Source of the DNA: Clostridia bacterium
GTDB lineage: Bacteria > Bacillota_A > Clostridia > TANB77 > CAG-508
Length of the DNA stretch: 64,000 nucleotides
Direction of reading: 5' to 3'
Assembly (NCBI GenBank): GCA_017475185.1
Contig: JAFVGB010000004.1
Coordinates: 62,001-126,000, forward strand
This document shows positions 1 through 64,000 of the stretch, piece by piece. A program made the translations under genes and the position numbers. Under the pieces are notes generated by a model. It had not been told where the DNA came from and made no database searches. It saw only the letters and a program-made list of their open reading frames with translations. How positions within the stretch are numbered: the stretch's first letter is position 1; every line of letters starts with the position of its first letter.

Positions 1-394
1 TTGTGTTGGATCATATCCAAGAGTAATAAGCTCGTTTGCAGTTTTAATTAATGTTCTTAGTGTAGCTTTTTCTTCAACAATTTTAATATATTTATCAACA
101 TTTGCAGTTGTTGGAACTTTTTCAGGTAATTCAGCTAAATACTCTAGCCCTCCAACAGCTTCAAATTTTCCCATAGAAGAAAGTTCAGATTTTAAAGTTA
201 TAATATCTATTGCATCTCCTCTATTATATAAATTCATAATAGCAGAATAGATTATTCTGTTGTCTTCTCTATAAAAATCTTCATCTGATAAAGTTTCAAT
301 TGCTGCGATTACTGCTTCTTTATCTGTAAGCATACTTCCGAATAACTGCTTGTTCAGCTTCTAAATCATGTGGTGGTACTTTATTAAAATCCAT
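1..394 (-). CDS. dnaB: Replicative DNA helicase DnaB, 5' part, frameshifted and cut by the window edge
   Basis: The N-terminal domain of the hexameric replicative helicase. Translation from the ATG at 394 begins MDFNKVPPHDLEAEQAVI, the classic DnaB start. After codon 18 the frame is broken by one extra base at about 340; dropping it restores GSMLTDKEAV and then 113 codons of ordinary DnaB N-terminal domain (for example GGLEYLAELPEKVPT) to the window edge. As written, translation stops seven codons after the shift. The gene follows rplI on the same strand, the usual rplI-dnaB order. DnaB is essential, so either the base is an assembly error or the gene is rescued by another copy or by frameshifting. 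Family assignment is secure; intactness is not. Confidence 0.85.
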
Positions 395-425
395 TTCTTC
401 TACTTCCTTTCTTTAAAACGTTTTT

Positions 426-458
426 TGAAACATTTTAAGACCGTCCCGAATTGTTTCA
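426..458. repeat. REP-like short palindromic repeat, copy 1
   Basis: A 33-bp element bounded by TGAAACA and TGTTTCA (inverted arms) around a core containing AAGACCGTCCC. It lies between rplI and dnaB and touches the rplI stop codon. Two more copies with the same core lie at 39745-39813. The arrangement resembles REP-type elements moved by RAYT transposases, but no such transposase is visible here. Confidence 0.6.
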
Positions 459-902
459 TTAATCAATTACATTTAATTTTACATTTCCAACAATTCCTTC
501 AAATAGTTTTATAGATACATTGAAAACTCCTAAGTTTTTTATTGCTTCATTTAAAACTATTTTCTTTTTATCAATATCAATGTTAAATTGAGATTTTAAA
601 TTTTCTGATATTTCTTTAGAAGTTACACCTCCAAAGATTCTTCCATTATCTCCAGCTTTAACTTTTATTGTTACTGTTATGTCTTTTAATTTTTTTGCAA
701 TTTCTTCTGCTTTTTCTTTTTCAACATCTTTTTTATGTTGTGCTGAGTCTTGTTTGTTTTTTAATTTACTCATATTTTCTGCATTAGCCTCTACTGCTAA
801 TTTTTTAGGAAATAAAAAATTACGTGCATATCCATCTGATGCATTTATTACCTCGTCTTTTTTTCCTACACCTTTTATATTATCTAATAAAATTACTTTC
901 AT
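459..902 (-). CDS. rplI: 50S ribosomal protein L9
   Basis: Structural protein of the large ribosomal subunit. The 147-residue product starts MKVILLDNIKGVGKKDEVI and has the two-domain L9 layout: an N-terminal RNA-binding lobe with GYARNFLFPKKLA at about residues 24-36, a charged helical linker (about 45-75), and a C-terminal lobe with GRIFGGVTSKEI. The start at 902 is chosen because MKVILL is the family start and AAGGGTG lies just upstream; a longer in-frame extension to 956 would translate the promoter and leader. It is followed by dnaB, as in many Firmicutes. Confidence 0.97.
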   Translation of the reverse strand: MKVILLDNIKGVGKKDEVINASDGYARNFLFPKKLAVEANAENMSKLKNKQDSAQHKKDVEKEKAEEIAKKLKDITVTIKVKAGDNGRIFGGVTSKEISENLKSQFNIDIDKKKIVLNEAIKNLGVFNVSIKLFEGIVGNVKLNVID

Positions 903-927
903 AATATCACCCTTCTTGTTTTTGTAT

Positions 928-956
928 ATTCTATAATATTTTTTTCCTTTTTTCAA
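928..956 (-). promoter_or_regulatory. Putative sigma-A promoter for rplI-dnaB
   Basis: On the minus strand TTGAAA (951-956) and TAGAAT (928-933) are separated by 17 bp, 26 bp before the rplI start. The match is good but not tested, and the region is AT-rich. Confidence 0.5.
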
Positions 957-960
957 TATA

Positions 961-998
961 AAAAAGAAATTTAGGTATTATTACCTAAATTTCTTTTT
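961..998 (-). terminator. Intrinsic terminator after the DUF4870-like gene
   Basis: A perfect 16-bp stem (961-976 with 983-998), loop ATTATT, ending in a T run on the minus strand. It separates the upstream membrane-protein genes from rplI. The symmetric A and T tracts could let it act in both directions. Confidence 0.8.
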
Positions 999-999
999 A

Positions 1000-1320
1000 T
1001 TAATCTAATTGTTTTTTAAATATATTTCTAGTTAAATCGCTTATTGCTGGGAATTCGCAATCTTCTTCATGGTAAGCTTTTACCATACCTATGATTTGGC
1101 ATACTAACATTAATACTCTAATTACCCATGCTGTAAAGCTTCCTACATATGGAATAAATCCTAAGATTATTGATGAAAGCATTCCTGTTGCTGAAATAAC
1201 TATTGATTGGCATGCATTAAATTTTGTTCTGCTATCATTGTCTTTGTATGCTAGTAAAATAACTAAACCACCAATCCATCCAAATAAATAAGCTAATAAT
1301 CCTCTTACTTTTTGATCCAT
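1000..1320 (-). CDS. Small DUF4870/Tic20-like membrane protein
   Basis: A 106-residue membrane protein starting MDQKVRGLLAYLFGWIGGLVILL. Three hydrophobic segments are visible (about residues 7-24, 40-58 and 63-80) separated by a polar stretch with KDNDSRTKFNACQS, typical of small DUF4870-type proteins of unknown function. An AGGTG-type ribosome site precedes the ATG. It belongs to a run of small minus-strand membrane genes lying between gdpP and rplI. The function is unknown; the family call rests on the F-A-x-QS pattern and topology. Confidence 0.7.
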   Translation of the reverse strand: MDQKVRGLLAYLFGWIGGLVILLAYKDNDSRTKFNACQSIVISATGMLSSIILGFIPYVGSFTAWVIRVLMLVCQIIGMVKAYHEEDCEFPAISDLTRNIFKKQLD

Positions 1321-1361
1321 TTTATTTTCACCTCGTTTTTACATAATATACTACTATTTTA

Positions 1362-1700
1362 CTATTTTTGTATGTTTTTGTCAAACTTTTTAAAAGGGTT
1401 TATCGAATTGTTCTTAAACATGTATTTCCACCATGTATATAAATATAAAATTACTGCATATGGAAAAACTATTACTACTCTCCAATTATACTCAATAGCT
1501 TGATGAAAATTTAAATGCAAAATTGATAAAAACGCTCTTGTCATTCCACAATTAAAACACTCTTTTCCTGTAATATTTTTATATATACACAAACTATGTT
1601 TTGTTTCTATTGGTAAATTGAATAGTAATAATAATAGTAGAATATTTATAATTAAAAATATAAATATTCTACTAATTAATTGTTTATTATTTACTTTCAA
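1362..1700 (-). CDS. DUF2752 family membrane protein
   Basis: A 112-residue membrane protein. Residues 10-27 form a first hydrophobic segment; the signature KECFNCGMTRAFLSILH (about 46-62) is the Cys-rich DUF2752 motif, followed by NFHQAIEYNW and a second membrane segment. The start is a TTG that overlaps the 3' end of the TM2 gene by 14 bp; AGAAGG stands about 8 nt upstream, and no Met codon is available near the N-terminus. The overlap suggests translational coupling with the TM2 gene, a pairing often seen for these two families. Molecular function is unknown. Confidence 0.8.
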   Translation of the reverse strand: MKVNNKQLISRIFIFLIINILLLLLLFNLPIETKHSLCIYKNITGKECFNCGMTRAFLSILHLNFHQAIEYNWRVVIVFPYAVILYLYTWWKYMFKNNSINPFKKFDKNIQK

Positions 1701-1905
1701 TAAGTTTACCTTCTGAATCAGTAAATTTACCTGTTATAATCATTATTAAATCTATTAATGTCCAGATTCCGCATCCACCGCATGTTACAAGTTGTAATAT
1801 ACCTGTACCTATTTTTCCTACATAGAAACGATGAATTCCTATTCCTCCAACAAATATACATAGTAATAATGTTACTAACCAATCTTTCTCGCTTTTATTT
1901 TCCAT
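1687..1905 (-). CDS. TM2 domain protein
   Basis: A 72-residue TM2-domain protein: a short polar N-terminus, a first membrane helix WLVTLLLCIFVGGIGIHRFY, the TM2 turn GKIGTGILQ, then a second helix around CGIWTLIDLIMIITG. The ATG at 1905 is preferred over an in-frame GTG at 1914 because AGGGGTG lies at normal spacing from the ATG and overlaps the GTG. It is the first gene of the overlapping TM2-DUF2752 pair. TM2 proteins are small membrane proteins with no settled biochemical role. Confidence 0.85.
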   Translation of the reverse strand: MENKSEKDWLVTLLLCIFVGGIGIHRFYVGKIGTGILQLVTCGGCGIWTLIDLIMIITGKFTDSEGKLIESK

Positions 1906-2004
1906 ATTATTCACCCCTTTTTTAGTTCATATATATTAATGATACTATTATTTAATATTCTTGTCAATTATTTTCATAAAGTTTTTGATATCTATGATTT
2001 AATA

Positions 2005-4014
2005 TTATATTTGTTCAGAAAAATATTCCTTAATTTTTTCTATCAATTCTCGCTTTACCTCATAAATATCCATTCCTTCTACTTGAGCACCAGCTAATGT
2101 AATGTGACCTCCGCCACCTAGTTTTTCAAGTATTACTTGAACATTTATATCTCCTAATGAACGTCCACTTATGCATATCTTTTCACCATAGTTTCCTATT
2201 ACAAATGAAGCAGTAATATCACTTATTGTTAACAATTCATCAGCTGCTTTTGCACATATAATATTTGCATCTTTATCTACTTTATCATACACCGAAATTG
2301 CGATTGATTCTCCAACAATTTCTGATTTTGCAACTATTTCTGATATTGTATTATATGTTTCTAAATCACTTTGAAACCATTTCTTTACCTTAATTATATC
2401 AACTCCACATTTACGTAAGTATGCTGCCGCTTCAAAAGTACGTACACCAGTTTTAAAAGTAAAGTTTTTTGTATCCATCATAATACCAGCATATAATCCT
2501 TCAGCTTCAACATTTGTTAATTTAACATTTTGCTCTGAATATGTTATTAATTCTGTTACCAACTCTGCTGCTGATGATGCATAAACTTCTTGGAATGTTA
2601 ACACTGCATTTTCTATATAATCTGTACTCATTCTGTGGTGATCTATTATTGCAATTTTACCAGCCATATCAACTAATTCTGGAACATCAGAATAGCTTTT
2701 CTTATGTGTGTCTACCACAACTAATAATGTTCGAGAATTTGTTATATCTATTGCTTCCTGTTTGTCTATTATAGCTTTTTGATATTCTTCGTCACGTTTA
2801 GCATACTCAACAAAATTTTCTAATCCTATTCCAATTGTTCCACTTGCAATATGAGCATCTTTCCCTAAAGTTTTAGCTAATCTATATATTCCTAAAGCTG
2901 ACCCTAATGCATCAATATCGCTGTTTGTATGTCCCATAATTACAACATTTTCTGCTTCTAACATTAATTCTTCTAATGCATTTGCAACACTTCTAGCTTT
3001 TACTCTTGTACGTTTTTCTAATTCTTGAGTTCTTCCACCATAAAAACTATATTTACCATTTTTTCTAACTATTGCTTGATCTCCGCCTCTTCCAAGAGCT
3101 ATATCTATTGCTGTTTTGGTAGATTTGTATTTTTCACTATATGTATCTCCTTCATTTGATACCGCAATACTTAATGTTGACTGAACTTTTGAAGAAATGT
3201 TAATTTCTTTTATAATATCTAAAATATTAAATTTACTTTCTTCCAATTGTTTTAAATATTTTTGCTCACAAATCCAGACAAATGTATCTCTTTCAGCTTT
3301 TACTACTACACCTTTAATTTCTGCAATCCAATCATAAATTGTTTTTTCAATTTGTGAAAATAATTGTACTTGAACATCTCCTGAAGTACGTTGTATTATT
3401 TCTTCATAGTTATCTATCATTGCAATTCCAACACATACTTGTGAATCTTCATAATCTTTTTTTAAATTAACTATTTCAGTTTCATCCACAAAATATAAAG
3501 TTGCCATATATTCTTTTTTTCTATCAACTTGTTTTGATTTTACATATTCTCCTACTATTTTGTAACTCTTATTTCCTATTTCTACATTTTGCGAAATCTG
3601 GTTATTACGTAATTTAGTGTTATTCTCAATCTCTAATTTCAAATCTTTAATTATTTCGTCCAAAATAGGATTAATTTCAACATCTCTAAATTCACTTACA
3701 AATTTTGTACTTTTCCAAATAATACTTCCATCTGTTTCAACTATAATTAGTGGAAATGGAGAATTTATAAGTGTTCTTTTTGATACTTTATCAACATTTA
3801 GAGTCAAATCTTTAATATGTTCTGATACTTCTGCCATTCTTTTTTGATTTGCCCAATATGCATACATTATTATTAATATATATACTATAAATGCAGGTAC
3901 TATAAGAATAGGTTTTATGATACATATTATTATTAATAATATAGCAATTATAACCAAATAAACCTTTGTTTTTGATACTAATTTATCAAAAAAATTATTG
4001 TTGTTATTTGACAT
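2005..4014 (-). CDS. gdpP: Cyclic-di-AMP phosphodiesterase GdpP (DHH family)
   Basis: Membrane-bound phosphodiesterase that hydrolyses c-di-AMP. The 669-residue protein has two N-terminal membrane helices (about 15-50), a PAS-like region (about 80-175), a degenerate GGDEF region (about 185-320), then the DHH/DHHA1 catalytic module: GHTNSDIDALG near 359, VVVDTH near 430, DHH near 458, and GGGGHITLAGAQ near 630. The length matches GdpP (about 650-660). The usual gdpP-rplI-dnaB order is kept, but small membrane genes intervene. The start ATG is preceded by GAGGAGA. All metal-ligand motifs are present, so it should be active. Confidence 0.95.
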   Translation of the reverse strand: MSNNNNNFFDKLVSKTKVYLVIIAILLIIICIIKPILIVPAFIVYILIIMYAYWANQKRMAEVSEHIKDLTLNVDKVSKRTLINSPFPLIIVETDGSIIWKSTKFVSEFRDVEINPILDEIIKDLKLEIENNTKLRNNQISQNVEIGNKSYKIVGEYVKSKQVDRKKEYMATLYFVDETEIVNLKKDYEDSQVCVGIAMIDNYEEIIQRTSGDVQVQLFSQIEKTIYDWIAEIKGVVVKAERDTFVWICEQKYLKQLEESKFNILDIIKEINISSKVQSTLSIAVSNEGDTYSEKYKSTKTAIDIALGRGGDQAIVRKNGKYSFYGGRTQELEKRTRVKARSVANALEELMLEAENVVIMGHTNSDIDALGSALGIYRLAKTLGKDAHIASGTIGIGLENFVEYAKRDEEYQKAIIDKQEAIDITNSRTLLVVVDTHKKSYSDVPELVDMAGKIAIIDHHRMSTDYIENAVLTFQEVYASSAAELVTELITYSEQNVKLTNVEAEGLYAGIMMDTKNFTFKTGVRTFEAAAYLRKCGVDIIKVKKWFQSDLETYNTISEIVAKSEIVGESIAISVYDKVDKDANIICAKAADELLTISDITASFVIGNYGEKICISGRSLGDINVQVILEKLGGGGHITLAGAQVEGMDIYEVKRELIEKIKEYFSEQI

Positions 4015-4048
4015 ATTTATCTCCTCTTTTATTTTTAAATCTACCTAA

Positions 4049-4077
4049 ATTTTACTTGTTTTTAGGCGTTTTGTCAA
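4049..4077 (-). promoter_or_regulatory. Putative sigma-A promoter of gdpP
   Basis: Minus-strand TTGACA (4072-4077) and TAAAAT (4049-4054) with a 17-bp spacer, about 35 bp before the gdpP start. Confidence 0.65.
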
Positions 4078-4161
4078 GTTAGAGTATCTTAATAAGTCTT
4101 GAAAATTAAATTAAAGAATGTTACATTATTAATAGCAATTTATTTGAAGGGATGAATTTCT

Positions 4162-5286
4162 ATGTTTAAAAAAATAATGATTACTATTTCTATTTTGATT
4201 TTTTTAGGTACAACTTTATTTTTCTACTTATATATACTAAAAAATAACAATAACTCAAATCCTAATAATTTACTTAGTAATTTTAGCAAATATTCCAATG
4301 ATACTATACACTCTCTTGAAGAAATTGATTTAGAGGGATGTTCATATAATGGATGGCTATCCACTAAAAACGGTGTTATAGTAAACCAAAAAAATAAAAC
4401 TTTTCAACTACGTGGTGTTAGCAGTCATAGTCTTGATTGGTTTTATAATGTTATTACATTTGAGAATTTAAAATATTTAAAAGAAACCTGGAATATCAAT
4501 GTGTTTAGAATCGCAATGTATACAGATATTGCTGAAAAAGGCTATATTAAATCTCCAAATGAAACAAAAGAAAAAGTTTATACTATTATAGATGCAGCAA
4601 TTAATCTTGATATGTATGTTATAGTTGATTGGCATATTCTAAATGATAATTCTCCGCAAATCTATAAAAAAGAGGCTATAGAATTTTTCTCAGAAATTTC
4701 CCAAAAGTACGGTAATAAACCTAATATAATCTATGAAATTTGTAATGAACCAAATGGATCAAATGTAAAATGGGATTCAGATGTAAAACCATATGCAGAA
4801 GAATTAATTCCAGTTATTAGGAAAAACTGTAACAAATCTCTTATTATCGTCGGAACGCCTGAATGGTGTACTGATTTAACTAGTGTTATAAATTCTCCTT
4901 TAAAATATGATAATGTTTTATATTCTTGTCATTTTTATTCAGGAACTCACGGATCAGATTTAAGATATAAAATATTAGATTGTTTAACTAGTAATATTCC
5001 AATTATTATTTCAGAATGCGGTGTTACAGCAGCGAGTGGCAACGGTGATGTATTTTTCGACAGTTTTAATGAATGGATTAAATTTCTAAACTCTCATAAT
5101 ATTAGCTGGATTTATTGGTCTTTTTCTGATAAAGCAGAAAGCTCATCAATTATTTCTAGCAATTATCAAAATATCGACGAAAAGAATTCTTTAAGTAATT
5201 TTGAGTCTAACTCAAAAAATATTGATAATTACTTAACAAATTCAGGATCTTTTATAAAAAACATTTTTCAAAATTATAACAAATAA
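4162..5286 (+). CDS. GH5 family endoglucanase, membrane-anchored (CcsZ/BcsZ-like role)
   Basis: A 374-residue glycoside hydrolase. Residues about 5-27 form an uncleaved-looking N-terminal membrane anchor, followed by a low-complexity Asn/Ser linker and a GH5 barrel: RGVSSHSLDWF, FRIAMYTD, VIVDWHILND, the acid/base in CNEPNG (E about 196), and the nucleophile in IISECGV (E about 285), then IYWSFSD. It lies 15 bp before a cellulose-synthase-like GT2, so it probably trims or edits the beta-glucan that enzyme makes, as the GH5 CcsZ does in clostridial cellulose loci. GAAGGG precedes the ATG. Substrate is inferred from family and context. Confidence 0.85.
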   Translation: MFKKIMITISILIFLGTTLFFYLYILKNNNNSNPNNLLSNFSKYSNDTIHSLEEIDLEGCSYNGWLSTKNGVIVNQKNKTFQLRGVSSHSLDWFYNVITFENLKYLKETWNINVFRIAMYTDIAEKGYIKSPNETKEKVYTIIDAAINLDMYVIVDWHILNDNSPQIYKKEAIEFFSEISQKYGNKPNIIYEICNEPNGSNVKWDSDVKPYAEELIPVIRKNCNKSLIIVGTPEWCTDLTSVINSPLKYDNVLYSCHFYSGTHGSDLRYKILDCLTSNIPIIISECGVTAASGNGDVFFDSFNEWIKFLNSHNISWIYWSFSDKAESSSIISSNYQNIDEKNSLSNFESNSKNIDNYLTNSGSFIKNIFQNYNK

Positions 5287-5301
5287 TTCCGGAGGAAAGT
5301 A

Positions 5302-6996
5302 ATGAAAAAAAATATAAAAGTATTAATTGGGCTCGTTTTTTTTGTAAACATAACTTACATTGTTGTCAGATTTTTCAGTATCCCGTTATTTAATAGTTTA
5401 CCTAGCTTTATACTAGGATTAAATCTATTCATTGCTGAATTATTAGGTTTTTTTGCATATATTGTATATGTATTCGTTTTTACTGGAAACAAAACAGTAC
5501 AACCCAAAAATATCGAAGATTTAAAAGGACATATTCCTAGTATAGATATTTTTATTTGCACTTATAATGAAGACATGGTAGTACTTACCAAAACAATAAT
5601 GGCAGCAAAAAAATTAATATATCCTAAAGATAAAATATCAATATACGTTTTAGATGATGGAAACAGAAAATATCTACACGATTTATGTGACAATTTTTAT
5701 AATGTAAATTATATTTCTAGAAAAAAAGCCGTAAATGCTAAAGCAGGAAACATTAATAATGCATTAACTCAAACGTCTGGTGAATTATTCACAGTTTTAG
5801 ATGCAGATATGATATGCAAGCCAAATTATTTATTAGAAACTGTCGGATATTTTTCTAACGAAAAACTAGCATTTGTTCAAACACCTCAAACCTTTTACAA
5901 TGCTGACGTATATCAATACAATATATCAAAAGAATTCCCTAATGAACAAGATTTTTTTATGAGATATATTGAAAATGCAAGAGCTTCAAGAGATAGTGTA
6001 CTTCATATCGGAACAAATGCAATTTTCAGGAGAAAATACGTAGAAAAAATAGGACTATATCCTACAAATTCAATTACAGAGGATATGGCATTAGGATTAT
6101 TACTTCAAGCGCAAGGATATGATAGCATATTTTTAAACAAAACTTTAGTTTGTGGCTTAAGTGCTATAACATATGCAGATTTAATAAAGCAAAGAGATCG
6201 ATGGTGTAGAGGTAATTTACAAGTTCTCAAAAATTATAAACATATTATATTTAAAAAATTGAAATTTAAACAAAAAATAATATACTTGGATGGAATTTTA
6301 TACTGGTTATCTGGATTAACTAAATTAACATTCATTTTAACACCTATACTTTATTTGTTTACTGGATATACTATTGTAAATTTACCACCAAAATTCTTAT
6401 TTCCATTATTTTTAACTGCTTTTATTATGCAAATAATGCTATCAAAGAAAATATTACCAAAAGAAATTAGTTCACATTATTTTAATTTTTTTATGAGAGG
6501 AGAATTTTACAATACTATAATAGCTCCACATCTTAGTATGTCAGTAATCAAGCATTATTTGTTTAATAACTTCACTGGTAATAAATTTAACGTTACCAAA
6601 AAAGATTTCTCTACATCAAAAGGACATTTTTATTTGAAATTTGCATATATACATATTATTCTTTTAATATTATGTATTACATCCATAATAGTTGGTAGTT
6701 TAAAACTTAATAATGGTATATATTTAGACAGTTATATTATAAACACTTTTTGGGTTCTCTATAATATTCCTGGACTGATAATTGCATTAAAACTTGCATA
6801 TCAACCACCAAGAGCTCTTGAGACAGAAGGACATATAATCAAAAACAATCAAAGAATCATAACAAATTTAGAAATACAACAATACATTAACGATTTATCA
6901 TATTCTAATTTAAGTGATTGCATGGATTGTTTATTAGATAATTTACAACCATATTCATCAAATTTAACTATCAAAAAAACTGGAAATAAGCATTAA
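5302..6996 (+). CDS. Cellulose-synthase-like membrane glycosyltransferase (GT2, BcsA/CcsA-like)
   Basis: A processive GT2 of 564 residues. Two N-terminal membrane helices (about 5-60) precede the catalytic core: DIFICTYNED (about 83), VLDDGN (about 116), DADM (about 167), TPQTFYN, TEDMALG (about 259) and QRDRW (about 296), the D, DxD, TED and QxxRW signatures of cellulose synthases. Four or more C-terminal helices follow. Only about 60 residues lie beyond the last helix, so no full c-di-GMP-binding PilZ domain is present. GGAGG gives a clear ribosome site. No bcsB-type partner is nearby. Confidence 0.85.
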   Translation: MKKNIKVLIGLVFFVNITYIVVRFFSIPLFNSLPSFILGLNLFIAELLGFFAYIVYVFVFTGNKTVQPKNIEDLKGHIPSIDIFICTYNEDMVVLTKTIMAAKKLIYPKDKISIYVLDDGNRKYLHDLCDNFYNVNYISRKKAVNAKAGNINNALTQTSGELFTVLDADMICKPNYLLETVGYFSNEKLAFVQTPQTFYNADVYQYNISKEFPNEQDFFMRYIENARASRDSVLHIGTNAIFRRKYVEKIGLYPTNSITEDMALGLLLQAQGYDSIFLNKTLVCGLSAITYADLIKQRDRWCRGNLQVLKNYKHIIFKKLKFKQKIIYLDGILYWLSGLTKLTFILTPILYLFTGYTIVNLPPKFLFPLFLTAFIMQIMLSKKILPKEISSHYFNFFMRGEFYNTIIAPHLSMSVIKHYLFNNFTGNKFNVTKKDFSTSKGHFYLKFAYIHIILLILCITSIIVGSLKLNNGIYLDSYIINTFWVLYNIPGLIIALKLAYQPPRALETEGHIIKNNQRIITNLEIQQYINDLSYSNLSDCMDCLLDNLQPYSSNLTIKKTGNKH

Positions 6997-7011
6997 TTAT
7001 TTCCAGTTTTT
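6975..7011 (+). terminator. Bidirectional terminator between the glycosyltransferase and the surface protein gene
   Basis: A 15-bp stem (6975-6989 with 6997-7011) with a 7-nt loop, A-rich on one side and T-rich on the other. It overlaps the end of the GT2 gene and serves the two convergent genes. Confidence 0.8.
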
Positions 7012-7014
7012 TAT

Positions 7015-8919
7015 TTAAATTAATTCTTTTAATACAAATGTTGCTCCACATCCAATAATAGCTAATCCAAATATTATTAATGTTACAAATAAAGCATCTC
7101 CTGTTTGAGCAGACATTACCTCATTCTTTGATGACTCTTGTTTTAATTCTTCTTTTGTCTCGTCTTCTTTTGGTTCTTCTTCTTTTGTCTCGTCTTTTGG
7201 TTCTTCTTTTGGTTCTTCCTTTGTCTCGTCTTTTGGTTCTTCTTTTTGTTCTTCTTTTGGTTCTTCTTTTTGTTCTTCTTTTGGTTCTTCTTTTTGTTCT
7301 TCTTTTGGTTCTTCTTTGCTAATCATTTCAATCTCAACTTTTCCATCATCATTTTCAGAGATAATAAATTCTTTATCTTCTGCTTTTATGAAACCTTTAG
7401 GAACATTTTCTTCACTTAGCACATATTTTTCTCCTACTTTTAATTTACCTGTAATTATGTGTTCGCTATCTTCTGTTTCCCAAGTATCTACAATATTTTC
7501 TAAACTATCTTTGATTTTTAAAGTTACACCTTTTAAATAATCTCCGTTTTTATCTAACGTCTTAATGATAACTTTTGTTGCTTCCTCTTCAACATTGATT
7601 TTAAATTCTTTGCTTTCATTAAACTCTAAATCATATACCTCATTAGATAACATATATCCATCTGGAGCTTTAATTTCTTTTATATAATAATTTCCAATTG
7701 GTAAATCAACATCAAAGCTTGCTTTTCCTTGAATACCTGTAATTGTAACATCTAACAATGTATCTGGTTCTATACTTCCAATCTTTTCTTTATTATATAA
7801 TCCATAAATAGCATTTTCAACAGTTTTATCTGTTCCTTTTTCCAATTTTGTTATTTCTATTTTCTCTTTTATTCTTTCATCTGTCAATTCTTCAACGCTT
7901 GTCATAACAGGATTATTATTTTCATCATATGTAATCATTAAAGATATTTCGTGTCTCTCACTATCTACTTCATGACCTTCTGGTGCAATTTTTTCTACTA
8001 CATAATAATCTCCAGTTGGTAAATTTTCAAATGTTGCTATACCTTTAGAATCTGTTTCTTTCTCTATAATTTTTTCATCTTTGTTATATATTTTTGTTCC
8101 ATTTATAACAATATCATTTTTGGCATATAATTCATATGTTGCTTTTTCTAAGGTACTAGTTACATATTTAAAATTTAGAATATTATATTTTTGATATTTT
8201 TCTATTTCCTGAATATCTTTTAATATTTCGCCCTCCTTAGTTATTTTTATTGTTCCTCTTAAAAGATTATCTATCATAATAATATCTGTAACTTCTTTAC
8301 CATTAATAATTACTTTTTTGTCATCTGTTAACTCAATTTCAATGTCATCAGCTTTTATATAACCTTCAGGTACAAGCTTTTCATATATAGTATATTTTCC
8401 TGCTGGAAGCTCTGAAATAACTGATAATATTTCTGGAGTTTCTTTACTTATAAATGTATATACTTCCTCATTTGTATCATTATTTTTTATTCCTAATTGT
8501 GAATTTGAAAGAAGATTTCCAAATTCATCTTGCTTTTGAATATTAGTCTTAATTTTCTCGTTGGTTGGAGTTAAAACTATTGTTTCGCTAGTACTTGCTT
8601 TTACTGTAAATGGAATTTTCTCTTGAGATAATAAATAGCCATATGGTGCTTTCTTTTCTACAAGATAATAAGTTCCTGTTTCAAACTCTGTATAATTATT
8701 TATAACTATTTTACCATTTTCATTTGTTTTTAAATCACTAATAATCACATTTCCATCTGCATCTTCAATTACATATTCTGCATTTTGAAGTAATTCTTCT
8801 GTTTCATTATCCTTTTTTGTAATATCTATTGATATTTCTCTTGGATAATTGTAGGCATTTAATCCTATAGTTCCGTCTATATTGAATATTATTGGGAATT
8901 TCATAACTTTTAACAACAT
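7015..8919 (-). CDS. SpaA/Cna-B repeat surface protein, C-terminal part separated by a frameshift
   Basis: The downstream 634-codon frame of a broken surface-protein gene. It contains about five Cna-B/SpaA-type prealbumin-like domains, each with a pattern such as 'ATYELYAKNDI...GIATFENLPTGDYYVVEKIAPEGH' in shorter or longer form, then a Glu/Pro/Lys stalk, then SAQTGD followed by a membrane helix (about 605-630) and KELI. The annotated ATG near 8919 is unlikely to be a natural start, because the reading continues the frame of 8807-10966 after a 1-nt shift. SAQTGD resembles a divergent sortase signal; no sortase is in the window. Role inferred: cell-wall or membrane adhesin. Confidence 0.75.
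   Translation of the reverse strand: MLLKVMKFPIIFNIDGTIGLNAYNYPREISIDITKKDNETEELLQNAEYVIEDADGNVIISDLKTNENGKIVINNYTEFETGTYYLVEKKAPYGYLLSQEKIPFTVKASTSETIVLTPTNEKIKTNIQKQDEFGNLLSNSQLGIKNNDTNEEVYTFISKETPEILSVISELPAGKYTIYEKLVPEGYIKADDIEIELTDDKKVIINGKEVTDIIMIDNLLRGTIKITKEGEILKDIQEIEKYQKYNILNFKYVTSTLEKATYELYAKNDIVINGTKIYNKDEKIIEKETDSKGIATFENLPTGDYYVVEKIAPEGHEVDSERHEISLMITYDENNNPVMTSVEELTDERIKEKIEITKLEKGTDKTVENAIYGLYNKEKIGSIEPDTLLDVTITGIQGKASFDVDLPIGNYYIKEIKAPDGYMLSNEVYDLEFNESKEFKINVEEEATKVIIKTLDKNGDYLKGVTLKIKDSLENIVDTWETEDSEHIITGKLKVGEKYVLSEENVPKGFIKAEDKEFIISENDDGKVEIEMISKEEPKEEQKEEPKEEQKEEPKEEQKEEPKDETKEEPKEEPKDETKEEEPKEDETKEELKQESSKNEVMSAQTGDALFVTLIIFGLAIIGCGATFVLKELI
7146..7317 (-). repeat. Tandem repeats encoding a Glu/Pro/Lys stalk
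   Basis: Tandem units of about 24 bp on the minus strand, encoding EEPKEEQK and variants such as DETKEEPK. They form a charged wall-spanning stalk just before the C-terminal anchor. The near-identical units make copy-number change likely. Confidence 0.85.
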
Positions 8920-10966
8920 TATCTGTTGTTTCGTACCAAATTGCTGTAATATCTGTAATTTCTACCTCATCAGTTACTTCTCTTGCGCCAGTTGGTTTTG
9001 TTTCATCTATTACATAAAAATGTATTCTCATTCCTGTATTTGGAACAGGTGTATTAATTGAAGTTCTAGTGTCATTATTATACATTGTTGTTGTATCACC
9101 AGGAACATGAACAGATATTCCTTTTTTTACATTTGTCCATTTTTTATACTCAATCCAATCTATTTTCCAGTTAAATCTCTGTGCACCTTGATAACTTCCA
9201 GAATAATCATTACCAAATAATCCATATCCATTTGATGCAACTGTATAATACAATTCATCAGTAATATTTGTATTAATTTTAAACTCTAATTCTCTAACAA
9301 TTCCTCCATTTAATGAACTAATTGAAGATTTTAAGTTTTGTAAAAATCTTATCTTATTTTTTGCTGCATCTCCACTTCCTAATGACTGAGACTTTTTAAT
9401 TAATTTTTTAGTAGTTTTTGCATTAGTCACTTTATAGTATGGAGCTGTTTTTATTCCTTCTACTATAAAATTAACTTTTACATTATTACCATATTTTTCA
9501 GGCACTCTTGCTTCTTCTAAAGTATATGTTCCCTCAGGTAATTCAACAGTACGTACTGTATTATCTGTTGCTGTCCAATGATAAACGTCTTGACCATACT
9601 CATTTTTTATTACCATATCTGCCCCATCAGTTGGTAATTCCCCATTGAAAATCTTAGAAATTGAAATTTCATAGATTTTATCTGTTCTAAATTGAGATTT
9701 TCCAACATATGATTTTGAAGCAATTGTTCCATAAAAGAAACCTTTATCATCACCTATCGTTTTAACTTGAGCATTTGGGGCTAATATAGATCCTACAATG
9801 TTATCATATAGTTCAACTTCTGTTGCCTGAGGAATATTATATATAAGGTTTTTAGCTAGTTTTGTATTAAAAGTATTACGAATTTCCTTATTATATTCTA
9901 ATTTATATGTTTTTACATTTCCATGAGCGTCTCTCATAAAATCTGTCCCATTATGAGCATAATAATATGTTCCACCTAGTGAAAATAATGTTGATGGACT
10001 TGTAATTACGGAGTTTGAAGCTATTTCTTCCTCTTCTGCAACTGTATACATTATTGCTTTTGCAATATTATTACCTTGTTCTTTGCTGTATAACTTTACT
10101 GTACCTTCTCCTATAATATTTATTATAACTTTAGAATCTTTAGGAACATCAAAAATCATATTATTGTTTTTGTAGGATTTTACCTGCAAATTACTTGATT
10201 GATAATCAAATAACGTATTAAACTCTTCCACAGTTAAATCAAATATGTTGATATCACTATTTCCCTTTAATATTATGGCATTGTGTGTCTCCGTTGAAAT
10301 AATATTTTGTTCATTTCCAAACATTATAGTTCCATGAATAACTTCCCCTTTTGATGTTGCGTTTACCAAGCTATTACTTTTATTTTGTAACCATTCAAAC
10401 TCACTATCAAAATCAATTAAATTTGATACTTTTACTTGATTTAATTCTTCCTCAGTAAATTCTCCCCAGTTCATATCGCTTGAATTAGAACTTACAACAG
10501 CAATTTTCTTATTATCATCATATTTATTTGTAAATCCATAACTATCTGTATTTACTTTGTAATGTCTTGTACTACATAGCTCTAAATTATGTATTCCTTT
10601 TGATGCAACTATCTTTGCCAAATCATTGTTATATATCTCTGTACCTGCATGATATTTGTATGTTGTTCTAGCATTTACTGTTCCACCTGTTGCAATTTTA
10701 CCTTCTGAATCTCCTTCATCTAATATTATATTATCTTTTGTAAAAAGTGAAAATTCACCAGCTAATCCAAGAAAATTCTTTTCCTTTGCTTTTTCTGATG
10801 TTATACCTAATAACTTTGCTTTTTGATTTTCATCTGTAATCATTTGAACTGAATTTGGTATATTTGGTGTTGGTTCAGCCTTTGCAAATAAACGAATATA
10901 TACTAGCAATATTGATAAAATAATTAATATAATTAAAAAAATATAACTAATTTTTTTCTTTTGCAT
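8807..10966 (-). CDS. Choice-of-anchor A and SpaA surface protein, N-terminal part (frameshifted)
   Basis: A secreted surface protein whose frame is lost near 8908. A signal or anchor helix lies at about residues 5-27. A choice-of-anchor A domain follows: LGLAGEFSLFTKDN, GKIATGGTVN, and the typical GSILAPNAQVK...GTIASKSYVG. An SpaA-like domain (ISKIFNGELPTDGADMVI...VELPEGTYTLEEA) and an uncharacterised beta-rich domain come next. The last 35 or so codons before the stop at 8807 are out of frame with the Cna-B part. The ATG at 10966 is preferred because GGGAGG lies 7 nt upstream; ATG at 10972 is too close to it. The restored gene 7015-10966 would give about 1,316 residues. Confidence 0.75.
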   Translation of the reverse strand: MQKKKISYIFLIILIILSILLVYIRLFAKAEPTPNIPNSVQMITDENQKAKLLGITSEKAKEKNFLGLAGEFSLFTKDNIILDEGDSEGKIATGGTVNARTTYKYHAGTEIYNNDLAKIVASKGIHNLELCSTRHYKVNTDSYGFTNKYDDNKKIAVVSSNSSDMNWGEFTEEELNQVKVSNLIDFDSEFEWLQNKSNSLVNATSKGEVIHGTIMFGNEQNIISTETHNAIILKGNSDINIFDLTVEEFNTLFDYQSSNLQVKSYKNNNMIFDVPKDSKVIINIIGEGTVKLYSKEQGNNIAKAIMYTVAEEEEIASNSVITSPSTLFSLGGTYYYAHNGTDFMRDAHGNVKTYKLEYNKEIRNTFNTKLAKNLIYNIPQATEVELYDNIVGSILAPNAQVKTIGDDKGFFYGTIASKSYVGKSQFRTDKIYEISISKIFNGELPTDGADMVIKNEYGQDVYHWTATDNTVRTVELPEGTYTLEEARVPEKYGNNVKVNFIVEGIKTAPYYKVTNAKTTKKLIKKSQSLGSGDAAKNKIRFLQNLKSSISSLNGGIVRELEFKINTNITDELYYTVASNGYGLFGNDYSGSYQGAQRFNWKIDWIEYKKWTNVKKGISVHVPGDTTTMYNNDTRTSINTPVPNTGMRIHFYVIDETKPTGAREVTDEVEITDITAIWYETTDNVVKSYEIPNNIQYRRNYRIKCLQLSKRNINRYYKKG

Positions 10967-11039
10967 TTTCATTCCTCCCAATCTCTTTTTTAAATTATAT
11001 AAATTTATTAATTATAATTCAATATACTAATTTTTTTAT

Positions 11040-11064
11040 ACACTTTAAAAGTATTACGGATACT
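11040..11064. promoter_or_regulatory. Upstream motif shared with the giant surface-protein gene
   Basis: On the plus strand the stretch begins ACACTTTAAAAGT and runs into a small hairpin AGTAT-TACGG-ATACT. It lies about 75 bp upstream of the start at 10966. A closely similar layout occurs at 35159-35190 before the 15.3-kb gene. Its function is not known; a shared regulator or RNA element is inferred. Confidence 0.35.
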
Positions 11065-11173
11065 ACAATTACACACCATTATTACATTTTAATTACTTTT
11101 TTATTGCATTTATTTTATAATTTATATTATACATAAAAAAAACGAAACACTTTTATTTCCGTACGTTTTTACA

Positions 11174-11201
11174 AAAAAGAAGACCTTTCGGTCTTCTTTT
11201 T
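11174..11201 (-). terminator. Intrinsic terminator of rpoBC
   Basis: GAAGACC (11179-11185), loop TTTC, GGTCTTC (11190-11196), extended by A and T runs, ending in a T tract on the minus strand directly after rpoC. A textbook Rho-independent terminator; the operon ends here rather than running on into rpsL. Confidence 0.92.
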
Positions 11202-11204
11202 AAA

Positions 11205-14200
11205 TTATTCTTCATAATCTGTTGTATCATCAACATTTTTAGCATTTTCATCTAATTCTACATCTACACCATTATCTCCAGAATCTTCTGATGATGTTTC
11301 TGTTTCATTAAAATCTTCATCTAAAACTGTTTTTATTTTTGTTGCTTGGTATTGTGCCATACCAGTTCCTGCTGGGATTAATTTACCAATGATAACATTT
11401 TCTTTTAATCCTATTAATTCATCAACTTTTCCTTTAATAGCAGCTTCTGTAAGAACTCTTGTAGTTTCTTGGAATGAAGCAGCTGATAAGAAGCTTTCTG
11501 TTGCAAGTGATGCTTTTGTAATTCCAAGTAGAACACGTTTTCCTTTCGCAGGAGTTTTTCCTTCAGCGATTACTCTATTGTTTTCATCTTCGAAGTCATG
11601 CATGTCTACTAATGAACCAGCAAACATTTCTGTATCTCCATTATCTTCTACTCTTACTTTCTTAAGCATTTGTCTTGCAATAACCTCAATGTGTTTATCG
11701 TTGATATCAACACCTTGGTTTCTATAAACTTTTTGAACTTCTTGTACTAAGTATCTGAATACTCCATCTGGTCCATTGATTAATAAGATTTCGTTAGGGT
11801 TGATTGAACCTTCTGTTAATGGATCTCCAGCTTCAACTGTATCTCCTTCTCTAACCTTTAATTTAGATCCGAAAGGTATTACATATGTTTTAGCTTCTTT
11901 TCCACTCTTAACAACAACTTCTTTTCTATTTTTAGCATCTTCTTTAATTTTAACAGTACCTGCTATTTCAGCAACTATAGCTAATCCCTTTGGTTTTCTA
12001 GCTTCAAATAACTCTTCAACCCTTGGAAGACCTTGAGTGATATCAGCAACACCGGCAACACCACCAGAGTGGATAGTTCTCATTGTTAACTGTGTACCAG
12101 GTTCACCAATTGATTGAGCAGCTATAATACCTATAGATTCACCTATCTTAGATTCTTCTCTAGTAGCTAGACCCATACCATAACAATGGCTACATACACC
12201 ATGTTTTGTTCTACATCCAATTACAGAACGTACTTTTACTTTAGTGATTCCTGCTGCTACTATCTTATCAGCAATAGCGTCTGTAATCATTGTGTTTTTA
12301 TCTACTATTAATTCCTTAGTTTCTGGGTTTACTATATCTTCTAATGGATATCTACCAACTAATCTTTCTTCTAATTTTTCAACTACTTGGTTTCCATCTT
12401 TGATATCAGAAACTTCGATACCTTCCTTAGTTCCACAATCTTCTTCTCTTACGATGATATCTTGTGCAACATCAACCAATCTTCTTGTTAAGTATCCTGA
12501 ATCGGCTGTTCTTAAAGCTGTATCAGAAAGACCTTTACGAGCACCATGGGCAGCGATGAAGTACTCGATTGCACTTAATCCTTCCCTAAAGCATGATGTA
12601 ATAGGCACTTCGACAGCTTTACCAGTTGTACTAGCCATAAGTCCACGCATACCTGCGATTTGTTTTAATTGGTCTAAGTTACCTCTGGCTCCAGATTCAG
12701 ACATCATGAATACTGGGTTTAATTTTTCGAAGTTATCTTTCATTGCGTCTTTAACATCATCAGTAGCTTTACTCCAAACTTTGATAACTGCGTTATATCT
12801 TTCATCGTTTGTTATTAAACCACGTTTGTATTGTTTACGTATTGTATCAATTTGTTTATTTGCTTCTTGTAATATTGTTTTCTTAGCTTCTGGTACTTTA
12901 ACATCACTAACTGACACTGTAATAGCACCAATTGTTGAATATTTGTAACCTGTTGCTTTAATATAGTCTAGTAATACTGCTGTATCACTTAAACCATGAA
13001 CATTTATAGATTTAGCAATTATTTTTCCTAAATTTTTCTTAGTAACTACAAAGTTGATTTCTGGCTCAAAAGCATTTTCTGGAATGCTTCTGTCAACAAA
13101 TCCTAAATCTTGAGGAATTCCTTGGTTGTAGATTATTCTACCTACTGTTGTTTCAACAGTTCCAATTTTTTCTTCTCCATCTATTTCCTTTGTTACTTTT
13201 ACTTTAATTTTAGCATGCATTCCTAAATCTTTATTTTCATAAGCAATTATTGCTTCTTCTGGTGAACCAAAATAGTTTCCTTCACCTTGTTCTCCGTCAA
13301 CTTCCATTGTTAAGTAATATGCACCAAGAATCATATCTTGTGTAGGTACTGTAACTGGTTTACCATCTTGTGGTTTTAATAGGTTGTTAACTGAAAGCAT
13401 TAAATATCTTGCTTCTGCTTGTGCTTCTGGTGATAATGGAACGTGAATAGCCATTTGGTCACCGTCGAAGTCAGCGTTGAACGCTGTACAAACTAATGGG
13501 TGAAGTTTGATTGCTCTACCTTCAACTAAAACTGGTTCGAATGCTTGAATACCTAGTCTATGTAGTGTTGGAGCACGGTTTAACATAACTGGGTGATCTT
13601 TAATTACATATTCTAACATATCCCATACTTCTGGTTTTAGTTTTTCAACCATTCTTTTTGCATTTTTAATGTTGTGTGCAATTCCTCTACCTACTAATTC
13701 TCTCATAACAAATGGTTTGAATAATTCAATAGCCATTTCTTTTGGAAGACCGCATTGATAAATTTTAAGTTCAGGTCCAACAACGATAACTGAACGTCCA
13801 GAATAGTCAACACGTTTTCCTAGTAAGTTTTGACGGAATCTACCTTGTTTTCCTTTTAACATGTCTGATAATGATTTTAATGCTCTGTTTCCAGCACCTG
13901 TAACAGGTCTTCCACGTCTACCATTATCTATTAATGCATCAACAGATTCTTGTAACATACGTTTTTCGTTTCTTACAATTATTTCTGGAGCACCTAATTC
14001 TAGTAATCTTTTTAATCTGTTATTTCTGTTTATAACTCTTCTATATAAGTCGTTTAAGTCTGATGTTGCAAATCTACCACCATCTAATTGAACCATTGGT
14101 CTTAATTCTGGTGGAATTACAGGAATAACATTCATTACCATCCATTCAGGTTTATTTTCAGATTGTCTGAATGCTTCGATTGTATCTAATCTTTTAATGA

Positions 14201-14828
14201 TTTTAGCCTTTTTTTGTTCACTAGCTTTTGCTAATTCTTTCTTTAAGCTTGTTGATAATTTTTCTAGGTCAACTTCTTCTAATAATTTACGAATAGCTTC
14301 TGCACCCATTTCAGCTTTAAAAGAACCTTTACCGTATTTTTCAACTGCTTCATGATATTCTTTTTCTGTTAAAACTTGGCATTTCATTAATCCAGATTCA
14401 CCTTTATCTGTTACAACATATGATGCAAAATAAATTACTTTTTCTAAGTTACGTGGTGAAATATCTAATATTAATGCTATTCTACTTGGAATTCCTTTGA
14501 AGTACCAAATGTGTGCTACTGGAGCTGCAAGTTCTATATGTCCCATTCTTTCTCTTCTTACTTTTGCCTTTGTAACTTCAACACCACATCTGTCACATAC
14601 TATTCCTTTATATCTAACCCTTTTATATTTTCCACAATGACATTCCCAGTCTTTTGTTGGACCGAATATTCTTTCACAGAACAATCCGTCTTTTTCAGGT
14701 TTTAGAGTTCTATAGTTGATTGTTTCAGGTTTTTTAACTTCACCTTTTGACCATTCTCTTATTTTTTCATCTGATGCTAAACCAATTTTAATTTTGTCAA
14801 ATAATTCTAATTCGTCTTGTTGTTCCAT
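11205..14828 (-). CDS. rpoC: DNA-directed RNA polymerase subunit beta'
   Basis: Catalytic beta' subunit of RNA polymerase, 1,207 residues, the usual size in clostridia. Visible features: zinc-binding CHCGKYK...CDRCG near 60-80, the active-site [15 protein letters not shown] near 448-460 with its three Mg-binding Asp, trigger-loop region [13 protein letters not shown], the second zinc site [13 protein letters not shown], and [16 protein letters not shown]. The acidic C-terminus ends VDDTTDYEE. The ATG shares one base with the rpoB stop (TAATG), so the two genes are translationally coupled. No frameshift or missing motif is seen. Confidence 0.98.
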
Positions 14829-17800
14829 TAGAACTCACCTCCTTCATCATCTAAAACATCTTGTTCATTTAATATATTGTCCTCTGCTAGGTCATTATCA
14901 AATATCATTAAATCATCTGCATCATCACTTAATGAAGAATTAAATAAACTATCTTCATCTAAGTCTTCGTCAGCGTCAATATAGCTATCTTCTAATTCAG
15001 ATTCATCAACAACTGATTCTTCATCTAATGATTTTGCTTTATCTAAATTGAAGTCTATTCCATCTTCGATGTGTTCTTTTAATTCTAATTCTGTATTATC
15101 ATTTGAATATAGACGTACATCTAATCCTAATGATTGAAGTTCTTTTATTAAAACTTTGAAACTTTCTGGAACTCCTGGTTCTGGAACGTTTTCACCTTTA
15201 ACAATAGCTTCATATGTTTTTACTCTTCCTACTACGTCGTCAGATTTTACTGTTAACATTTCTTGTAAAGTATAAGCAGCACCATATGCCTCTAATGCCC
15301 AAACTTCCATCTCACCAAAACGTTGTCCACCGAATTGAGCTTTACCACCCAATGGTTGTTGTGTAACTAATGAGTATGGTCCAGTTGAACGTGCGTGGAT
15401 CTTGTCATCTACTAAGTGGTGTAGTTTTAACATGTACATAACACCAACTGTAACTGGGTTTTGGAATGCTTCACCAGTTCTTCCATCATAAAGAACTGTT
15501 TTACCATCTTTACGTAATCCAGCTTGTTCTAGTAATTCTTCTATTTCATAAGATTTTGCACCATCAAATACTGGTGTTTCTACTTTCCATCCTAATGCTC
15601 TTGCAGCCATACCTAAGTGTACTTCAAGAACTTGACCTAAGTTCATACGAGAAGGAACACCTAATGGGTTAAGAACTATATCAACTGGTGTACCATCTGG
15701 CATGAATGGCATATCTTCTTCAGGTAATATTCTTGAAATAACACCTTTGTTACCATGACGTCCAGCCATTTTATCACCAACTGAAATTTTTCTCTTAGTT
15801 GCAATATAACATCTAATTACTTGATTTACACCAGGTCCTAATTCGTCAGAATTTTCTCTAGTGAATATTTTAACATCAACGATTGTTCCAGCTTCACCAT
15901 GTGGTACACGAAGTGATGTATCTCTTACTTCTCTAGCTTTTTCACCAAAGATAGCACGTAATAATCTTTCTTCTGCTGTTAATTCTGTTTCTCCTTTTGG
16001 AGTAACTTTACCAACTAGGATATCTCCTGGTCTTACTTCAGCACCAATTCTGATAATTCCGTCTTCATCTAGGTCTTTCAAGCTATCATCACCAACGTTT
16101 GGTATATCACGTGTGATTTCTTCTGGTCCTAATTTTGTATCACGACATTCGCAATCATATTCTTCAATATGTATTGATGTATAAACATCTTCTTTTACTA
16201 ATCTTTCACTGATTAATACGGCGTCTTCGTAGTTGTAACCTTCCCATGTTGTGAAAGCTATTAATACGTTTTTACCTAATGACATTTCACCATTTACTGT
16301 TGAAGGTCCGTCAGCTAGAATTTCTCCTGCTTTAACTTTTTCTCCTCTAGTAACTACTGGTCTTTGGTTGATACATGTACCACCATTTGTTCTCTTGAAC
16401 TTACGTAATTTATATGTATCAATTGTGTCATTTTTTGTTCTAACTTGAATTTCATCACCTGTTACTTTTTCTACAATACCTGCATTTTTAGCTGTAACTG
16501 TGATTCCAGAGTCTTTTGCAGCTCTGTATTCAATACCTGTTCCTACTATTGGTGCTTCTGGCATTAATAGTGGAACTGCTTGACGTTGCATGTTTGATCC
16601 CATTAGAGAACGCTTAACGTCGTCGTGCTCCAAGAAAGGAATCATCGCAGCAGCAACTGAAACTAATTGTTTTGGTGAGATATCTATGTAATCTACTTGT
16701 TCTTTATCAACTTCTAGAATATCATTTGCATATCTAACCCTGATTCTATCATGAACAAATCTTCCTTCTTCATCTAATGGTTCAGATGCCATTGCTATTA
16801 CATATTTATCCTCAACATCAGCTGGCATATACTCGATTATGTCTGTTACTTTTCCTGTTTCTTTATCAACTTTTTTGTATGGTGTTTCGATGAAACCATA
16901 TTCATTGATGATAGCAAAACATGATAAAGCTGAGATAAGACCGATGTTTGGTCCTTCTGGAGATTCTACTGGACATAATCTACCATAGTGTGTATGGTGA
17001 ATATCTCTTACTTCGAATCCTGCTCTTTCACGAGTTAATCCTCCAGGTCCTAATGCTGAAATTCTTCTTTTATGAGTTAATTCTGAAAGTGGATTTGTTT
17101 GATCCATGAATTGTGATAATTGTGAACTTCCAAAGAATTCTCTAATTGAAGATGTAATTGGTTTTGTGTTTATTAATGTTTGTGGTGTTACTACATCTAA
17201 GTCTTGTGTTGTCATTCTTTCACGAACAGCTCTTTCTAGTCTTGTTAAACCAATTCTGAATTGGTTTTGTAATAATTCACCAACACATCTAATACGTCTA
17301 TTTCCTAAGTGGTCAATATCATCTATTTCACCTAAACCGTGGTCTAAGTTAACTAAATAGCTGATTGATGCAATTATATCTTCGTTTGTAATGTGTTTTG
17401 GTATTAATTCGTCATATCTTTCTTTTAATACTTTTACTAAATCTTTTTCATCTGTTGTATCGATGATTGATTTTAGTACTTCATAATTTACATCTTCTTT
17501 GAAGTGTAATTTGCTTAAATCTACATTTGGTAATACTTTGTGGATATTTACTGTTCCATTTCCTATTACTCTTACTTTTTTATCTTCAACTTTTACATCT
17601 ACAATGTTTATTCCTGTATCTTGGATTTCTCTTGCAACATCTTCTGAAATTATAGAACCTTTTTCAACTAAAACTTCTCCTGTTGATGGATCTATTATGT
17701 CACTAAATGCTTCTTTACCAGTAATTCTTGTAGCTAAACTTAATTTTTGATTGAATTTATATCTACCTACTTTAGATAAATCATATCTTCTTGCATCAAA

Positions 17801-18574
17801 GAATAATCCATTAAATAAGTTTCTAGCTGCATCAACTGTTGGAAGTTCTCCTGGTCTTAATTTTTTGTAAATTTCAGTGATTGCTTCATCAGCAGTTTTA
17901 ATTGGATCTTTAGCAATTGTTGCCATAATTTTTTCATCTTCACCAAATAAATCTATGATTTCTTGGTCTGTTGCTATACCAATTGCTCTTAATAAACATG
18001 TAACTGGTAATTTTCTTGTTCTATCAACTCTTACGTTGATGATATCATTTGAATCTGTTTCATATTCAATCCATGCTCCACGAATTGGCATTACAGTTGA
18101 TGTATAAATACGTTTTCCTGTTTTGTCAAAATCACTTGCATAATAACATCCTGGTGAACGAACTAATTGGCTTACTACAACTCTTTCAGCACCATTAATA
18201 ATAAATGTTCCACTTTCTGTCATTAGTGGGAAATCTCCTAAATAGATTTCTTGTTCTTTAATTTCACCTGTTTCTCTGTTAATTAATCTTACTTTAACAT
18301 GTAATCTTGTTGAATATGTTGTGTCTCTTTCTTTTGCTTCTTCTACTGTGTATTTTGTTTTTTCTTCCATGTAGTAATCGAAAAATTCAAGAACTAAATT
18401 ACCTGAATAGTCAATAATTGGTGAAATATCTCTTAATACTTCGCCTAAGCCTTCTTCGATGAACCAATTGTATGAATCTTTTTGTACTTGGATAAGATTT
18501 GGCATTTCGATTGAATCACCGATTTTAGAAAAGGTTTTACGCACTACTTTTTCGTGCTTGATATCTTTTACCAA
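14828..18574 (-). CDS. rpoB: DNA-directed RNA polymerase subunit beta
   Basis: Beta subunit of RNA polymerase, 1,248 residues. N-terminal [19 protein letters not shown], the rifampicin-binding cluster [20 protein letters not shown] and [10 protein letters not shown] near 482-515, the [17 protein letters not shown] segment, and the C-terminal [19 protein letters not shown] are all intact. The D, H and S positions targeted in rifampicin resistance are the wild-type residues, so a susceptible enzyme is expected. The start is a TTG preceded by AAGGGGGA at good spacing. An acidic tail follows the conserved C-terminus. Normally rplJ-rplL lie upstream; here they do not. Confidence 0.98.
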
Positions 18575-18587
18575 CTTAAAATCCCCC

Positions 18588-18713
18588 TTATAAAAATTTA
18601 AGCAGAATAAAATTTATATTTGAATTTAAAAAAGTCCTTCTTGCATATAAAAATTGGCTTACAGCTTTTTGGAATTTTCTGCCCCTTTTTAATTCCTTCT
18701 TGCTTGCAGGCAT
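18588..18713 (-). CDS. Possible 41-residue basic leader peptide upstream of rpoB
   Basis: A short minus-strand ORF in the rpoB leader, from ATG at 18713 to TAA at 18588-18590, beginning [20 protein letters not shown]. The first half is strongly basic and the second half hydrophobic. It ends about 13 nt before the rpoB start and next to the rpoB ribosome site, which would suit translational coupling. Against it: the nearest AGAGG lies 13 nt upstream of the ATG, which is far, and no family is recognised. It may be chance coding within a structured RNA. Confidence 0.3.
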
Positions 18714-18806
18714 TTTTATATCAATTCCTCTTTTTTAAATTAAAAATAACATGATTTTTCAAACAAGGACTGCCTCCCCATTTTTGTAAAAAAGCGACAA
18801 AAAGGC

Positions 18807-18838
18807 ATGTTGGCACAATTTTAAAATTTTGCCAACAT
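18807..18838 (-). terminator. Terminator-like hairpin in the rpoB leader (possible attenuator)
   Basis: ATGTTGGCA (18807-18815) pairs with TGCCAACAT (18830-18838) around a 14-nt AT-rich loop. Read toward rpoB, the stem is followed by GCCTTTTTG and then a second T run, which looks like an intrinsic terminator. It sits inside the leader between the promoter at 18952-18981 and rpoB, so attenuation of rpoBC is a reasonable inference. Confidence 0.55.
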
Positions 18839-18951
18839 CCTTTTAGAATCAAATTTATTTTTTCTCTAGTTTCTCATATTTTTTATTAATTTTTATCACC
18901 CTTTTTTGAAGTTTTTTCTACCAAGGAGTAATAAATATAATATACTTAAAT

Positions 18952-18981
18952 ATTATATAATATTTTTTATAAGCTTGTCAA
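18952..18981 (-). promoter_or_regulatory. Strong sigma-A promoter of rpoBC
   Basis: Perfect minus-strand TTGACA (18976-18981) and TATAAT (18952-18957) with an 18-bp spacer. It implies a 5' leader of about 370 nt ahead of rpoB. Confidence 0.75.
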
Positions 18982-19035
18982 TGAAATTTAGTAATTTTTT
19001 TAATTTTTTCATTTTTCCACAATTATTGCTAAAAC

Positions 19036-19064
19036 TTGATAAAATACGCATTATGTTGTATAAT
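19036..19064 (+). promoter_or_regulatory. Sigma-A promoter of the orphan membrane-protein gene
   Basis: TTGATA (19036-19041), 17-bp spacer, TATAAT (19059-19064), divergent from the rpoBC promoter about 55 bp away. Confidence 0.65.
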
Positions 19065-19132
19065 TATGTTACATAGTAATATGTAAGATACATTCACTAA
19101 TCACCGTAAAATTTCTTTTAGGAGGTAATAAT

Positions 19133-19603
19133 ATGTTACTTATTTGTTTGATGCTTTTAGCGAATTTCTTTACCCCTATTATGGTGATTATAATACCAAT
19201 AGTATTAATCATCTCAATTATAATGCGGATTTTCGGTTGTTTCGATGATGACCTTGCATATTCGTATAAAGGATTTGCAGGTTTTGCACTTGCCACACTT
19301 ATATGCGGCAGTATTGTAGAATTTTTTGCAATCATTCCGATGATAATATTTGCATTTTATATCTTATTCTGTGTAATAGATGATGTTGGTAATACAAACA
19401 TTTTACTTTTACCTATAAGATATCTTTGGGCAGATATACACGGCATTTTTTACTTGGTATTGGTTATATTGGCATTAATAATAACTGCTGTACAAGTTGC
19501 ATTAATTGCTGTTGCAGTTATATCCATTATTCCCATACTTATATTGGGAATGCCAAGTTTAGACACTTTTGTAATTGTCAAGCTTTTAAATGCGAGTGAT
19601 TAG
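19133..19603 (+). CDS. Orphan multi-pass membrane protein
   Basis: A 156-residue protein of no recognised family. Four hydrophobic segments are visible (about residues 2-30, 47-82, 101-122 and 122-142), with a short acidic loop GCFDDDLAYSYKG near 35-47. AGGAGGT precedes the ATG at good spacing, and the gene has its own promoter and a strong terminator, so it is a monocistronic unit. Codons such as CGG, GCG, GGC and GAC are more frequent than in the flanking rpoB and giant adhesin genes, which hints at transfer from a less AT-rich source. No function can be assigned. Confidence 0.75.
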   Translation: MLLICLMLLANFFTPIMVIIIPIVLIISIIMRIFGCFDDDLAYSYKGFAGFALATLICGSIVEFFAIIPMIIFAFYILFCVIDDVGNTNILLLPIRYLWADIHGIFYLVLVILALIITAVQVALIAVAVISIIPILILGMPSLDTFVIVKLLNASD

Positions 19604-19614
19604 AAATGTATCAG

Positions 19615-19653
19615 ACAAGGCAGTGATTTGTATCACTGCCTTGTTACTTTTTT
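19615..19653 (+). terminator. Intrinsic terminator of the orphan membrane-protein gene
   Basis: ACAAGGCAGTGAT (19615-19627), loop TTGT, ATCACTGCCTTGT (19632-19644), then TACTTTTTT. The U tract favours the plus strand; the convergent giant gene also ends here. Confidence 0.92.
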
Positions 19654-19668
19654 ATAATAAAGTTATAA

Positions 19669-22600
19669 CTATTTTTCCTTTCTTTTAAAATATATTTCGC
19701 TTCCAATATAATATACTGTAAGCATTCCAGCTAATGAGAAACATATTATAGAAATTACTTTTTTAGTACTTCTGTCTTCACCAGTTTTTATTGAAATTAT
19801 CAACATACATGAATCTTGGTTATCTTCTAATGTTGTTTCTTCAAATTTTGGTGTATTTTCTGTATCGGCAATTCTCGCTATATTTTCTAAGTTACCTATT
19901 AATCTCTTGTTTGTATCCCATTCTAAAATAACTTCATATTCAACTGTTTTTCCTGGTTCAATAACATCTGTTGTTTTTAAGTATTTTCCATCTTTTTGTG
20001 TCCAGCCTTCTTCTTTTGCATTTACAAATTTAAATCCTACTGGAATTTGTTCTGCAATTATAGCTTTTCCCTCTATTTCTTCTGTATTCTTAACTAATAT
20101 TTTATATTTAACAGTTATATTTGTTTGTTTAAATTCTGTATTTTGTATATCGATTTTTATAAGTTTTTTATCATCACTTAACATTTCTTTTCCATTAACT
20201 TGAACACTTGTGAACTCTTTCTTTAATTTCATGTTGAATAATAATCTTCTATACCAATAGTTAACTATTGTATCTTTTTCAACTAATACGCCTTCCGCGT
20301 TTTCTGGCAATTCATCTTTTAGTAATTCATAATATGGAATTTCTTGTTCATGTGTGATGTATTTATCCCCAACAAATCCTTTACCTGTTAATTGTTTTGC
20401 TAAGTCTTCTTCTGTTGCTTTTTCTTTGTAATTTACTATTACTTTTGCTGGTATTCTTTCATATTCTACTACAATGTGTTTGTCTGATTGCATGTTTTTA
20501 AAGTATTTCTCTGGAATTATAATTTTTCCGTTTTTTAAAGTTATTTCTTCAACATCTATTTCATAGATATCTCCAGAATAATTTCCTTTATCGTCTTTTT
20601 CACCTTCATAAACTGTTATAGATTTAATTCTATAATTTTCATCTGGTTTCATTTCGACTTGTTTTGTATTATCTTTTCCTCTTAATACTTTTTCAACTGG
20701 CTTATCATTTTTCTCTGTTAATTCTCCTGTAATAGATCCACCTTTTACCATTATTTTAACTGGTTCTGGTTTTTGATTTTCTTCTGAATCAGATTTTTTA
20801 TCATCTGTATCATCTTTAATTATGTCTTCAATTTTTTCAATAATAACATCTATTATTGTTTTCTCTTTTGGTTCTTCATGCTCTTTCACATCTGTTGTTA
20901 TTTTAAATTCTTTATCATAATAGTAAATTATTGTTATTGTTTCTTTTGTCATTTTTCCTTTGCTATTTTCTGGTTCTGGAGATGCAGGAACATATCCTTC
21001 AACATCTACCCTTTCCTCATTATAACTATCTTTTAGATTTCCTTCTATAACTTTATCTTCAATAATTTCTTCTTCTGTTTGAACATCAAGATATTTAACA
21101 ATAACTTTTGCTGGAATTTTTTCAAATTCAACAACTATATGTTTATTTTCTTGAACATCTTTGAAATATTTTTCTGGTAAAATTACTTCTTCACTATCTT
21201 TTACTTTATATTTTTCGAAGTTAATTTCTTTACCATTAACTTTAATATATTTTACTCTATAAATATCATCAGGAGTTATTGTTATCTTCTTAGTACTATC
21301 TCCTCTGTTTAGAATTTCTTCATATGGAATTTCTATTTTATTTCCATCTGAATCTAATTCATATTTTCCATCAGAGTCTTTCTTATATTCTTTAGAAATT
21401 GTTCCACCATCTACTTTTACTTCATTTCCATCTTTATCTTTTTCGATATGTGGTTTAACTTCTGTTGTTACTTTATATTGTTTTTCATAATAATACCATA
21501 CTTCTTTTACAACATTACCATCTGGAACTACTGAAAATTCATTTTTACTTGAATCTACAACTGTTATATTTTTATTTGTTGATTTTTTACCATCTACTGA
21601 AATATAACCTTTGTAAGTATTTCTTTCTGTTTGAACTTCTGTTGCATCTTCATCATTTATAACTTCATTATCAAGTTCTGTTGTTTCTCCTTTTTCATTT
21701 ATTTCAATATGTCTTACTATTACTCCTTTTGGAATTTTCTTGTACCAATAAATTATTGTTAATTCATCTTCTTTCATTGTTCCTTGAGCTGCATTATCCA
21801 CAATTTTTACACCTTTGTGTGTATTTATTGCTTTATTGTTATCATCTGTAATTCCTAAACTTGAATCAACATATCCAGGTATTATTTTATGTTCTGTTGT
21901 AAATTCATCGCCATCATGTCCTGATATTACTATTTGATCTTTTCCTTTTTCTGTTTTATACAATACCTTTTCAGTTTCTTCTTCAAGATATTTTACTATA
22001 ATTCTTGCTGCTTTTCTGTATTCAACCTCTACATGGATGTCCTTTTGTACCTTTTCAAAATAGTCTTTTGGTAATTTTACTGTTCCATAATCATCTTTGT
22101 ATTCTTTAAAATCAATTTCTTTACCATCTATTTTTACTTTTACTACTTCATATCCTTTTTGTGGTTTCATTACTATTTCTTTTGTATTATTTCTGTCTTT
22201 TATTACTATTTCATATGCATCTTTATCTTCACCACTAATTGAACCACCTTTTACTTTATGATTATCTATTCCCTCTGTGTGTTCAATTACATCTGTTGTA
22301 ATTTTGTATGCAACATTATAATAATATGTTAATTCTTTTGTTTCTTTTGTTATTTCAGGATTTTTATCTTCTGGCTCTTGTACTAAAAGATATGTTTCAT
22401 TTTCTACTGGATTTGTTTCTACAACAGTTCCTACACTATCTTTTGTTATTTCATCTTTATGTATTTTTTGAGTTGTACCTTCAATATAATGGTGAACTAT
22501 TACTGTTCCTTCATCAGGTTCAAATACAACAATTACTTCTTTATCTTCAGTCATTTCAACAAATTTTGTTAAAATCATTGAACCATCTTTACGTAATCTT

Positions 22601-25600
22601 GCTTTTACCTCTGATGTTGGTTCAGCATTTTCTCCGTAAACTATTGTTTCTGTTTTCTTTCCAGCAGATGTTGTGCTTACTAGGCGAACTTCTTTTACTC
22701 TATATCCCTTGTTTGGTGTAATTTTAATATCTTTAGTACTGTTCTCGTTATGTTGTACCTTCTCATATTCTTCATTTCCTTCAATTGTAATATCTCCAGA
22801 AATTGTACCACCTTTTTCAGTTCTACCTTCTGGTATTTCTACTTTAGTTGTAAGATTATGCTCTTTTATTTGATAATAATATGTAACTTCAATATCTTCT
22901 AATATATTTCCTTCTGCTTCATTTTGCGTTACAGTAGATATTAGTTCATATTTCTTTAATAATTCATCAGAAGGCTTAATTTCGTAATATTCATCTTGAT
23001 AATCTGTTTTATCTTTATCTTTAGAGAATATTACATAGTAATCACCATTGTTTAATGTAGCTGTTTGGTCTTCTTGTAATTTTACTGGTTCATCACCTTG
23101 TGTTCCTTCTAAATAATGATGTACTTTAACTCCAAATGTTGGTATTTTTTCATTTTCGATTACTACCTCTGCCGCTTCTGTTCCTGCATTTACAATTATT
23201 GGTTCACTAGATATTGCATAACCTTTAGGTGCTTTTGTTTCTGTTATTCTGTATTTATATGTTGAGTAGATATTTTCAGTAATTGGTTCTGTAGCTGATG
23301 ATGTGTATGTATCTACTGTTGTATATTTTTCAGAACCTTCATCACCTTCTACTTTTTCAAGTTTTATTTCTGCACCTGCTAATTGTTCTTGGGTGTCTTT
23401 GTCTATTTTTGTTATTGTTAGTTGTCTTTCTGGTAATACTTTGTTTGTTACTGTATAGCTTGAAGTTCCTATTATCACATTTGGTTTAGCAACTAATGTA
23501 GGATTTGCTCCTTCATTATATTTCCATCTAAATAATTTGATATTACTTTCTACTTGCTCTAAATTGTTGTTTAGCTGTTGTGCAAAATCCCTTGAAACAA
23601 GTTGTTCTTGAGTTATTGCCTCATATGAACCTTGTAAATCTTCTGCACTTGCTGTTGCTCTATTTGCAGTAGTATTTAGGTAATACGTGTTTATTATATT
23701 CATATTATCCGTGTTCATAGCTGATGATGTTATACCACATTCCCATTCTTCTGTTTTACCTTCCATTTCTCCGATATTATAGCAATTAATGCATCTAGAA
23801 GTACTATCCAATGTAGCTGTTATACCAGCCGCAATTCCATTATTAGCAGTAATTGAACCGCTATTCCAGCAGTTTATAATATCAGTTTGACTTGAAGCAC
23901 TAGCTGTAATTCCACCATTATAATGATTGTTGCCACAGTATAAATTTCCCTTGTTATAACTATTAATAATCTTACTCTTGCTAGCTGTTGATGCAATACC
24001 AGCAATATAACCAGATTCACCACTTATCTCTCCTGTATTATAACAATTATTTACTGTACTTTCATAAAGCGAACATACAATACCACCACCAAATGATGGA
24101 GTAGTTACATTACCTGTATTATAGCAATCTTCTATTAGCGAATTGTTATAAGCATAATATGCGATAGCTCCAGTCAATGAACTTGCATTTAAATTACCTA
24201 AATTGTAACATTTTATTATTTTACTGTTTTTTGAATAATATACAAGACCTATATATGAGCCTCCTGTAAAGTTTCCTTTATTATAACAGTTATACATTAA
24301 ACTGTCGTTTAGCATTCTAGCTATAACACCTATTGAATTAGAATATTGAATATCAGATTCATTTCCACAATTCTTAATAACTGTATTTGTGGCTTCGTTT
24401 ATAATTACTCCACCCATCGTTTGATTAATATTATTGTTTCCAAATACTTTTACGTCTGAAACATTTGAATTATTAACATTATTAATAATTCCATATACCA
24501 TTTGGTTTACTGATATATTACAAACATCTATGTTTTTTATATTACATTTATTTGCATTATTAACCAAAATTCCAGTTGCACTGACTGCAAAAGTCGAATC
24601 TGTAATTTTTATATTTTCAATCGTACTATTAGATGCATCCATAATAATACTCATGCCACTATTATTTTTTATATTACTGAATGTCATATTTTTTATAGTT
24701 GCACTATCAATATAACTGAAGAAACCACTATAAGGAACTCGATAATTCTTTATTATCTTATTATTTCCATCAAACGTTCCCCTAAACGGAATATCAGATC
24801 TTCCTATTCCCACAGTATATGGATAATCAGATGTAAGGTTATTTTTTATACTTTCTCCAGGTCCACTACCTAAATATACGCCCAATATTGCATTTGGATC
24901 AAAATATGAATCATCTTCTTCAAAATCCAAATCTCTCATCAATTTAACAGTCTTTCCTTCAAATGTATCTCCTTTTTTTACTCTATTATACACTTCTAAT
25001 AAATCTTCAATATAATTAACCTCAAAAATTTCATTCGAACTGTCAATTAACCCTGTACTTGATTTATTAATTTCAAATATAAATTCATTTTTTTCTAATT
25101 TGTAACCATATGCTGGTTGTACCTCTACTGCTTTATATAATCCATTTGGTAGTGATACATTTATTTTCCCGTTTTCATTAGTTGTAAATGTATATACTTC
25201 TCCAATTCCTTGAATATTTTCTTTTGTTCCTTTATAATTTCCATTTGAGTCTTTTGCAAAACCTTTAACATCTAAATTGTTTTCTAATTCATATATAGCA
25301 AATTTTGCTCCTTGTATTGGTTGATTTGTATCTTCATTTACTTTATTTATAGTATATGATTCTTCTTTTACATCTTTTATAGTTAGGTCAATATCATTAT
25401 TTTCTATAACTGTATAATAACTTTTTTCATCTATCAAATATCCTGTTGGCGATTTTATCTCTTTTACTTGATATTTACCATTATTAACTTTAATTTCTGT
25501 TTTACCATTAACAGTTTCATCTGTGTTACGTGACATACTTATATCATTAATTATAAAACGATTTGACCAACCTGTAGAATTATTTTTAATATAACCTATA

Positions 25601-28600
25601 TGTAAATAATATACTTCTCTTGGAGTAAGTACTGTTGTATAATCATTTTTTTCTTTTCCTGATTGTATATACAAAAATGCGTTATTTCTTATATAAGCTT
25701 CAGAAGGAATACTTGTATCATTCGTTATAACAGCATACGCGGTTCCATAATATTGAAGATTATGTTTTGTTTCAGCATTTACAGTTATTATTATGTTTTC
25801 TGAATATCCAGTTAAATCCAATTTGACATATCCATCTATTGTTGATGCTGTCATATCATCCGCTTTTATATAATAATTTCCATTTTCTTTTCTAAATGCA
25901 TCACTTGAATTTTTTACAAGTTGATCTTTTTTTGATTCTGAAACATTAAAAATTGCTCCATTTAATAAATTTCCTGTTTCTGCATCAACCTTTTTTATTG
26001 TTATATTGTTTGTGTCTTCTTTTTGTTTTCTATTTACAATTGTTGACTTATTTTCTTTAATAAATCCTGTTGATATTAAAGTAGGATTTGAATTTTTATT
26101 ATATTGCCATCGACTTAGTTGTGTGTCACTCACAATAGATGATCTATTACTATTCAAGTTTTCAGCAAACTCTTCAAACTGTGTCTGTCTTAGAGTTATT
26201 GGCTTAACATTTATAACATTTGCACTATTTTCAACTAGAAATATTGCAGATTCAGCAGTAGTATCAACCCAATAACAATTTCTTACTATTGCTTCACCTA
26301 TTGTTTGTTCTACTATACCACCAATTATATTCTTTGACGTATTTGAATCTACAACCGGAGTTGTAACTACACCTGTGTTATAGCAATTTTCGATTATAGA
26401 ATTACCTGAAGCTATTCTTGCTATTCCTCCGGCTGGGGAAGTTGTTGCTGTAACATTTCCAATATTATAACTATTATATACTTTACTTGAGCTTATTGAA
26501 TCTGCAATTCCTCCTGCACCATACATACCATTAACAGCTCCAATATTATAACTATTTATAATTGAACTATTACTTGATGTCGTGTATACTATTCCTCCTG
26601 CTGGAGCACCCGTTGAAGTAATTTTTCCAACATTATAGCAATTATTTATAATTCCGCCAGATGCACTAAAAGAAATTCCTCCTGCTGGGGCACCCGCATT
26701 TACTTCTTCTATGTTATAACAGTTAAATACTGTACTATTTGTTATATATAAGCCAATTCCTGCACCACAACTTTTAACATTGATTTTTCCTCTATTATAA
26801 CAATCCATTATAATACTATTATTTGAAATTAGATATGCAATTCCTGCGCCATTGGTACTACTTCCTTCTTTTTCTGTTACTTCTCCTGAATTGTAACAAT
26901 TAATTATTTTTCCATTATTTGTTTCATATACCAAACCTGATGAGCAACCTGTAGCTTCAATATGTCCCGCATTATAACTATCTCTTATTTCTGAACCATT
27001 AATTTGAAAAGCTAATCCACTTGCAGGTGCGCCTTTTCCCATAATTGCTCCGTTATTATATGAATTTTCAATTTTAGAATCATTTAATATTTGAACTAAT
27101 CCACTAGTACAACCATTTGCTGATATAGTTCCACTGTTATAACATTTAATTATTTTACCATTTGTTATCTGGTATGCTATACCGTTTGCGCCACTATTTG
27201 CTGTAATGTTTGCTTTATTATTGCAATTCTTAATAGTTAAATTAAATGAATTTCCTGAAACTATTCCTGCAGTATAATCACTAGATGTAACCGTAATGTT
27301 TCCATTGTTTTCACAACCTTCTATCCATCCTTTTGTTTCTATTACACCAACAATTCCACCAATATATCCGTTACCTCTGTTACAATTAATATTCCCAAAA
27401 TTATAACAATTTTCTATTTTACTGCTATCTGCTTTTCCTACAATTCCTCCTAAATATTTTCCCTCAACATTTTGAGCAATATTTCTTCTATTAGTACAAT
27501 TTTTAACTGTTGAATCTTTTACATATCCTGCTACTGTTCCATAAGTTCCAACTCCAGTGTTTTCTATATATGTATCTCCTTGTATTTCTACATTGTCAAT
27601 TGTACTATTGTATGCTTCTCTGATTGCACCTCCATAAGTGTATGATGCCTTAAAATTACAATTTTTTAATGTTAAATCTTTTATATAGCTATTTTCGATT
27701 TTTCCAAACAAACAAAGATCATAATCTAGATTTACATTTGTTATTTTATGCCCATTTCCATCAAAATTACCTCTAAATACGCTATTAAAATTGCCTGTTT
27801 TAGCTATTGGTATTATTTCTTTTCCTGTAAAATCCAAATCATTAATTAATTTTAATGTTTTTCCTGCATAGTTTTCTTCACCTGAATTTACTTTGTTAGC
27901 AATTGCATTAAATTCTTCAGTCGTTCTAATTTCTATTACTGTTCCTATATTATATTGTTTTTCAGGCAAATTACATGAATATGTCTGATTGTCTTTAATT
28001 TCAAAATAAATTGTTTTTAAAGTTTCTTCATCTTCTAATATAAATCCATTTGCTGCAGTTACTTCAACTGCTTTATAATAGCCTTCTGGCAAATATAATC
28101 TAATCTTTCCAGTATAATCTGTTGTACTTACATATTTTCCATTTTGATAATCACCAACATAGCGTCCACTTCTGTCCATAGCAAAATCTATAATTTCCTG
28201 TTTTTCATTAACTCTGTATATTTCAAATTTTGCACCTTTTACTGCTTTTCCTTCTTCATCTGTTTTATTAATAGTAAAATTAGGAACTTCTAATACTTTT
28301 TTATTTGGTATTATTAATTCAATATCTTCTCCGGTATTTTCAATTATTTTTGGTTCAGATAATACATCATATCCTTTTGGTGCAGTTATTTCTGTGACTT
28401 TTATTCTATTGCTTTCTGGCAACGTAATATAAGCTCTACCAAGTACATACATATCATAGCCATGTGAAAATGGTTCATATAGAGTAACTGATGTTACTTT
28501 CATACAATCTTCATTTGAATTTACTGTTCCATTTTTTTCATATACAAAATATAAATAATACTTTTGTCCAGCACTTAATGTAACACTTGCCGGATTAGTA

Positions 28601-31600
28601 GAATAAATACCAGATTGATTATATATTTTCTCATTATCATTAAAAGACGTTTTTTTCTGATTAGTCAAACAAACATATCCATAATCTTTATTCATTTCAC
28701 TCGAAACACTTACACTATAACTTAATATACGGTCTACGACTTCATTTCGTAAATCAATTTCTATATATGATATTGCTTTAGAATTTGCTTTTCCTTTATT
28801 GTTTGATATATATTCATTACCATTTTTTTCAAATTTATAACTTGAATCTGATTTTAAGTTTTCTTCAGTTAACAAATTATAACTTGTTGAATTTCTATCA
28901 TCTTCTATTTTGAATACAGCTTGATCATTTAATATTACTTTGCCTGTATCTTCATCAACTTTAATTATTGTTAGTTTTGGACTCTTTCTGTTTGTTACTG
29001 TTGCAGAATCTTCTGTAATAAAACTATTTGATATTAATGTAGGATATTTATAATCTTCACTACCACCATTATATTTCCAATTGAATAGATTTGTTGTATT
29101 TGAAATTAACAACTGATTTTTATTTAGCTGTTTTACAAATTTTTCTGAACTCGCTGTATCATATGAAATACTTTCACATTTTTCATTTACTCCATTACCT
29201 GGATTCAATACCCCCACATTTGCTGTACTATCTAAATAATAGCAATTATCTATTGAATATGAATTATCAAATTTATATGCTATTCCTGCAATAGGCATAC
29301 TTAAACCGTTCGTTGCTGTTGCCTTTATCTTACCAACATTATAGCAATTTTTTATTTCACTTGTTCCATATCTACTACCATCATAAATAATTCCAGCTGC
29401 TGTCTTTCCACTTATATTTCCTGCATTATAACAATTATATACTTTAGCCCCCTCAATATAATATACAATACCAGATGCGTTATTAGTTGATTCTATTGTT
29501 CCTTTATTATAACAATTTACAACTTTACTACCATTAGTTGCTTGATAAATAACTCCAGCAATAGGATTTATAGCATTAATATTTCCTAAATTATAACAAT
29601 TATTGACCGTAGTATTTGATATAGAATTTGCAATACTAGCACTCATCTGGTAAGTCGGATATAGGTTTTTATTATTATAACATCCTTCAATGTAACTATC
29701 AGTTGCAGAATATACTATTCCTATTGTAAAACACTCAGATATTTCAGCATCATTATAACAATTTAATATTACACTTCCTTGACTAGCATTGTAACCTATT
29801 CCAGATTTGAATGCAGCCATGTTTAATATTCCTGAATTATAACATTCTATCATTTGGCTATTATTTATTTCATATGCAATACCACAAGCTTGTCCATATG
29901 CTTCAATCTTTCCTTCATTATAAGATTCCCTTACAGTTGAATTACGTAAACTATTTGCTATTCCAGCTGCTGAAGATGAAGCTTTAATATAACCTGCATT
30001 ATAACATTTTACAATTTTACCGTTGTTCATTGTATAAACAATACCACTAGCATTAGAAGGTGCATTTATATATCCAGTATTATAACATCCAATTATTTGA
30101 CTATTATTTAAAGTATATGCTATACCATAAGAACCAGCATTAGTTGCCACATCACCTGTATTATAGCAATTTTTTATCATAGTTTTTTCTGAAGTTCCAC
30201 TAACAATTCCTCCTATAATTTCGTTTGAACCTTCAGAATTAAGATTTCCAGTGTTACTACAATCTTCTATAATACCGTTTACTTGCATTACACCTGCAAT
30301 TCCACCTAATTTATATGTACTACCACTTGTTTTTATATTTCCAGAGTTATTACATTTTAAAATATAACAATTTTCGGCATGTCCAACAATTCCTCCAATA
30401 TATTCTGTTGTTCCGCCAGCATCTGCCCCTAATTTTCCTATTAAAATATCACGTTCATTAATACATCTATCTATAATAGAATCTTTTGCATATGCAGCAA
30501 TAGTACCATAATTTGACATATTTCCACATTCGATATTACCATTTCCAGTTATTTTTATACTACAAATTTTACTATCATATACTTCTTTAATTAAACCTGC
30601 ATTTACTTCGTAATTATTGTTCAAATTAAAATTACAGTTTTCAATTGTTAAATCTTTAATATAACTATTTTCTACTTTTCCAAATAAAGAACTCATTGAT
30701 TCAGAACTTAGATTTTTTATTGCATGATTATTTCCATCAAAATTTCCTTTGAATGAATATTCTGTTCCAATAGTAGCCATATTTTCATCTGAATTATTAA
30801 AATCTAAATCGTTTATTAATTTTATTGTTTTACCAGCATAACTATCTTCATTTGAATTTACTTTATTTGCAATTGTTTTTAATTCTTCTATTGTGCTTAT
30901 TTCAACAATTGTTCCCTCTTCATACTGTAAATTTTTATTATTAAAATATTCATTTTTATTTTCAGCTTCATCTTTTATTTCAAAATAAACAGTTCTCAAG
31001 TTTTCATTTGCTTCCAATTTATACTCATATGTAGTTTGAATTTCTACTGCTTTATAATATCCTGGTAATAGCTGTAATACTATTTTTCCATTATTGTCTG
31101 TTGTTGTAACATATCTGTTTGATTGCTTTGTACCAATATAATTTCCATTTACATCTTTGGCAAAATCTATTACCTCTTTTGAAGGTTTAACACTGTATAT
31201 AACATATTTTACTCCTTGCAAAGCTTTTCCATCTGTTTTATCTACTTTGGTTAATGTAAATTCTCCTCCGATACGGTTTTCAACATTTATTGAAATAGTA
31301 TCTCCATCTATACTTATTTCTTTTTCTCCTGTTTCGTGATTTGTTCTTATTAAATCTCCACCAGATAATATTTCTAATTTTAGTTTTCCATTCTCATCAT
31401 TATATGCTCTAAATCTAAGTTTTGTATTAATTGGCAAATATCCTGTTGGTGCTGCTGTTTCTTCTAATGTATATTGATATGATTTATCATTTCCTGCTGC
31501 ATATCTATAAAGATCACTAAATGTATTATCAATTTTTGTAACTTGGAATCCATCATTACTTTTTAGTGTGAAAGTTGCTCCTGTTAACTCATTTCCATTT

Positions 31601-34600
31601 TCATCAACTTTGTTAACTTTAAAATTATATTTTAGTATTTTAGTATTTTCAATTTCTAATTTTAAAACATCTTCAGAAGCTTCTGCCTTCCTTACTGTTC
31701 CAGTTATAGATTCTTCAAATTGATTATTTGCTATAAATGTAATAACTTCACTGTTTATTTGATAGTCTTTATCTATACTTATTTGTTGTAAACTGTATTG
31801 AATATTTCTATGTAATCCTGTTACATAAATTATTCTATCATCATTTGCACTTAATGTTGTTGATTTTGTAATTACATTTTCATTTTCATCCTCTTCTTGC
31901 CAACTTAATTGATAAAAAATTGGTTTTATCAAAGTATCTGTTCCTTTTTCAAAAGTTTTTATTTCTAAATCAGTTACACATACACTTTTTATTCCTAATT
32001 TAGCAGGAGCTGTTGTTAATTGTAACATTCCATCTTCAGTTTCTACATTGTAATATACTGCATGATTACTGTATGAAATTTTATTGTATTCAACTGTTTC
32101 TGGTATTTTTACCTCATAACTAAATTCATATTCTTTATCACTTGCAATTTCTGTTGATTTAAAATCGATAAGATAAGACTTAATTTCACTAATAAACGCA
32201 TTCAATTCATCTTGATTTGAAATGTCTTCTAATTTTCTCCAATTATTTTCATTTTTTTCTAAATCTGCATCTGCATTTTCATTATTAGTATAATAAATAT
32301 CAATTTTTCCTTTTAAATCTTCTGGAATATTAATTCCATCTTTTCCCATTGTTACTGTGAAAGATGATTTTAAATCGTTTTGTTCTATTATACTTTTGTT
32401 TCCAGTAAACGGAATTCTTCCTATAACTTTTACATTTTTTATTGTATTTTCATAACCATTTTTTAGTACCACATTTATTGTAGCTAATCCCTCTTTATTA
32501 TCCACTAAAGCAATTTCTGGCGCTACTACTTTTTGATCAGACCATTCACTAGATTCTTTATTTACTTTTGTATAATTTGAAACTGTTTCATAAGTAATCA
32601 ATTCTTGAGCTGAAACAAATTCAACATTTTCAATTGCTAATCCAATATTTTCATCTAATGAAGTATTGTCATTTACATCATATTTATCTTCTTCTAAATT
32701 ATAATATCTATTTGTCAATTCATTGTAATAATATAATTTGAATTGATTTGTTATTGAACCAATTTTATAGTCTGGTGCTATATCACAATCAATTGTTATT
32801 GTAAATGTACTAGGATTTTCATTTGTTGTTTTTATTTTTAAAATGTTTTTTCCATCAACCTTATTTAACTCATATGATTCAATTGTTACATTATTATTTG
32901 CAGTAATAGAATTTATTTTAATTGCACTTATTTGTTCTGGTATTTCAACTGCAAATTTTCCATTTTTCCAGTTACTTTCAAATTCATTATCATTAACTAT
33001 TGTTTTTATGAAAATTTTCTCATTATTTAACACTTGAGTAGTTGAAATTTGTTTTGTTTCAACTTCTAATTCTGCATATGATATTTTATTATACATATAA
33101 ACACTATCATATGAAATTATTGTAATAGTACTTTGAGTTTCATCAGTTGTTGAAACAGATTCAACTGTTCCTTCTAATTTTGTATTTAAAATTTCAATGT
33201 TTTCAACTTCTTCTTTTGTATAATCTTGTTTGAATAATTCTTTATTAATTTCTTTTAATAATACTACTTTTAATATTTTATTTTCTGAATTATTTATTTG
33301 TGTTGTTTCAATTCTAATATGTTTCACTTCATTATCAAACATTAAAGGATTTTCAGCTGTATATGTTTTTATTTCACTCATTGTTAGTTCTTTTATTAAT
33401 TCATTTGTATCATTGTTATATACTGAAAGCTTACCTTCAGTTCCTAACACTTCTTCTACATTCTCAAAATATATTCCTTTATTTATGATATATTTTTCAA
33501 TGAACTTCTGATTAAATGTATCACCATATTCTTCATTTTCTTGTCCTGCAATTTCTTCTGCATTTCCTTCGCTCATTTTTATGATACTATTTTCATTTTT
33601 TCCATTTACTATTGCTGCCCATTCTACTTTGTATTCAAATTTATCTGTATTTTCTTCATCAAGAAGTTTTTCTAAAGTTTCTTTTGATATAATAAAACAA
33701 TTACTTTTTTCATTATATTTTTTATTTAGTATTGTAACATCAAAATCTATTTTTCCTTGTTCTATTTCTTTAACATTTTTTATAATTACTTTGATTGTTT
33801 TTTCTGCTACGTTTGATTTTGATTCATTTGTTGCTATTTCTGAATCTTTATAAAAATTCAATTCTTCATCTGGATTATTATATGCTATATAATATCCATT
33901 TACATTTAGTTCTAAAGTTGTTTCATCATTAATTGCTTCATATGCTTCTTGTGGATATTGTATTAAAATTGTATATGTATTTTCATCGCTTAGTTTTTTA
34001 GTAATTACATTGTCATTTCCTACAATAGCATTTTTTGTTAATCTATATTTTTGCATATTCTCTGTTTCTTCAATTTTTACAATTGAAACATCAGAATTTA
34101 TACAACTTACTTTTTCAGGAGCTTTTTCATTTAAAAATGGAATTGTTACATCAATACTGTTTTCTTTTAATAATAATTCTTTTTGAGTTTCGTCCATAGC
34201 AAAACTTACAGCTATTGACTTATCTTTTAAGTCATTTCTGTAATAATAAATACTATTATCTTCGTTATTGTCATCAGAGTTATTTTGATACACATATATA
34301 TCAGTTTCTAAATCACCATACCAATCCACAGTTATTTTCTTTTCAACATTAAGTGGTGTTCTTGTGCCATCATTTGATACATGTGTTCCTGTTAATTTTA
34401 CAGTAACCTCTTTACTGTAATTATTAACATTGTCACCTAAATCTGCTGAAATATCCCCTTGAATTATTTTTTGAGTACCTGCATTTATTTGTTTTAATGG
34501 GAAAACAGTTGCATTATCTGATATTACACTTGTTTTTATAATTTCATCAGCTGGGACATTTACTTTGTATGCAAAATTTGCCCCCTCAACTGTTATTACA

Positions 34601-34968
34601 GCTCCATCTTCAACATATCCATCTGATAAAACGTTAATATCAATATATAACGTGTCTTTTTCAGATATGTCTTTACATGTTCCTGCAAGTTTTTCCGCCT
34701 TTCCATTTACTTCTCTAGTAAAAAATGCTGAAAATTTTACATATTGACTTTCTGTGTCTTCTGTTGCTATTCCATAGCTTAATGCAACTTGATTTTCTGC
34801 ATTTTTTCTTAAATCAGCTTCTGTTAATGCTGATTTTGTTTTAGTTAAATAAACTGCACTTATAACAACAACTGAAATAAAAATAACAATTATACTTGTC
34901 ATAACTGCTATTGCTTTGTTGTTTTTTATGCTGTTTACTATACTTGTTAAAGCTCCCTCTTTTTTCAT
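19669..34968 (-). CDS. Giant 5,099-residue surface protein with SpaA, GLUG-like and MucBP-like repeats
   Basis: One uninterrupted 15.3-kb reading frame. A membrane helix (about 19-42) is followed by about 1,000 residues of beta-rich, Ig-like sequence, then several SpaA/Cna-B domains (for example GYYKAVEIQTTYEYKLE). Three blocks of degenerate 'NCYNxGxI' GLUG-like repeats (about 1350-1910, 2340-2910, 3316-3770), each opened by a KLINDLDF-type segment, probably form beta-helices. SpaA domains lie between blocks. MucBP-like units (VIVHHYIEGT, VIVKYLD, YYYDKEFKITTDV) span about 3950-4915. The C-terminus has SIKTGED, a membrane helix and KRKEK. AGGAGGT precedes the ATG. Inferred role: cell-surface adhesin binding host or matrix glycans. 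Confidence 0.9.
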   Translation of the reverse strand: MKKEGALTSIVNSIKNNKAIAVMTSIIVIFISVVVISAVYLTKTKSALTEADLRKNAENQVALSYGIATEDTESQYVKFSAFFTREVNGKAEKLAGTCKDISEKDTLYIDINVLSDGYVEDGAVITVEGANFAYKVNVPADEIIKTSVISDNATVFPLKQINAGTQKIIQGDISADLGDNVNNYSKEVTVKLTGTHVSNDGTRTPLNVEKKITVDWYGDLETDIYVYQNNSDDNNEDNSIYYYRNDLKDKSIAVSFAMDETQKELLLKENSIDVTIPFLNEKAPEKVSCINSDVSIVKIEETENMQKYRLTKNAIVGNDNVITKKLSDENTYTILIQYPQEAYEAINDETTLELNVNGYYIAYNNPDEELNFYKDSEIATNESKSNVAEKTIKVIIKNVKEIEQGKIDFDVTILNKKYNEKSNCFIISKETLEKLLDEENTDKFEYKVEWAAIVNGKNENSIIKMSEGNAEEIAGQENEEYGDTFNQKFIEKYIINKGIYFENVEEVLGTEGKLSVYNNDTNELIKELTMSEIKTYTAENPLMFDNEVKHIRIETTQINNSENKILKVVLLKEINKELFKQDYTKEEVENIEILNTKLEGTVESVSTTDETQSTITIISYDSVYMYNKISYAELEVETKQISTTQVLNNEKIFIKTIVNDNEFESNWKNGKFAVEIPEQISAIKINSITANNNVTIESYELNKVDGKNILKIKTTNENPSTFTITIDCDIAPDYKIGSITNQFKLYYYNELTNRYYNLEEDKYDVNDNTSLDENIGLAIENVEFVSAQELITYETVSNYTKVNKESSEWSDQKVVAPEIALVDNKEGLATINVVLKNGYENTIKNVKVIGRIPFTGNKSIIEQNDLKSSFTVTMGKDGINIPEDLKGKIDIYYTNNENADADLEKNENNWRKLEDISNQDELNAFISEIKSYLIDFKSTEIASDKEYEFSYEVKIPETVEYNKISYSNHAVYYNVETEDGMLQLTTAPAKLGIKSVCVTDLEIKTFEKGTDTLIKPIFYQLSWQEEDENENVITKSTTLSANDDRIIYVTGLHRNIQYSLQQISIDKDYQINSEVITFIANNQFEESITGTVRKAEASEDVLKLEIENTKILKYNFKVNKVDENGNELTGATFTLKSNDGFQVTKIDNTFSDLYRYAAGNDKSYQYTLEETAAPTGYLPINTKLRFRAYNDENGKLKLEILSGGDLIRTNHETGEKEISIDGDTISINVENRIGGEFTLTKVDKTDGKALQGVKYVIYSVKPSKEVIDFAKDVNGNYIGTKQSNRYVTTTDNNGKIVLQLLPGYYKAVEIQTTYEYKLEANENLRTVYFEIKDEAENKNEYFNNKNLQYEEGTIVEISTIEELKTIANKVNSNEDSYAGKTIKLINDLDFNNSDENMATIGTEYSFKGNFDGNNHAIKNLSSESMSSLFGKVENSYIKDLTIENCNFNLNNNYEVNAGLIKEVYDSKICSIKITGNGNIECGNMSNYGTIAAYAKDSIIDRCINERDILIGKLGADAGGTTEYIGGIVGHAENCYILKCNNSGNIKTSGSTYKLGGIAGVMQVNGIIEDCSNTGNLNSEGSNEIIGGIVSGTSEKTMIKNCYNTGDVATNAGSYGIAYTLNNSQIIGCYNTGYINAPSNASGIVYTMNNGKIVKCYNAGYIKASSSAAGIANSLRNSTVRESYNEGKIEAYGQACGIAYEINNSQMIECYNSGILNMAAFKSGIGYNASQGSVILNCYNDAEISECFTIGIVYSATDSYIEGCYNNKNLYPTYQMSASIANSISNTTVNNCYNLGNINAINPIAGVIYQATNGSKVVNCYNKGTIESTNNASGIVYYIEGAKVYNCYNAGNISGKTAAGIIYDGSRYGTSEIKNCYNVGKIKATATNGLSMPIAGIAYKFDNSYSIDNCYYLDSTANVGVLNPGNGVNEKCESISYDTASSEKFVKQLNKNQLLISNTTNLFNWKYNGGSEDYKYPTLISNSFITEDSATVTNRKSPKLTIIKVDEDTGKVILNDQAVFKIEDDRNSTSYNLLTEENLKSDSSYKFEKNGNEYISNNKGKANSKAISYIEIDLRNEVVDRILSYSVSVSSEMNKDYGYVCLTNQKKTSFNDNEKIYNQSGIYSTNPASVTLSAGQKYYLYFVYEKNGTVNSNEDCMKVTSVTLYEPFSHGYDMYVLGRAYITLPESNRIKVTEITAPKGYDVLSEPKIIENTGEDIELIIPNKKVLEVPNFTINKTDEEGKAVKGAKFEIYRVNEKQEIIDFAMDRSGRYVGDYQNGKYVSTTDYTGKIRLYLPEGYYKAVEVTAANGFILEDEETLKTIYFEIKDNQTYSCNLPEKQYNIGTVIEIRTTEEFNAIANKVNSGEENYAGKTLKLINDLDFTGKEIIPIAKTGNFNSVFRGNFDGNGHKITNVNLDYDLCLFGKIENSYIKDLTLKNCNFKASYTYGGAIREAYNSTIDNVEIQGDTYIENTGVGTYGTVAGYVKDSTVKNCTNRRNIAQNVEGKYLGGIVGKADSSKIENCYNFGNINCNRGNGYIGGIVGVIETKGWIEGCENNGNITVTSSDYTAGIVSGNSFNLTIKNCNNKANITANSGANGIAYQITNGKIIKCYNSGTISANGCTSGLVQILNDSKIENSYNNGAIMGKGAPASGLAFQINGSEIRDSYNAGHIEATGCSSGLVYETNNGKIINCYNSGEVTEKEGSSTNGAGIAYLISNNSIIMDCYNRGKINVKSCGAGIGLYITNSTVFNCYNIEEVNAGAPAGGISFSASGGIINNCYNVGKITSTGAPAGGIVYTTSSNSSIINSYNIGAVNGMYGAGGIADSISSSKVYNSYNIGNVTATTSPAGGIARIASGNSIIENCYNTGVVTTPVVDSNTSKNIIGGIVEQTIGEAIVRNCYWVDTTAESAIFLVENSANVINVKPITLRQTQFEEFAENLNSNRSSIVSDTQLSRWQYNKNSNPTLISTGFIKENKSTIVNRKQKEDTNNITIKKVDAETGNLLNGAIFNVSESKKDQLVKNSSDAFRKENGNYYIKADDMTASTIDGYVKLDLTGYSENIIITVNAETKHNLQYYGTAYAVITNDTSIPSEAYIRNNAFLYIQSGKEKNDYTTVLTPREVYYLHIGYIKNNSTGWSNRFIINDISMSRNTDETVNGKTEIKVNNGKYQVKEIKSPTGYLIDEKSYYTVIENNDIDLTIKDVKEESYTINKVNEDTNQPIQGAKFAIYELENNLDVKGFAKDSNGNYKGTKENIQGIGEVYTFTTNENGKINVSLPNGLYKAVEVQPAYGYKLEKNEFIFEINKSSTGLIDSSNEIFEVNYIEDLLEVYNRVKKGDTFEGKTVKLMRDLDFEEDDSYFDPNAILGVYLGSGPGESIKNNLTSDYPYTVGIGRSDIPFRGTFDGNNKIIKNYRVPYSGFFSYIDSATIKNMTFSNIKNNSGMSIIMDASNSTIENIKITDSTFAVSATGILVNNANKCNIKNIDVCNISVNQMVYGIINNVNNSNVSDVKVFGNNNINQTMGGVIINEATNTVIKNCGNESDIQYSNSIGVIARMLNDSLMYNCYNKGNFTGGSYIGLVYYSKNSKIIKCYNLGNLNASSLTGAIAYYAYNNSLIEDCYNTGNVTTPSFGGGIVCSLYESTVNNCYNTGEISGESGYIAGIASTASKSKIINSYNKGNLYCGNNHYNGGITASASSQTDIINCWNSGSITANNGIAAGITATLDSTSRCINCYNIGEMEGKTEEWECGITSSAMNTDNMNIINTYYLNTTANRATASAEDLQGSYEAITQEQLVSRDFAQQLNNNLEQVESNIKLFRWKYNEGANPTLVAKPNVIIGTSSYTVTNKVLPERQLTITKIDKDTQEQLAGAEIKLEKVEGDEGSEKYTTVDTYTSSATEPITENIYSTYKYRITETKAPKGYAISSEPIIVNAGTEAAEVVIENEKIPTFGVKVHHYLEGTQGDEPVKLQEDQTATLNNGDYYVIFSKDKDKTDYQDEYYEIKPSDELLKKYELISTVTQNEAEGNILEDIEVTYYYQIKEHNLTTKVEIPEGRTEKGGTISGDITIEGNEEYEKVQHNENSTKDIKITPNKGYRVKEVRLVSTTSAGKKTETIVYGENAEPTSEVKARLRKDGSMILTKFVEMTEDKEVIVVFEPDEGTVIVHHYIEGTTQKIHKDEITKDSVGTVVETNPVENETYLLVQEPEDKNPEITKETKELTYYYNVAYKITTDVIEHTEGIDNHKVKGGSISGEDKDAYEIVIKDRNNTKEIVMKPQKGYEVVKVKIDGKEIDFKEYKDDYGTVKLPKDYFEKVQKDIHVEVEYRKAARIIVKYLEEETEKVLYKTEKGKDQIVISGHDGDEFTTEHKIIPGYVDSSLGITDDNNKAINTHKGVKIVDNAAQGTMKEDELTIIYWYKKIPKGVIVRHIEINEKGETTELDNEVINDEDATEVQTERNTYKGYISVDGKKSTNKNITVVDSSKNEFSVVPDGNVVKEVWYYYEKQYKVTTEVKPHIEKDKDGNEVKVDGGTISKEYKKDSDGKYELDSDGNKIEIPYEEILNRGDSTKKITITPDDIYRVKYIKVNGKEINFEKYKVKDSEEVILPEKYFKDVQENKHIVVEFEKIPAKVIVKYLDVQTEEEIIEDKVIEGNLKDSYNEERVDVEGYVPASPEPENSKGKMTKETITIIYYYDKEFKITTDVKEHEEPKEKTIIDVIIEKIEDIIKDDTDDKKSDSEENQKPEPVKIMVKGGSITGELTEKNDKPVEKVLRGKDNTKQVEMKPDENYRIKSITVYEGEKDDKGNYSGDIYEIDVEEITLKNGKIIIPEKYFKNMQSDKHIVVEYERIPAKVIVNYKEKATEEDLAKQLTGKGFVGDKYITHEQEIPYYELLKDELPENAEGVLVEKDTIVNYWYRRLLFNMKLKKEFTSVQVNGKEMLSDDKKLIKIDIQNTEFKQTNITVKYKILVKNTEEIEGKAIIAEQIPVGFKFVNAKEEGWTQKDGKYLKTTDVIEPGKTVEYEVILEWDTNKRLIGNLENIARIADTENTPKFEETTLEDNQDSCMLIISIKTGEDRSTKKVISIICFSLAGMLTVYYIGSEIYFKRKEK
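20220..23130 (-). repeat. MucBP-like repeat region of the giant protein
   Basis: About six to seven diverged units of roughly 100-160 codons, each with a VxVHHYIEGT or VIVKYLD strand, a GY-containing strand and a closing YYYxKxFKITTDV strand, alternating with segments of the type 'KGGSIxGE...KKITxxPxxxYRVKxIxVNGK'. Such repeats form extended stalks in mucin-binding and related proteins. Confidence 0.7.
23650..25020 (-). repeat. GLUG-like repeat block 3 in the giant protein
   Basis: Degenerate repeats of about 28-34 codons, each with a core such as NCYNKGN, KCYNLGN or NCYNTGE followed by a GI.Y/A strand. The block opens with TVKLMRDLDFEE and closes with NIINTYYLNTTANRA. Confidence 0.8.
26240..27960 (-). 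repeat. GLUG-like repeat block 2 in the giant protein
   Basis: The same repeat class: cores such as NCYNFGN, KCYNSGT, NCYNVGK and NSYNIGA every 28-34 codons, opening with TLKLINDLDFTGKE and closing with NCYWVDTTAESA. The similar start and end modules in all three blocks suggest block duplication. Confidence 0.8.
29240..30915 (-). repeat. GLUG-like repeat block 1 in the giant protein
   Basis: Cores NCYNTGD, GCYNTGY, KCYNAGY, ESYNEGK, NCYNLGN and others every 28-34 codons, opening with TIKLINDLDFNNSD and closing with NCYYLDSTANVG. The conserved Cys is unusual for an exported protein and is kept across nearly all units. Confidence 0.8.
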
Positions 34969-35121
34969 TTTTGACCTCCTGAAATTTATTATTTATATTT
35001 TTAAATTAACATATAAATATCAGAAAAAAAACACCCATAAAACTTGTATTATTCTTTAAGTTTTAGGGATATTCCGTTTTTGTCTTTTATTAAATTTATA
35101 TTAATTTTATATTATAAAGTT

Positions 35122-35137
35122 ATTACAGTATTGTAAT
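35122..35137. promoter_or_regulatory. Small inverted repeat upstream of the giant gene
   Basis: ATTACA-GTAT-TGTAAT, a perfect 6-bp inverted repeat in the 391-bp divergent spacer between the giant adhesin and the NRPS gene. A minus-strand TATAAT (35111-35116) is adjacent. It could be an operator, but the AT-rich context makes chance occurrence possible. Confidence 0.3.
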
Positions 35138-35158
35138 TTTTTTGTAACACTTTAATAA

Positions 35159-35190
35159 ACACTTTTAAAAGTCTTATTCCCGTAAGGACT
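35159..35190. promoter_or_regulatory. Upstream motif shared with the SpaA surface-protein gene
   Basis: ACACTTTTAAAAGT followed by a bulged hairpin AGTCTTA-TTCCCG-TAAGGACT. It lies about 190 bp upstream of the giant gene. The same order of elements (ACACTTT-AAAAGT, hairpin with a CGG-containing loop, ACT) occurs at 11040-11064 ahead of the other large surface-protein gene. Confidence 0.35.
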
Positions 35191-35359
35191 GCAAAAAAGT
35201 TTTATTATGGTTTAACACTTTCATTTTTCATAAAGTTATATTAAGACATTAAATCATAACCAAATTTGCGACAAATTTTGACAAAAATTATTGCTTTTTA
35301 CCTTTTTTATTATATAATATAATTATCTTAAAATGCACCAAAGAAAGGATGTATAATTA

Positions 35360-38300
35360 ATGGATAAACAACTATTTCCACTAACAAATCCACAAAAAAA
35401 TTTCTGGCAATTAGAACTTGTTAATAAAGATAGTAAAACACTAAATTCAATACTTACAGTTATGAAATTACCTAAAGATACAGATGTTAATTTACTAGAT
35501 AAAACATTAAATAAAATTCGAGAAATAAACGATTCCCTAAGGCTTCGCTTTATTGTTGATGACAATTGTAATATTTCTCAATATATAGAAAAATATAAAT
35601 ATATTCCTTCAAGAATTATTGAATGTAATTCTGAAGATATTTCTGAAGTCATTGAAAATGAAAAAAATGACTTTTTAACGGTTGAAGGAAAAATCAATGA
35701 ATTAGCTATTATTAAAACTCCCTTTAACTGTTTTGTTTTTTACAAATCTCATCACATTCTTTCAGATGGATGGGGTATGACTCAAGTTGCAGATCAAATC
35801 AAAGAAATTTATGTTATGCTTGAAAATGGTGTAGATTTAAGTAATTATCATAAACCAAGTTATTTAGATTTCATTTCTAGAACTGAAGAATATTTGAATT
35901 CTTCAAAATATCTTAAAGATAAGGATTTTTGGCAAGATTTTATTTGCAATGTTGAACCTTGTACTTTTTTCAAAAATATTAATAATAATGATAAATCAGC
36001 AAAACGTATAGAGCATGAAATTCCTGAACTTACAGCTAAAAAAATAGAAAATTTTTGTGCTGAAAACAAAATTACGGAATATTCATTTTTCTTAAGTATC
36101 ATTTCTATTTATATTTATCAAATATATGGAATAAATAATTTTGCTATTGGAACACCTTTCCTAAATAGACAAAAAAGATTTGGTGAATTTGAAGAAACTG
36201 GTTTGCATATTTCTACTTTACCTCTTCCAATCAATATTGATAATAATGAAGATTTCATACAATTGTGTAAAGAAATAAATTCAAAAAATTTAAGTTTATA
36301 TAAACATGGTAATTTTCCCTATCACGATATTCAAAGAATGTTTATGGAAGAAAAACATATTAATAGCAATATTTATGAAGTCGGTTTTTCATATCAAATC
36401 AATATTTCTGAAAAGGAATTTAATTCAAAATGTTATGATAAATCCATAAAAGCCTCTTGGAATAGTGGTATTGGTGAATGTGAGTGGCTATTTTCTGGAG
36501 AACAAAATAATGCTATCACATTCCATTTAACTCAATTAAATGTCCGCAAATTATTTGCTATTGATTACTTAACTGCATTATTTTCTGATGAACAAATTGA
36601 AAAAATCTTTGATACAATTTTCTATTTAATTGATCAGGTTTTAGCTTCAATTAATTCTAATGAACAATTTAATATTTCTAAATTGCAAATTGTTCATCCA
36701 AATGAAGTAAAATTATTGCAGAAATTTAATAATACCGGAAATATGCCTAATTTTGATAAAAATGTTATAGATTATTTGGAAGAGGTCGTTCAAAAACATC
36801 CAAATAAAACAGCTTTAATTTGTGATAATGTAAAAATGAGCTATAAAACTTTTTACGATAAAGTTAATATTCTAGCTGATATTTTAGTAGACCATGGATT
36901 GTTTCCAAACTCTCCTATTGTTCTATTGTTTGATAAAAGTTTTGATATGATTATTGCTATGTTTGCAGTACTTAAAACTGGATGTTTCTATGTTCCGATT
37001 CTTCCGGAAGAAAATAAAAATAGATTGAATTACATATTAAAAGATTGTAAACCTAGTTGTATTTTGACACATAAAAGCTATCATAATTTAATTTTAGATA
37101 ATAATGTTGACTATATTAATATTGATTCAGTTATATCTAATGCTTTTGATGAAGATATTGTAAATTATAATGATTTTGAATTACTTAATAATAACTCAAT
37201 TCAAATTTCAATAAAAAATAAAAGTATTAAACCTGAAAATATTGCTTACACAATCTATACATCAGGATCAACTGGAAATCCTAAAGGGGTTCAGGTTATG
37301 CATAAAAATATTATTGGATTATTTGAATCAATGAAACAAAGTAAACTATTAAAACCTGCATTTTCAGATGTTTCTATGAGTTTGCTAAAATACTCTTTCG
37401 ATGCATCTGGAATAGATATTTATTCATCACTTTTATCAGGTGGAACTTTATTAATAATTAGTAAAAATGATGAATTAAATCCTGTTAAAGTTTTGGAACT
37501 AATTGAAAAATATAAAGTTACACGTTCATTTCTAATTCCTAAATGGATTGAAAATATTATAAATACAGATACAAATTATAATTATAATATTTCATCTCTA
37601 AAAATTCTAGGAACTGGCGGTGAAGTTTTAAAACCTAGCATTTTAAATAACTTTTTAAATAAATATCCTGATTTAAAAATAGTTAATTTATATGGACCAA
37701 CTGAAGTAACAATGTTTACAACTTATAAGGTTGTAGGCGAAAATGAAATTGAAAATAACTATTCATCAATTGGAAATCCTATTCCTGGCAGTAGAATAGC
37801 TATTTTAAATTCAAATAATTTGGTATTACCTACTGGATCTCAAGGAGAATTAGTAGTTTATGAAGATTCTGGCTCTATTAAAAATATTGCAAATGGATAT
37901 TTAAATTTGCCAGAGCAAAATTCGAAAAGGTTTATAAATTTCTACAATCCTATTTGTAACGAAACTGTTTTAGGTTATAAAACTGGAGATACTGCTAAAA
38001 TCAATAATAAACTTGAACTAGAATTTATTGGTCGAAATGATGATATTGTTAAAGTTAACGGTGGTTATCTTGTTGCTTTAAATGAAGTTGAAAAAAGAAT
38101 AAGTTCACTTCTTGGAAATAATATTGAAAACTATTGTGTTGCAGTTCCTTATAAAAATACAAAAGCAATTATTTTATTTGTACATAATAATGAAAAAACA
38201 ATATCAACAACACAAATAAAATTATTCTTAAAAAACAATTTATCATTTTATATGCAACCTAAAAAAATTATTGAATTAGATACAATACCAAGAATGGTTT

Positions 38301-39742
38301 CTGGAAAAGTTAATAGACAGGCATTAATTGAAATTGCAATAAAAGAACTTAATTTACAAAATAGTAATATTATAAAACCTAGAACTTCTATCGAATTAGA
38401 AATTTATAATATTATAAAAGATTTAATACATACTGATGATTTTTCAATTACAGATGATTTTCTTGATGACTTAAGCATTGATTCTTTAATGCTTACTTCA
38501 GTATCAGTGGCTTTAAGTAATTACAAATTAAATATGCAAGATTTTTACAGTAATCCTAACATTCAAGAATTAGCCCAATTCATTGAAAATAAAAACAAAA
38601 GCTTTAGTTTAATGCCTGAATTAGATAATATTGATGAAATTAACATTTCAAAATTTGATTGTTTATCAAAATTTGATATTTCTACTGTTTTATTAACAGG
38701 TGTTACTGGATTTCTTGGAATTCATTTGTTACACGAATTATTATTAAATAAAAGAGTAAAAACTATTTATTGTATAATTAGAAACAAAATTGGTGTTGAT
38801 GCATCAGAACGTTTAACTCAAATGATTAATTTTTATTATAATTCTGACAAAAAAATATTTGATTTAATTGCTAAAAAGGTTATAATTTTAAATGGAGAAA
38901 TTACTAAACCTAATTTTAATTTATCAGATGATACATATTTATTACTTAAAAATGCAGTTAAAACAGTTATTAACTGTGCTGCAAATGTTAAACATTTTTC
39001 TAAGCCTGAGGAAATAAAAAATGATAATGTTGGAAGTGTTGATAATATGATTAGTTTTTGTGAAAACAAAATTGCTTTAGCACATATTTCAACTTTGTCA
39101 ATAGCAGGATTCAAAGGTCGTGCAACTCGAGATGAATTATTTGACGAAAACACTTTATATATTAAACAAAGTTTTAACAATAATCCTTATTTAATAAGCA
39201 AATTTAATGCTGAAAAACACATTTTTGAAGCTATTACTAAATGTGGATTAAATGCAAAAATTTTTAGACTTGGAAATATTATGCCTAGACAAAGTGATGG
39301 TGTATTTCAATTGAATTATAGCCAAAATATTTTTATTACAGCATTTAAAAGCATTCTTAATATGCAAGTAATTCCTGAAGAATTTCTTGATTTAAAAGTA
39401 GAATTTAGCCCTGTTGATGAATGTGCTAATGCAATAGTAAAATTATTGGATAATTCAAATAATGTTGTTTATCACATTTTAAATAAAAATGAAATTACAA
39501 TTAGACAAGTCATAAAAATCTTTGAAAAGGCTGGATATAAATTTAATATCGTAAGTATGTATCGTTTTACAAATGCATTAAACGGTTTAGATAATGCATA
39601 TGTTAAAGAATATATATTAGGTACAAATTTAAATAACTATTCTCACAAGAAGAGTTTAAAATGTTTAAAAGAACTTGATTTTGAATGGTCAAAAACTGAT
39701 GAGAACTATATTAATAATATTATAAAAATAATAAAAAATTAA
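35360..39742 (+). CDS. Single-module nonribosomal peptide synthetase, C-A-T-R
   Basis: A 1,460-residue NRPS. The condensation domain (about 1-450) has the intact HHILSDG motif near 131. The adenylation domain (about 470-985) has YTSGSTGNPKG near 633, FDASG with the amino-group-binding Asp, NLYGPTEVT, YKTGDTA and SGKVNR. The carrier protein (about 1010-1080) has the phosphopantetheine Ser in LSIDSLM near 1040. The terminal reductase (about 1110-1460) has TGVTGFLG near 1113 and the SDR-type Y-x-x-x-K in YLISK near 1277. It should load one amino acid, acylate or couple it, and release an aldehyde or alcohol. GAAAGGATG precedes the ATG. No phosphopantetheinyl transferase or transporter is nearby. 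Confidence 0.9.
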   Translation: MDKQLFPLTNPQKNFWQLELVNKDSKTLNSILTVMKLPKDTDVNLLDKTLNKIREINDSLRLRFIVDDNCNISQYIEKYKYIPSRIIECNSEDISEVIENEKNDFLTVEGKINELAIIKTPFNCFVFYKSHHILSDGWGMTQVADQIKEIYVMLENGVDLSNYHKPSYLDFISRTEEYLNSSKYLKDKDFWQDFICNVEPCTFFKNINNNDKSAKRIEHEIPELTAKKIENFCAENKITEYSFFLSIISIYIYQIYGINNFAIGTPFLNRQKRFGEFEETGLHISTLPLPINIDNNEDFIQLCKEINSKNLSLYKHGNFPYHDIQRMFMEEKHINSNIYEVGFSYQINISEKEFNSKCYDKSIKASWNSGIGECEWLFSGEQNNAITFHLTQLNVRKLFAIDYLTALFSDEQIEKIFDTIFYLIDQVLASINSNEQFNISKLQIVHPNEVKLLQKFNNTGNMPNFDKNVIDYLEEVVQKHPNKTALICDNVKMSYKTFYDKVNILADILVDHGLFPNSPIVLLFDKSFDMIIAMFAVLKTGCFYVPILPEENKNRLNYILKDCKPSCILTHKSYHNLILDNNVDYINIDSVISNAFDEDIVNYNDFELLNNNSIQISIKNKSIKPENIAYTIYTSGSTGNPKGVQVMHKNIIGLFESMKQSKLLKPAFSDVSMSLLKYSFDASGIDIYSSLLSGGTLLIISKNDELNPVKVLELIEKYKVTRSFLIPKWIENIINTDTNYNYNISSLKILGTGGEVLKPSILNNFLNKYPDLKIVNLYGPTEVTMFTTYKVVGENEIENNYSSIGNPIPGSRIAILNSNNLVLPTGSQGELVVYEDSGSIKNIANGYLNLPEQNSKRFINFYNPICNETVLGYKTGDTAKINNKLELEFIGRNDDIVKVNGGYLVALNEVEKRISSLLGNNIENYCVAVPYKNTKAIILFVHNNEKTISTTQIKLFLKNNLSFYMQPKKIIELDTIPRMVSGKVNRQALIEIAIKELNLQNSNIIKPRTSIELEIYNIIKDLIHTDDFSITDDFLDDLSIDSLMLTSVSVALSNYKLNMQDFYSNPNIQELAQFIENKNKSFSLMPELDNIDEINISKFDCLSKFDISTVLLTGVTGFLGIHLLHELLLNKRVKTIYCIIRNKIGVDASERLTQMINFYYNSDKKIFDLIAKKVIILNGEITKPNFNLSDDTYLLLKNAVKTVINCAANVKHFSKPEEIKNDNVGSVDNMISFCENKIALAHISTLSIAGFKGRATRDELFDENTLYIKQSFNNNPYLISKFNAEKHIFEAITKCGLNAKIFRLGNIMPRQSDGVFQLNYSQNIFITAFKSILNMQVIPEEFLDLKVEFSPVDECANAIVKLLDNSNNVVYHILNKNEITIRQVIKIFEKAGYKFNIVSMYRFTNALNGLDNAYVKEYILGTNLNNYSHKKSLKCLKELDFEWSKTDENYINNIIKIIKN

Positions 39743-39744
39743 TT

Positions 39745-39813
39745 AAACATTTAAAGACCGTCCCCTTAATGTTTCAAATTTGAAACAAAAAAAGACCGTC
39801 CCAAAATGTTTCA
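39745..39813. repeat. REP-like repeats, copies 2 and 3, head to tail
   Basis: Copy 2 (39745-39775) and copy 3 (39781-39813) each carry the core AAAGACCGTCCC and end in TGTTTCA. The junction forms the perfect 18-bp palindrome TGTTTCAAATTTGAAACA (39770-39787). The pair lies between the NRPS stop and the histidine kinase. The same core occurs at 426-458. Confidence 0.65.
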
Positions 39814-39835
39814 AGAAAGGGTGAGTGATAAAAAG

Positions 39836-41845
39836 ATGCAGAAAAATACTAAAGAAGTTCGAAAACATAAGCTTAAATTTATTGAACTTGTTATACTTGC
39901 AGATTTAATTGCTGTTGTAATTTCATATTTTATAATGCCTTTAGCTCAAAATTTTCCTCCTTATACTGAGGATTTTGCGTTTCAGGATGCTGTTCAACCT
40001 TTAACTCATATTCAGCAATATACTATTGCTTTGATTATGGGAGTATGTATTCATTTATTTTCATTTAGATTACTTACTAAAAAGATTTATAGATATATGA
40101 ATAAATATTATAGACACGAAAAAATATCTTATGATGAAATAAAACAGGTACGTAAAGATTGTATTAATATTCCTTACAAATTTTTTGCTTTTCAAATTAT
40201 ACTTTTCCTTAGTGTAGGTTTATTGTTTAATTTTATCATGCTTGCTAATTTATTGAGTATTATTAGATTTACATTAATGATTGCATCTATTGCTGCACTT
40301 CTATCTATAATGTTGCTTATTGTTACTCAAAGATATTTAAGACAGATTTTGCTTACTACATATAATGTTTGTCCTACTTATGAAAAACATACAGGTTATA
40401 GAATAACAAATTCTAAAAATATAATAATTCAAATTACTCCTATATTTTTAGTTATTTTAATTGTTTTATCTTTGATAGGATATTCAAAAGCTGTTACTCA
40501 AGAAGGATATGCATCAGCAAACTATTATAGAGCATATATAGACAACAAAGATATCCACAAAAATCAAATAAATGTGGATAATTTGAAAGAAATTTTAAAT
40601 ACTATTCCTTTAAAAAATAATTGGGATTATTATTTTATAATTACTCCTGATGATAAAGAAATTTATACATCTAAAGAAGATGGTGAAGTTAGTTCTTTTG
40701 CTTTAGATTACAGAGATTTCTTTGATGATAGAACTGGTGGAATCTGGTATGAAAAATTTGGTGTTGATGAACAATTATGCAGCACAAAATTAATCGATGA
40801 AAATGGTAAAACTTGGTATATTGGATATAAATATCAAACTGTTGATCCTGATTTATTAGTTTATTATTCAATACTAATTGTAGTTGTAACATTATTCTTT
40901 GCTTACATTGTTTACTATTTAACTAAAAATTTATCTAATCATTTAATTACAATTTCAACAAGTCTTGAAGACATCTTAAATACTGGTACAGGTAAACAAT
41001 TACCAATTACTTCTAATGATGAATATGGAGATTTGTCATATAATTACAATAAAATTCAAGAATTAAATGCTAGAAACATTGAAGAAATCCAAAATAATCA
41101 GGAAATTCTTATGGAAAAAGAACGTTTAGCTACACTAGGTCAAATGGTTGGAGGAATTGCACACAACTTAAAAACTCCAATAATGTCTATTTCAGGAGCT
41201 TCTGAAGGATTGAAAGATTTAATTAATGAATATGATAATTCTATTGGTGATAGTGAAGTTACTGTTAGTGACCATCATGAAATTGCAAATGATATGAGAA
41301 CTTGGATTGAAAAAATTAACGGATATACAGCATACATGTCAGATATTATTACTGCAGTAAAAGGACAAGCTGTTACACTTTCAAACCAAGAAGTTATTTC
41401 ATTTACTGTTAGTGAATTAGTAAAAAGAGTTCAAATTTTAATGAAACACGAACTAAAAAATTCTTTTATAAACTTAAACGTAAATATGAATGTTGATGAG
41501 AATTTGGAATTACATGGTGATATTAATAGTTTAGTACAAGTTTTAAATAACTTGATTTCTAATGCTATTCAAGCATATGAAGGTAAACAAAATGAAAATA
41601 TTGATTTTGATTTGAATATGGAAGGAAATAATTTACTTATCTCTATAACAGACTATGGTAAAGGTATTCCAGAAGATGTTCAAGAAAAATTATTTAAAGA
41701 AATGGTTACTACAAAAGGAAAAAACGGAACTGGACTTGGATTATTTATGTCTTATTCTAACATTAGAGCTCACTTTAATGGAAATATGAGATTTGAATCT
41801 GAAATTGGCAGAGGAACTACTTTTGAAATTATTTTACCTATTTAA
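39836..41845 (+). CDS. Membrane sensor histidine kinase
   Basis: Signal-sensing kinase of about 669 residues. Six or so membrane helices lie in the first 220 residues; an extracytoplasmic domain (about 225-340) with a PAS/Cache-like look is closed by another helix and a HAMP-like linker. The phosphoacceptor motif is IAHNLKTPI near residue 442, followed by the ATPase N box NLISNAIQAY near 572, DYGKGIP and the G2 box GTGLGLF near 632. An upstream ATG at 39806 lies inside a REP-like repeat, so 39836 is chosen, with AAAGGG about 14 nt upstream; this start is uncertain. No response regulator is adjacent, so it is an orphan here. Confidence 0.88.
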   Translation: MQKNTKEVRKHKLKFIELVILADLIAVVISYFIMPLAQNFPPYTEDFAFQDAVQPLTHIQQYTIALIMGVCIHLFSFRLLTKKIYRYMNKYYRHEKISYDEIKQVRKDCINIPYKFFAFQIILFLSVGLLFNFIMLANLLSIIRFTLMIASIAALLSIMLLIVTQRYLRQILLTTYNVCPTYEKHTGYRITNSKNIIIQITPIFLVILIVLSLIGYSKAVTQEGYASANYYRAYIDNKDIHKNQINVDNLKEILNTIPLKNNWDYYFIITPDDKEIYTSKEDGEVSSFALDYRDFFDDRTGGIWYEKFGVDEQLCSTKLIDENGKTWYIGYKYQTVDPDLLVYYSILIVVVTLFFAYIVYYLTKNLSNHLITISTSLEDILNTGTGKQLPITSNDEYGDLSYNYNKIQELNARNIEEIQNNQEILMEKERLATLGQMVGGIAHNLKTPIMSISGASEGLKDLINEYDNSIGDSEVTVSDHHEIANDMRTWIEKINGYTAYMSDIITAVKGQAVTLSNQEVISFTVSELVKRVQILMKHELKNSFINLNVNMNVDENLELHGDINSLVQVLNNLISNAIQAYEGKQNENIDFDLNMEGNNLLISITDYGKGIPEDVQEKLFKEMVTTKGKNGTGLGLFMSYSNIRAHFNGNMRFESEIGRGTTFEIILPI

Positions 41846-41876
41846 TAATTTTAAAAATAAAAATAAAATATAAAAC

Positions 41877-41920
41877 AAAAATATGGAATAACTTTACTGT
41901 TCAAGTTATTCCATATTTTT
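41877..41920. terminator. Bidirectional terminator
   Basis: A perfect 18-bp stem (41877-41894 with 41903-41920), loop TACTGTTC, A-rich and T-rich ends. It lies between the convergent histidine kinase and the 65-codon gene. Confidence 0.9.
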
Positions 41921-42118
41921 TTATTTAATTGTTACTGTTGTTCCATCATGTAACCTAAGACGAAGCATTTTGGTAATGGGATTTGGATCTATTAAAATTC
42001 CTATTGAATTTCCAGTCTTCTTATCATAGACCTCCATACCAATATGTTTATTAGTTACTTTCTTCCATCTATTGCTTACACGAACAACACACTGTTCCCG
42101 GCTTTTATTGAAAGCCAT
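41921..42118 (-). CDS. Small hypothetical basic protein
   Basis: A 65-residue protein, MAFNKSREQCVVRVSNRWKK and onward, with a beta-rich C-terminal half (GMEVYDKKTGNSIGILID, LRLRLHDGTTVTIK). It has no signal peptide or membrane segment. AGAAGGGA lies about 9 nt before the ATG, and the gene ends at a strong bidirectional terminator, which supports expression. No family is recognised; the fold could be a small beta barrel. Confidence 0.6.
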   Translation of the reverse strand: MAFNKSREQCVVRVSNRWKKVTNKHIGMEVYDKKTGNSIGILIDPNPITKMLRLRLHDGTTVTIK

Positions 42119-42193
42119 ATGATCAGTCCCTTCTGTATGTATTTAATATATCATAACATAAAATAAAGATTTTTTCAAATATGCATTTTTTTA

Positions 42194-42222
42194 TTGACAG
42201 CTTTTATAATATTTTTTAAAAT
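42194..42222 (+). promoter_or_regulatory. Sigma-A promoter of the lemA-TPM operon
   Basis: TTGACA (42194-42199), 17-bp spacer, TAAAAT (42217-42222), about 30 bp upstream of the lemA start. It also shows that the longer in-frame start at 42194 is not real. Confidence 0.7.
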
Positions 42223-42253
42223 AATTATTGAACAAATATATAGGAGGTATTTT

Positions 42254-42817
42254 ATGAAAAAAAGTTCAATAATTTTAATTGTAGTGATTGCAATTATAGC
42301 ATTAATTGTATTATCTTTAATTGGTACTTATAATGGTTTGGTTTCTAAAAAAGAAACTGTAACAAATCAAATGTCAAATCTTGATGTTATGTTACAAAGA
42401 AGAGCAGATCTTATTCCAAATCTAGTAAATACAGTAAAAGGTTATACAGAGCATGAAAATGAAGTAATTGACAAAATTACAAAATCAAGAGAAAACCTAT
42501 TAGGAGCTAAATCTTTAGATGAAAAACAAAAAGCTAATGACGAATTAACAGATTCTTTAAATGCTTTAATGGTTGTAGTTGAAAACTACCCTGATTTAAA
42601 ATCATCACAAAATTTCATTAATTTACAAGATGAATTAGCTGGAACAGAAAATAGAATTTCAACAGCTAGACGTGATTACAATGATGCAGTAAAAAATTAC
42701 AATAGTTCAATCAAAAGATTTCCAAATAATATATTAGCTGGAATGTTTGGTTTTAATGAAGAACATTATTTCGAAGCTAATGTAAAGGCCCAGGAGGTTC
42801 CTAGTGTTAACTTCTAA
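42254..42817 (+). CDS. lemA: LemA family protein
   Basis: A 187-residue LemA protein: one N-terminal membrane helix (about 6-25), then the long helical domain with YNGLVSKKETVTNQMSNLDV, QRRADLIPNLVNTVKGY and the C-terminal NILAGMFGFNEEHYFEA, all typical of the family. AGGAGGT precedes the ATG at 42254. The stop overlaps the start of the TPM gene by 14 bp. LemA and TPM proteins are frequent partners, and the pair is thought to act at the envelope, but the biochemical role is unsettled. Confidence 0.95.
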   Translation: MKKSSIILIVVIAIIALIVLSLIGTYNGLVSKKETVTNQMSNLDVMLQRRADLIPNLVNTVKGYTEHENEVIDKITKSRENLLGAKSLDEKQKANDELTDSLNALMVVVENYPDLKSSQNFINLQDELAGTENRISTARRDYNDAVKNYNSSIKRFPNNILAGMFGFNEEHYFEANVKAQEVPSVNF

Positions 42818-43517
42818 CAAAAAATTTATAATAATATTATTATCTTTTATATTATTATTTAATTTAATTGCACATAAAAGCAATGCAATTGTTTCACCTA
42901 GCACTGAGTTCTATGTAAATGATACTGCTAATATTTTAAATTTCGACACAGAGCAATATATCATAGAAATTAATAAAAAATTATATGATAAATCTGGTGC
43001 ACAAATTGTTGTTGTTACAGTTAATAATTTAGAAGGAAAATCAATTGAAGAATATTCTACTGAATTATTTAGAAGTTATGGCATAGGCGATAAAAACAAA
43101 AACAATGGTGTTTTATTTATTGTATCAATCGAAGATAGAAAAACCAGAATTGAAGTAGGCTATGGCTTAGAAGGAAGGTTAACAGACGGAAAAACAGGTA
43201 GAATTTTAGATAGCTATGTTGTTCCGTATTTTTCAGATGATAATTGGAACGAAGGAATAAAAAACGGATTTAACGCTATTTTAGAAGAAGTATGTTCAGA
43301 ATATGATGTTACAATAGATGGAGCTATTAAAGCAAACGATAGAGAACATTTTGAAAATGTACAATATTTAACAGCATTTATAGTTTTTCTTATTTGTTTA
43401 ATATCAAAATTCTTTTTTACTAATTCACCTTTACTAAAATGGTCTGTTGCAATGCGGTATTGCTTTTATAGCAACAATTATAGACTGTATAATATTACAT
43501 TCTTTCTCTGGATTTGA
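42804..43517 (+). CDS. TPM domain membrane protein, N-terminal part (frameshifted)
   Basis: A YgcG-like TPM-domain protein. A signal helix (about 7-27) is followed by the TPM domain, with FYVNDTANILN, IVVVTVNNLEGKSIEEYSTELFR, GVLFIVSIEDRKTRIEVGYGLEG and LDSYVVPYFSDDNW. After the domain a membrane helix begins (about 191-203) and then the frame is lost: near 43436-43439 a run of four A, if one were missing, would continue into the 43447-43662 frame. The start is a GTG with CAGGAGG 6 nt upstream, inside the end of lemA. The repaired gene would span 42804-43662, about 285 residues. Confidence 0.8.
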   Translation: MLTSNKKFIIILLSFILLFNLIAHKSNAIVSPSTEFYVNDTANILNFDTEQYIIEINKKLYDKSGAQIVVVTVNNLEGKSIEEYSTELFRSYGIGDKNKNNGVLFIVSIEDRKTRIEVGYGLEGRLTDGKTGRILDSYVVPYFSDDNWNEGIKNGFNAILEEVCSEYDVTIDGAIKANDREHFENVQYLTAFIVFLICLISKFFFTNSPLLKWSVAMRYCFYSNNYRLYNITFFLWI

Positions 43518-43662
43518 ATGTCTCTGGTCTAATGCCCTTGCTGCACTTATTGGTACTTTAGGAATTTTATTTTTATTAGGTGCCGGAGGCAGCTCTTCTG
43601 GTGGAGGTTCATCAGGTGGTGGAGGCTCTTCTGGCGGAGGCGGAAGCAGTAGAGGATTTTAA
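43447..43662 (+). CDS. C-terminal part of the TPM protein, out of frame with its N-terminal part
   Basis: Continuation of the TPM protein after the frameshift: two hydrophobic segments (CGIAFIATIIDCIILHSF and a second one, ALAALIGTLGILFLLG), then a Gly/Ser tail with repeated SGGGGSS ending RGF, which is typical of YgcG/TPM proteins. It has no credible ribosome site or start of its own and is best read as part of the preceding gene. Confidence 0.7.
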   Translation: MQCGIAFIATIIDCIILHSFSGFECLWSNALAALIGTLGILFLLGAGGSSSGGGSSGGGGSSGGGGSSRGF

Positions 43663-43691
43663 TTATTATAAATAATATAGAATTAATTAAT

Positions 43692-43734
43692 AAAAAACCA
43701 AGTATTAATTTTTAAAATTAATACTTGGTTTTTT
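43692..43734. terminator. Bidirectional terminator
   Basis: AAAAAACCAAGTATTAA pairs perfectly with TTAATACTTGGTTTTTT around an AT-rich centre, between the convergent TPM and Nudix genes. Confidence 0.88.
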
Positions 43735-43737
43735 CAC

Positions 43738-44208
43738 TTATCTATCATCATTTACAACATGTACTGGAAAAATTTTTTCAGAAAGAACTTTCTTTATTTC
43801 TTCTGGTCTTATTTGATATTCACTTATTTTATCTAAATCTAACCATCTATATTCTAATTGCTCTTTTCCCTCAACATTTTTTAACGTATCTTCTATTTTC
43901 TTATCATCCTCGTTTACAAACTCTGCAAAATGCACAAACATTATCTCATGATATTCAGAATCTCTAAAGTTAAAAAAATTTTCAATTGTGCAACAATATC
44001 CAGTAACTTCAATTTCTTTTCCTAATTCTTCCATTACTTCTCTTTTCACTGTTTCTAAGGAACTCTCCCCTAGCTTAACTCTTCCCCCTAATAATGCAAA
44101 ATACTCCTCATTTACATTTTTGTGTAAAAGCACCTTATTATTATGAATTATTAATGCTGCTGCTCTTACATTTAGTGTGTGATTTTCTGCTTTAAATGTA
44201 ATGTCCAT
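43738..44208 (-). CDS. Nudix hydrolase
   Basis: A 156-residue Nudix protein. The Nudix box is GGRVKLGESS followed by LETVKREVMEELG (about 41-63), matching GX5EX7REUXEEXGU with all metal-binding Glu present. The rest is a standard Nudix fold with AAALIIHNNKVLLHKN before and a WLDLDKI segment after. Family members hydrolyse nucleoside diphosphates linked to other groups; the substrate cannot be told from sequence. GGGAGGAA lies before the ATG. Confidence 0.92.
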   Translation of the reverse strand: MDITFKAENHTLNVRAAALIIHNNKVLLHKNVNEEYFALLGGRVKLGESSLETVKREVMEELGKEIEVTGYCCTIENFFNFRDSEYHEIMFVHFAEFVNEDDKKIEDTLKNVEGKEQLEYRWLDLDKISEYQIRPEEIKKVLSEKIFPVHVVNDDR

Positions 44209-44230
44209 TTTGATTCCTCCCCTTTTTAAT

Positions 44231-44479
44231 TTATTTATCTAAAATTTCAACTAATTTTGCTGAAATTTCATCTAACCTATTAAATAATGTTTTACTCATT
44301 TTGCATCTCCAAAATGCAAATTCTAATAATTGTTTTTGATTATTATTTTCTCAGTCATATACGTAAAAAATATTTGCACTACCTCTTGATTCAATTTCAA
44401 TTTTGGTAATGCAAATATTATATTTATTTTTCATTTGATTAATTATTTCGTTATTTGAAAATACAGTTGGTTCTAACAT
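44231..44479 (-). pseudogene. Small ORF interrupted by an in-frame TGA
   Basis: From the ATG at 44479, with GGGAGGT upstream, the frame reads 42 codons (MLEPTVFSNNEIINQMKNKY...RGSANIFYVYD), meets TGA at 44351-44353, and then continues open for 39 codons (ENNNQKQLLEFAFWRCKMSK...LVEILDK) to TAA at 44231. The good ribosome site and the open continuation suggest a recently inactivated gene, possibly TGG to TGA. RGSANIFYV faintly recalls the start of phosphotransferase-type kinases, but this is weak. Confidence 0.5.
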
Positions 44480-44693
44480 TTTAGACCTCCCACAATTTTT
44501 ATGGTTTTATTTTACAATATTTTCTGTTATTATGCAAGAGGAAATTTACTTTTTATTTTTTATAAATTTTATTTTATGAGTTTTCCACATTTTCAGCTTT
44601 AATTGTGGATTATTTGTTGTTATTAAATTTGTTTTTAAATTAAATTCATGATATAATATTCTAAATTTTAAATTTATGAAAGGAGTTACAAAA

Positions 44694-45794
44694 ATGAAGT
44701 TACGAGCACCAATGTATTATAAAGATTTTCATTGTATTGCCGGAAATTGCAAAGATAGCTGTTGCTCTGCTGGTTGGGAAATTGATATAGATTCTGAAAC
44801 AGAGAAGTTTTATAAAAATGTTCCTGGAGAATTTGGTGACAAATTACGCAAAAATATTTCCAAAAATTCCGATACAAGTGAAAGCTCAATTCATTTTTTA
44901 CTAGACGATAAAAATAATTGTCCATTTCTAAATAATAAAAAATTGTGTGATATTTATATTAATCTTGGAGAAGAACATTTATGTCAAATTTGTAAAGATC
45001 ATCCAAGATTTTATGAATGGTTTGATGATATAAAAGAAGCTGGTGTTGGCTTGTGCTGTGAAGAAGCTGCTAGAATTATTTTAAGTTATAATAAAAATTT
45101 TTCTGTTTATGAAGATGATGATAGTAGTATTATAAGTTCTAATTATAGCAATTCCGTGAATTATAATACAGAGTTATATAATTATTTATTTTTGGCTAGA
45201 AATAAAATAATTAATTATATTGATAATTCAGATATTCCTCTTCAAAATAAACTTCGAAATGTACTTTGGTATGGATATACTTTACAGCAAGATATTGATA
45301 ATGATTTACTTGATGATGAGGATATTTTTGATATTAATTCTGATGTTAAAAATGATATTTCTTCAATAATCGAATATTTTGGAACACTTGAACCTAATGA
45401 CATTCATTGGCCTGATTATTTGAAAAATTGTGCAGAATTAAATTCTGAATTTAATGCAAAATTTGCAATTTTTGAGGCTGAAAATCCTGATGTAGAAAAT
45501 TATTTAAAAAACATTTCTATTTATTTTATTTGGAGATATTTTTTGAAAGGTGTTTTTGATGGTGATGTTCTTTCTAAAGTTAAGTTAATGTATGTTAGTT
45601 GTTCTATTTTGAAGTATTTATTTTTTTGCAAATGGCTTGAATGTGGTAATTTATGTTTAGAAAATTGTATTGATATTGTTAAAAAATATTCTGAGGAAGT
45701 TGAATATTGTGAAGAAAATATAATACAATTTTCTGATGATTCTTATGAGTTGGAAATTTTTAGTACTGAAAGTTTAATTTGCCTATTTATGTAA
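44694..45794 (+). CDS. FliB-like lysine N-methylase family protein
   Basis: A 366-residue Cys-rich protein of the family that includes flagellin lysine N-methylase FliB. N-terminal YKDFHCIAGNCKDSCCSAGWEI, then CPFLNNKKLCDIY, HLCQICKDHPRFYEW and GLCCEEAARI give the characteristic cysteine clusters, probably metal-binding. The C-terminal half is helical and less conserved. The ATG at 44694 is chosen because AAAGGAG lies 9 nt upstream and the longer start at 44676 would translate that site. No flagellar gene is in the window, so the substrate may be another surface protein; that is inference. Confidence 0.82.
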   Translation: MKLRAPMYYKDFHCIAGNCKDSCCSAGWEIDIDSETEKFYKNVPGEFGDKLRKNISKNSDTSESSIHFLLDDKNNCPFLNNKKLCDIYINLGEEHLCQICKDHPRFYEWFDDIKEAGVGLCCEEAARIILSYNKNFSVYEDDDSSIISSNYSNSVNYNTELYNYLFLARNKIINYIDNSDIPLQNKLRNVLWYGYTLQQDIDNDLLDDEDIFDINSDVKNDISSIIEYFGTLEPNDIHWPDYLKNCAELNSEFNAKFAIFEAENPDVENYLKNISIYFIWRYFLKGVFDGDVLSKVKLMYVSCSILKYLFFCKWLECGNLCLENCIDIVKKYSEEVEYCEENIIQFSDDSYELEIFSTESLICLFM

Positions 45795-45866
45795 ATTATG
45801 ATATAATTATTATGTAATCCTTATGGATACAAATTTTATAAGCCTTAAATGGCAGGAGGTAAACTT

Positions 45867-46475
45867 ATGTTTACAGATCAGAAAATTGCATCAGAGTATG
45901 CAGCAACAATCATTCGCCCATCAACCTCCACTGTAAAGGATCTTGATCCTGAACTTATGCTTATAGCTGAAAACCAGGCTCGTGCAAGCCACGAAGGCTG
46001 GATGTCTGGCAAGCTTGCTCAAGGTTACACTTATGGTCCTGTTACAAATGACGACCCATCCACCGGCCCGCTTACAAACCCTTTGCTTGTCCCTTATGAT
46101 GAGCTCGACGAGGAAACAAAACTGAGTAATATTGCGAACGCTGTCGCAGTTCTCCGCATTATGCGTGACAAAGGTTGTACCTTTGTAAATTTTACTCAGA
46201 TCATTCTGTACCCTCTAGCCAAGCAGATTCATGATGAATGGTCACGCGAGAAAATCAAAGCTGGCTGGAAATGGGGTCCTATAACCGACAAGGCTAACAA
46301 AATTCACCGTGATCTTGTACCTTTCGAAGTGCTTGCTTCAGATCCTGACCTGAACGGAGACATCGCATATGATGTAGATACTGCACGTCAGATTATCATC
46401 AAGATGATTTCTGACAACGATGTATTCCCTATTATTCAGAATCTTGCACAGTTCAAGCTTGAAGAAAGCGCATAA
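45867..46475 (+). CDS. Protein with two RyR (ryanodine-receptor-type) domains
   Basis: A 202-residue soluble protein. Two RyR-like repeats are visible: about 32-75 (ASHEGWMSGKLAQGYTYGPV, then LVPYDEL) and about 127-165 (IHDEWSREKIKAGWKWGP, then HRDLVPFEVL), each with the W-x-x-x-K and LVP[YF]xxL pattern. In bacteria such domains occur alone or attached to other modules and their ligand is unclear. AGGAGGT lies 7 nt before the ATG at 45867; the earlier ATG at 45849 precedes it. The gene is clearly richer in G and C (CGC, GGC, CTC, GAC codons) than both neighbours, suggesting transfer. Confidence 0.82.
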   Translation: MFTDQKIASEYAATIIRPSTSTVKDLDPELMLIAENQARASHEGWMSGKLAQGYTYGPVTNDDPSTGPLTNPLLVPYDELDEETKLSNIANAVAVLRIMRDKGCTFVNFTQIILYPLAKQIHDEWSREKIKAGWKWGPITDKANKIHRDLVPFEVLASDPDLNGDIAYDVDTARQIIIKMISDNDVFPIIQNLAQFKLEESA

Positions 46476-46516
46476 TCACAGCCATGAAGGCTGCAAACAG
46501 TTATTTCCTTGTTTGC

Positions 46517-46549
46517 AAAAAAGCACTGCTTCATTTGCAGTGCTTTTTT
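46517..46549 (+). terminator. Intrinsic terminator of the RyR-protein gene
   Basis: AAAAAAGCACTGC, loop TTCATTT, GCAGTGCTTTTTT: a 13-bp perfect stem ending in T6. Confidence 0.92.
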
Positions 46550-46599
46550 ACTTATATATGAACTAATTAAAAAGATTTTATTTTTTAATATAGAAATTT

Positions 46600-47004
46600 T
46601 TACACATAATATGGATTTGGTTTACAAAGGATTACTATAAAATCAATAATACATCCAAATCCAAATAATCCCCATGTAAATAAATATAATAATCCCATTC
46701 CAATTTTTCCTTCATAAAATTTATGGGCACCAAAAACTCCAAGGAATAAACATAATAATAAAGCTACCCATTTATTTTTCTCTCTACCATATCTACCTGA
46801 ATTGAAATTTTTATTTACATTAGTATTAGTATTTGTATTATTTACAATAACTTGAGGTTGTGCTTGTGAATTTTTTATTTCTTCAACTTGTCTTCCACAA
46901 TTTGTACAAATTATTGCTTCTTCATGTATTTTCGCACCACAATATTTGCAAAATTTTGTCTTTTCTTGATTGTCAACTGCAACATTTCCTTGATTTTCCT
47001 CCAT
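46600..47004 (-). CDS. Zinc-ribbon and TM2 domain membrane protein
   Basis: A 134-residue protein: a zinc ribbon at about 18-37 (CKYCGAKIHEEAIICTNCG, two CxxC), an Asn/Thr-rich linker, and a C-terminal TM2 domain (about 78-130) with KWVALLLCLFLGVFGAHKFY and GLFGFGCIIDFIVIL. AAAGGAGGT gives a strong ribosome site. It is the second TM2 protein in the window (the other is at 1687-1905), but the two differ in their N-terminal modules. Function unknown; a membrane role is clear from topology. Confidence 0.88.
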   Translation of the reverse strand: MEENQGNVAVDNQEKTKFCKYCGAKIHEEAIICTNCGRQVEEIKNSQAQPQVIVNNTNTNTNVNKNFNSGRYGREKNKWVALLLCLFLGVFGAHKFYEGKIGMGLLYLFTWGLFGFGCIIDFIVILCKPNPYYV

Positions 47005-47105
47005 AAAAAAACCTCCTTTTATTTTATATAAAAAGTATATTATTATGTTATATGAAAAAAAGTGACAAATTATAACAAAACTTTATCTATTAAACAATAA
47101 TATTT

Positions 47106-47143
47106 AAAAAGACATAAAATAAAATTTTATTTTATGTCTTTTT
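47106..47143 (-). terminator. Terminator of the Ham1-like gene
   Basis: A perfect 19-bp palindromic stem (47106-47124 with 47125-47143) with A5/T5 ends, directly after the gene ending at 47166. It is AU-rich except for GAC/GTC and has essentially no loop. Confidence 0.6.
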
Positions 47144-47165
47144 ATATGTAATTTTTGTACTTTAA

Positions 47166-47801
47166 TTATCTTTCTATCTCTTTTTCTTCATCCTTTTCTA
47201 TTTTATTTATAGTATCTAATATAAATTTACAAATCTCATTTCGTTCAGCTTGCATAATATGTTCTTCCTCTTCCTTAGTAAGTTCAGACTTAAATTTTCC
47301 AATTGATTCTACCATTTGAATTGATGCCAAAGGATATCCTTCATCTATTATTTTGCTTTGTCTATTTGTAAATTTACGACTTGATTTATGTTCAAAAGTA
47401 TAGGTATTTTTTCCATCAACAAAAGCTACTCCTTTTTTAAAATATCCTGTTAATTCACCATCTGTTCCATATTTATTTACTAGAGAAATATAATGTTCTA
47501 TCATTTCATTATCATTTAATCTTTTTCCATTAACACGTCTTACGTGTGTGCCTGGCTGTATTTCGTCTGGTACATTATAAAAAAATAAACCATCATCTAT
47601 TGCTATTGTTGGCATGTTTGTCATTTGATTATACGCTTTTGCTTTTATTAATGCATTTTCAACTGGATTTTTACCATTTTCATCAATATCAACATCAATA
47701 TTAAGATCATTTAATGTGATTATATCTATTCCATTATTTTTTAAATTTGATGCATATCGTCTTATCTTTGCTTTGTTTGTTGTAGCTAGTAAATATTTCA
47801 T
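47166..47801 (-). CDS. Ham1/ITPase-like non-canonical purine NTP pyrophosphatase
   Basis: A 211-residue protein that probably hydrolyses non-canonical purine nucleoside triphosphates (ITP/XTP) to monophosphates. It begins MKYLLATTNKAKIRRYASNL, matching the ATxNxxK start of the Ham1 fold, and has GKNPVENALIKAKAY and TIAIDDGLFFYNVP at the expected positions (the family usually has DDSGL). The distal part is less typical, with a charged tail. The ATG at 47801 is chosen over the longer start at 47876, because the extension would translate the promoter; GAGGAG lies upstream. It may be a divergent subfamily with another substrate. Confidence 0.78.
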   Translation of the reverse strand: MKYLLATTNKAKIRRYASNLKNNGIDIITLNDLNIDVDIDENGKNPVENALIKAKAYNQMTNMPTIAIDDGLFFYNVPDEIQPGTHVRRVNGKRLNDNEMIEHYISLVNKYGTDGELTGYFKKGVAFVDGKNTYTFEHKSSRKFTNRQSKIIDEGYPLASIQMVESIGKFKSELTKEEEEHIMQAERNEICKFILDTINKIEKDEEKEIER

Positions 47802-47844
47802 GGTTATATATTCTCCTCTATAAAAATTTAATTTTATTGTTGCA

Positions 47845-47873
47845 ATTATATTATAAAAAACAAATGATTTCAA
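47845..47873 (-). promoter_or_regulatory. Promoter of the Ham1-like gene, sequence shared with 49631-49659
   Basis: TTGAAA (47868-47873), 17-bp spacer, TATAAT (47845-47850) on the minus strand. About 30 bp including the spacer is identical, apart from one base, to the promoter of the RibD-like gene. Confidence 0.6.
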
Positions 47874-47982
47874 CAAATCTGTTAAACTAATGAAATATAT
47901 TTTTGCGAATTTTAATGTTTAATTTATTATTTATCCATGGTATAATTTATTTAATTATTATCTATATAAAGGAGATTTAATC

Positions 47983-48396
47983 ATGGAAGTTAAATTAGAT
48001 TATTCTATTACAAGTGATGAATTTTTAGAAATGGTACAATCTGTTGGATGGAAAACTTATTCTGTTGAGCAAGTTGAAAAAGCATTAAAAAACACAATGT
48101 ATATGGTAAAAGCAAGTGTAGATGGTAAATTAGCAGGAATTGGAAGAGTTGTTGGAGATTATAGTATTGTTTGCATGTTATCTGACATTTGCGTTAAACC
48201 TGAATTTCAAGGTCTTGGCATTGGATTAAAAATTACTACTGAATTAAAAAGATTAATTGAATCTAACGTAAAAGATGGAGAAAAAATGCAAATAGAGCTA
48301 ACTCCTACTGCTGGGAATGAAGGATTTTATGAAAAAGCTGGATTTAAATATAAACCTGATAAAATAACAGGTATGTATTTATGGATAAAAAAATGA
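47983..48396 (+). CDS. GNAT family N-acetyltransferase
   Basis: A 137-residue single-domain GNAT protein. The acetyl-CoA-binding motif A is SDICVKPEFQGLGIGLKI (about 67-84, Q-G-L-G-I-G core), preceded by the beta4 strand and followed by GNEGFYEKAGFKY near the C-terminus. AAAGGAGA precedes the ATG. It ends in TGA, and the next GNAT gene starts 10 bp later, so the two form an operon. The acceptor is unknown. Confidence 0.9.
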   Translation: MEVKLDYSITSDEFLEMVQSVGWKTYSVEQVEKALKNTMYMVKASVDGKLAGIGRVVGDYSIVCMLSDICVKPEFQGLGIGLKITTELKRLIESNVKDGEKMQIELTPTAGNEGFYEKAGFKYKPDKITGMYLWIKK

Positions 48397-48405
48397 GGTG
48401 ATATT

Positions 48406-48867
48406 ATGTTAGAAATTTACAATATCAAAGATAAATTAGAATTTATAGAAGAAGTTGCCATACTTACCCAAAGAGAATGGGGAGAAAAAAATTTGGATGA
48501 AGATGAGTTTAAAATTAGAGTTCAAAGAAGTATAAATAGAATCAAAAATAATTTGAATAATCAATATTATTGTAAATTAATTCTACTTAAAGATGATGTA
48601 CTGGTTGGTTTTATTTCTATTTTTGAAACTGATGGAGATGAAAGAACAGATTTAAAACCTTGGTATGCTACGATGTATGTTAAGGAAGAATTTAGAGGTA
48701 ATGGTTATTCAAAGATGCTTAATGATGCTATTTTGAATGAAGCTAGGATACGAGGATTTGATAGGTTATATTTAAAAAGTGATTTGGTTAATTATTATGA
48801 GAAATTTGGTGCTAAGTATATTGAAGATTTGAAAAATGGTGAAAAGTTGTATTGTATTGAATTATAA
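48406..48867 (+). CDS. GNAT family N-acetyltransferase
   Basis: A 153-residue GNAT protein with ATMYVKEEFRGNGYSKMLND (about 88-107; R-G-N-G-Y core) and the C-terminal LVNYYEKFGAKYIED. GAGGTGAT, overlapping the TGA stop of the preceding GNAT gene, supplies the ribosome site, so translation is probably coupled. The two proteins are diverged and not recent duplicates. Substrate unknown. Confidence 0.9.
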   Translation: MLEIYNIKDKLEFIEEVAILTQREWGEKNLDEDEFKIRVQRSINRIKNNLNNQYYCKLILLKDDVLVGFISIFETDGDERTDLKPWYATMYVKEEFRGNGYSKMLNDAILNEARIRGFDRLYLKSDLVNYYEKFGAKYIEDLKNGEKLYCIEL

Positions 48868-48900
48868 AATAAGCTGTGAATATAATTCACAGCTTATTTA
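48868..48900. terminator. Bidirectional terminator between convergent genes
   Basis: AATAAGCTGTGAAT pairs with ATTCACAGCTTATT around a short AT loop, between the GNAT pair and the RibD-like gene. Confidence 0.85.
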
Positions 48901-49596
48901 TTATTTTATAACTTTATATTTTAATTGTATATATGAGTCTTCTAATTTATTACATTCAAGCAATTGCAATGGCATTAACTTATTTAATTCATTTTCATCT
49001 TTTATAGATTCACCATCAACCAATGTTGCTACATCTTTTCCTCCAATAAGAATAGGGGCAATAACAATATTTACAAAATCTATTAATTTATTTCTGACAA
49101 ATAATCCATTTAGTGTTCCACCTGATTGAATTGTTAATTGTTCTGCATTATATTTTGTATATAAATCTTCTAATAATTTGTTTAGGTCTAATGAATCATA
49201 TTCTAATATTTCTAAATTGTCGTATTTATTTGTTAAGTTAAATGCAATATGATTTTTATTTGTTGTAACTAATATAACTTTTCCAACCCAATGGCATAAA
49301 TAATCAATTCCGTTTTCGTTTAAATGTGGCTTATTGTCTATTATAACAAATGTCACGGCATCAATTTTTTCATGGTATTGTTTTCTGTCATTTACTCCTA
49401 TTTTTGCCATTACTTTTCCAGTGTTTAAAGAAAATAGATCAGTTTCTTGCTCTAATTCATAATATTGGTGTAACCCTTCTTTTACTCCATTTATTTTGCA
49501 TAAATCCTTGTCTGCATCTAATTTATCGTTGTTTCCCGTACTTATCTTTCCGTCTAGTGATTCTAACATAAATAATGTTGTTATTGGTCTATTCAT
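48901..49596 (-). CDS. RibD C-terminal-like (DHFR-fold) reductase
   Basis: A 231-residue protein of the RibD C-terminal/dihydrofolate-reductase-like fold, an NADPH-dependent reductase family. Visible: MLESLDGKISTG (about 10-21), TIQSGGTLNGLFVRNKLID with the GG-x-L-N nucleotide-binding turn (about 155-173), and IVIAPILIGGKDVATLVDG. There is no deaminase domain and no other riboflavin gene nearby, so the substrate may differ from the riboflavin pathway pyrimidine. The ATG at 49596 is chosen with AAAGGAA upstream; a longer frame to 49668 would include the promoter. Confidence 0.85.
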   Translation of the reverse strand: MNRPITTLFMLESLDGKISTGNNDKLDADKDLCKINGVKEGLHQYYELEQETDLFSLNTGKVMAKIGVNDRKQYHEKIDAVTFVIIDNKPHLNENGIDYLCHWVGKVILVTTNKNHIAFNLTNKYDNLEILEYDSLDLNKLLEDLYTKYNAEQLTIQSGGTLNGLFVRNKLIDFVNIVIAPILIGGKDVATLVDGESIKDENELNKLMPLQLLECNKLEDSYIQLKYKVIK

Positions 49597-49630
49597 AGTT
49601 AATAATTCCTTTCTTATTGATTTTTTTTTC

Positions 49631-49659
49631 ATTATATTATAAAAGACAAATGATTTCAA
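49631..49659 (-). promoter_or_regulatory. Promoter of the RibD-like gene, shared with 47845-47873
   Basis: Minus-strand TTGAAA (49654-49659), 17-bp spacer, TATAAT (49631-49636), 35 bp before the start at 49596. Confidence 0.6.
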
Positions 49660-49716
49660 CTTTATCAATTCTATTTTATTTTAAGCTTTTATATGTTTGT
49701 ATAATATCACTTTCAC

Positions 49717-49746
49717 TTGACATAAAAATGTTCTATCTGCTATAAT
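49717..49746 (+). promoter_or_regulatory. Strong sigma-A promoter of the 133-residue orphan gene
   Basis: Perfect TTGACA (49717-49722) and TATAAT (49741-49746) with an 18-bp spacer, 32 bp before the GTG start. Confidence 0.75.
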
Positions 49747-49778
49747 TGTGACATCATCTTATATAGGAGGTTTTCACT

Positions 49779-50180
49779 GTGAAGAAAAATAAAAATAGCC
49801 GGAATATAGCAGAAAAGATTTCATTTTTTACAATGGGTCTTTCTGATTTCAACGGCACACCTGGAATCGGCATCGGCTTCACTCCAAAGTTATTTGGCAA
49901 CCCTTTTAGGAGACTGAAAAATAAGTTAAAAGAGCGCATTCGCCCTTACGGTCTAAAAATCGTAAAAATGCCTGATAATGCAGATTATATGGTTGTCCTG
50001 TTTGCTGACTTTGAGAACGACGATGGATATGACTGCTTAGGCTGCAAATGCTACTCAAAATCTAAAACAGGTAAGTTTCCTGAAGCTGAGTCTATTTGGT
50101 ATTGTGGAGTGTGTGGTGACGTAAATAAGCTTCGTTTTACCAAAGAAAACTCTAAAGTTTTATTCCTTGGTACAGTGTAA
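49779..50180 (+). CDS. Orphan protein with a Cys cluster
   Basis: A 133-residue protein with no recognised family. The basic N-terminal half contains a Gly-rich segment FNGTPGIGIGFTPKLFG (about 24-40) and RRLKNKLKERIRPYG; the C-terminal half has YDCLGCKCYSK and WYCGVCGD, a likely four-to-five-cysteine metal site. The start is GTG with AGGAGG 8 nt upstream. It has its own strong promoter and terminator. Codon use (GGC, CGC, GAC, AAG) is richer in GC than the surroundings, like the orphans at 19133 and 45867. Confidence 0.7.
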   Translation: MKKNKNSRNIAEKISFFTMGLSDFNGTPGIGIGFTPKLFGNPFRRLKNKLKERIRPYGLKIVKMPDNADYMVVLFADFENDDGYDCLGCKCYSKSKTGKFPEAESIWYCGVCGDVNKLRFTKENSKVLFLGTV

Positions 50181-50207
50181 ACAAACAAGTATTAATTATG
50201 CTTGTGA

Positions 50208-50241
50208 TAAATCCCCTTCAGCTTGGCTGAGGGGGATTTGT
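50208..50241 (+). terminator. Intrinsic terminator of the 133-residue orphan gene
   Basis: AAATCCCC-TTCAGC pairs with GCTGA-GGGGGATTT around a TTG loop, followed by GTTTATT. Strong GC stem, modest U tract. Confidence 0.85.
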
Positions 50242-50296
50242 TTATTGTACTGTTTTTTGAATACTTATGATTAGTGAAATAAATCACTATTTTTCT

Positions 50297-50968
50297 TTAC
50301 CATACAAATGGAATTAATTTATATCTAACTTTTTTCTTATAATCTGCATATCCTTTTAAATCCTTTTCCAATACAGCTTCTTCATTTTTTATCCTCTTTG
50401 CGATTATAATAGGATATATTAAAAATATAAGGAATGAAATTATAGAACCTAAAACTAATGGCATTGTTAAAAACAATAATATTGTTGCTAAATACATTGG
50501 ATGCCTTACTATTCCATATAATCCCGTATCTATTACTTTTTGATTGTTTTGCACTTCAATAGTACGTGAAAGGTAGGTATTTTCTCTTAACACTTCTGCG
50601 TATAAAATATACGCTATGATAAATAATATTGATGATATAATTATTACTACGTTAGGAAGTTCTATCCATTCATTTCTGTAGTTTAATCCTGCAAGAATAA
50701 ATCCAGCTATGAACATTAAGCCACTAAATAGCAAAACCCACTTTTGCTCAGTTTCTTTTTCTTTAGCGTTTAATCTCTTTTGTAGTAGCTCTGGATTTTT
50801 TATCATTAGAATAATTCCGGCTATGAACATCGGGATAAATAATAATCCTATTAATAACCAGCCGTTCCAATATTCTAGTGAATTTGCTGGGATGAATAAT
50901 AGGCAACCTACTACTATTAGTCCTATTATATATTTTGTTATTGCTTGAAAAAATAGTTTTTTATTCAT
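50297..50968 (-). CDS. Isoprenylcysteine carboxyl methyltransferase-like membrane protein
   Basis: A 223-residue membrane protein with about five helices. The C-terminal signature YGIVRHPMYLATILLF (about 151-166) and the later ERDL-like region EEAVLEKDLKGYADYKKKVRYKLIP match the ICMT/PEMT-type membrane methyltransferase family, where R-H-P and the E-x-x-L segment help bind S-adenosylmethionine. The bacterial substrate is not known. GGAGAG lies before the ATG. It follows the YoaP-like gene by 18 bp on the same strand, probably as one transcript. Confidence 0.85.
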   Translation of the reverse strand: MNKKLFFQAITKYIIGLIVVGCLLFIPANSLEYWNGWLLIGLLFIPMFIAGIILMIKNPELLQKRLNAKEKETEQKWVLLFSGLMFIAGFILAGLNYRNEWIELPNVVIIISSILFIIAYILYAEVLRENTYLSRTIEVQNNQKVIDTGLYGIVRHPMYLATILLFLTMPLVLGSIISFLIFLIYPIIIAKRIKNEEAVLEKDLKGYADYKKKVRYKLIPFVW

Positions 50969-50986
50969 AACTTATCTCTCCATTTT

Positions 50987-51730
50987 TTACTTTAATAATT
51001 TTTCTAAGGCATTTGCATTTAGTATTGTATTAGATATAAATTCTCCTTTATAAAAGTTGGCCCAATTGTTAAATATACATGGAGCATTTTTTGCCTTTTC
51101 TAGTGAGTCTATTTTTATGAAATTTAGCTTTATATTTTTCTCTTTTGCATAATCTGATAGCTCTTTTACTTCATATTCTACATATGGACATTCATTGCTA
51201 TAATAGATTGTAAAATCTTGATTTTCGATTTTCATAGTTCTTGCTGTTTCATTAAATTTTGGCGTTTGGCTGTTTTCGAATTGTAGTGCTAATAATTCGT
51301 AATCTGCTATGCTATCTACTACTTTGAATCCATAATGCTCAAAGAATTTCTTCTCCCCTAAAAATGGCTTTTTCTTTTTTGATACTAGTGTACAAATACC
51401 GCTTTTTCCTTTTTCTTTTGAATCATTTATTGCATATTCTAGCAATTCTTTTCCTATTCCTTTGCCTTTGAAGCTTCCTGCTACCCATAGACAGTATATG
51501 TATTCGTAGTTTTTACCACTAATAGGAACCCATGCTGTTTCTATTGGTTCGTATTCGATGAATATTTTTCCTCTGGCATTTAGTTTTCTGAAGACATGTC
51601 CGTCTTTTAATTTGTTTTTTATCCATTCTTTTTTGCTGTCAACACCTTGTTGGTGTTTTGGGTCACCTATTGCACAGCAGATGTGCTCTTGGCCGATGTT
51701 TTCTAGAGTTAGGTTGGTGTATTCGTTCAT
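50987..51730 (-). CDS. YoaP-like GNAT acetyltransferase
   Basis: A 247-residue two-domain protein. The N-terminal GNAT domain (about 1-150) has WVAGSFKGKGIGKELLEYA (motif A, G-K-G-I-G) and FFEHYGFKVVDS. The C-terminal part (about 160-247) is the YoaP-type thioredoxin-like domain, with FTIYYSNECPYVEYEVKELSDYA (a single Cys rather than CxxC) and APCIFNNWANFYKGEFISN. Its role is unknown. GGAGG precedes the ATG. First gene of a two-gene minus-strand unit with the ICMT-like gene. Confidence 0.88.
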   Translation of the reverse strand: MNEYTNLTLENIGQEHICCAIGDPKHQQGVDSKKEWIKNKLKDGHVFRKLNARGKIFIEYEPIETAWVPISGKNYEYIYCLWVAGSFKGKGIGKELLEYAINDSKEKGKSGICTLVSKKKKPFLGEKKFFEHYGFKVVDSIADYELLALQFENSQTPKFNETARTMKIENQDFTIYYSNECPYVEYEVKELSDYAKEKNIKLNFIKIDSLEKAKNAPCIFNNWANFYKGEFISNTILNANALEKLLK

Positions 51731-52082
51731 GGTTGGTCCTCCTTTTGTTTTTTTATTTTTATGTTTGAATTTGTATTCTTTGTAAATTTAGTATATAGTA
51801 TTTTTGTTTTTTTAGCAATGTAGTTGGATTATTTTTGCTTTTGGGATGGAGATGTTTTGACCCTCGGGTTGTGAGCGGCTCTTGACACGTTTATGTGATT
51901 TAGTGAAATCAATGGTTTTAGGCTGTATATCAATAAAAATTGGGGATACAGTTTTTCGAACATTTGTGTAATTTTTTGTATTTTTTTGAATCGATTCACA
52001 CCAGTTTATCCCCAAATCGATTTATACATATGTTCGTATAATTTTTAGGGAAAACCAATTTGATTTTTGGGAGGTTTTATAA
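51731..52082. other. Gene-free interval with two LexA-like boxes
   Basis: A 352-bp stretch with no supported gene. It holds CGAACATTTGTGTA at 51957-51970 and, in reverse orientation, CGAACATATGTATA at 52023-52036, both near the Gram-positive LexA (DinR) consensus CGAAC-N4-GTTYG. A TATAAT (52037-52042) is directly next to the second box. AATCGATT-type sequences occur twice. These suggest damage-responsive control of the following small gene; not tested. Confidence 0.4.
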
Positions 52083-52388
52083 ATGAATTTTAGAGAAGTA
52101 AATAAAAATGATATTTTAAAAAGTTGGTATGATGCTATGGAGGAAATATATTTATACTATATGACTGAGCAAGATAAATTTCATAATCTTAAGTTTGATA
52201 ATTATAGAGAAAATATTTTAAAGAATTTACCTAAACAAAATAAGGAATATGCTGAAAAACAGCTAGATTTAATTTATGACGATTTTATGAAGTACACTGA
52301 ATATATTACTGAAAAGTATTATAGAAATGGTTTTGTTGATGGTGTGCAACTTATTAAAGGTTGTTGTGATAGTATTCGTCCTTTTTAA
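52083..52388 (+). CDS. Small hypothetical protein
   Basis: A 101-residue, highly charged helical protein with many Tyr and Lys residues (SWYDAMEEIYLYYMTEQDKF, then FVDGVQLIKGCCDS at the C-terminus). No signal peptide, membrane helix or catalytic motif is visible, and I do not recognise the family with confidence; the C-terminal G-F-x-x-G-x-x-L pattern resembles small clostridial DUF proteins. GGGAGGT precedes the ATG. Upstream LexA-like boxes suggest SOS-type control. Confidence 0.65.
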   Translation: MNFREVNKNDILKSWYDAMEEIYLYYMTEQDKFHNLKFDNYRENILKNLPKQNKEYAEKQLDLIYDDFMKYTEYITEKYYRNGFVDGVQLIKGCCDSIRPF

Positions 52389-52454
52389 AGTGCAAAATTT
52401 GCACTTTAAAAGCAAGAAAATTGCACTTTAAAGGCGAGATTAATTCTCGCCTTT
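52388..52454 (+). terminator. Hairpin cluster ending in an intrinsic terminator
   Basis: A palindrome AAAGTGCAAA/TTTGCACTTT (52388-52408), a further TTGCACTTTAAA copy, and then AAAGGCGAG (52430-52438), loop ATTAATT, CTCGCCTTT (52446-52454) plus a T tract. The last hairpin is the likely terminator and is symmetric, so it may also serve the convergent TrlF-like gene. Confidence 0.8.
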
Positions 52455-52461
52455 TATTATT

Positions 52462-55290
52462 TTAATTCATATATTTTCTTCTTCGTAAATCAAATGCTGG
52501 CATTGTTCCTTCTAATATATCTATAACTTTTTTTCTAATATCCAGATTTTCTATACTTCCACTCTTATAAAAAATTTTATTATTATTTTTATCTATATTA
52601 CAATATATTATTTGCTCAGCATCGCAAGCAATTGCAATGTTAGGATTATGTGTAACAATTACAACTTGTCTTTTTTTCTTTGCTTCGCAAATACATGGTA
52701 CTAATTTATCATATACTGATTGATTATCTAGATTATCCTCTGGTTGATCAATTATAATTGGAATATCATCCTTACTTAATGCTAAATAAAAAATTAATAA
52801 TACTATTCCTCGTTCACCTGGAGATAATTCTTGTAAAGACAACTTATCTACTTTTAAGCTATAAACAATATCAATATAATCTAAATTACAAAGTAACTGG
52901 TAAAACTCTTGTTTATTTTTTACCTTTTTAGATGAATTATCTATATCCTCATAAATGCATTCTAAAACCTCTTCTATAAATTTCAACACGTCATTAACAT
53001 TATTAAAATCCTTATCTTTTAACATATTATTAATTGTATTTATAGATTCCGTTTTTCCACTAAAAATACCATTATAGTTTTTAGACACGTAACTCAATAG
53101 TCTACTTCCAAATTCTTTATCTTGTACAACCATATTAGTTGAAAAATTAATTTTACTATCAACGTCATTCAATATTCTCTTTATTTCCTTTTCAACTGGA
53201 GTATATATACTTTTATAAATATCCGTTATTTCTTTTTTCTTTTCAAATATTTCAGTAATTATTTTTACTCTATTATTTCTATGTTCTTCATAATTACTTG
53301 GTAATTGATTTTCTATATAGTCTAATTCTATTTTTAACGCTTCAATACTATTTTCTTTGTCTTTATTTCCTATAATTTCTTCTTTGTTTTTATTCCATTC
53401 CTCTAAATCATGTAAATACTTTTGATATTCTTTTTCTTGTGCATCAGATTTAGAAATTAATTCTTCTTTTTGACTTTCTAAATTTTTCTTTTTGGCTGTT
53501 AGTGATTTATCATTTTCAATATCTAATGTTTTAGATAATTTATTAATTTCTTGTGTAAGGTATATTTTTTTCGTCTTTAAAATTTTAGATGGAAACTCTA
53601 TTTTTATCTTAAAATCAGCTTCGTCAATATTTAATTTTTTTGCTACTATAGGTAGGTTATCATTTATTTCATTTACTTTAATTTGCAAATCATTAATACT
53701 ATATTCTAAGCTATTAATTTCTGAATCTTGTTCCTTTAAGTCTATTAAATCTTTCTCATTCTGAGCTATTTTAAGATTAATTTCTGATATTTGATTATTT
53801 AATGATTCAAGCGTATCCGTATATTTTTTGCTTTGCACTTTCTTTGGTTTTTTTACTTCTTTTGGTTTACTTTTTTCAAGACGCTCTAAGTCACTCTTCC
53901 TTTTTAGCAAATTTGCTTTCACTTCTTCTTTATAAGTCTTTGTAAGTTGTTCTTCGTCTTTTATAATATTTCTATTGATTTCTCTTAATTGCAATTGAAG
54001 CTCATCAATTTTATTTCTAATATTCGTTGTTTTTTCATAAATTAGCTGATTTAAATTCTTAGTATTTCCTCTTTCAACTTTATCAACATATGAAAATATT
54101 ACTTTGTTAATTTCTTCTTGGAACTCATTCTCTAAATCATTACAAATCTTTTCTATAAACTTTTGTGGTAAATACTGAGCGTTTTCTATAGTATATTCTT
54201 GATCAGTATTTGAAGTTAAACTATTTACTTCATCTTTATTTTGATCTTTCCATGTAACTTCAACTTTGTAATCATCTGCCAAATTTTTTGGTTTTTTCAT
54301 AAATCTATTTTCATTTAAAAAAGAAGCTTCTAGCATATTTTTACTATTACAGCCTAATGCAAGAATATCTGATAAAGCACTTTTTCCACTTCCTTTATTT
54401 CCAATTACAGCTATAAGTCCAGGATTCAATTTTAAATCCACATCAAACCATTCTTCTGTCTTATTTTTTGGTTCGTCTTTTCTCTTTATCTTTAATTCAT
54501 CAATATAATTACTATTTTTTTGATCAATCTTATCTAACTTTGGTGGCTTTACACCTACAAATACCCTTTCATTAGGTTGATATATGCATTGTATTAATCC
54601 TTCAAATGTTAAATCAGCTTTAATCCAAAGATTTTCCTTTAACTCATATTCATTTGGATTATGATTGTCAGAACAAATTATCATTGGTTTCTCTTTTATT
54701 GACGTGAATACTTTTTTTCTATATTCTTCAAGATCAGCCAATTTTCCCATTTCAAAAAAATGGACATTTTCCGCTATTTCCTCCTTTATAGCTTGTCCAA
54801 CAGGCAAAGAATTAGTAATCATATCATCTACCCCATTGCTCTTTCTGCCCGCATGTACACTAATAATGCCTTTATGATTTTTTGCAAATTCCACTATATC
54901 ATCAAAATCCCAATATATCTTTTCCATATTATCACTTGATTTTGATTTTGTTCTAATCATTATTGCCTCAAAATCATCTGATAGTGTTTTTAAATCTGCT
55001 TTACAATCAAATATCAATATTATATGTAAATTAGCTGCTCCTTTATCAGTTCTTAATTCAACCCCAGGGAAAAAAATTATATCAGGCGCCAATTTTCTCA
55101 GATTTTCAATTCTATCTCTATCTATTACAAAATGATCCGTGATAGCAACTGCTGAAATTTTATTCTTTTTTAGTTCATTACATAATAATTGATCTGCATC
55201 ATCCCCCTTATATTTATAATCATATGAAGACTTTGTATGCAAATGTAAATCCCATTTTCTCCATTCAGATCCTCTTTCAAAATTTTCCAT
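52462..55290 (-). CDS. PHP-domain and SMC-like ATPase (TrlF family type)
   Basis: A 942-residue protein. The N-terminal PHP phosphoesterase domain (about 1-270) has HLHTKSSYD, ITDHF, GVELRTD and CSDNHNP, the metal-binding signatures. An ABC/SMC-type ATPase follows: Walker A GNKGSGKSALS near 293, a long coiled coil (about 390-700, Lys/Glu-rich), the signature LSPGERG near 820, Walker B IIIDQPEDN near 845, and the switch THNPN. Proteins of this build (called TrlF-like) occur in defence islands and are believed to be nucleases or nucleotide-processing enzymes powered by ATP. Its neighbours are a DUF4143 ATPase and a type I restriction system. Exact activity is inferred. Confidence 0.85.
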   Translation of the reverse strand: MENFERGSEWRKWDLHLHTKSSYDYKYKGDDADQLLCNELKKNKISAVAITDHFVIDRDRIENLRKLAPDIIFFPGVELRTDKGAANLHIILIFDCKADLKTLSDDFEAIMIRTKSKSSDNMEKIYWDFDDIVEFAKNHKGIISVHAGRKSNGVDDMITNSLPVGQAIKEEIAENVHFFEMGKLADLEEYRKKVFTSIKEKPMIICSDNHNPNEYELKENLWIKADLTFEGLIQCIYQPNERVFVGVKPPKLDKIDQKNSNYIDELKIKRKDEPKNKTEEWFDVDLKLNPGLIAVIGNKGSGKSALSDILALGCNSKNMLEASFLNENRFMKKPKNLADDYKVEVTWKDQNKDEVNSLTSNTDQEYTIENAQYLPQKFIEKICNDLENEFQEEINKVIFSYVDKVERGNTKNLNQLIYEKTTNIRNKIDELQLQLREINRNIIKDEEQLTKTYKEEVKANLLKRKSDLERLEKSKPKEVKKPKKVQSKKYTDTLESLNNQISEINLKIAQNEKDLIDLKEQDSEINSLEYSINDLQIKVNEINDNLPIVAKKLNIDEADFKIKIEFPSKILKTKKIYLTQEINKLSKTLDIENDKSLTAKKKNLESQKEELISKSDAQEKEYQKYLHDLEEWNKNKEEIIGNKDKENSIEALKIELDYIENQLPSNYEEHRNNRVKIITEIFEKKKEITDIYKSIYTPVEKEIKRILNDVDSKINFSTNMVVQDKEFGSRLLSYVSKNYNGIFSGKTESINTINNMLKDKDFNNVNDVLKFIEEVLECIYEDIDNSSKKVKNKQEFYQLLCNLDYIDIVYSLKVDKLSLQELSPGERGIVLLIFYLALSKDDIPIIIDQPEDNLDNQSVYDKLVPCICEAKKKRQVVIVTHNPNIAIACDAEQIIYCNIDKNNNKIFYKSGSIENLDIRKKVIDILEGTMPAFDLRRRKYMN

Positions 55291-55360
55291 ATACTTCCCC
55301 CTTTTTTATATTACAACATCTTTTCTAAAAAATTTGTCGAAACTTGTCATTAATTATCAA

Positions 55361-55408
55361 AAAAGCAAAATAATTCTGTAAATTTACTTACACTCTTATT
55401 TTGCTTTT
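55361..55408 (-). terminator. Terminator of the DUF4143 ATPase gene
   Basis: AAAAGCAAAATAA (55361-55373) pairs with TTATTTTGCTTTT (55396-55408), 13 bp, with a 22-nt loop, just after the gene ending at 55425. Confidence 0.65.
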
Positions 55409-55424
55409 CTTTTGTCCTATAAAC

Positions 55425-56654
55425 TTATTTTTTATATTCTAATAGCCAATCTAATACATTTATTTTCTTTATACCATCAAAATCTGCATCTAAGTCATCA
55501 TCTAAAGTTAAAATATATTTAGGATAGTTATCATCAATTTTTTTCAGTGGAGCTAATTCTCTTTCTAAGGTCAAACTATGTCCTATTTCTCCTTCTCTTG
55601 TTGTTAGTGTAACTTGATAATAAAAAGTATTTTCTGAGTTTTTCGCAACAAAGTCGACTTCTAAATCGTCATATTTTCCTATATATACTTCATATCCTCT
55701 TCTTAATAATTCAAGATAAACTACATTTTCTAATATATGTCCCATATCTCGACCTGATCCTTGACCTAACATATAATATCTTAAGCCTATATCAATAGCA
55801 TAATATTTTTCTTGAGTCTTTAAGAATTCCTTTCCTTTTATATCATATCTATTAGCTTTATAAACAATAAAACTGTCTATAAGCGCATCTACATATGCTG
55901 ATACTGTATTATATGAATTATTTTTTTCTAGTCCCTCTATATTGTCACTTATGCTTTTCATGCTAGTTCTATTTCCTATATTATCATATAAATACTTAGT
56001 AACCCTTTCTAAAGTATTTCTATCTGTTATACCTTTTCTTTGCATTACATCTTTAAATAAAACCGTATTATATATACCATCTAAAAATAAATTGATATTA
56101 TCTGGATTTATTTTGTATAATTCGATTGCTTGAGGAAACGAACTATATCTTAAATAATCTCTAAACTTTCTTGATATATCTGTTTTATCTTCAAAAGCTG
56201 ATATATATTCTTTAAATGATAATGGTAACATTTTTATTTCTATATATCTTCCTGTAAGTAATGTTGCAAGTTCTGATGATAAAAGCCAAGCATTTGAACC
56301 TGTTATATATAAGTCAACGTCTTTATTGATAAATAAACTATCTACTGTTTTTTCAAATTCTTTAACTTTTTGTATTTCATCTAAAAATATATATGTTTTT
56401 TTACCTTTTATTAATTTTGATTTTAAATATTCATGTAACTTCATTCTATCTTGTAATTCTTCATAATCAGCATCCTCAAAATTAATCGATATTATTTGTT
56501 CTTCTTCTACTCCATTTTCCTTTAAATAATCTTGAAATATTTCAAGTAATGTAGATTTTCCACATCTTCTAATTCCGGTTATTACCTTTATTATATGTTG
56601 ACCTTTGAAATTTTTTAATATAGATAAATAATCTTCTCTATTTATTCTTTCCAT
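55425..56654 (-). CDS. AAA ATPase with DUF4143 (archaeal-type ATPase family)
   Basis: A 409-residue ATPase. Walker A is TGIRRCGKSTLL (about 25-36); Walker B is TYIFLDEIQKV (about 83-93); sensor YITGSNAWLLS follows. The C-terminal half carries DUF4143, with KGKEFLKTQEKYYAIDIGLRY and the nuclease-like LEVDFVAKNSENTFYYQV (a D-x-x-A-like core). Such proteins are widespread in gut anaerobes and their role is poorly defined; a mobile or defence link is often suggested. The ATG at 56654 is preferred over 56702 because GGAGGAG lies just upstream of it. Confidence 0.88.
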   Translation of the reverse strand: MERINREDYLSILKNFKGQHIIKVITGIRRCGKSTLLEIFQDYLKENGVEEEQIISINFEDADYEELQDRMKLHEYLKSKLIKGKKTYIFLDEIQKVKEFEKTVDSLFINKDVDLYITGSNAWLLSSELATLLTGRYIEIKMLPLSFKEYISAFEDKTDISRKFRDYLRYSSFPQAIELYKINPDNINLFLDGIYNTVLFKDVMQRKGITDRNTLERVTKYLYDNIGNRTSMKSISDNIEGLEKNNSYNTVSAYVDALIDSFIVYKANRYDIKGKEFLKTQEKYYAIDIGLRYYMLGQGSGRDMGHILENVVYLELLRRGYEVYIGKYDDLEVDFVAKNSENTFYYQVTLTTREGEIGHSLTLERELAPLKKIDDNYPKYILTLDDDLDADFDGIKKINVLDWLLEYKK

Positions 56655-56793
56655 ACAATCTCCTCCAACTATAATTATACTACCTTTTATTATTATAGTC
56701 AAGTTTTTTCAAAATTATGAAAAGACTTTTTGTTTTTATAAACTTTTTTCATATGTATACAATTTAATATTTCAACATACTTATAAATTTATT

Positions 56794-56868
56794 CAGATAA
56801 TCAATTTTATGAGAAGTTTGATGATGGTAAAATTGTTAATATTACAGATGAAATTCCTTTTGATATAC
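56794..56868 (+). repeat. 75-bp inverted repeat, left copy (silent hsdS side)
   Basis: Exact reverse complement of 58770-58844. It begins CAGATAATCAATTTTATG and encodes the conserved hsdS spacer NQFYEKFDDGKIVNITDEIP. It is the expected recombination site for inversion of the 2-kb segment between the copies. Confidence 0.92.
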
Positions 56869-57395
56869 GTGATTCATGGAGATGGATAAGACTTGAGAAT
56901 TTAGTCATAAAACAAATAAAAAGAGGAAAATCACCTAGATATGTAGATAGGAGTAATGTATATGTGTTTGCTCAAAAATGTAATCCTAAAAACGGGAAAA
57001 TCACTTTAGAAAATGCAAAATTTTTGGATGAAGAAATTTTAAATAAATATGATGAATCAGATTTTATAAATAAAAATGATATAATAATAAATTCCACAGG
57101 TAATGGAACACTAGGTAGAATAGGAATTATTGATGAAGAAAGAATCTTTTTAAATAAAATCGTTGTAGATTCCCATGTTACTTTAATTAGAATTAATAAA
57201 AATTATATAAATCCATATTACATTTTTTATTTATTAAAAACATATCAAAGATATTTAGAATCTCAGGCTTCTGGATCTACAAATCAAACTGAATTAAGTC
57301 CAGAAGTAATAAAAAAGCTTTTAATTCCTTTACCTTGTACCAACGAACAAAACGGAATTATATCAAAAATTAATAGCTTATTAAACTTAATATAA
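56794..57395 (+). pseudogene. Silent hsdS cassette (alternative second target-recognition domain)
   Basis: Encodes only the second half of an HsdS specificity subunit. From the left inverted repeat the frame reads NQFYEKFDDGKIVNITDEIPFD, then a target-recognition domain unlike that of the expressed gene (RDSWRWIRLENLVIKQIKRG, FAQKCNPKNGKITLENAKF, GSTNQTELSPEVIKKLLIPLPC) and the end NEQNGIISKINSLLNLI. It has no start codon or ribosome site at its 5' end, since the reading begins at the repeat; the in-frame ATG at 56818 is internal. Inversion would join it to the first half of hsdS. Confidence 0.85.
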
Positions 57396-57430
57396 TTATA
57401 TAATGACATACTGGAAAGGAGGTTTTCAGT

Positions 57431-58234
57431 ATGTCTTTTACTTTTGAAAAATATCTCAAAAGCAAAAATCTTTCTCAAAATACCCAAAAAGTATATTTAT
57501 TTACAGTTCAACAATACCAGTCAAAATATTTAATTATTAACGAAAAAAATTTACAATCATATAAAACATTTCTTGTTGATAATTATAAAATAAAAACTGT
57601 AAATTTGAGAATTCAAGCAATTAATACCTACTTAAAATATCTAAAAAAGGAGCATTTAAGATTATCACTATTAAAATTACAACAAAAGAATTTTCTTGAA
57701 AACGTTATTAGTGAAGCAGATTATGAATATTTCAAAAAATGTTTAAAAAAAGATAAAAACTATTATTGGTATTTTGTTATAAGATTTATTACTGCAACTG
57801 GTGCAAGAGTTAGTGAATTAGTACAATTTAAAGTAGAACATGTAAAAATAGGATATTTTGATCTTTATTCTAAAGGCGGAAAATTAAGAAGAATTTATAT
57901 TCCAAGTAAATTACAGGAAGAAGCTTTAAAATGGTTTGAATCTATTAACTTGACTAATGGATTTATATTCAAAAATAAATATGGAAAAAGAATAACTACT
58001 CGTGGAATCGGTGGAGAATTAAAAAAACTTGGCATTAAATACGGATTAAATCCAAAAGTCATTTATCCTCACTCATTTAGGCATCGCTTCGCTAAAAGTT
58101 TTTTAGATAGGTTTAATGATATTTCTTTATTAGCTGACCTAATGGGACATGAAAGTATTGAAACTACACGAATTTATTTAAGAAGAACTAGCACTGAACA
58201 ACAAGAAATTGTCAATAAAATAATTGATTGGTAG
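57431..58234 (+). CDS. Tyrosine recombinase, probable hsdS invertase
   Basis: A 267-residue tyrosine recombinase with an N-terminal SAM-like DNA-binding domain (about 1-85) and the catalytic domain: Arg in TGARVSELV near 124, Lys in SKGGKLRR near 151, HSFRHRFAK near 214 (H and R), GHESIETT near 239 and Tyr in RIYLRR near 249. All catalytic residues are present. It sits between the silent cassette and hsdS, inside the segment bounded by the inverted repeats, as in phase-variable type I systems of other Firmicutes. AAAGGAGG lies 8 nt before the ATG. Confidence 0.92.
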   Translation: MSFTFEKYLKSKNLSQNTQKVYLFTVQQYQSKYLIINEKNLQSYKTFLVDNYKIKTVNLRIQAINTYLKYLKKEHLRLSLLKLQQKNFLENVISEADYEYFKKCLKKDKNYYWYFVIRFITATGARVSELVQFKVEHVKIGYFDLYSKGGKLRRIYIPSKLQEEALKWFESINLTNGFIFKNKYGKRITTRGIGGELKKLGIKYGLNPKVIYPHSFRHRFAKSFLDRFNDISLLADLMGHESIETTRIYLRRTSTEQQEIVNKIIDW

Positions 58235-58237
58235 AAA

Positions 58238-58263
58238 AAAACAGCTGATTATTCAGCTGTTTT
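58238..58263. terminator. Bidirectional terminator inside the invertible segment
   Basis: AAAACAGCTGA, loop TTAT, TCAGCTGTTTT. It lies between the convergent recombinase and hsdS; the hsdS TAA stop overlaps the loop. It would insulate both genes in either orientation. Confidence 0.85.
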
Positions 58264-59835
58264 AATGTAATCAAATATTTCTTTAATTTTAAAAACAATT
58301 CTTTTTTGTTCATTCGTATTTGGTATTGGAACTAAAAAATTTGGTAAAAAATCTTTATGAATTCTTTGTTGCCCAGCAGTTCCATTATATGTTTTTATGC
58401 CAGTATCTATAAAATAAGAAGATTTAATTAACCCAAAAATATATTCTTTTAAAACATCTTTAATAATTGGCCTTAGTATATGTAACTCTGTAGTTCCTGC
58501 ACCATAACCATTTTTTAAATTACTAAAAATAGTAGATTTTCTATTTTGAAAACAAGGTGTAATTTTGGCTAATCCAATATCATTTTCTCTAAAATGTGTA
58601 AAGCCACTTTTAATTTCTTTCCATTTTTTTATTTCAAATGTATGAGAATTTTTATAACCACCTTCAATTAATGTCATAGGAATAAAAGAAACTTCTAATT
58701 TATCATCTAATGAATTTCTAGGATTTATTAAGCAAATATTCTTCATTCTAGTCCAACACCAATTTTCTGGTATATCAAAAGGAATTTCATCTGTAATATT
58801 AACAATTTTACCATCATCAAACTTCTCATAAAATTGATTATCTGTACTATCTTTATATATTACTGATAAATTTTCTTTCTTAATTTGCTTTGTTTTAATT
58901 AGTTTTCTTTTTTCATCTAAAATCTTATTAATTAAAACGTCTACTGATTCATCATTAGAATCTTGTTTTACAAGTTTCCCTTGTATTGCATATTGAAGAA
59001 TTGATTTTTTTAGTTCTTCTTTATAGTTTTTATTTAAAGATTCTAATTTTTTATATTTATTATTATAATTATTAATGATTGGATTAATTGATAAAATTTT
59101 ATTTGTTATATTTTTTTGTTCATTGTAACAAGGTAATGGTATTAAAAAATTATTAATTAAATCCATAGAAATATTATCATTAGTAGAGTTTTTATTTTTA
59201 TTTATTAATCCTTTAACGTATGAGGATTGAATTACATTATAAATATAACTTATATTAATTAAATTACTATATGAATTAATACATGCAACACGTTGATTTA
59301 AATACATTTTTTCATCTATATGTTCTATTAAAAATGATTTTCCTACAGTTCCACCTGTCATAGCCATAAGTATACTATTATCTCCAATATCATAATTTTC
59401 GAATTTTATATTAGGATCTATTCTAACAATTTTATTATTTTTTAATCCTGTTTCATCAAAATCAGATATTCGTATTACTCTAATTTTATTATTTTCCTTT
59501 AAATCGCTACTTTTAAATGAAAAACCTGTAATTATTTTAACTATGTTATTTAACCTTATCCATTCCCAACTATCAGGAATATCAAAAGGAATTTCTTCGG
59601 TAATGTCATTTATAGTTCCATCTTCAAACTTCTCATAATAATGATTATCTGAAGGATCTTTGTAAATTTCTGAATATTTTTCTCTTTTTATCTTCTTCTC
59701 TTTTATTAGTTTTTCTCTTTCTTCTTTAATCTTTTCCAATAATACTGAAGCTGGTTCATCATTAAGATCTTGCTTTACTAACTTACCTTGTATAGCAAGT
59801 TGAAGAATAGAGTTTTTTAATTCTTGTGCAGTCAT
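58249..59835 (-). CDS. hsdS: Type I restriction-modification specificity subunit HsdS
   Basis: A 528-residue specificity subunit with two target-recognition domains separated by conserved helical spacers. The two halves begin alike: KSSILQ/NSILQLAIQGKLVKQD at about 9-21 and again near 290, followed by YEKFEDG/YEKFDDG and EIPFDIP-x-x-W-x-W. TRD1 spans about 90-250, TRD2 about 360-510, ending FDYIKTAE. The right inverted repeat (58770-58844) falls in the second spacer, so TRD2 is the part exchanged by inversion. GAGGAGG in the end of hsdM gives the ribosome site; the genes are 1 nt apart. Confidence 0.93.
   Translation of the reverse strand: MTAQELKNSILQLAIQGKLVKQDLNDEPASVLLEKIKEEREKLIKEKKIKREKYSEIYKDPSDNHYYEKFEDGTINDITEEIPFDIPDSWEWIRLNNIVKIITGFSFKSSDLKENNKIRVIRISDFDETGLKNNKIVRIDPNIKFENYDIGDNSILMAMTGGTVGKSFLIEHIDEKMYLNQRVACINSYSNLINISYIYNVIQSSYVKGLINKNKNSTNDNISMDLINNFLIPLPCYNEQKNITNKILSINPIINNYNNKYKKLESLNKNYKEELKKSILQYAIQGKLVKQDSNDESVDVLINKILDEKRKLIKTKQIKKENLSVIYKDSTDNQFYEKFDDGKIVNITDEIPFDIPENWCWTRMKNICLINPRNSLDDKLEVSFIPMTLIEGGYKNSHTFEIKKWKEIKSGFTHFRENDIGLAKITPCFQNRKSTIFSNLKNGYGAGTTELHILRPIIKDVLKEYIFGLIKSSYFIDTGIKTYNGTAGQQRIHKDFLPNFLVPIPNTNEQKRIVFKIKEIFDYIKTAE
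58770..58844 (-). repeat. 75-bp inverted repeat, right copy (within hsdS)
   Basis: Exact reverse complement of 56794-56868. Beyond the repeat, both flanks diverge at once (GATATACC versus GATATACG on one side, TACAG versus TTCAG on the other), which marks it as a recombination site rather than general homology. Confidence 0.92.
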
Positions 59836-59836
59836 T

Positions 59837-61333
59837 TTATTCCTCCTCTAATAATTTACTTACTTCAGATAATATTTTGTCTATCTCTGCATTTAAACTT
59901 GCTCTTTGTTCTTGATATTGTTCTATTAATTCTTTTGGTTCTAATATAATTTCTTCTTTATGAGGATATCCACATAAATCAATATTATATCCATTATCTA
60001 TTATCTCTTTAATTGTATAACATTTAGATTTATATGTTGTTGTTTGTTCTTCACTTTCCTTTTCATCTATAATTACTTTTCTATCATTCCACCATTCTTT
60101 TACATTATCAAAATGTTTATTTAAAATTGGTTTTGTCTTTGAAAAATTTTTATATCCTTCAGGCATATCCATTCTATAAAACCATACTTTATCTGTCGGT
60201 TTTGTCTTATCAAAGAATAGTATATTAGTAGTAATTGAAGTATATGGAGCAAATACAGAGCTTGGCATTCTTACTATTGTATGTAAATTAAAGTCTTTCA
60301 TTAATTTTTCTTTAATATTTACTTTTGTATTATCAACTCCAAATAAGAAACCATCTGGTAATATAACCGCACATCTTCCGTCTTGTTTTAATCTATACAT
60401 TATTAAAGTCATAAATAGGTCAAATGTCTCTGATCCTCTTAAATTTGATGGAAAATTTGCTTGTATATTTTTCACTTCATGTCCACCATATGGAGGATTC
60501 ATTAATACAACATCATATTTTTCGTTTTCTTTATAATCCTTTACATTTCTGTCAAAACTATTTCTATGTTCAATATTAGGTTCATCAATATCATGTAATA
60601 GCAAATTAGTTATACAAAGTAAATACGGTAATGATTTTTTCTCAATTCCATATATAGAATTATCATATAGTTCCTTATCTTCAACTGTTTTTACTTGATT
60701 CTTTAAATAATCCAAAGTTGATGTTAAAAATCCACCTGTACCACATGCAAAATCTGCAATTTTATCATTTAATGATGGATTTATCATTTCTACCATAAAG
60801 TTAGTTACTGGTCTTGGTGTATAGAATTCACCTGCATTTCCAGCGCTTTGTAATTCTTTTAACATAGTTTCATATATTTCATTAAATTCATGTTTTTCAT
60901 TTGAATTAGTAAATTTAATTTCATCAATAATATTGATTACCTGTCTTAATAAAATTCCATTTTTCATATAGTTGTTTACATCATCAAATGTATATTTTAC
61001 TATTGCTTTACTAATAGGTGTATTCTCATTTATATCTAATTTTTCAATTCCAGGAAATAGATCTTCATTAACAAATGCTAATAATTCATCTCCTGTTAAC
61101 GCATTTCCATCTTTTTTATCAACTGCCCAATTTCTCCATCTTAAATTATCTGGAAGTATTGACTTAAAGTTTGAATCATGAAATTCCCATAATTTTTCTT
61201 TGTCATCATACACTTTTAAAAACAATATCCATACTATTTGTTCTAGTCTTTGTGCATCTCCTGCAACTCCATCATCTTTCCACATTACATCGTTAAGTCT
61301 TTTTACTATATTACCTATTCCCACTATTTTCAC
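59837..61333 (-). CDS. hsdM: Type I restriction-modification DNA methyltransferase HsdM
   Basis: The adenine-N6 methyltransferase subunit, 498 residues. N-terminal helical domain (VKRLNDVMWKDDGVAGDAQRLEQIVWILFLK with its natural continuation), then motif I DFACGTGGFLTS near 192 (S-adenosylmethionine) and motif IV NPPYGG near 278 (catalysis), followed by FILFD-like NILFFDKT. The C-terminal coiled tail EQYQEQRASLNAEIDKIL would contact HsdS. It lies 2 bp from hsdR and 1 bp from hsdS, all in one operon. No missing motif. Confidence 0.96.
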   Translation of the reverse strand: MKIVGIGNIVKRLNDVMWKDDGVAGDAQRLEQIVWILFLKVYDDKEKLWEFHDSNFKSILPDNLRWRNWAVDKKDGNALTGDELLAFVNEDLFPGIEKLDINENTPISKAIVKYTFDDVNNYMKNGILLRQVINIIDEIKFTNSNEKHEFNEIYETMLKELQSAGNAGEFYTPRPVTNFMVEMINPSLNDKIADFACGTGGFLTSTLDYLKNQVKTVEDKELYDNSIYGIEKKSLPYLLCITNLLLHDIDEPNIEHRNSFDRNVKDYKENEKYDVVLMNPPYGGHEVKNIQANFPSNLRGSETFDLFMTLIMYRLKQDGRCAVILPDGFLFGVDNTKVNIKEKLMKDFNLHTIVRMPSSVFAPYTSITTNILFFDKTKPTDKVWFYRMDMPEGYKNFSKTKPILNKHFDNVKEWWNDRKVIIDEKESEEQTTTYKSKCYTIKEIIDNGYNIDLCGYPHKEEIILEPKELIEQYQEQRASLNAEIDKILSEVSKLLEEE

Positions 61334-61335
61334 TC

Positions 61336-63687
61336 CTAACTAGCATATAATTCGTTTTCTAATTCTTCTACTACCTCTAAATACTTATCTTTTCCACCAA
61401 ATACCTCTACAATATCCATTGGTGATCCATATTCATTAAAAGGTTTTAATTCTAATATTTTTGTATCAGTTAATTCCAACTCATTATTATCACTATATTT
61501 TTCTAATAAATCCTTTAAAATATTTTGTGCCATTTCTGAATATTTATATAAATATCCTTTTTTTATGACATTATTAACTCTTTCATATCTTGTTAATGGT
61601 TTCTTATCATAAGCTATATGCAATATTAAATCAAAATCTCCAATATCATCAATGCCTATATCTTTTCTAAGCTCATAAATTAAAACACCTTGTTGTTCTA
61701 ATTCATCTAATATTGCTTGTTTTCTATCTGTTGAATTCCATTTATGAAGAAAATCATCAAGTGAAGCATATTCATTTAATATACTCTTTTTGCTAAAATC
61801 TTTTAGAGATTCTGTAACTAATTTTCCATCTTTATCATAATATGAAACAATTTCATTATAAATACTTACGTCTACACCATTAACGTGTAATTTACCTTTT
61901 CTTTCTCCAGTTTCTATTGGTTTCAATGTTGGAGTATCTGTTCGATATTCTTCTCCTTCTTCAGCAACTCCAATAACGGTTGTGTTTACATCACTATCAT
62001 CTGGTGTATCGTCATTAGGATTTACGTTCTTAATACTTACTGGTTCTCCATCAAAATCAGGATCACTAAATAATCTACTAGCATTTCTAAAATCCATAAT
62101 TGTAAAATATGTTTTGTTATAATCCTCTCTAATTCTAGTTCCTCTACCTATAATTTGTTTAAATTCTGTCATTGAATTTATGTTTGAATCTAAAACTATC
62201 AACTTACATGTTTTACAATCTGCACCCGTAGTTAATAATTTACTTGTCGTAACAATTGTAGGGTATTTCTCCTCAACATCAATAAAGTTTTCTAATTGTG
62301 CCTTACCTATTTGATTATCCCCTGTAATTCTCATAATGTAATTAGGATTCTCTGCAACCATATCGTTGTTTTCTTTTATTAATGCTTGTCTCATTCTTTC
62401 TGCATGTTCTATATCTATACAAAAAACTATAGTTTTATTATACCTGTTAGTATTCTTTAAAAACTCCGTAACTCTTTTGGCAACTGCTTCAGTTCTCTCA
62501 TCTATAATTATTCTTTTATCCATATCGGTTTGATAATATGTCTCATCATCTTCAATAATATTGCCATTAATATCTCTTTTTCCAGCTTCTGGTCTATATC
62601 CAACTAAATCTTTATCTAAATTAATTCTTATAACCTTATATGGAGCCAAAAAACCATCATCGATACCTTGTTTTAATGAATATGTATATATTGGTTCTCC
62701 AAAGTATTGAATATTAGATATTTCGTTAGTCTCTTTTGGTGTTGCTGTTAAACCTATTTGTGTAGCACTTTTATAATACTCTAATATTTTTTTCCAATTA
62801 GAATCATCAGCAGCACTACCTCTATGACACTCATCAACAATTATTAAATCAAAAAAGTCTTCACTAAATTGTTTAAATATATCCATTCCTTGACCATCAG
62901 TTAATTGTTGATAAAGAGCCATATAAATTTCAAAAGAACTGTCCATTTTTCTATTTTCAATTTTTGTCATTATTTTAGTAAACGGTTGAAAATCTTGAGT
63001 CATTGTTTGATCTATTAACATATTTCTATCTGCAAGATATAAAATTTTTCTTTTTAATCCTGATTTTTTTAATCTATGTATTATTTGGAAAGCTGTAAAG
63101 GTTTTTCCTGTTCCAGTAGCCATTACTAATAATAGTCTTTTTTGACCTTTAGCAATAGCTTCACAAGTTCTATTAATTGCAATTGTTTGATAATATCTAG
63201 GTTTATTAACTCCCGGAGCATAGTAATATGGTTCATTAATTATCTTTTCTTCCTCGTCTGTTATTTTTTTAGCAACTTTATATCTATACCATAAGTCATC
63301 TGGAGAAGGAAATTCGTCCATTGGTATTTCTCTTTCATTTCCTGTTAGCATATCATGTTCTAGAAATGCTACACCATTAGTTGAATATGCAAAAGGTAAA
63401 TCCAAAGTTTTAGCATATTCTATTGCCTGTTGCATTCCAGTACCAACTTCTAAATCATATTTTTTTGCTTCAACAACAGCTATAGGCTTTGAACTATTAT
63501 AATATAAAATATAATCAGCCTTTTCTCCTTTAGCCCTTGTAGACATATTTCCTCTTACTATAACTTTACCAGCTGTAAAATAAACCTCACTTCTTATTTG
63601 TGTTTCTAAATTCCATTTTTTTGTTAACGCTGGTGTAATATATATATTTCTTGTATCTTCTTCAGAAAGATTTTTATAACCCTCCAT
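61336..63687 (-). CDS. hsdR: Type I restriction endonuclease subunit HsdR
   Basis: The ATP-dependent translocase/nuclease subunit, 783 residues, of the shorter EcoEI-like type. Nuclease motif KADYILYY...VVEAKK near 48-76; helicase motif I MATGTGKT near 187; DECH near 285; GLTATP near 305; later GRGTRIREDY. The C-terminal domain is like that of EcoEI R. A ribosome site GGAGGG lies before the ATG. First gene of the operon, downstream of a promoter at 63736-63764. It appears intact. Confidence 0.95.
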   Translation of the reverse strand: MEGYKNLSEEDTRNIYITPALTKKWNLETQIRSEVYFTAGKVIVRGNMSTRAKGEKADYILYYNSSKPIAVVEAKKYDLEVGTGMQQAIEYAKTLDLPFAYSTNGVAFLEHDMLTGNEREIPMDEFPSPDDLWYRYKVAKKITDEEEKIINEPYYYAPGVNKPRYYQTIAINRTCEAIAKGQKRLLLVMATGTGKTFTAFQIIHRLKKSGLKRKILYLADRNMLIDQTMTQDFQPFTKIMTKIENRKMDSSFEIYMALYQQLTDGQGMDIFKQFSEDFFDLIIVDECHRGSAADDSNWKKILEYYKSATQIGLTATPKETNEISNIQYFGEPIYTYSLKQGIDDGFLAPYKVIRINLDKDLVGYRPEAGKRDINGNIIEDDETYYQTDMDKRIIIDERTEAVAKRVTEFLKNTNRYNKTIVFCIDIEHAERMRQALIKENNDMVAENPNYIMRITGDNQIGKAQLENFIDVEEKYPTIVTTSKLLTTGADCKTCKLIVLDSNINSMTEFKQIIGRGTRIREDYNKTYFTIMDFRNASRLFSDPDFDGEPVSIKNVNPNDDTPDDSDVNTTVIGVAEEGEEYRTDTPTLKPIETGERKGKLHVNGVDVSIYNEIVSYYDKDGKLVTESLKDFSKKSILNEYASLDDFLHKWNSTDRKQAILDELEQQGVLIYELRKDIGIDDIGDFDLILHIAYDKKPLTRYERVNNVIKKGYLYKYSEMAQNILKDLLEKYSDNNELELTDTKILELKPFNEYGSPMDIVEVFGGKDKYLEVVEELENELYAS

Positions 63688-63704
63688 ATATTTGCCCCCT
63701 ATAC

Positions 63705-63735
63705 AACTTCCGATAACTTTTTATTATCCGAAGTT
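63705..63735. promoter_or_regulatory. Inverted repeat at the hsdR start region (operator or dif-like site)
   Basis: AACTTCCGATAA (63705-63716) and TTATCCGAAGTT (63724-63735) match at 11 of 12 positions around a 7-bp spacer. It overlaps the expected start of hsdR transcription. The arm layout also resembles a Xer dif site (ACTTCC-like left arm, TTAT-like right arm), but the spacer is 7 instead of 6 bp and the right arm is poor. Repressor operator or recombinase site cannot be decided from sequence. Confidence 0.5.
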
Positions 63736-63764
63736 ATAATATCATAAACAGACATTTTTCTCAA
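63736..63764 (-). promoter_or_regulatory. Promoter of the hsdRMS operon
   Basis: Minus-strand TTGAGA (63759-63764), 17-bp spacer, TATTAT (63736-63741), 50 bp before hsdR. It lies outside the invertible segment, so expression stays on in both orientations and only specificity changes. Confidence 0.65.
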
Positions 63765-64000
63765 TAAAATCAAAGAAATTTGCTCTACAAATTTTTCTAC
63801 TTTTTTCGACAAAAAAATACAACTAAAAAAGGGGCTTTGAATCTCCATAATTTAGAATTGTCGACCTGCCAATTTCTGTGCTTGCTTAAAAGCAAGAAAT
63901 GAAATTTCCGACCGACCAAATTCAATGCTTGCTTAAAAATAATAATTTAATAAAAAAATTAAAAGTTTTTTTACAACTTTTAAAAACATAAATATCCCCC
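63765..64000. other. Gene-free window end with two imperfect direct repeats
   Basis: No gene is supported. CGACCTGCCAATTTCTGTGC (63862 onward) and CGACCGACCAAATTCAATGC (63909 onward), each followed by TTGCTTAAAA, recur with a 47-bp period. The first copy forms a small hairpin CTTGCTT-AA-AAGCAAG. TTAAAAGTT and AACTTTTAA near 63959-63985 form an AT hairpin that may terminate a gene beyond the window. Confidence 0.4.

Follow-up and report, generated by a model that had tools for sequence, protein, structure and literature searches.

Within the window, by which we mean the whole 64,000-nucleotide stretch of DNA that was analyzed, hsdM and hsdR lie upstream of hsdS in one operon, and full-length HsdR, HsdM, and HsdS are all encoded on the minus strand with gaps of 2 bp and 1 bp (Table 1). 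Facing this operon is a recombinase gene, and beyond it a silent half hsdS cassette, whose plus-strand frame is open from 56787 to 57395 with its earliest in-frame GTG at 56964 (143 aa). A sequence-only reading of this DNA had claimed that an exact 75-bp inverted repeat joins the start-less cassette to the full hsdS, and this was confirmed; the repeat is the longest exact one in the 64-kb window, the runner-up measuring 30 bp. That reading placed the right arm at the second spacer of hsdS, where it does join the gene, the more precise position being the entry to TRD2. Beyond the left end of the repeat identity ceases immediately, and on the inner side it decays.

Table 1. Features of the hsdS locus, with positions in the window.
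Feature	Position	Strand	Evidence or remark
Putative invertible segment, including both repeat arms	56794..58844		the 75-bp repeat is exact; HsdS frame stays open when inverted in silico
Left arm of the exact 75-bp inverted repeat	56794..56868	+	
Right arm of the exact 75-bp inverted repeat, within hsdS	58770..58844	-	
Silent half hsdS cassette, one TRD, without hsdS start	56796..57395	+	Pfam Methylase_S 4.2e-11
Candidate recombination site, silent copy (type B), ATAATCAATTTTATGAGAAGTTTGA	56797..56821	+	exact inverted-repeat overlap common to 9 loci; codon choice; likeness to published CreX core
TATAAT, candidate -10 box of the recombinase gene	57399..57404	+	invariant in 9/9 aligned leaders
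Leader hairpin, 13-bp stem	57405..57435	+	stem and loop hold the AAGGAGG ribosome-binding site and the recombinase ATG
Tyrosine recombinase gene, PsrA/CreX family	57431..58234	+	267 aa; Phage_integrase 7.4e-24
Hairpin between converging genes, candidate terminator for both	58238..58263		folds on both strands
hsdS, expressed specificity gene, TRD1 and TRD2	58249..59835	-	
Candidate recombination site, TRD2 entry of expressed hsdS (type B)	58817..58841	-	
Type A site, TRD1 entry of hsdS, core TATGAGAAGTT as in type B	59623..59649	-	type A pairs in relatives
hsdM, N6-adenine methyltransferase subunit	59837..61333	-	
hsdR, EcoAI/FtnUII-family restriction subunit	61336..63687	-	NCBIfam NF046051, 1116.5 bits (cut-off 550)

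The recombinase between the repeats is complete, as had been stated, and being inside the segment it would turn with it. It shares 55% identity over 263 aa (residues 5–267 aligned) with the annotated PsrA of an S. dysgalactiae plasmid, which makes the earlier comparison with SpnIII an apt one. R126, K148, K151, H214, R217, H240, and Y249 are identical in the two proteins; we take these to be catalytic-type residues of tyrosine recombinases, although it is uncertain whether K148 or K151 is the catalytic lysine. The bidirectional terminator proposed between the converging genes also found support: the hairpin there reaches -15.2 and -13.8 kcal/mol on the two strands, and none of 200 shuffles was as good on either, although the consensus terminator scan omitted it. 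Inspection by eye showed a similar hairpin downstream of the recombinase gene in loci L001–L007 and L009.

When the segment was inverted in silico, HsdS proved open in each orientation (528 aa at present and 530 aa after the flip). The inverted form would match the present HsdS over residues 1–355 and then continue into the other TRD2, in agreement with the TRD2 swap that had been predicted. The same flip brings the recombinase, now facing the hsdRMS operon, to a position 35 bp behind hsdS and codirectional with it. The silent TRD is open along its full length, and two HsdS proteins that do have a start (P0245 and P0246) carry it as their TRD2 at 96–98% identity.

Both arrangements occur among related loci. 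Sixteen related loci were compared, 10 of which carry a matching hsdS, while an HsdS match at 1e-8 was lacking in L008, L011–L014, and L016. Orientation was assigned for nine of the 10, all but L010. In L001, L002, L005, L006, L007, and L009 the recombinase points the same way as the expressed hsdS, and in L003, L004, and L015 it is opposed, as in the window; in L001, L007, and L009, where hsdM is not on the contig, orientation was deduced from which hsdS is headless. By eye, L003 and L009, and likewise L004 and L007, have a common silent-side flank, yet the two members of each pair differ in orientation. Among database proteins, identical cassettes were found with and without the HsdS head (P0246/P0254, 449/449 residues; P0265/P0299, 458/458), the headed/headless junction falls at the candidate recombination site, and TRD1 and TRD2 are reassorted. 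Contigs that end at the repeats (L005, L007, L010) were not counted as evidence of a flip, since repeats of this kind interrupt assembly in any case.

The exact repeat, the open post-inversion frame, the identity to PsrA, and the two orientations in relatives support the reading of this locus as an hsdS inverton of the PsrA/CreX type, which, judged from sequence, it very probably is. Recombinase made from within the segment would recombine two ~25-bp sites of the 75-bp repeats and flip the DNA between them, so that the TRD2 now in the expressed HsdS would trade places with the silent one. From this exchange we infer a change in methylation: a cell would modify and cut one or the other of a pair of bipartite targets with a half in common.

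The candidate site of ~25 bp lies around TTATGAGAAGTT and is similar to the published CreX core. Compared by eye with that core (ATTATGGGAA), the type A sequence ATTATGAGAA agrees in 9/10 bases and the type B sequence TTTATGAGAA in 8/10, the function of both sites being putative. The core TATGAGAAGTT has three copies in the 64-kb window, which holds no second type A site. The YEKF sites are encoded TAT GAG AAG in 34/34 cases, whereas elsewhere in the same hsdS genes GAG accounts for 68/571 and AAG for 123/974. As proof of PsrA action this codon choice is weakened by hsdS genes that keep TAT GAG AAG and have no psrA in the available DNA (L041, L045, L046, L049), and therefore it cannot be ascribed to a local recombinase; the latter three were checked with wider stretches (L072, L073, L076), and a psrA (L064) is present at another place in the L073 genome. 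If the TRD1 site were crossed with the site of the silent TRD2, the product in silico would be half an HsdS, 261 aa long. Such a cross is possible, with nothing to support it.

The start of the recombinase gene is predicted to fold into a hairpin. In 9/9 loci that are linked to hsdS and whose recombinases reach 87% identity or more, TATAAT is followed by a 13-bp hairpin that would bury the ribosome site and the start codon. Folding gave opening energies of 11.4–18.0 kcal/mol for the start in 9/9 loci, whereas 37 control ATG starts with a ribosome site (from the window and L001–L009) averaged 4.45 kcal/mol and did not exceed 9.66 kcal/mol. For RNA beginning 6–8 nt past TATAAT (alignment columns 12–14), opening would cost 2.0–7.0 kcal/mol in the nine loci, against 10.3–17.8 kcal/mol for read-through RNA; this start column is assumed, the transcription start being guessed from TATAAT, and the folding comparison is one of energies only. 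In L008, an 82% relative with no hsdS, the leader requires 4.2 kcal/mol and 53/100 shuffles were as closed. The start codons of 18 further psrA leaders were picked by rule; at most 3/100 shuffles were as closed in six of them (L010 and L026, 0; L028, L074, and L077, 2; L019, 3), 5 to 9/100 in three (L013, 5; L078, 6; L027, 9), and at least 24/100 in the remaining nine. For L027 the outcome depends on the start, the annotated one giving 3.0 kcal/mol and 91/100 and the rule-picked one 7.8 kcal/mol and 9/100. A closed leader was therefore rejected as a general trait of PsrA genes.

We tentatively suggest, as a possibility rather than a probable outcome, that the invertase is insulated from its own reaction: the leader would block translation behind the hsdRMS promoter, and only the short transcript from its own promoter would be translated. 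On read-through mRNA of the operon the hairpin would keep the ribosome site closed, while the own-promoter transcript, which would lack part of the 5' arm, could be translated, so that little recombinase might be made whichever way the segment lies, and in like amounts. Counted against this guard were the thin covariation (one pair changed on both sides; 8/500 shuffles as high), the poor -35 box upstream of TATAAT (1–4/6 bases matched), and the hsdS-linked leaders of L024, L025, and L027, whose closure is not significant. IS10 and IS50 hide the transposase start on read-through mRNA, which protects them from impinging transcription, and the logic proposed here resembles theirs in that own-promoter mRNA would be translatable and read-through mRNA folded. 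The difference is that inversion of its own segment, and not transposition, would bring the recombinase gene under the transcription of an operon.

The same sequence could instead act as a DNA palindrome, either an operator or an autoregulatory binding site of PsrA, and its 13-bp inverted arms around a 5-bp centre do have the layout of a recombinase or repressor site. However, G-U pairs occupy 15/104 stem cells; these include a G-U pair that never varies as well as a position where C changes to U opposite G in 4/8 rows, so that RNA pairing is kept where the DNA palindrome is broken; by eye the arms are also unlike the recombination site. We consider this explanation unlikely. Distinctly unlikely, in our estimate, is that the hairpin and its U-rich stretch form an attenuator halting read-through transcription before the recombinase gene. 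The leader hairpin of the window is the sole terminator-like site listed in 56600–58900, where 0.3 would be expected, but the U-rich tail lies within the coding sequence and is interrupted (by eye) in L004 and L005, which keep the stem.

Returning to the inverton, the flip might also proceed by another route, in which specificity cassettes are exchanged by general homologous recombination, between the repeats or between strains, and the local recombinase is dead or irrelevant. Some homologous recombination may be possible over 75 bp, and TRDs are shared between strains. For SpnIII, passages of PMC6620402 describe a strict need for CreX only at the 15-bp repeat, the long repeats inverting without it, and thus the 75-bp repeat might flip without this recombinase; by contrast, a passage of PMC7096588 attributes to PsrA the greater part of the inversion at each of the three repeats. 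Against this route, the recombinase frame is open with catalytic-type residues present, the exact repeat at the TRD2 site is as short as 26 bp (L002) and 29 bp (L006), with imperfect similarity beyond it in both, and 7/7 compared outer ends (type A of L001, L002, L003, L004, and L009; type B of the window and L006) lose identity 11–17 nt before the same core. We regard it as very unlikely. A locus locked in one state, with the silent half gene no more than a decayed remnant, is extremely improbable, given the fully open silent TRD close to TRD2 of start-bearing proteins and arms still identical over 75 bp, even though the inverted form of this strain's hsdS, expected at rank 1, was absent among the best 120 of 6128 matches (7999 candidates scored), the top match being 78% identical.

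The principle of hsdS inversion is already known from SpnIII (the cod locus). The pneumococcal SpnIII/Spn556II/cod locus comprises hsdR, hsdM, hsdSA, hsdSB, psrA, and hsdSC, and its hsdSB is a one-TRD silent gene of 609 bp, the second silent gene having two TRDs (passages of PMC4948785). The compact layout with one silent half-gene that had been noted here thus holds for this locus but is not unique to it. The two systems are alike in being type I, in a same-family recombinase among the hsdS genes that turns with them, in a one-TRD silent gene, and in a terminator, which lies between recombinase and hsdSB in SpnIII (parts of PMC4948785, PMC6620402, and PMC12324116). Unlike SpnIII, this locus has one silent cassette and one repeat pair, and hence two states instead of six. 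Its hsdR is of the EcoAI/FtnUII type. It also has the hairpin over the recombinase start, whereas leader closure is not significant in S. dysgalactiae psrA (29 and 26/100 shuffles as closed). As in the duplicated hsdS loci with inverted repeats that Atack et al. (2020) surveyed in REBASE, the expressed hsdS lies behind hsdM, and a start-less silent hsdS on the opposite strand shares with it exact repeats no shorter than 20 bp (PMC7394358, in part). Inverton group 145 of the gut community hCom2 is similar in that invertons overlap hsdS and tyrosine recombinases are enriched (PMC11892184, in part).

A hairpin at the start of an hsdS-invertase gene was found described nowhere in the literature searched, which is weak evidence of absence, and term look-ups in PMC4948785, PMC12324116, PMC11709252, and PMC6212727 retrieved passages that describe no such leader. 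Rfam gave nothing in 55000–64000 at gathering scores. The leader hairpin is an apparently undescribed part of an otherwise known switch. In SpnIII, creX mRNA is 2.6-fold higher when the gene is codirectional with hsdRMS (PMC6620402, in part); if the guard exists, it would be a translational answer to this dependence, making the switch symmetric with a rate independent of orientation. It offers a testable hypothesis of how the dose of a recombinase is held steady when each flip moves the gene for that enzyme into an operon or back out. The locus would further extend the pneumococcal-type hsdS inverton, in a minimal two-state form, to uncultured Clostridia and Bacilli, and for enzymes of the PsrA family it provides a candidate site that is short and portable.

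According to record titles, the related loci stem from uncultured Clostridia and Bacilli. In viral contigs the leader pattern had 0 matches and the recombinase one relative (L040, 59% identical), for which the site scan listed no hsdS-type site. Among relatives, searched with an E-value limit of 1e-90 or 1e-95, recombinase-bearing genomes numbered 3/195 for G001, 4/289 for G004, 4/288 for G006, and 4/291 for G009 (centre included), and the recombinases newly found in these sets were 57–59% identical.

The switch in specificity at the hsdS locus is well supported by its anatomy, summarized in the table below, and by its relatives. As proposed in the sequence-only reading, an exact 75-bp inverted repeat joins a start-less half hsdS to the full gene: the two arms are identical and form the longest exact inverted repeat within the window. 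The reading had also proposed that inversion would swap TRD2, the second target-recognition half of HsdS, and scripted in-silico inversion of 56794-58844 bore this out, yielding an open HsdS of 530 aa (528 aa at present) in which residues 1-355 are as before and TRD2 is different. In the flipped sequence the stretch at 58243 opens with the HsdS stop codon, and 35 bp past this stop comes the recombinase start, codirectional with hsdRMS. In the present orientation, a hairpin separates the recombinase from the operon it faces.

Features of the invertible hsdS locus and its operon
Feature	Position	Strand	Context
hsdR	61336-63687	minus	same operon as hsdM and hsdS
hsdM	59837-61333	minus	same operon as hsdR and hsdS
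hsdS (expressed)	58249-59835	minus	same operon as hsdR and hsdM
Recombinase gene	57431-58234	plus	converges on the hsdRMS operon
Half hsdS, open frame without start	56796-57395	plus	precedes the recombinase gene
Arms of the exact 75-bp inverted repeat	56794-56868 and 58770-58844		one in the half gene, one in the second half of the full hsdS
Hairpin	58238-58263		between the converging recombinase and hsdS; folds on both strands

A scan of genome contigs for relatives yielded 16 loci, 10 of which (L001-L007, L009, L010 and L015) carry a matching hsdS beside the recombinase. The silent cassette holds two TRDs in seven loci (L001-L005, L007 and L009) and one TRD in the window and L006; the contig of L015 does not reach the silent side. 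Orientation was determined for the window and 9 of the 10 hsdS-linked loci (all but L010), for L001, L007 and L009, where hsdM is off the contig, from which hsdS lacks a head. In L001, L002, L005, L006, L007 and L009 the recombinase and the expressed hsdS run in the same direction; in the window, L003, L004 and L015 they are opposed. By eye, the silent-side flanks are common to L003 and L009 and to L004 and L007, and the orientation is opposite within each pair. The HsdM near the L003 module shows 29% identity to that of the window, so the module there serves another hsdRM pair. The L001 recombinase is 97% identical to that of the window, but rpoB from its genome shows 57% identity (best rpoB match 81%, in genome G217). 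The module has thus probably been transferred between lineages, although a contaminated genome bin would give the same picture.

A protein search with the in-silico inverted HsdS gave 6128 matches among 7999 scored candidates, and the best 120 were examined. The inverted form itself was not among these best 120 of 6128 matches, although it would have come first; the best match showed 78% identity. Sorted by rule, the 120 comprised 47 proteins with a head, 9 starting at the recombination site and 64 with neither feature. At 96-98% identity, the silent TRD2 of the window is the TRD2 of P0245 and P0246, both with a full head, and it is also found in P0250, P0251, P0253 and P0254, which start near the site. 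From site to end, P0246 and the headless P0254 are identical in 449/449 residues, and P0265 and P0299 in 458/458. The TRD1 of the window occurs unchanged in P0247, paired with another TRD2, and the 70 segmentable sequences include many pairs with one TRD common at at least 97% and the other different. Since the protein records come from different contigs, not every case distinguishes inversion from exchange between strains; inversion is the best fit for the whole-cassette pairs ending at the site. P0247 and P0251 have the same headless start, MHLYHSFNFFTIFP, with different cassettes, and the longest contig recorded for both is 481684 bp; they represent either a pair of silent copies carried by the same contig or alternative states of a single locus.

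The proposed core of the recombination site, TATGAGAAGTT, is present in three copies in the window (0.1 expected), located in the silent copy and at the TRD2 and TRD1 entries of hsdS. YEKF sites of the window, L001-L007, L009 and L015 are coded TAT GAG AAG in 34/34 cases, which are related by descent and thus not independent trials; elsewhere in these hsdS genes GAG is used in 68/571 and AAG in 123/974 cases. The same codons are found in hsdS-type sites of L024, L025, L027 and L028, and also in hsdS genes of L041, L045, L046 and L049 without psrA in the DNA examined (for the last three including the wider stretches L072, L073 and L076), which argues against codon choice as a mark of the local recombinase. 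In L041 (6477-7436), from an Enterococcus durans plasmid, two opposed hsdS genes have an IS30-like transposase between them, and no psrA match was found in the stretch examined. At the TRD2 site the exact inverted repeat is reduced to 26 bp in L002 and to 29 bp in L006, with imperfect similarity continuing further, and the common part of the exact repeats is ATAATCAATTTTATGAGAAGTTTGA. The core is preceded by CATTAT at TRD1-entry sites versus CAATTT at TRD2-entry sites in the window and relatives, a difference that may serve to separate the two types of site. The sites match the published CreX core, ATTATGGGAA in the available text of PMC6620402, in 9/10 and 8/10 bases.

The recombinase belongs to a large family, with 7807/7999 scored candidates of a protein search beyond 1e-60, and aligns over 263 aa at 55% identity with the annotated PsrA from a plasmid of Streptococcus dysgalactiae. 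Identical in both are R126, K148, K151, H214, R217, H240 and Y249, which we take to be residues with catalytic roles. Among solved structures, sequence comparison places a XerC-like enzyme and XerA closest. The local recombinase is the likely agent of inversion. In one SpnIII study CreX was strictly required only at the 15-bp repeat (PMC6620402, available text), while PsrA is elsewhere said to drive most inversion at all three repeats (PMC7096588, available text). An 82% relative without matching hsdS or leader hairpin lies at 5983-6804 of L008, adjoining a likely serine recombinase, named by eye, at 4295-5602.

From the hsdS end to the recombinase start, the leader reads TATAAT GACATACTGGAAA GGAGG TTTTCAGTATGTC and contains a hairpin with a 13-bp stem and a 5-nt loop that encloses both ribosome site and start ATG. 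All nine leaders (window, L001-L007 and L009) carry an unchanged TATAAT, and no evident -35 box was found in the recombinase leaders examined. Opening the start region takes 11.4-18.0 kcal/mol in all nine leaders, with 0/100 shuffles as high in each. By comparison, 37 other ATG starts that have a ribosome site, drawn from the window and L001-L009, average 4.45 kcal/mol and reach at most 9.66, and the L008 recombinase requires 4.2 kcal/mol. Where aligned, the leaders of L001-L007 and L009 are 88-97% identical to that of the window (gene, 83-89%). In the alignment 95% of stem cells pair, with changes on both sides in one pair only, and G-U pairs occupy 15/104 stem cells, which favours an RNA structure over a DNA palindrome. 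With an assumed RNA start 6-8 nt past TATAAT, the opening energy drops to 2.0-7.0. Judged from folding energies and conservation, the hairpin is best interpreted as a putative guard that would block translation of read-through mRNA from hsdRMS. Of 18 other PsrA leaders, 6 are clearly closed and 9 not closed at all. A literature search on hsdS invertases, of shallow coverage and partial texts, found no leader device hiding the invertase start. Orientation-dependent recombinase transcription is already published for such loci, since creX mRNA of SpnIII was 2.6-fold higher when codirectional with hsdRMS (PMC6620402, available text).

The switch type is already known: according to the available texts, the pneumococcal locus likewise has a half-length silent gene and a flipping recombinase (PMC4948785, PMC6620402, PMC12324116), and 875/22107 REBASE hsdS genes are duplicated with inverted repeats (PMC7394358).

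A TrlF-family ATPase (52462-55290; NCBIfam NF045780, 648 bits, cut-off 350) and an AAA/DUF4143 ATPase (55425-56654; match to PADLOC PDC-S01) form a small defence island with the adjoining restriction system. On the minus strand, a single open frame of 5099 aa (19669-34968) with long internal repeats and, by eye, a C-terminal membrane-like stretch probably encodes a giant surface protein. A one-module NRPS (35360-39742) with condensation, AMP-binding, carrier and terminal reductase-like (NAD_binding_4) domains adjoins a histidine kinase (39806-41845). Further genes encode a protein with two RyR domain stretches (45849-46475; Pfam PF02026) and a pilin-like protein with five SpaA prealbumin-like stretches (7015-8919).
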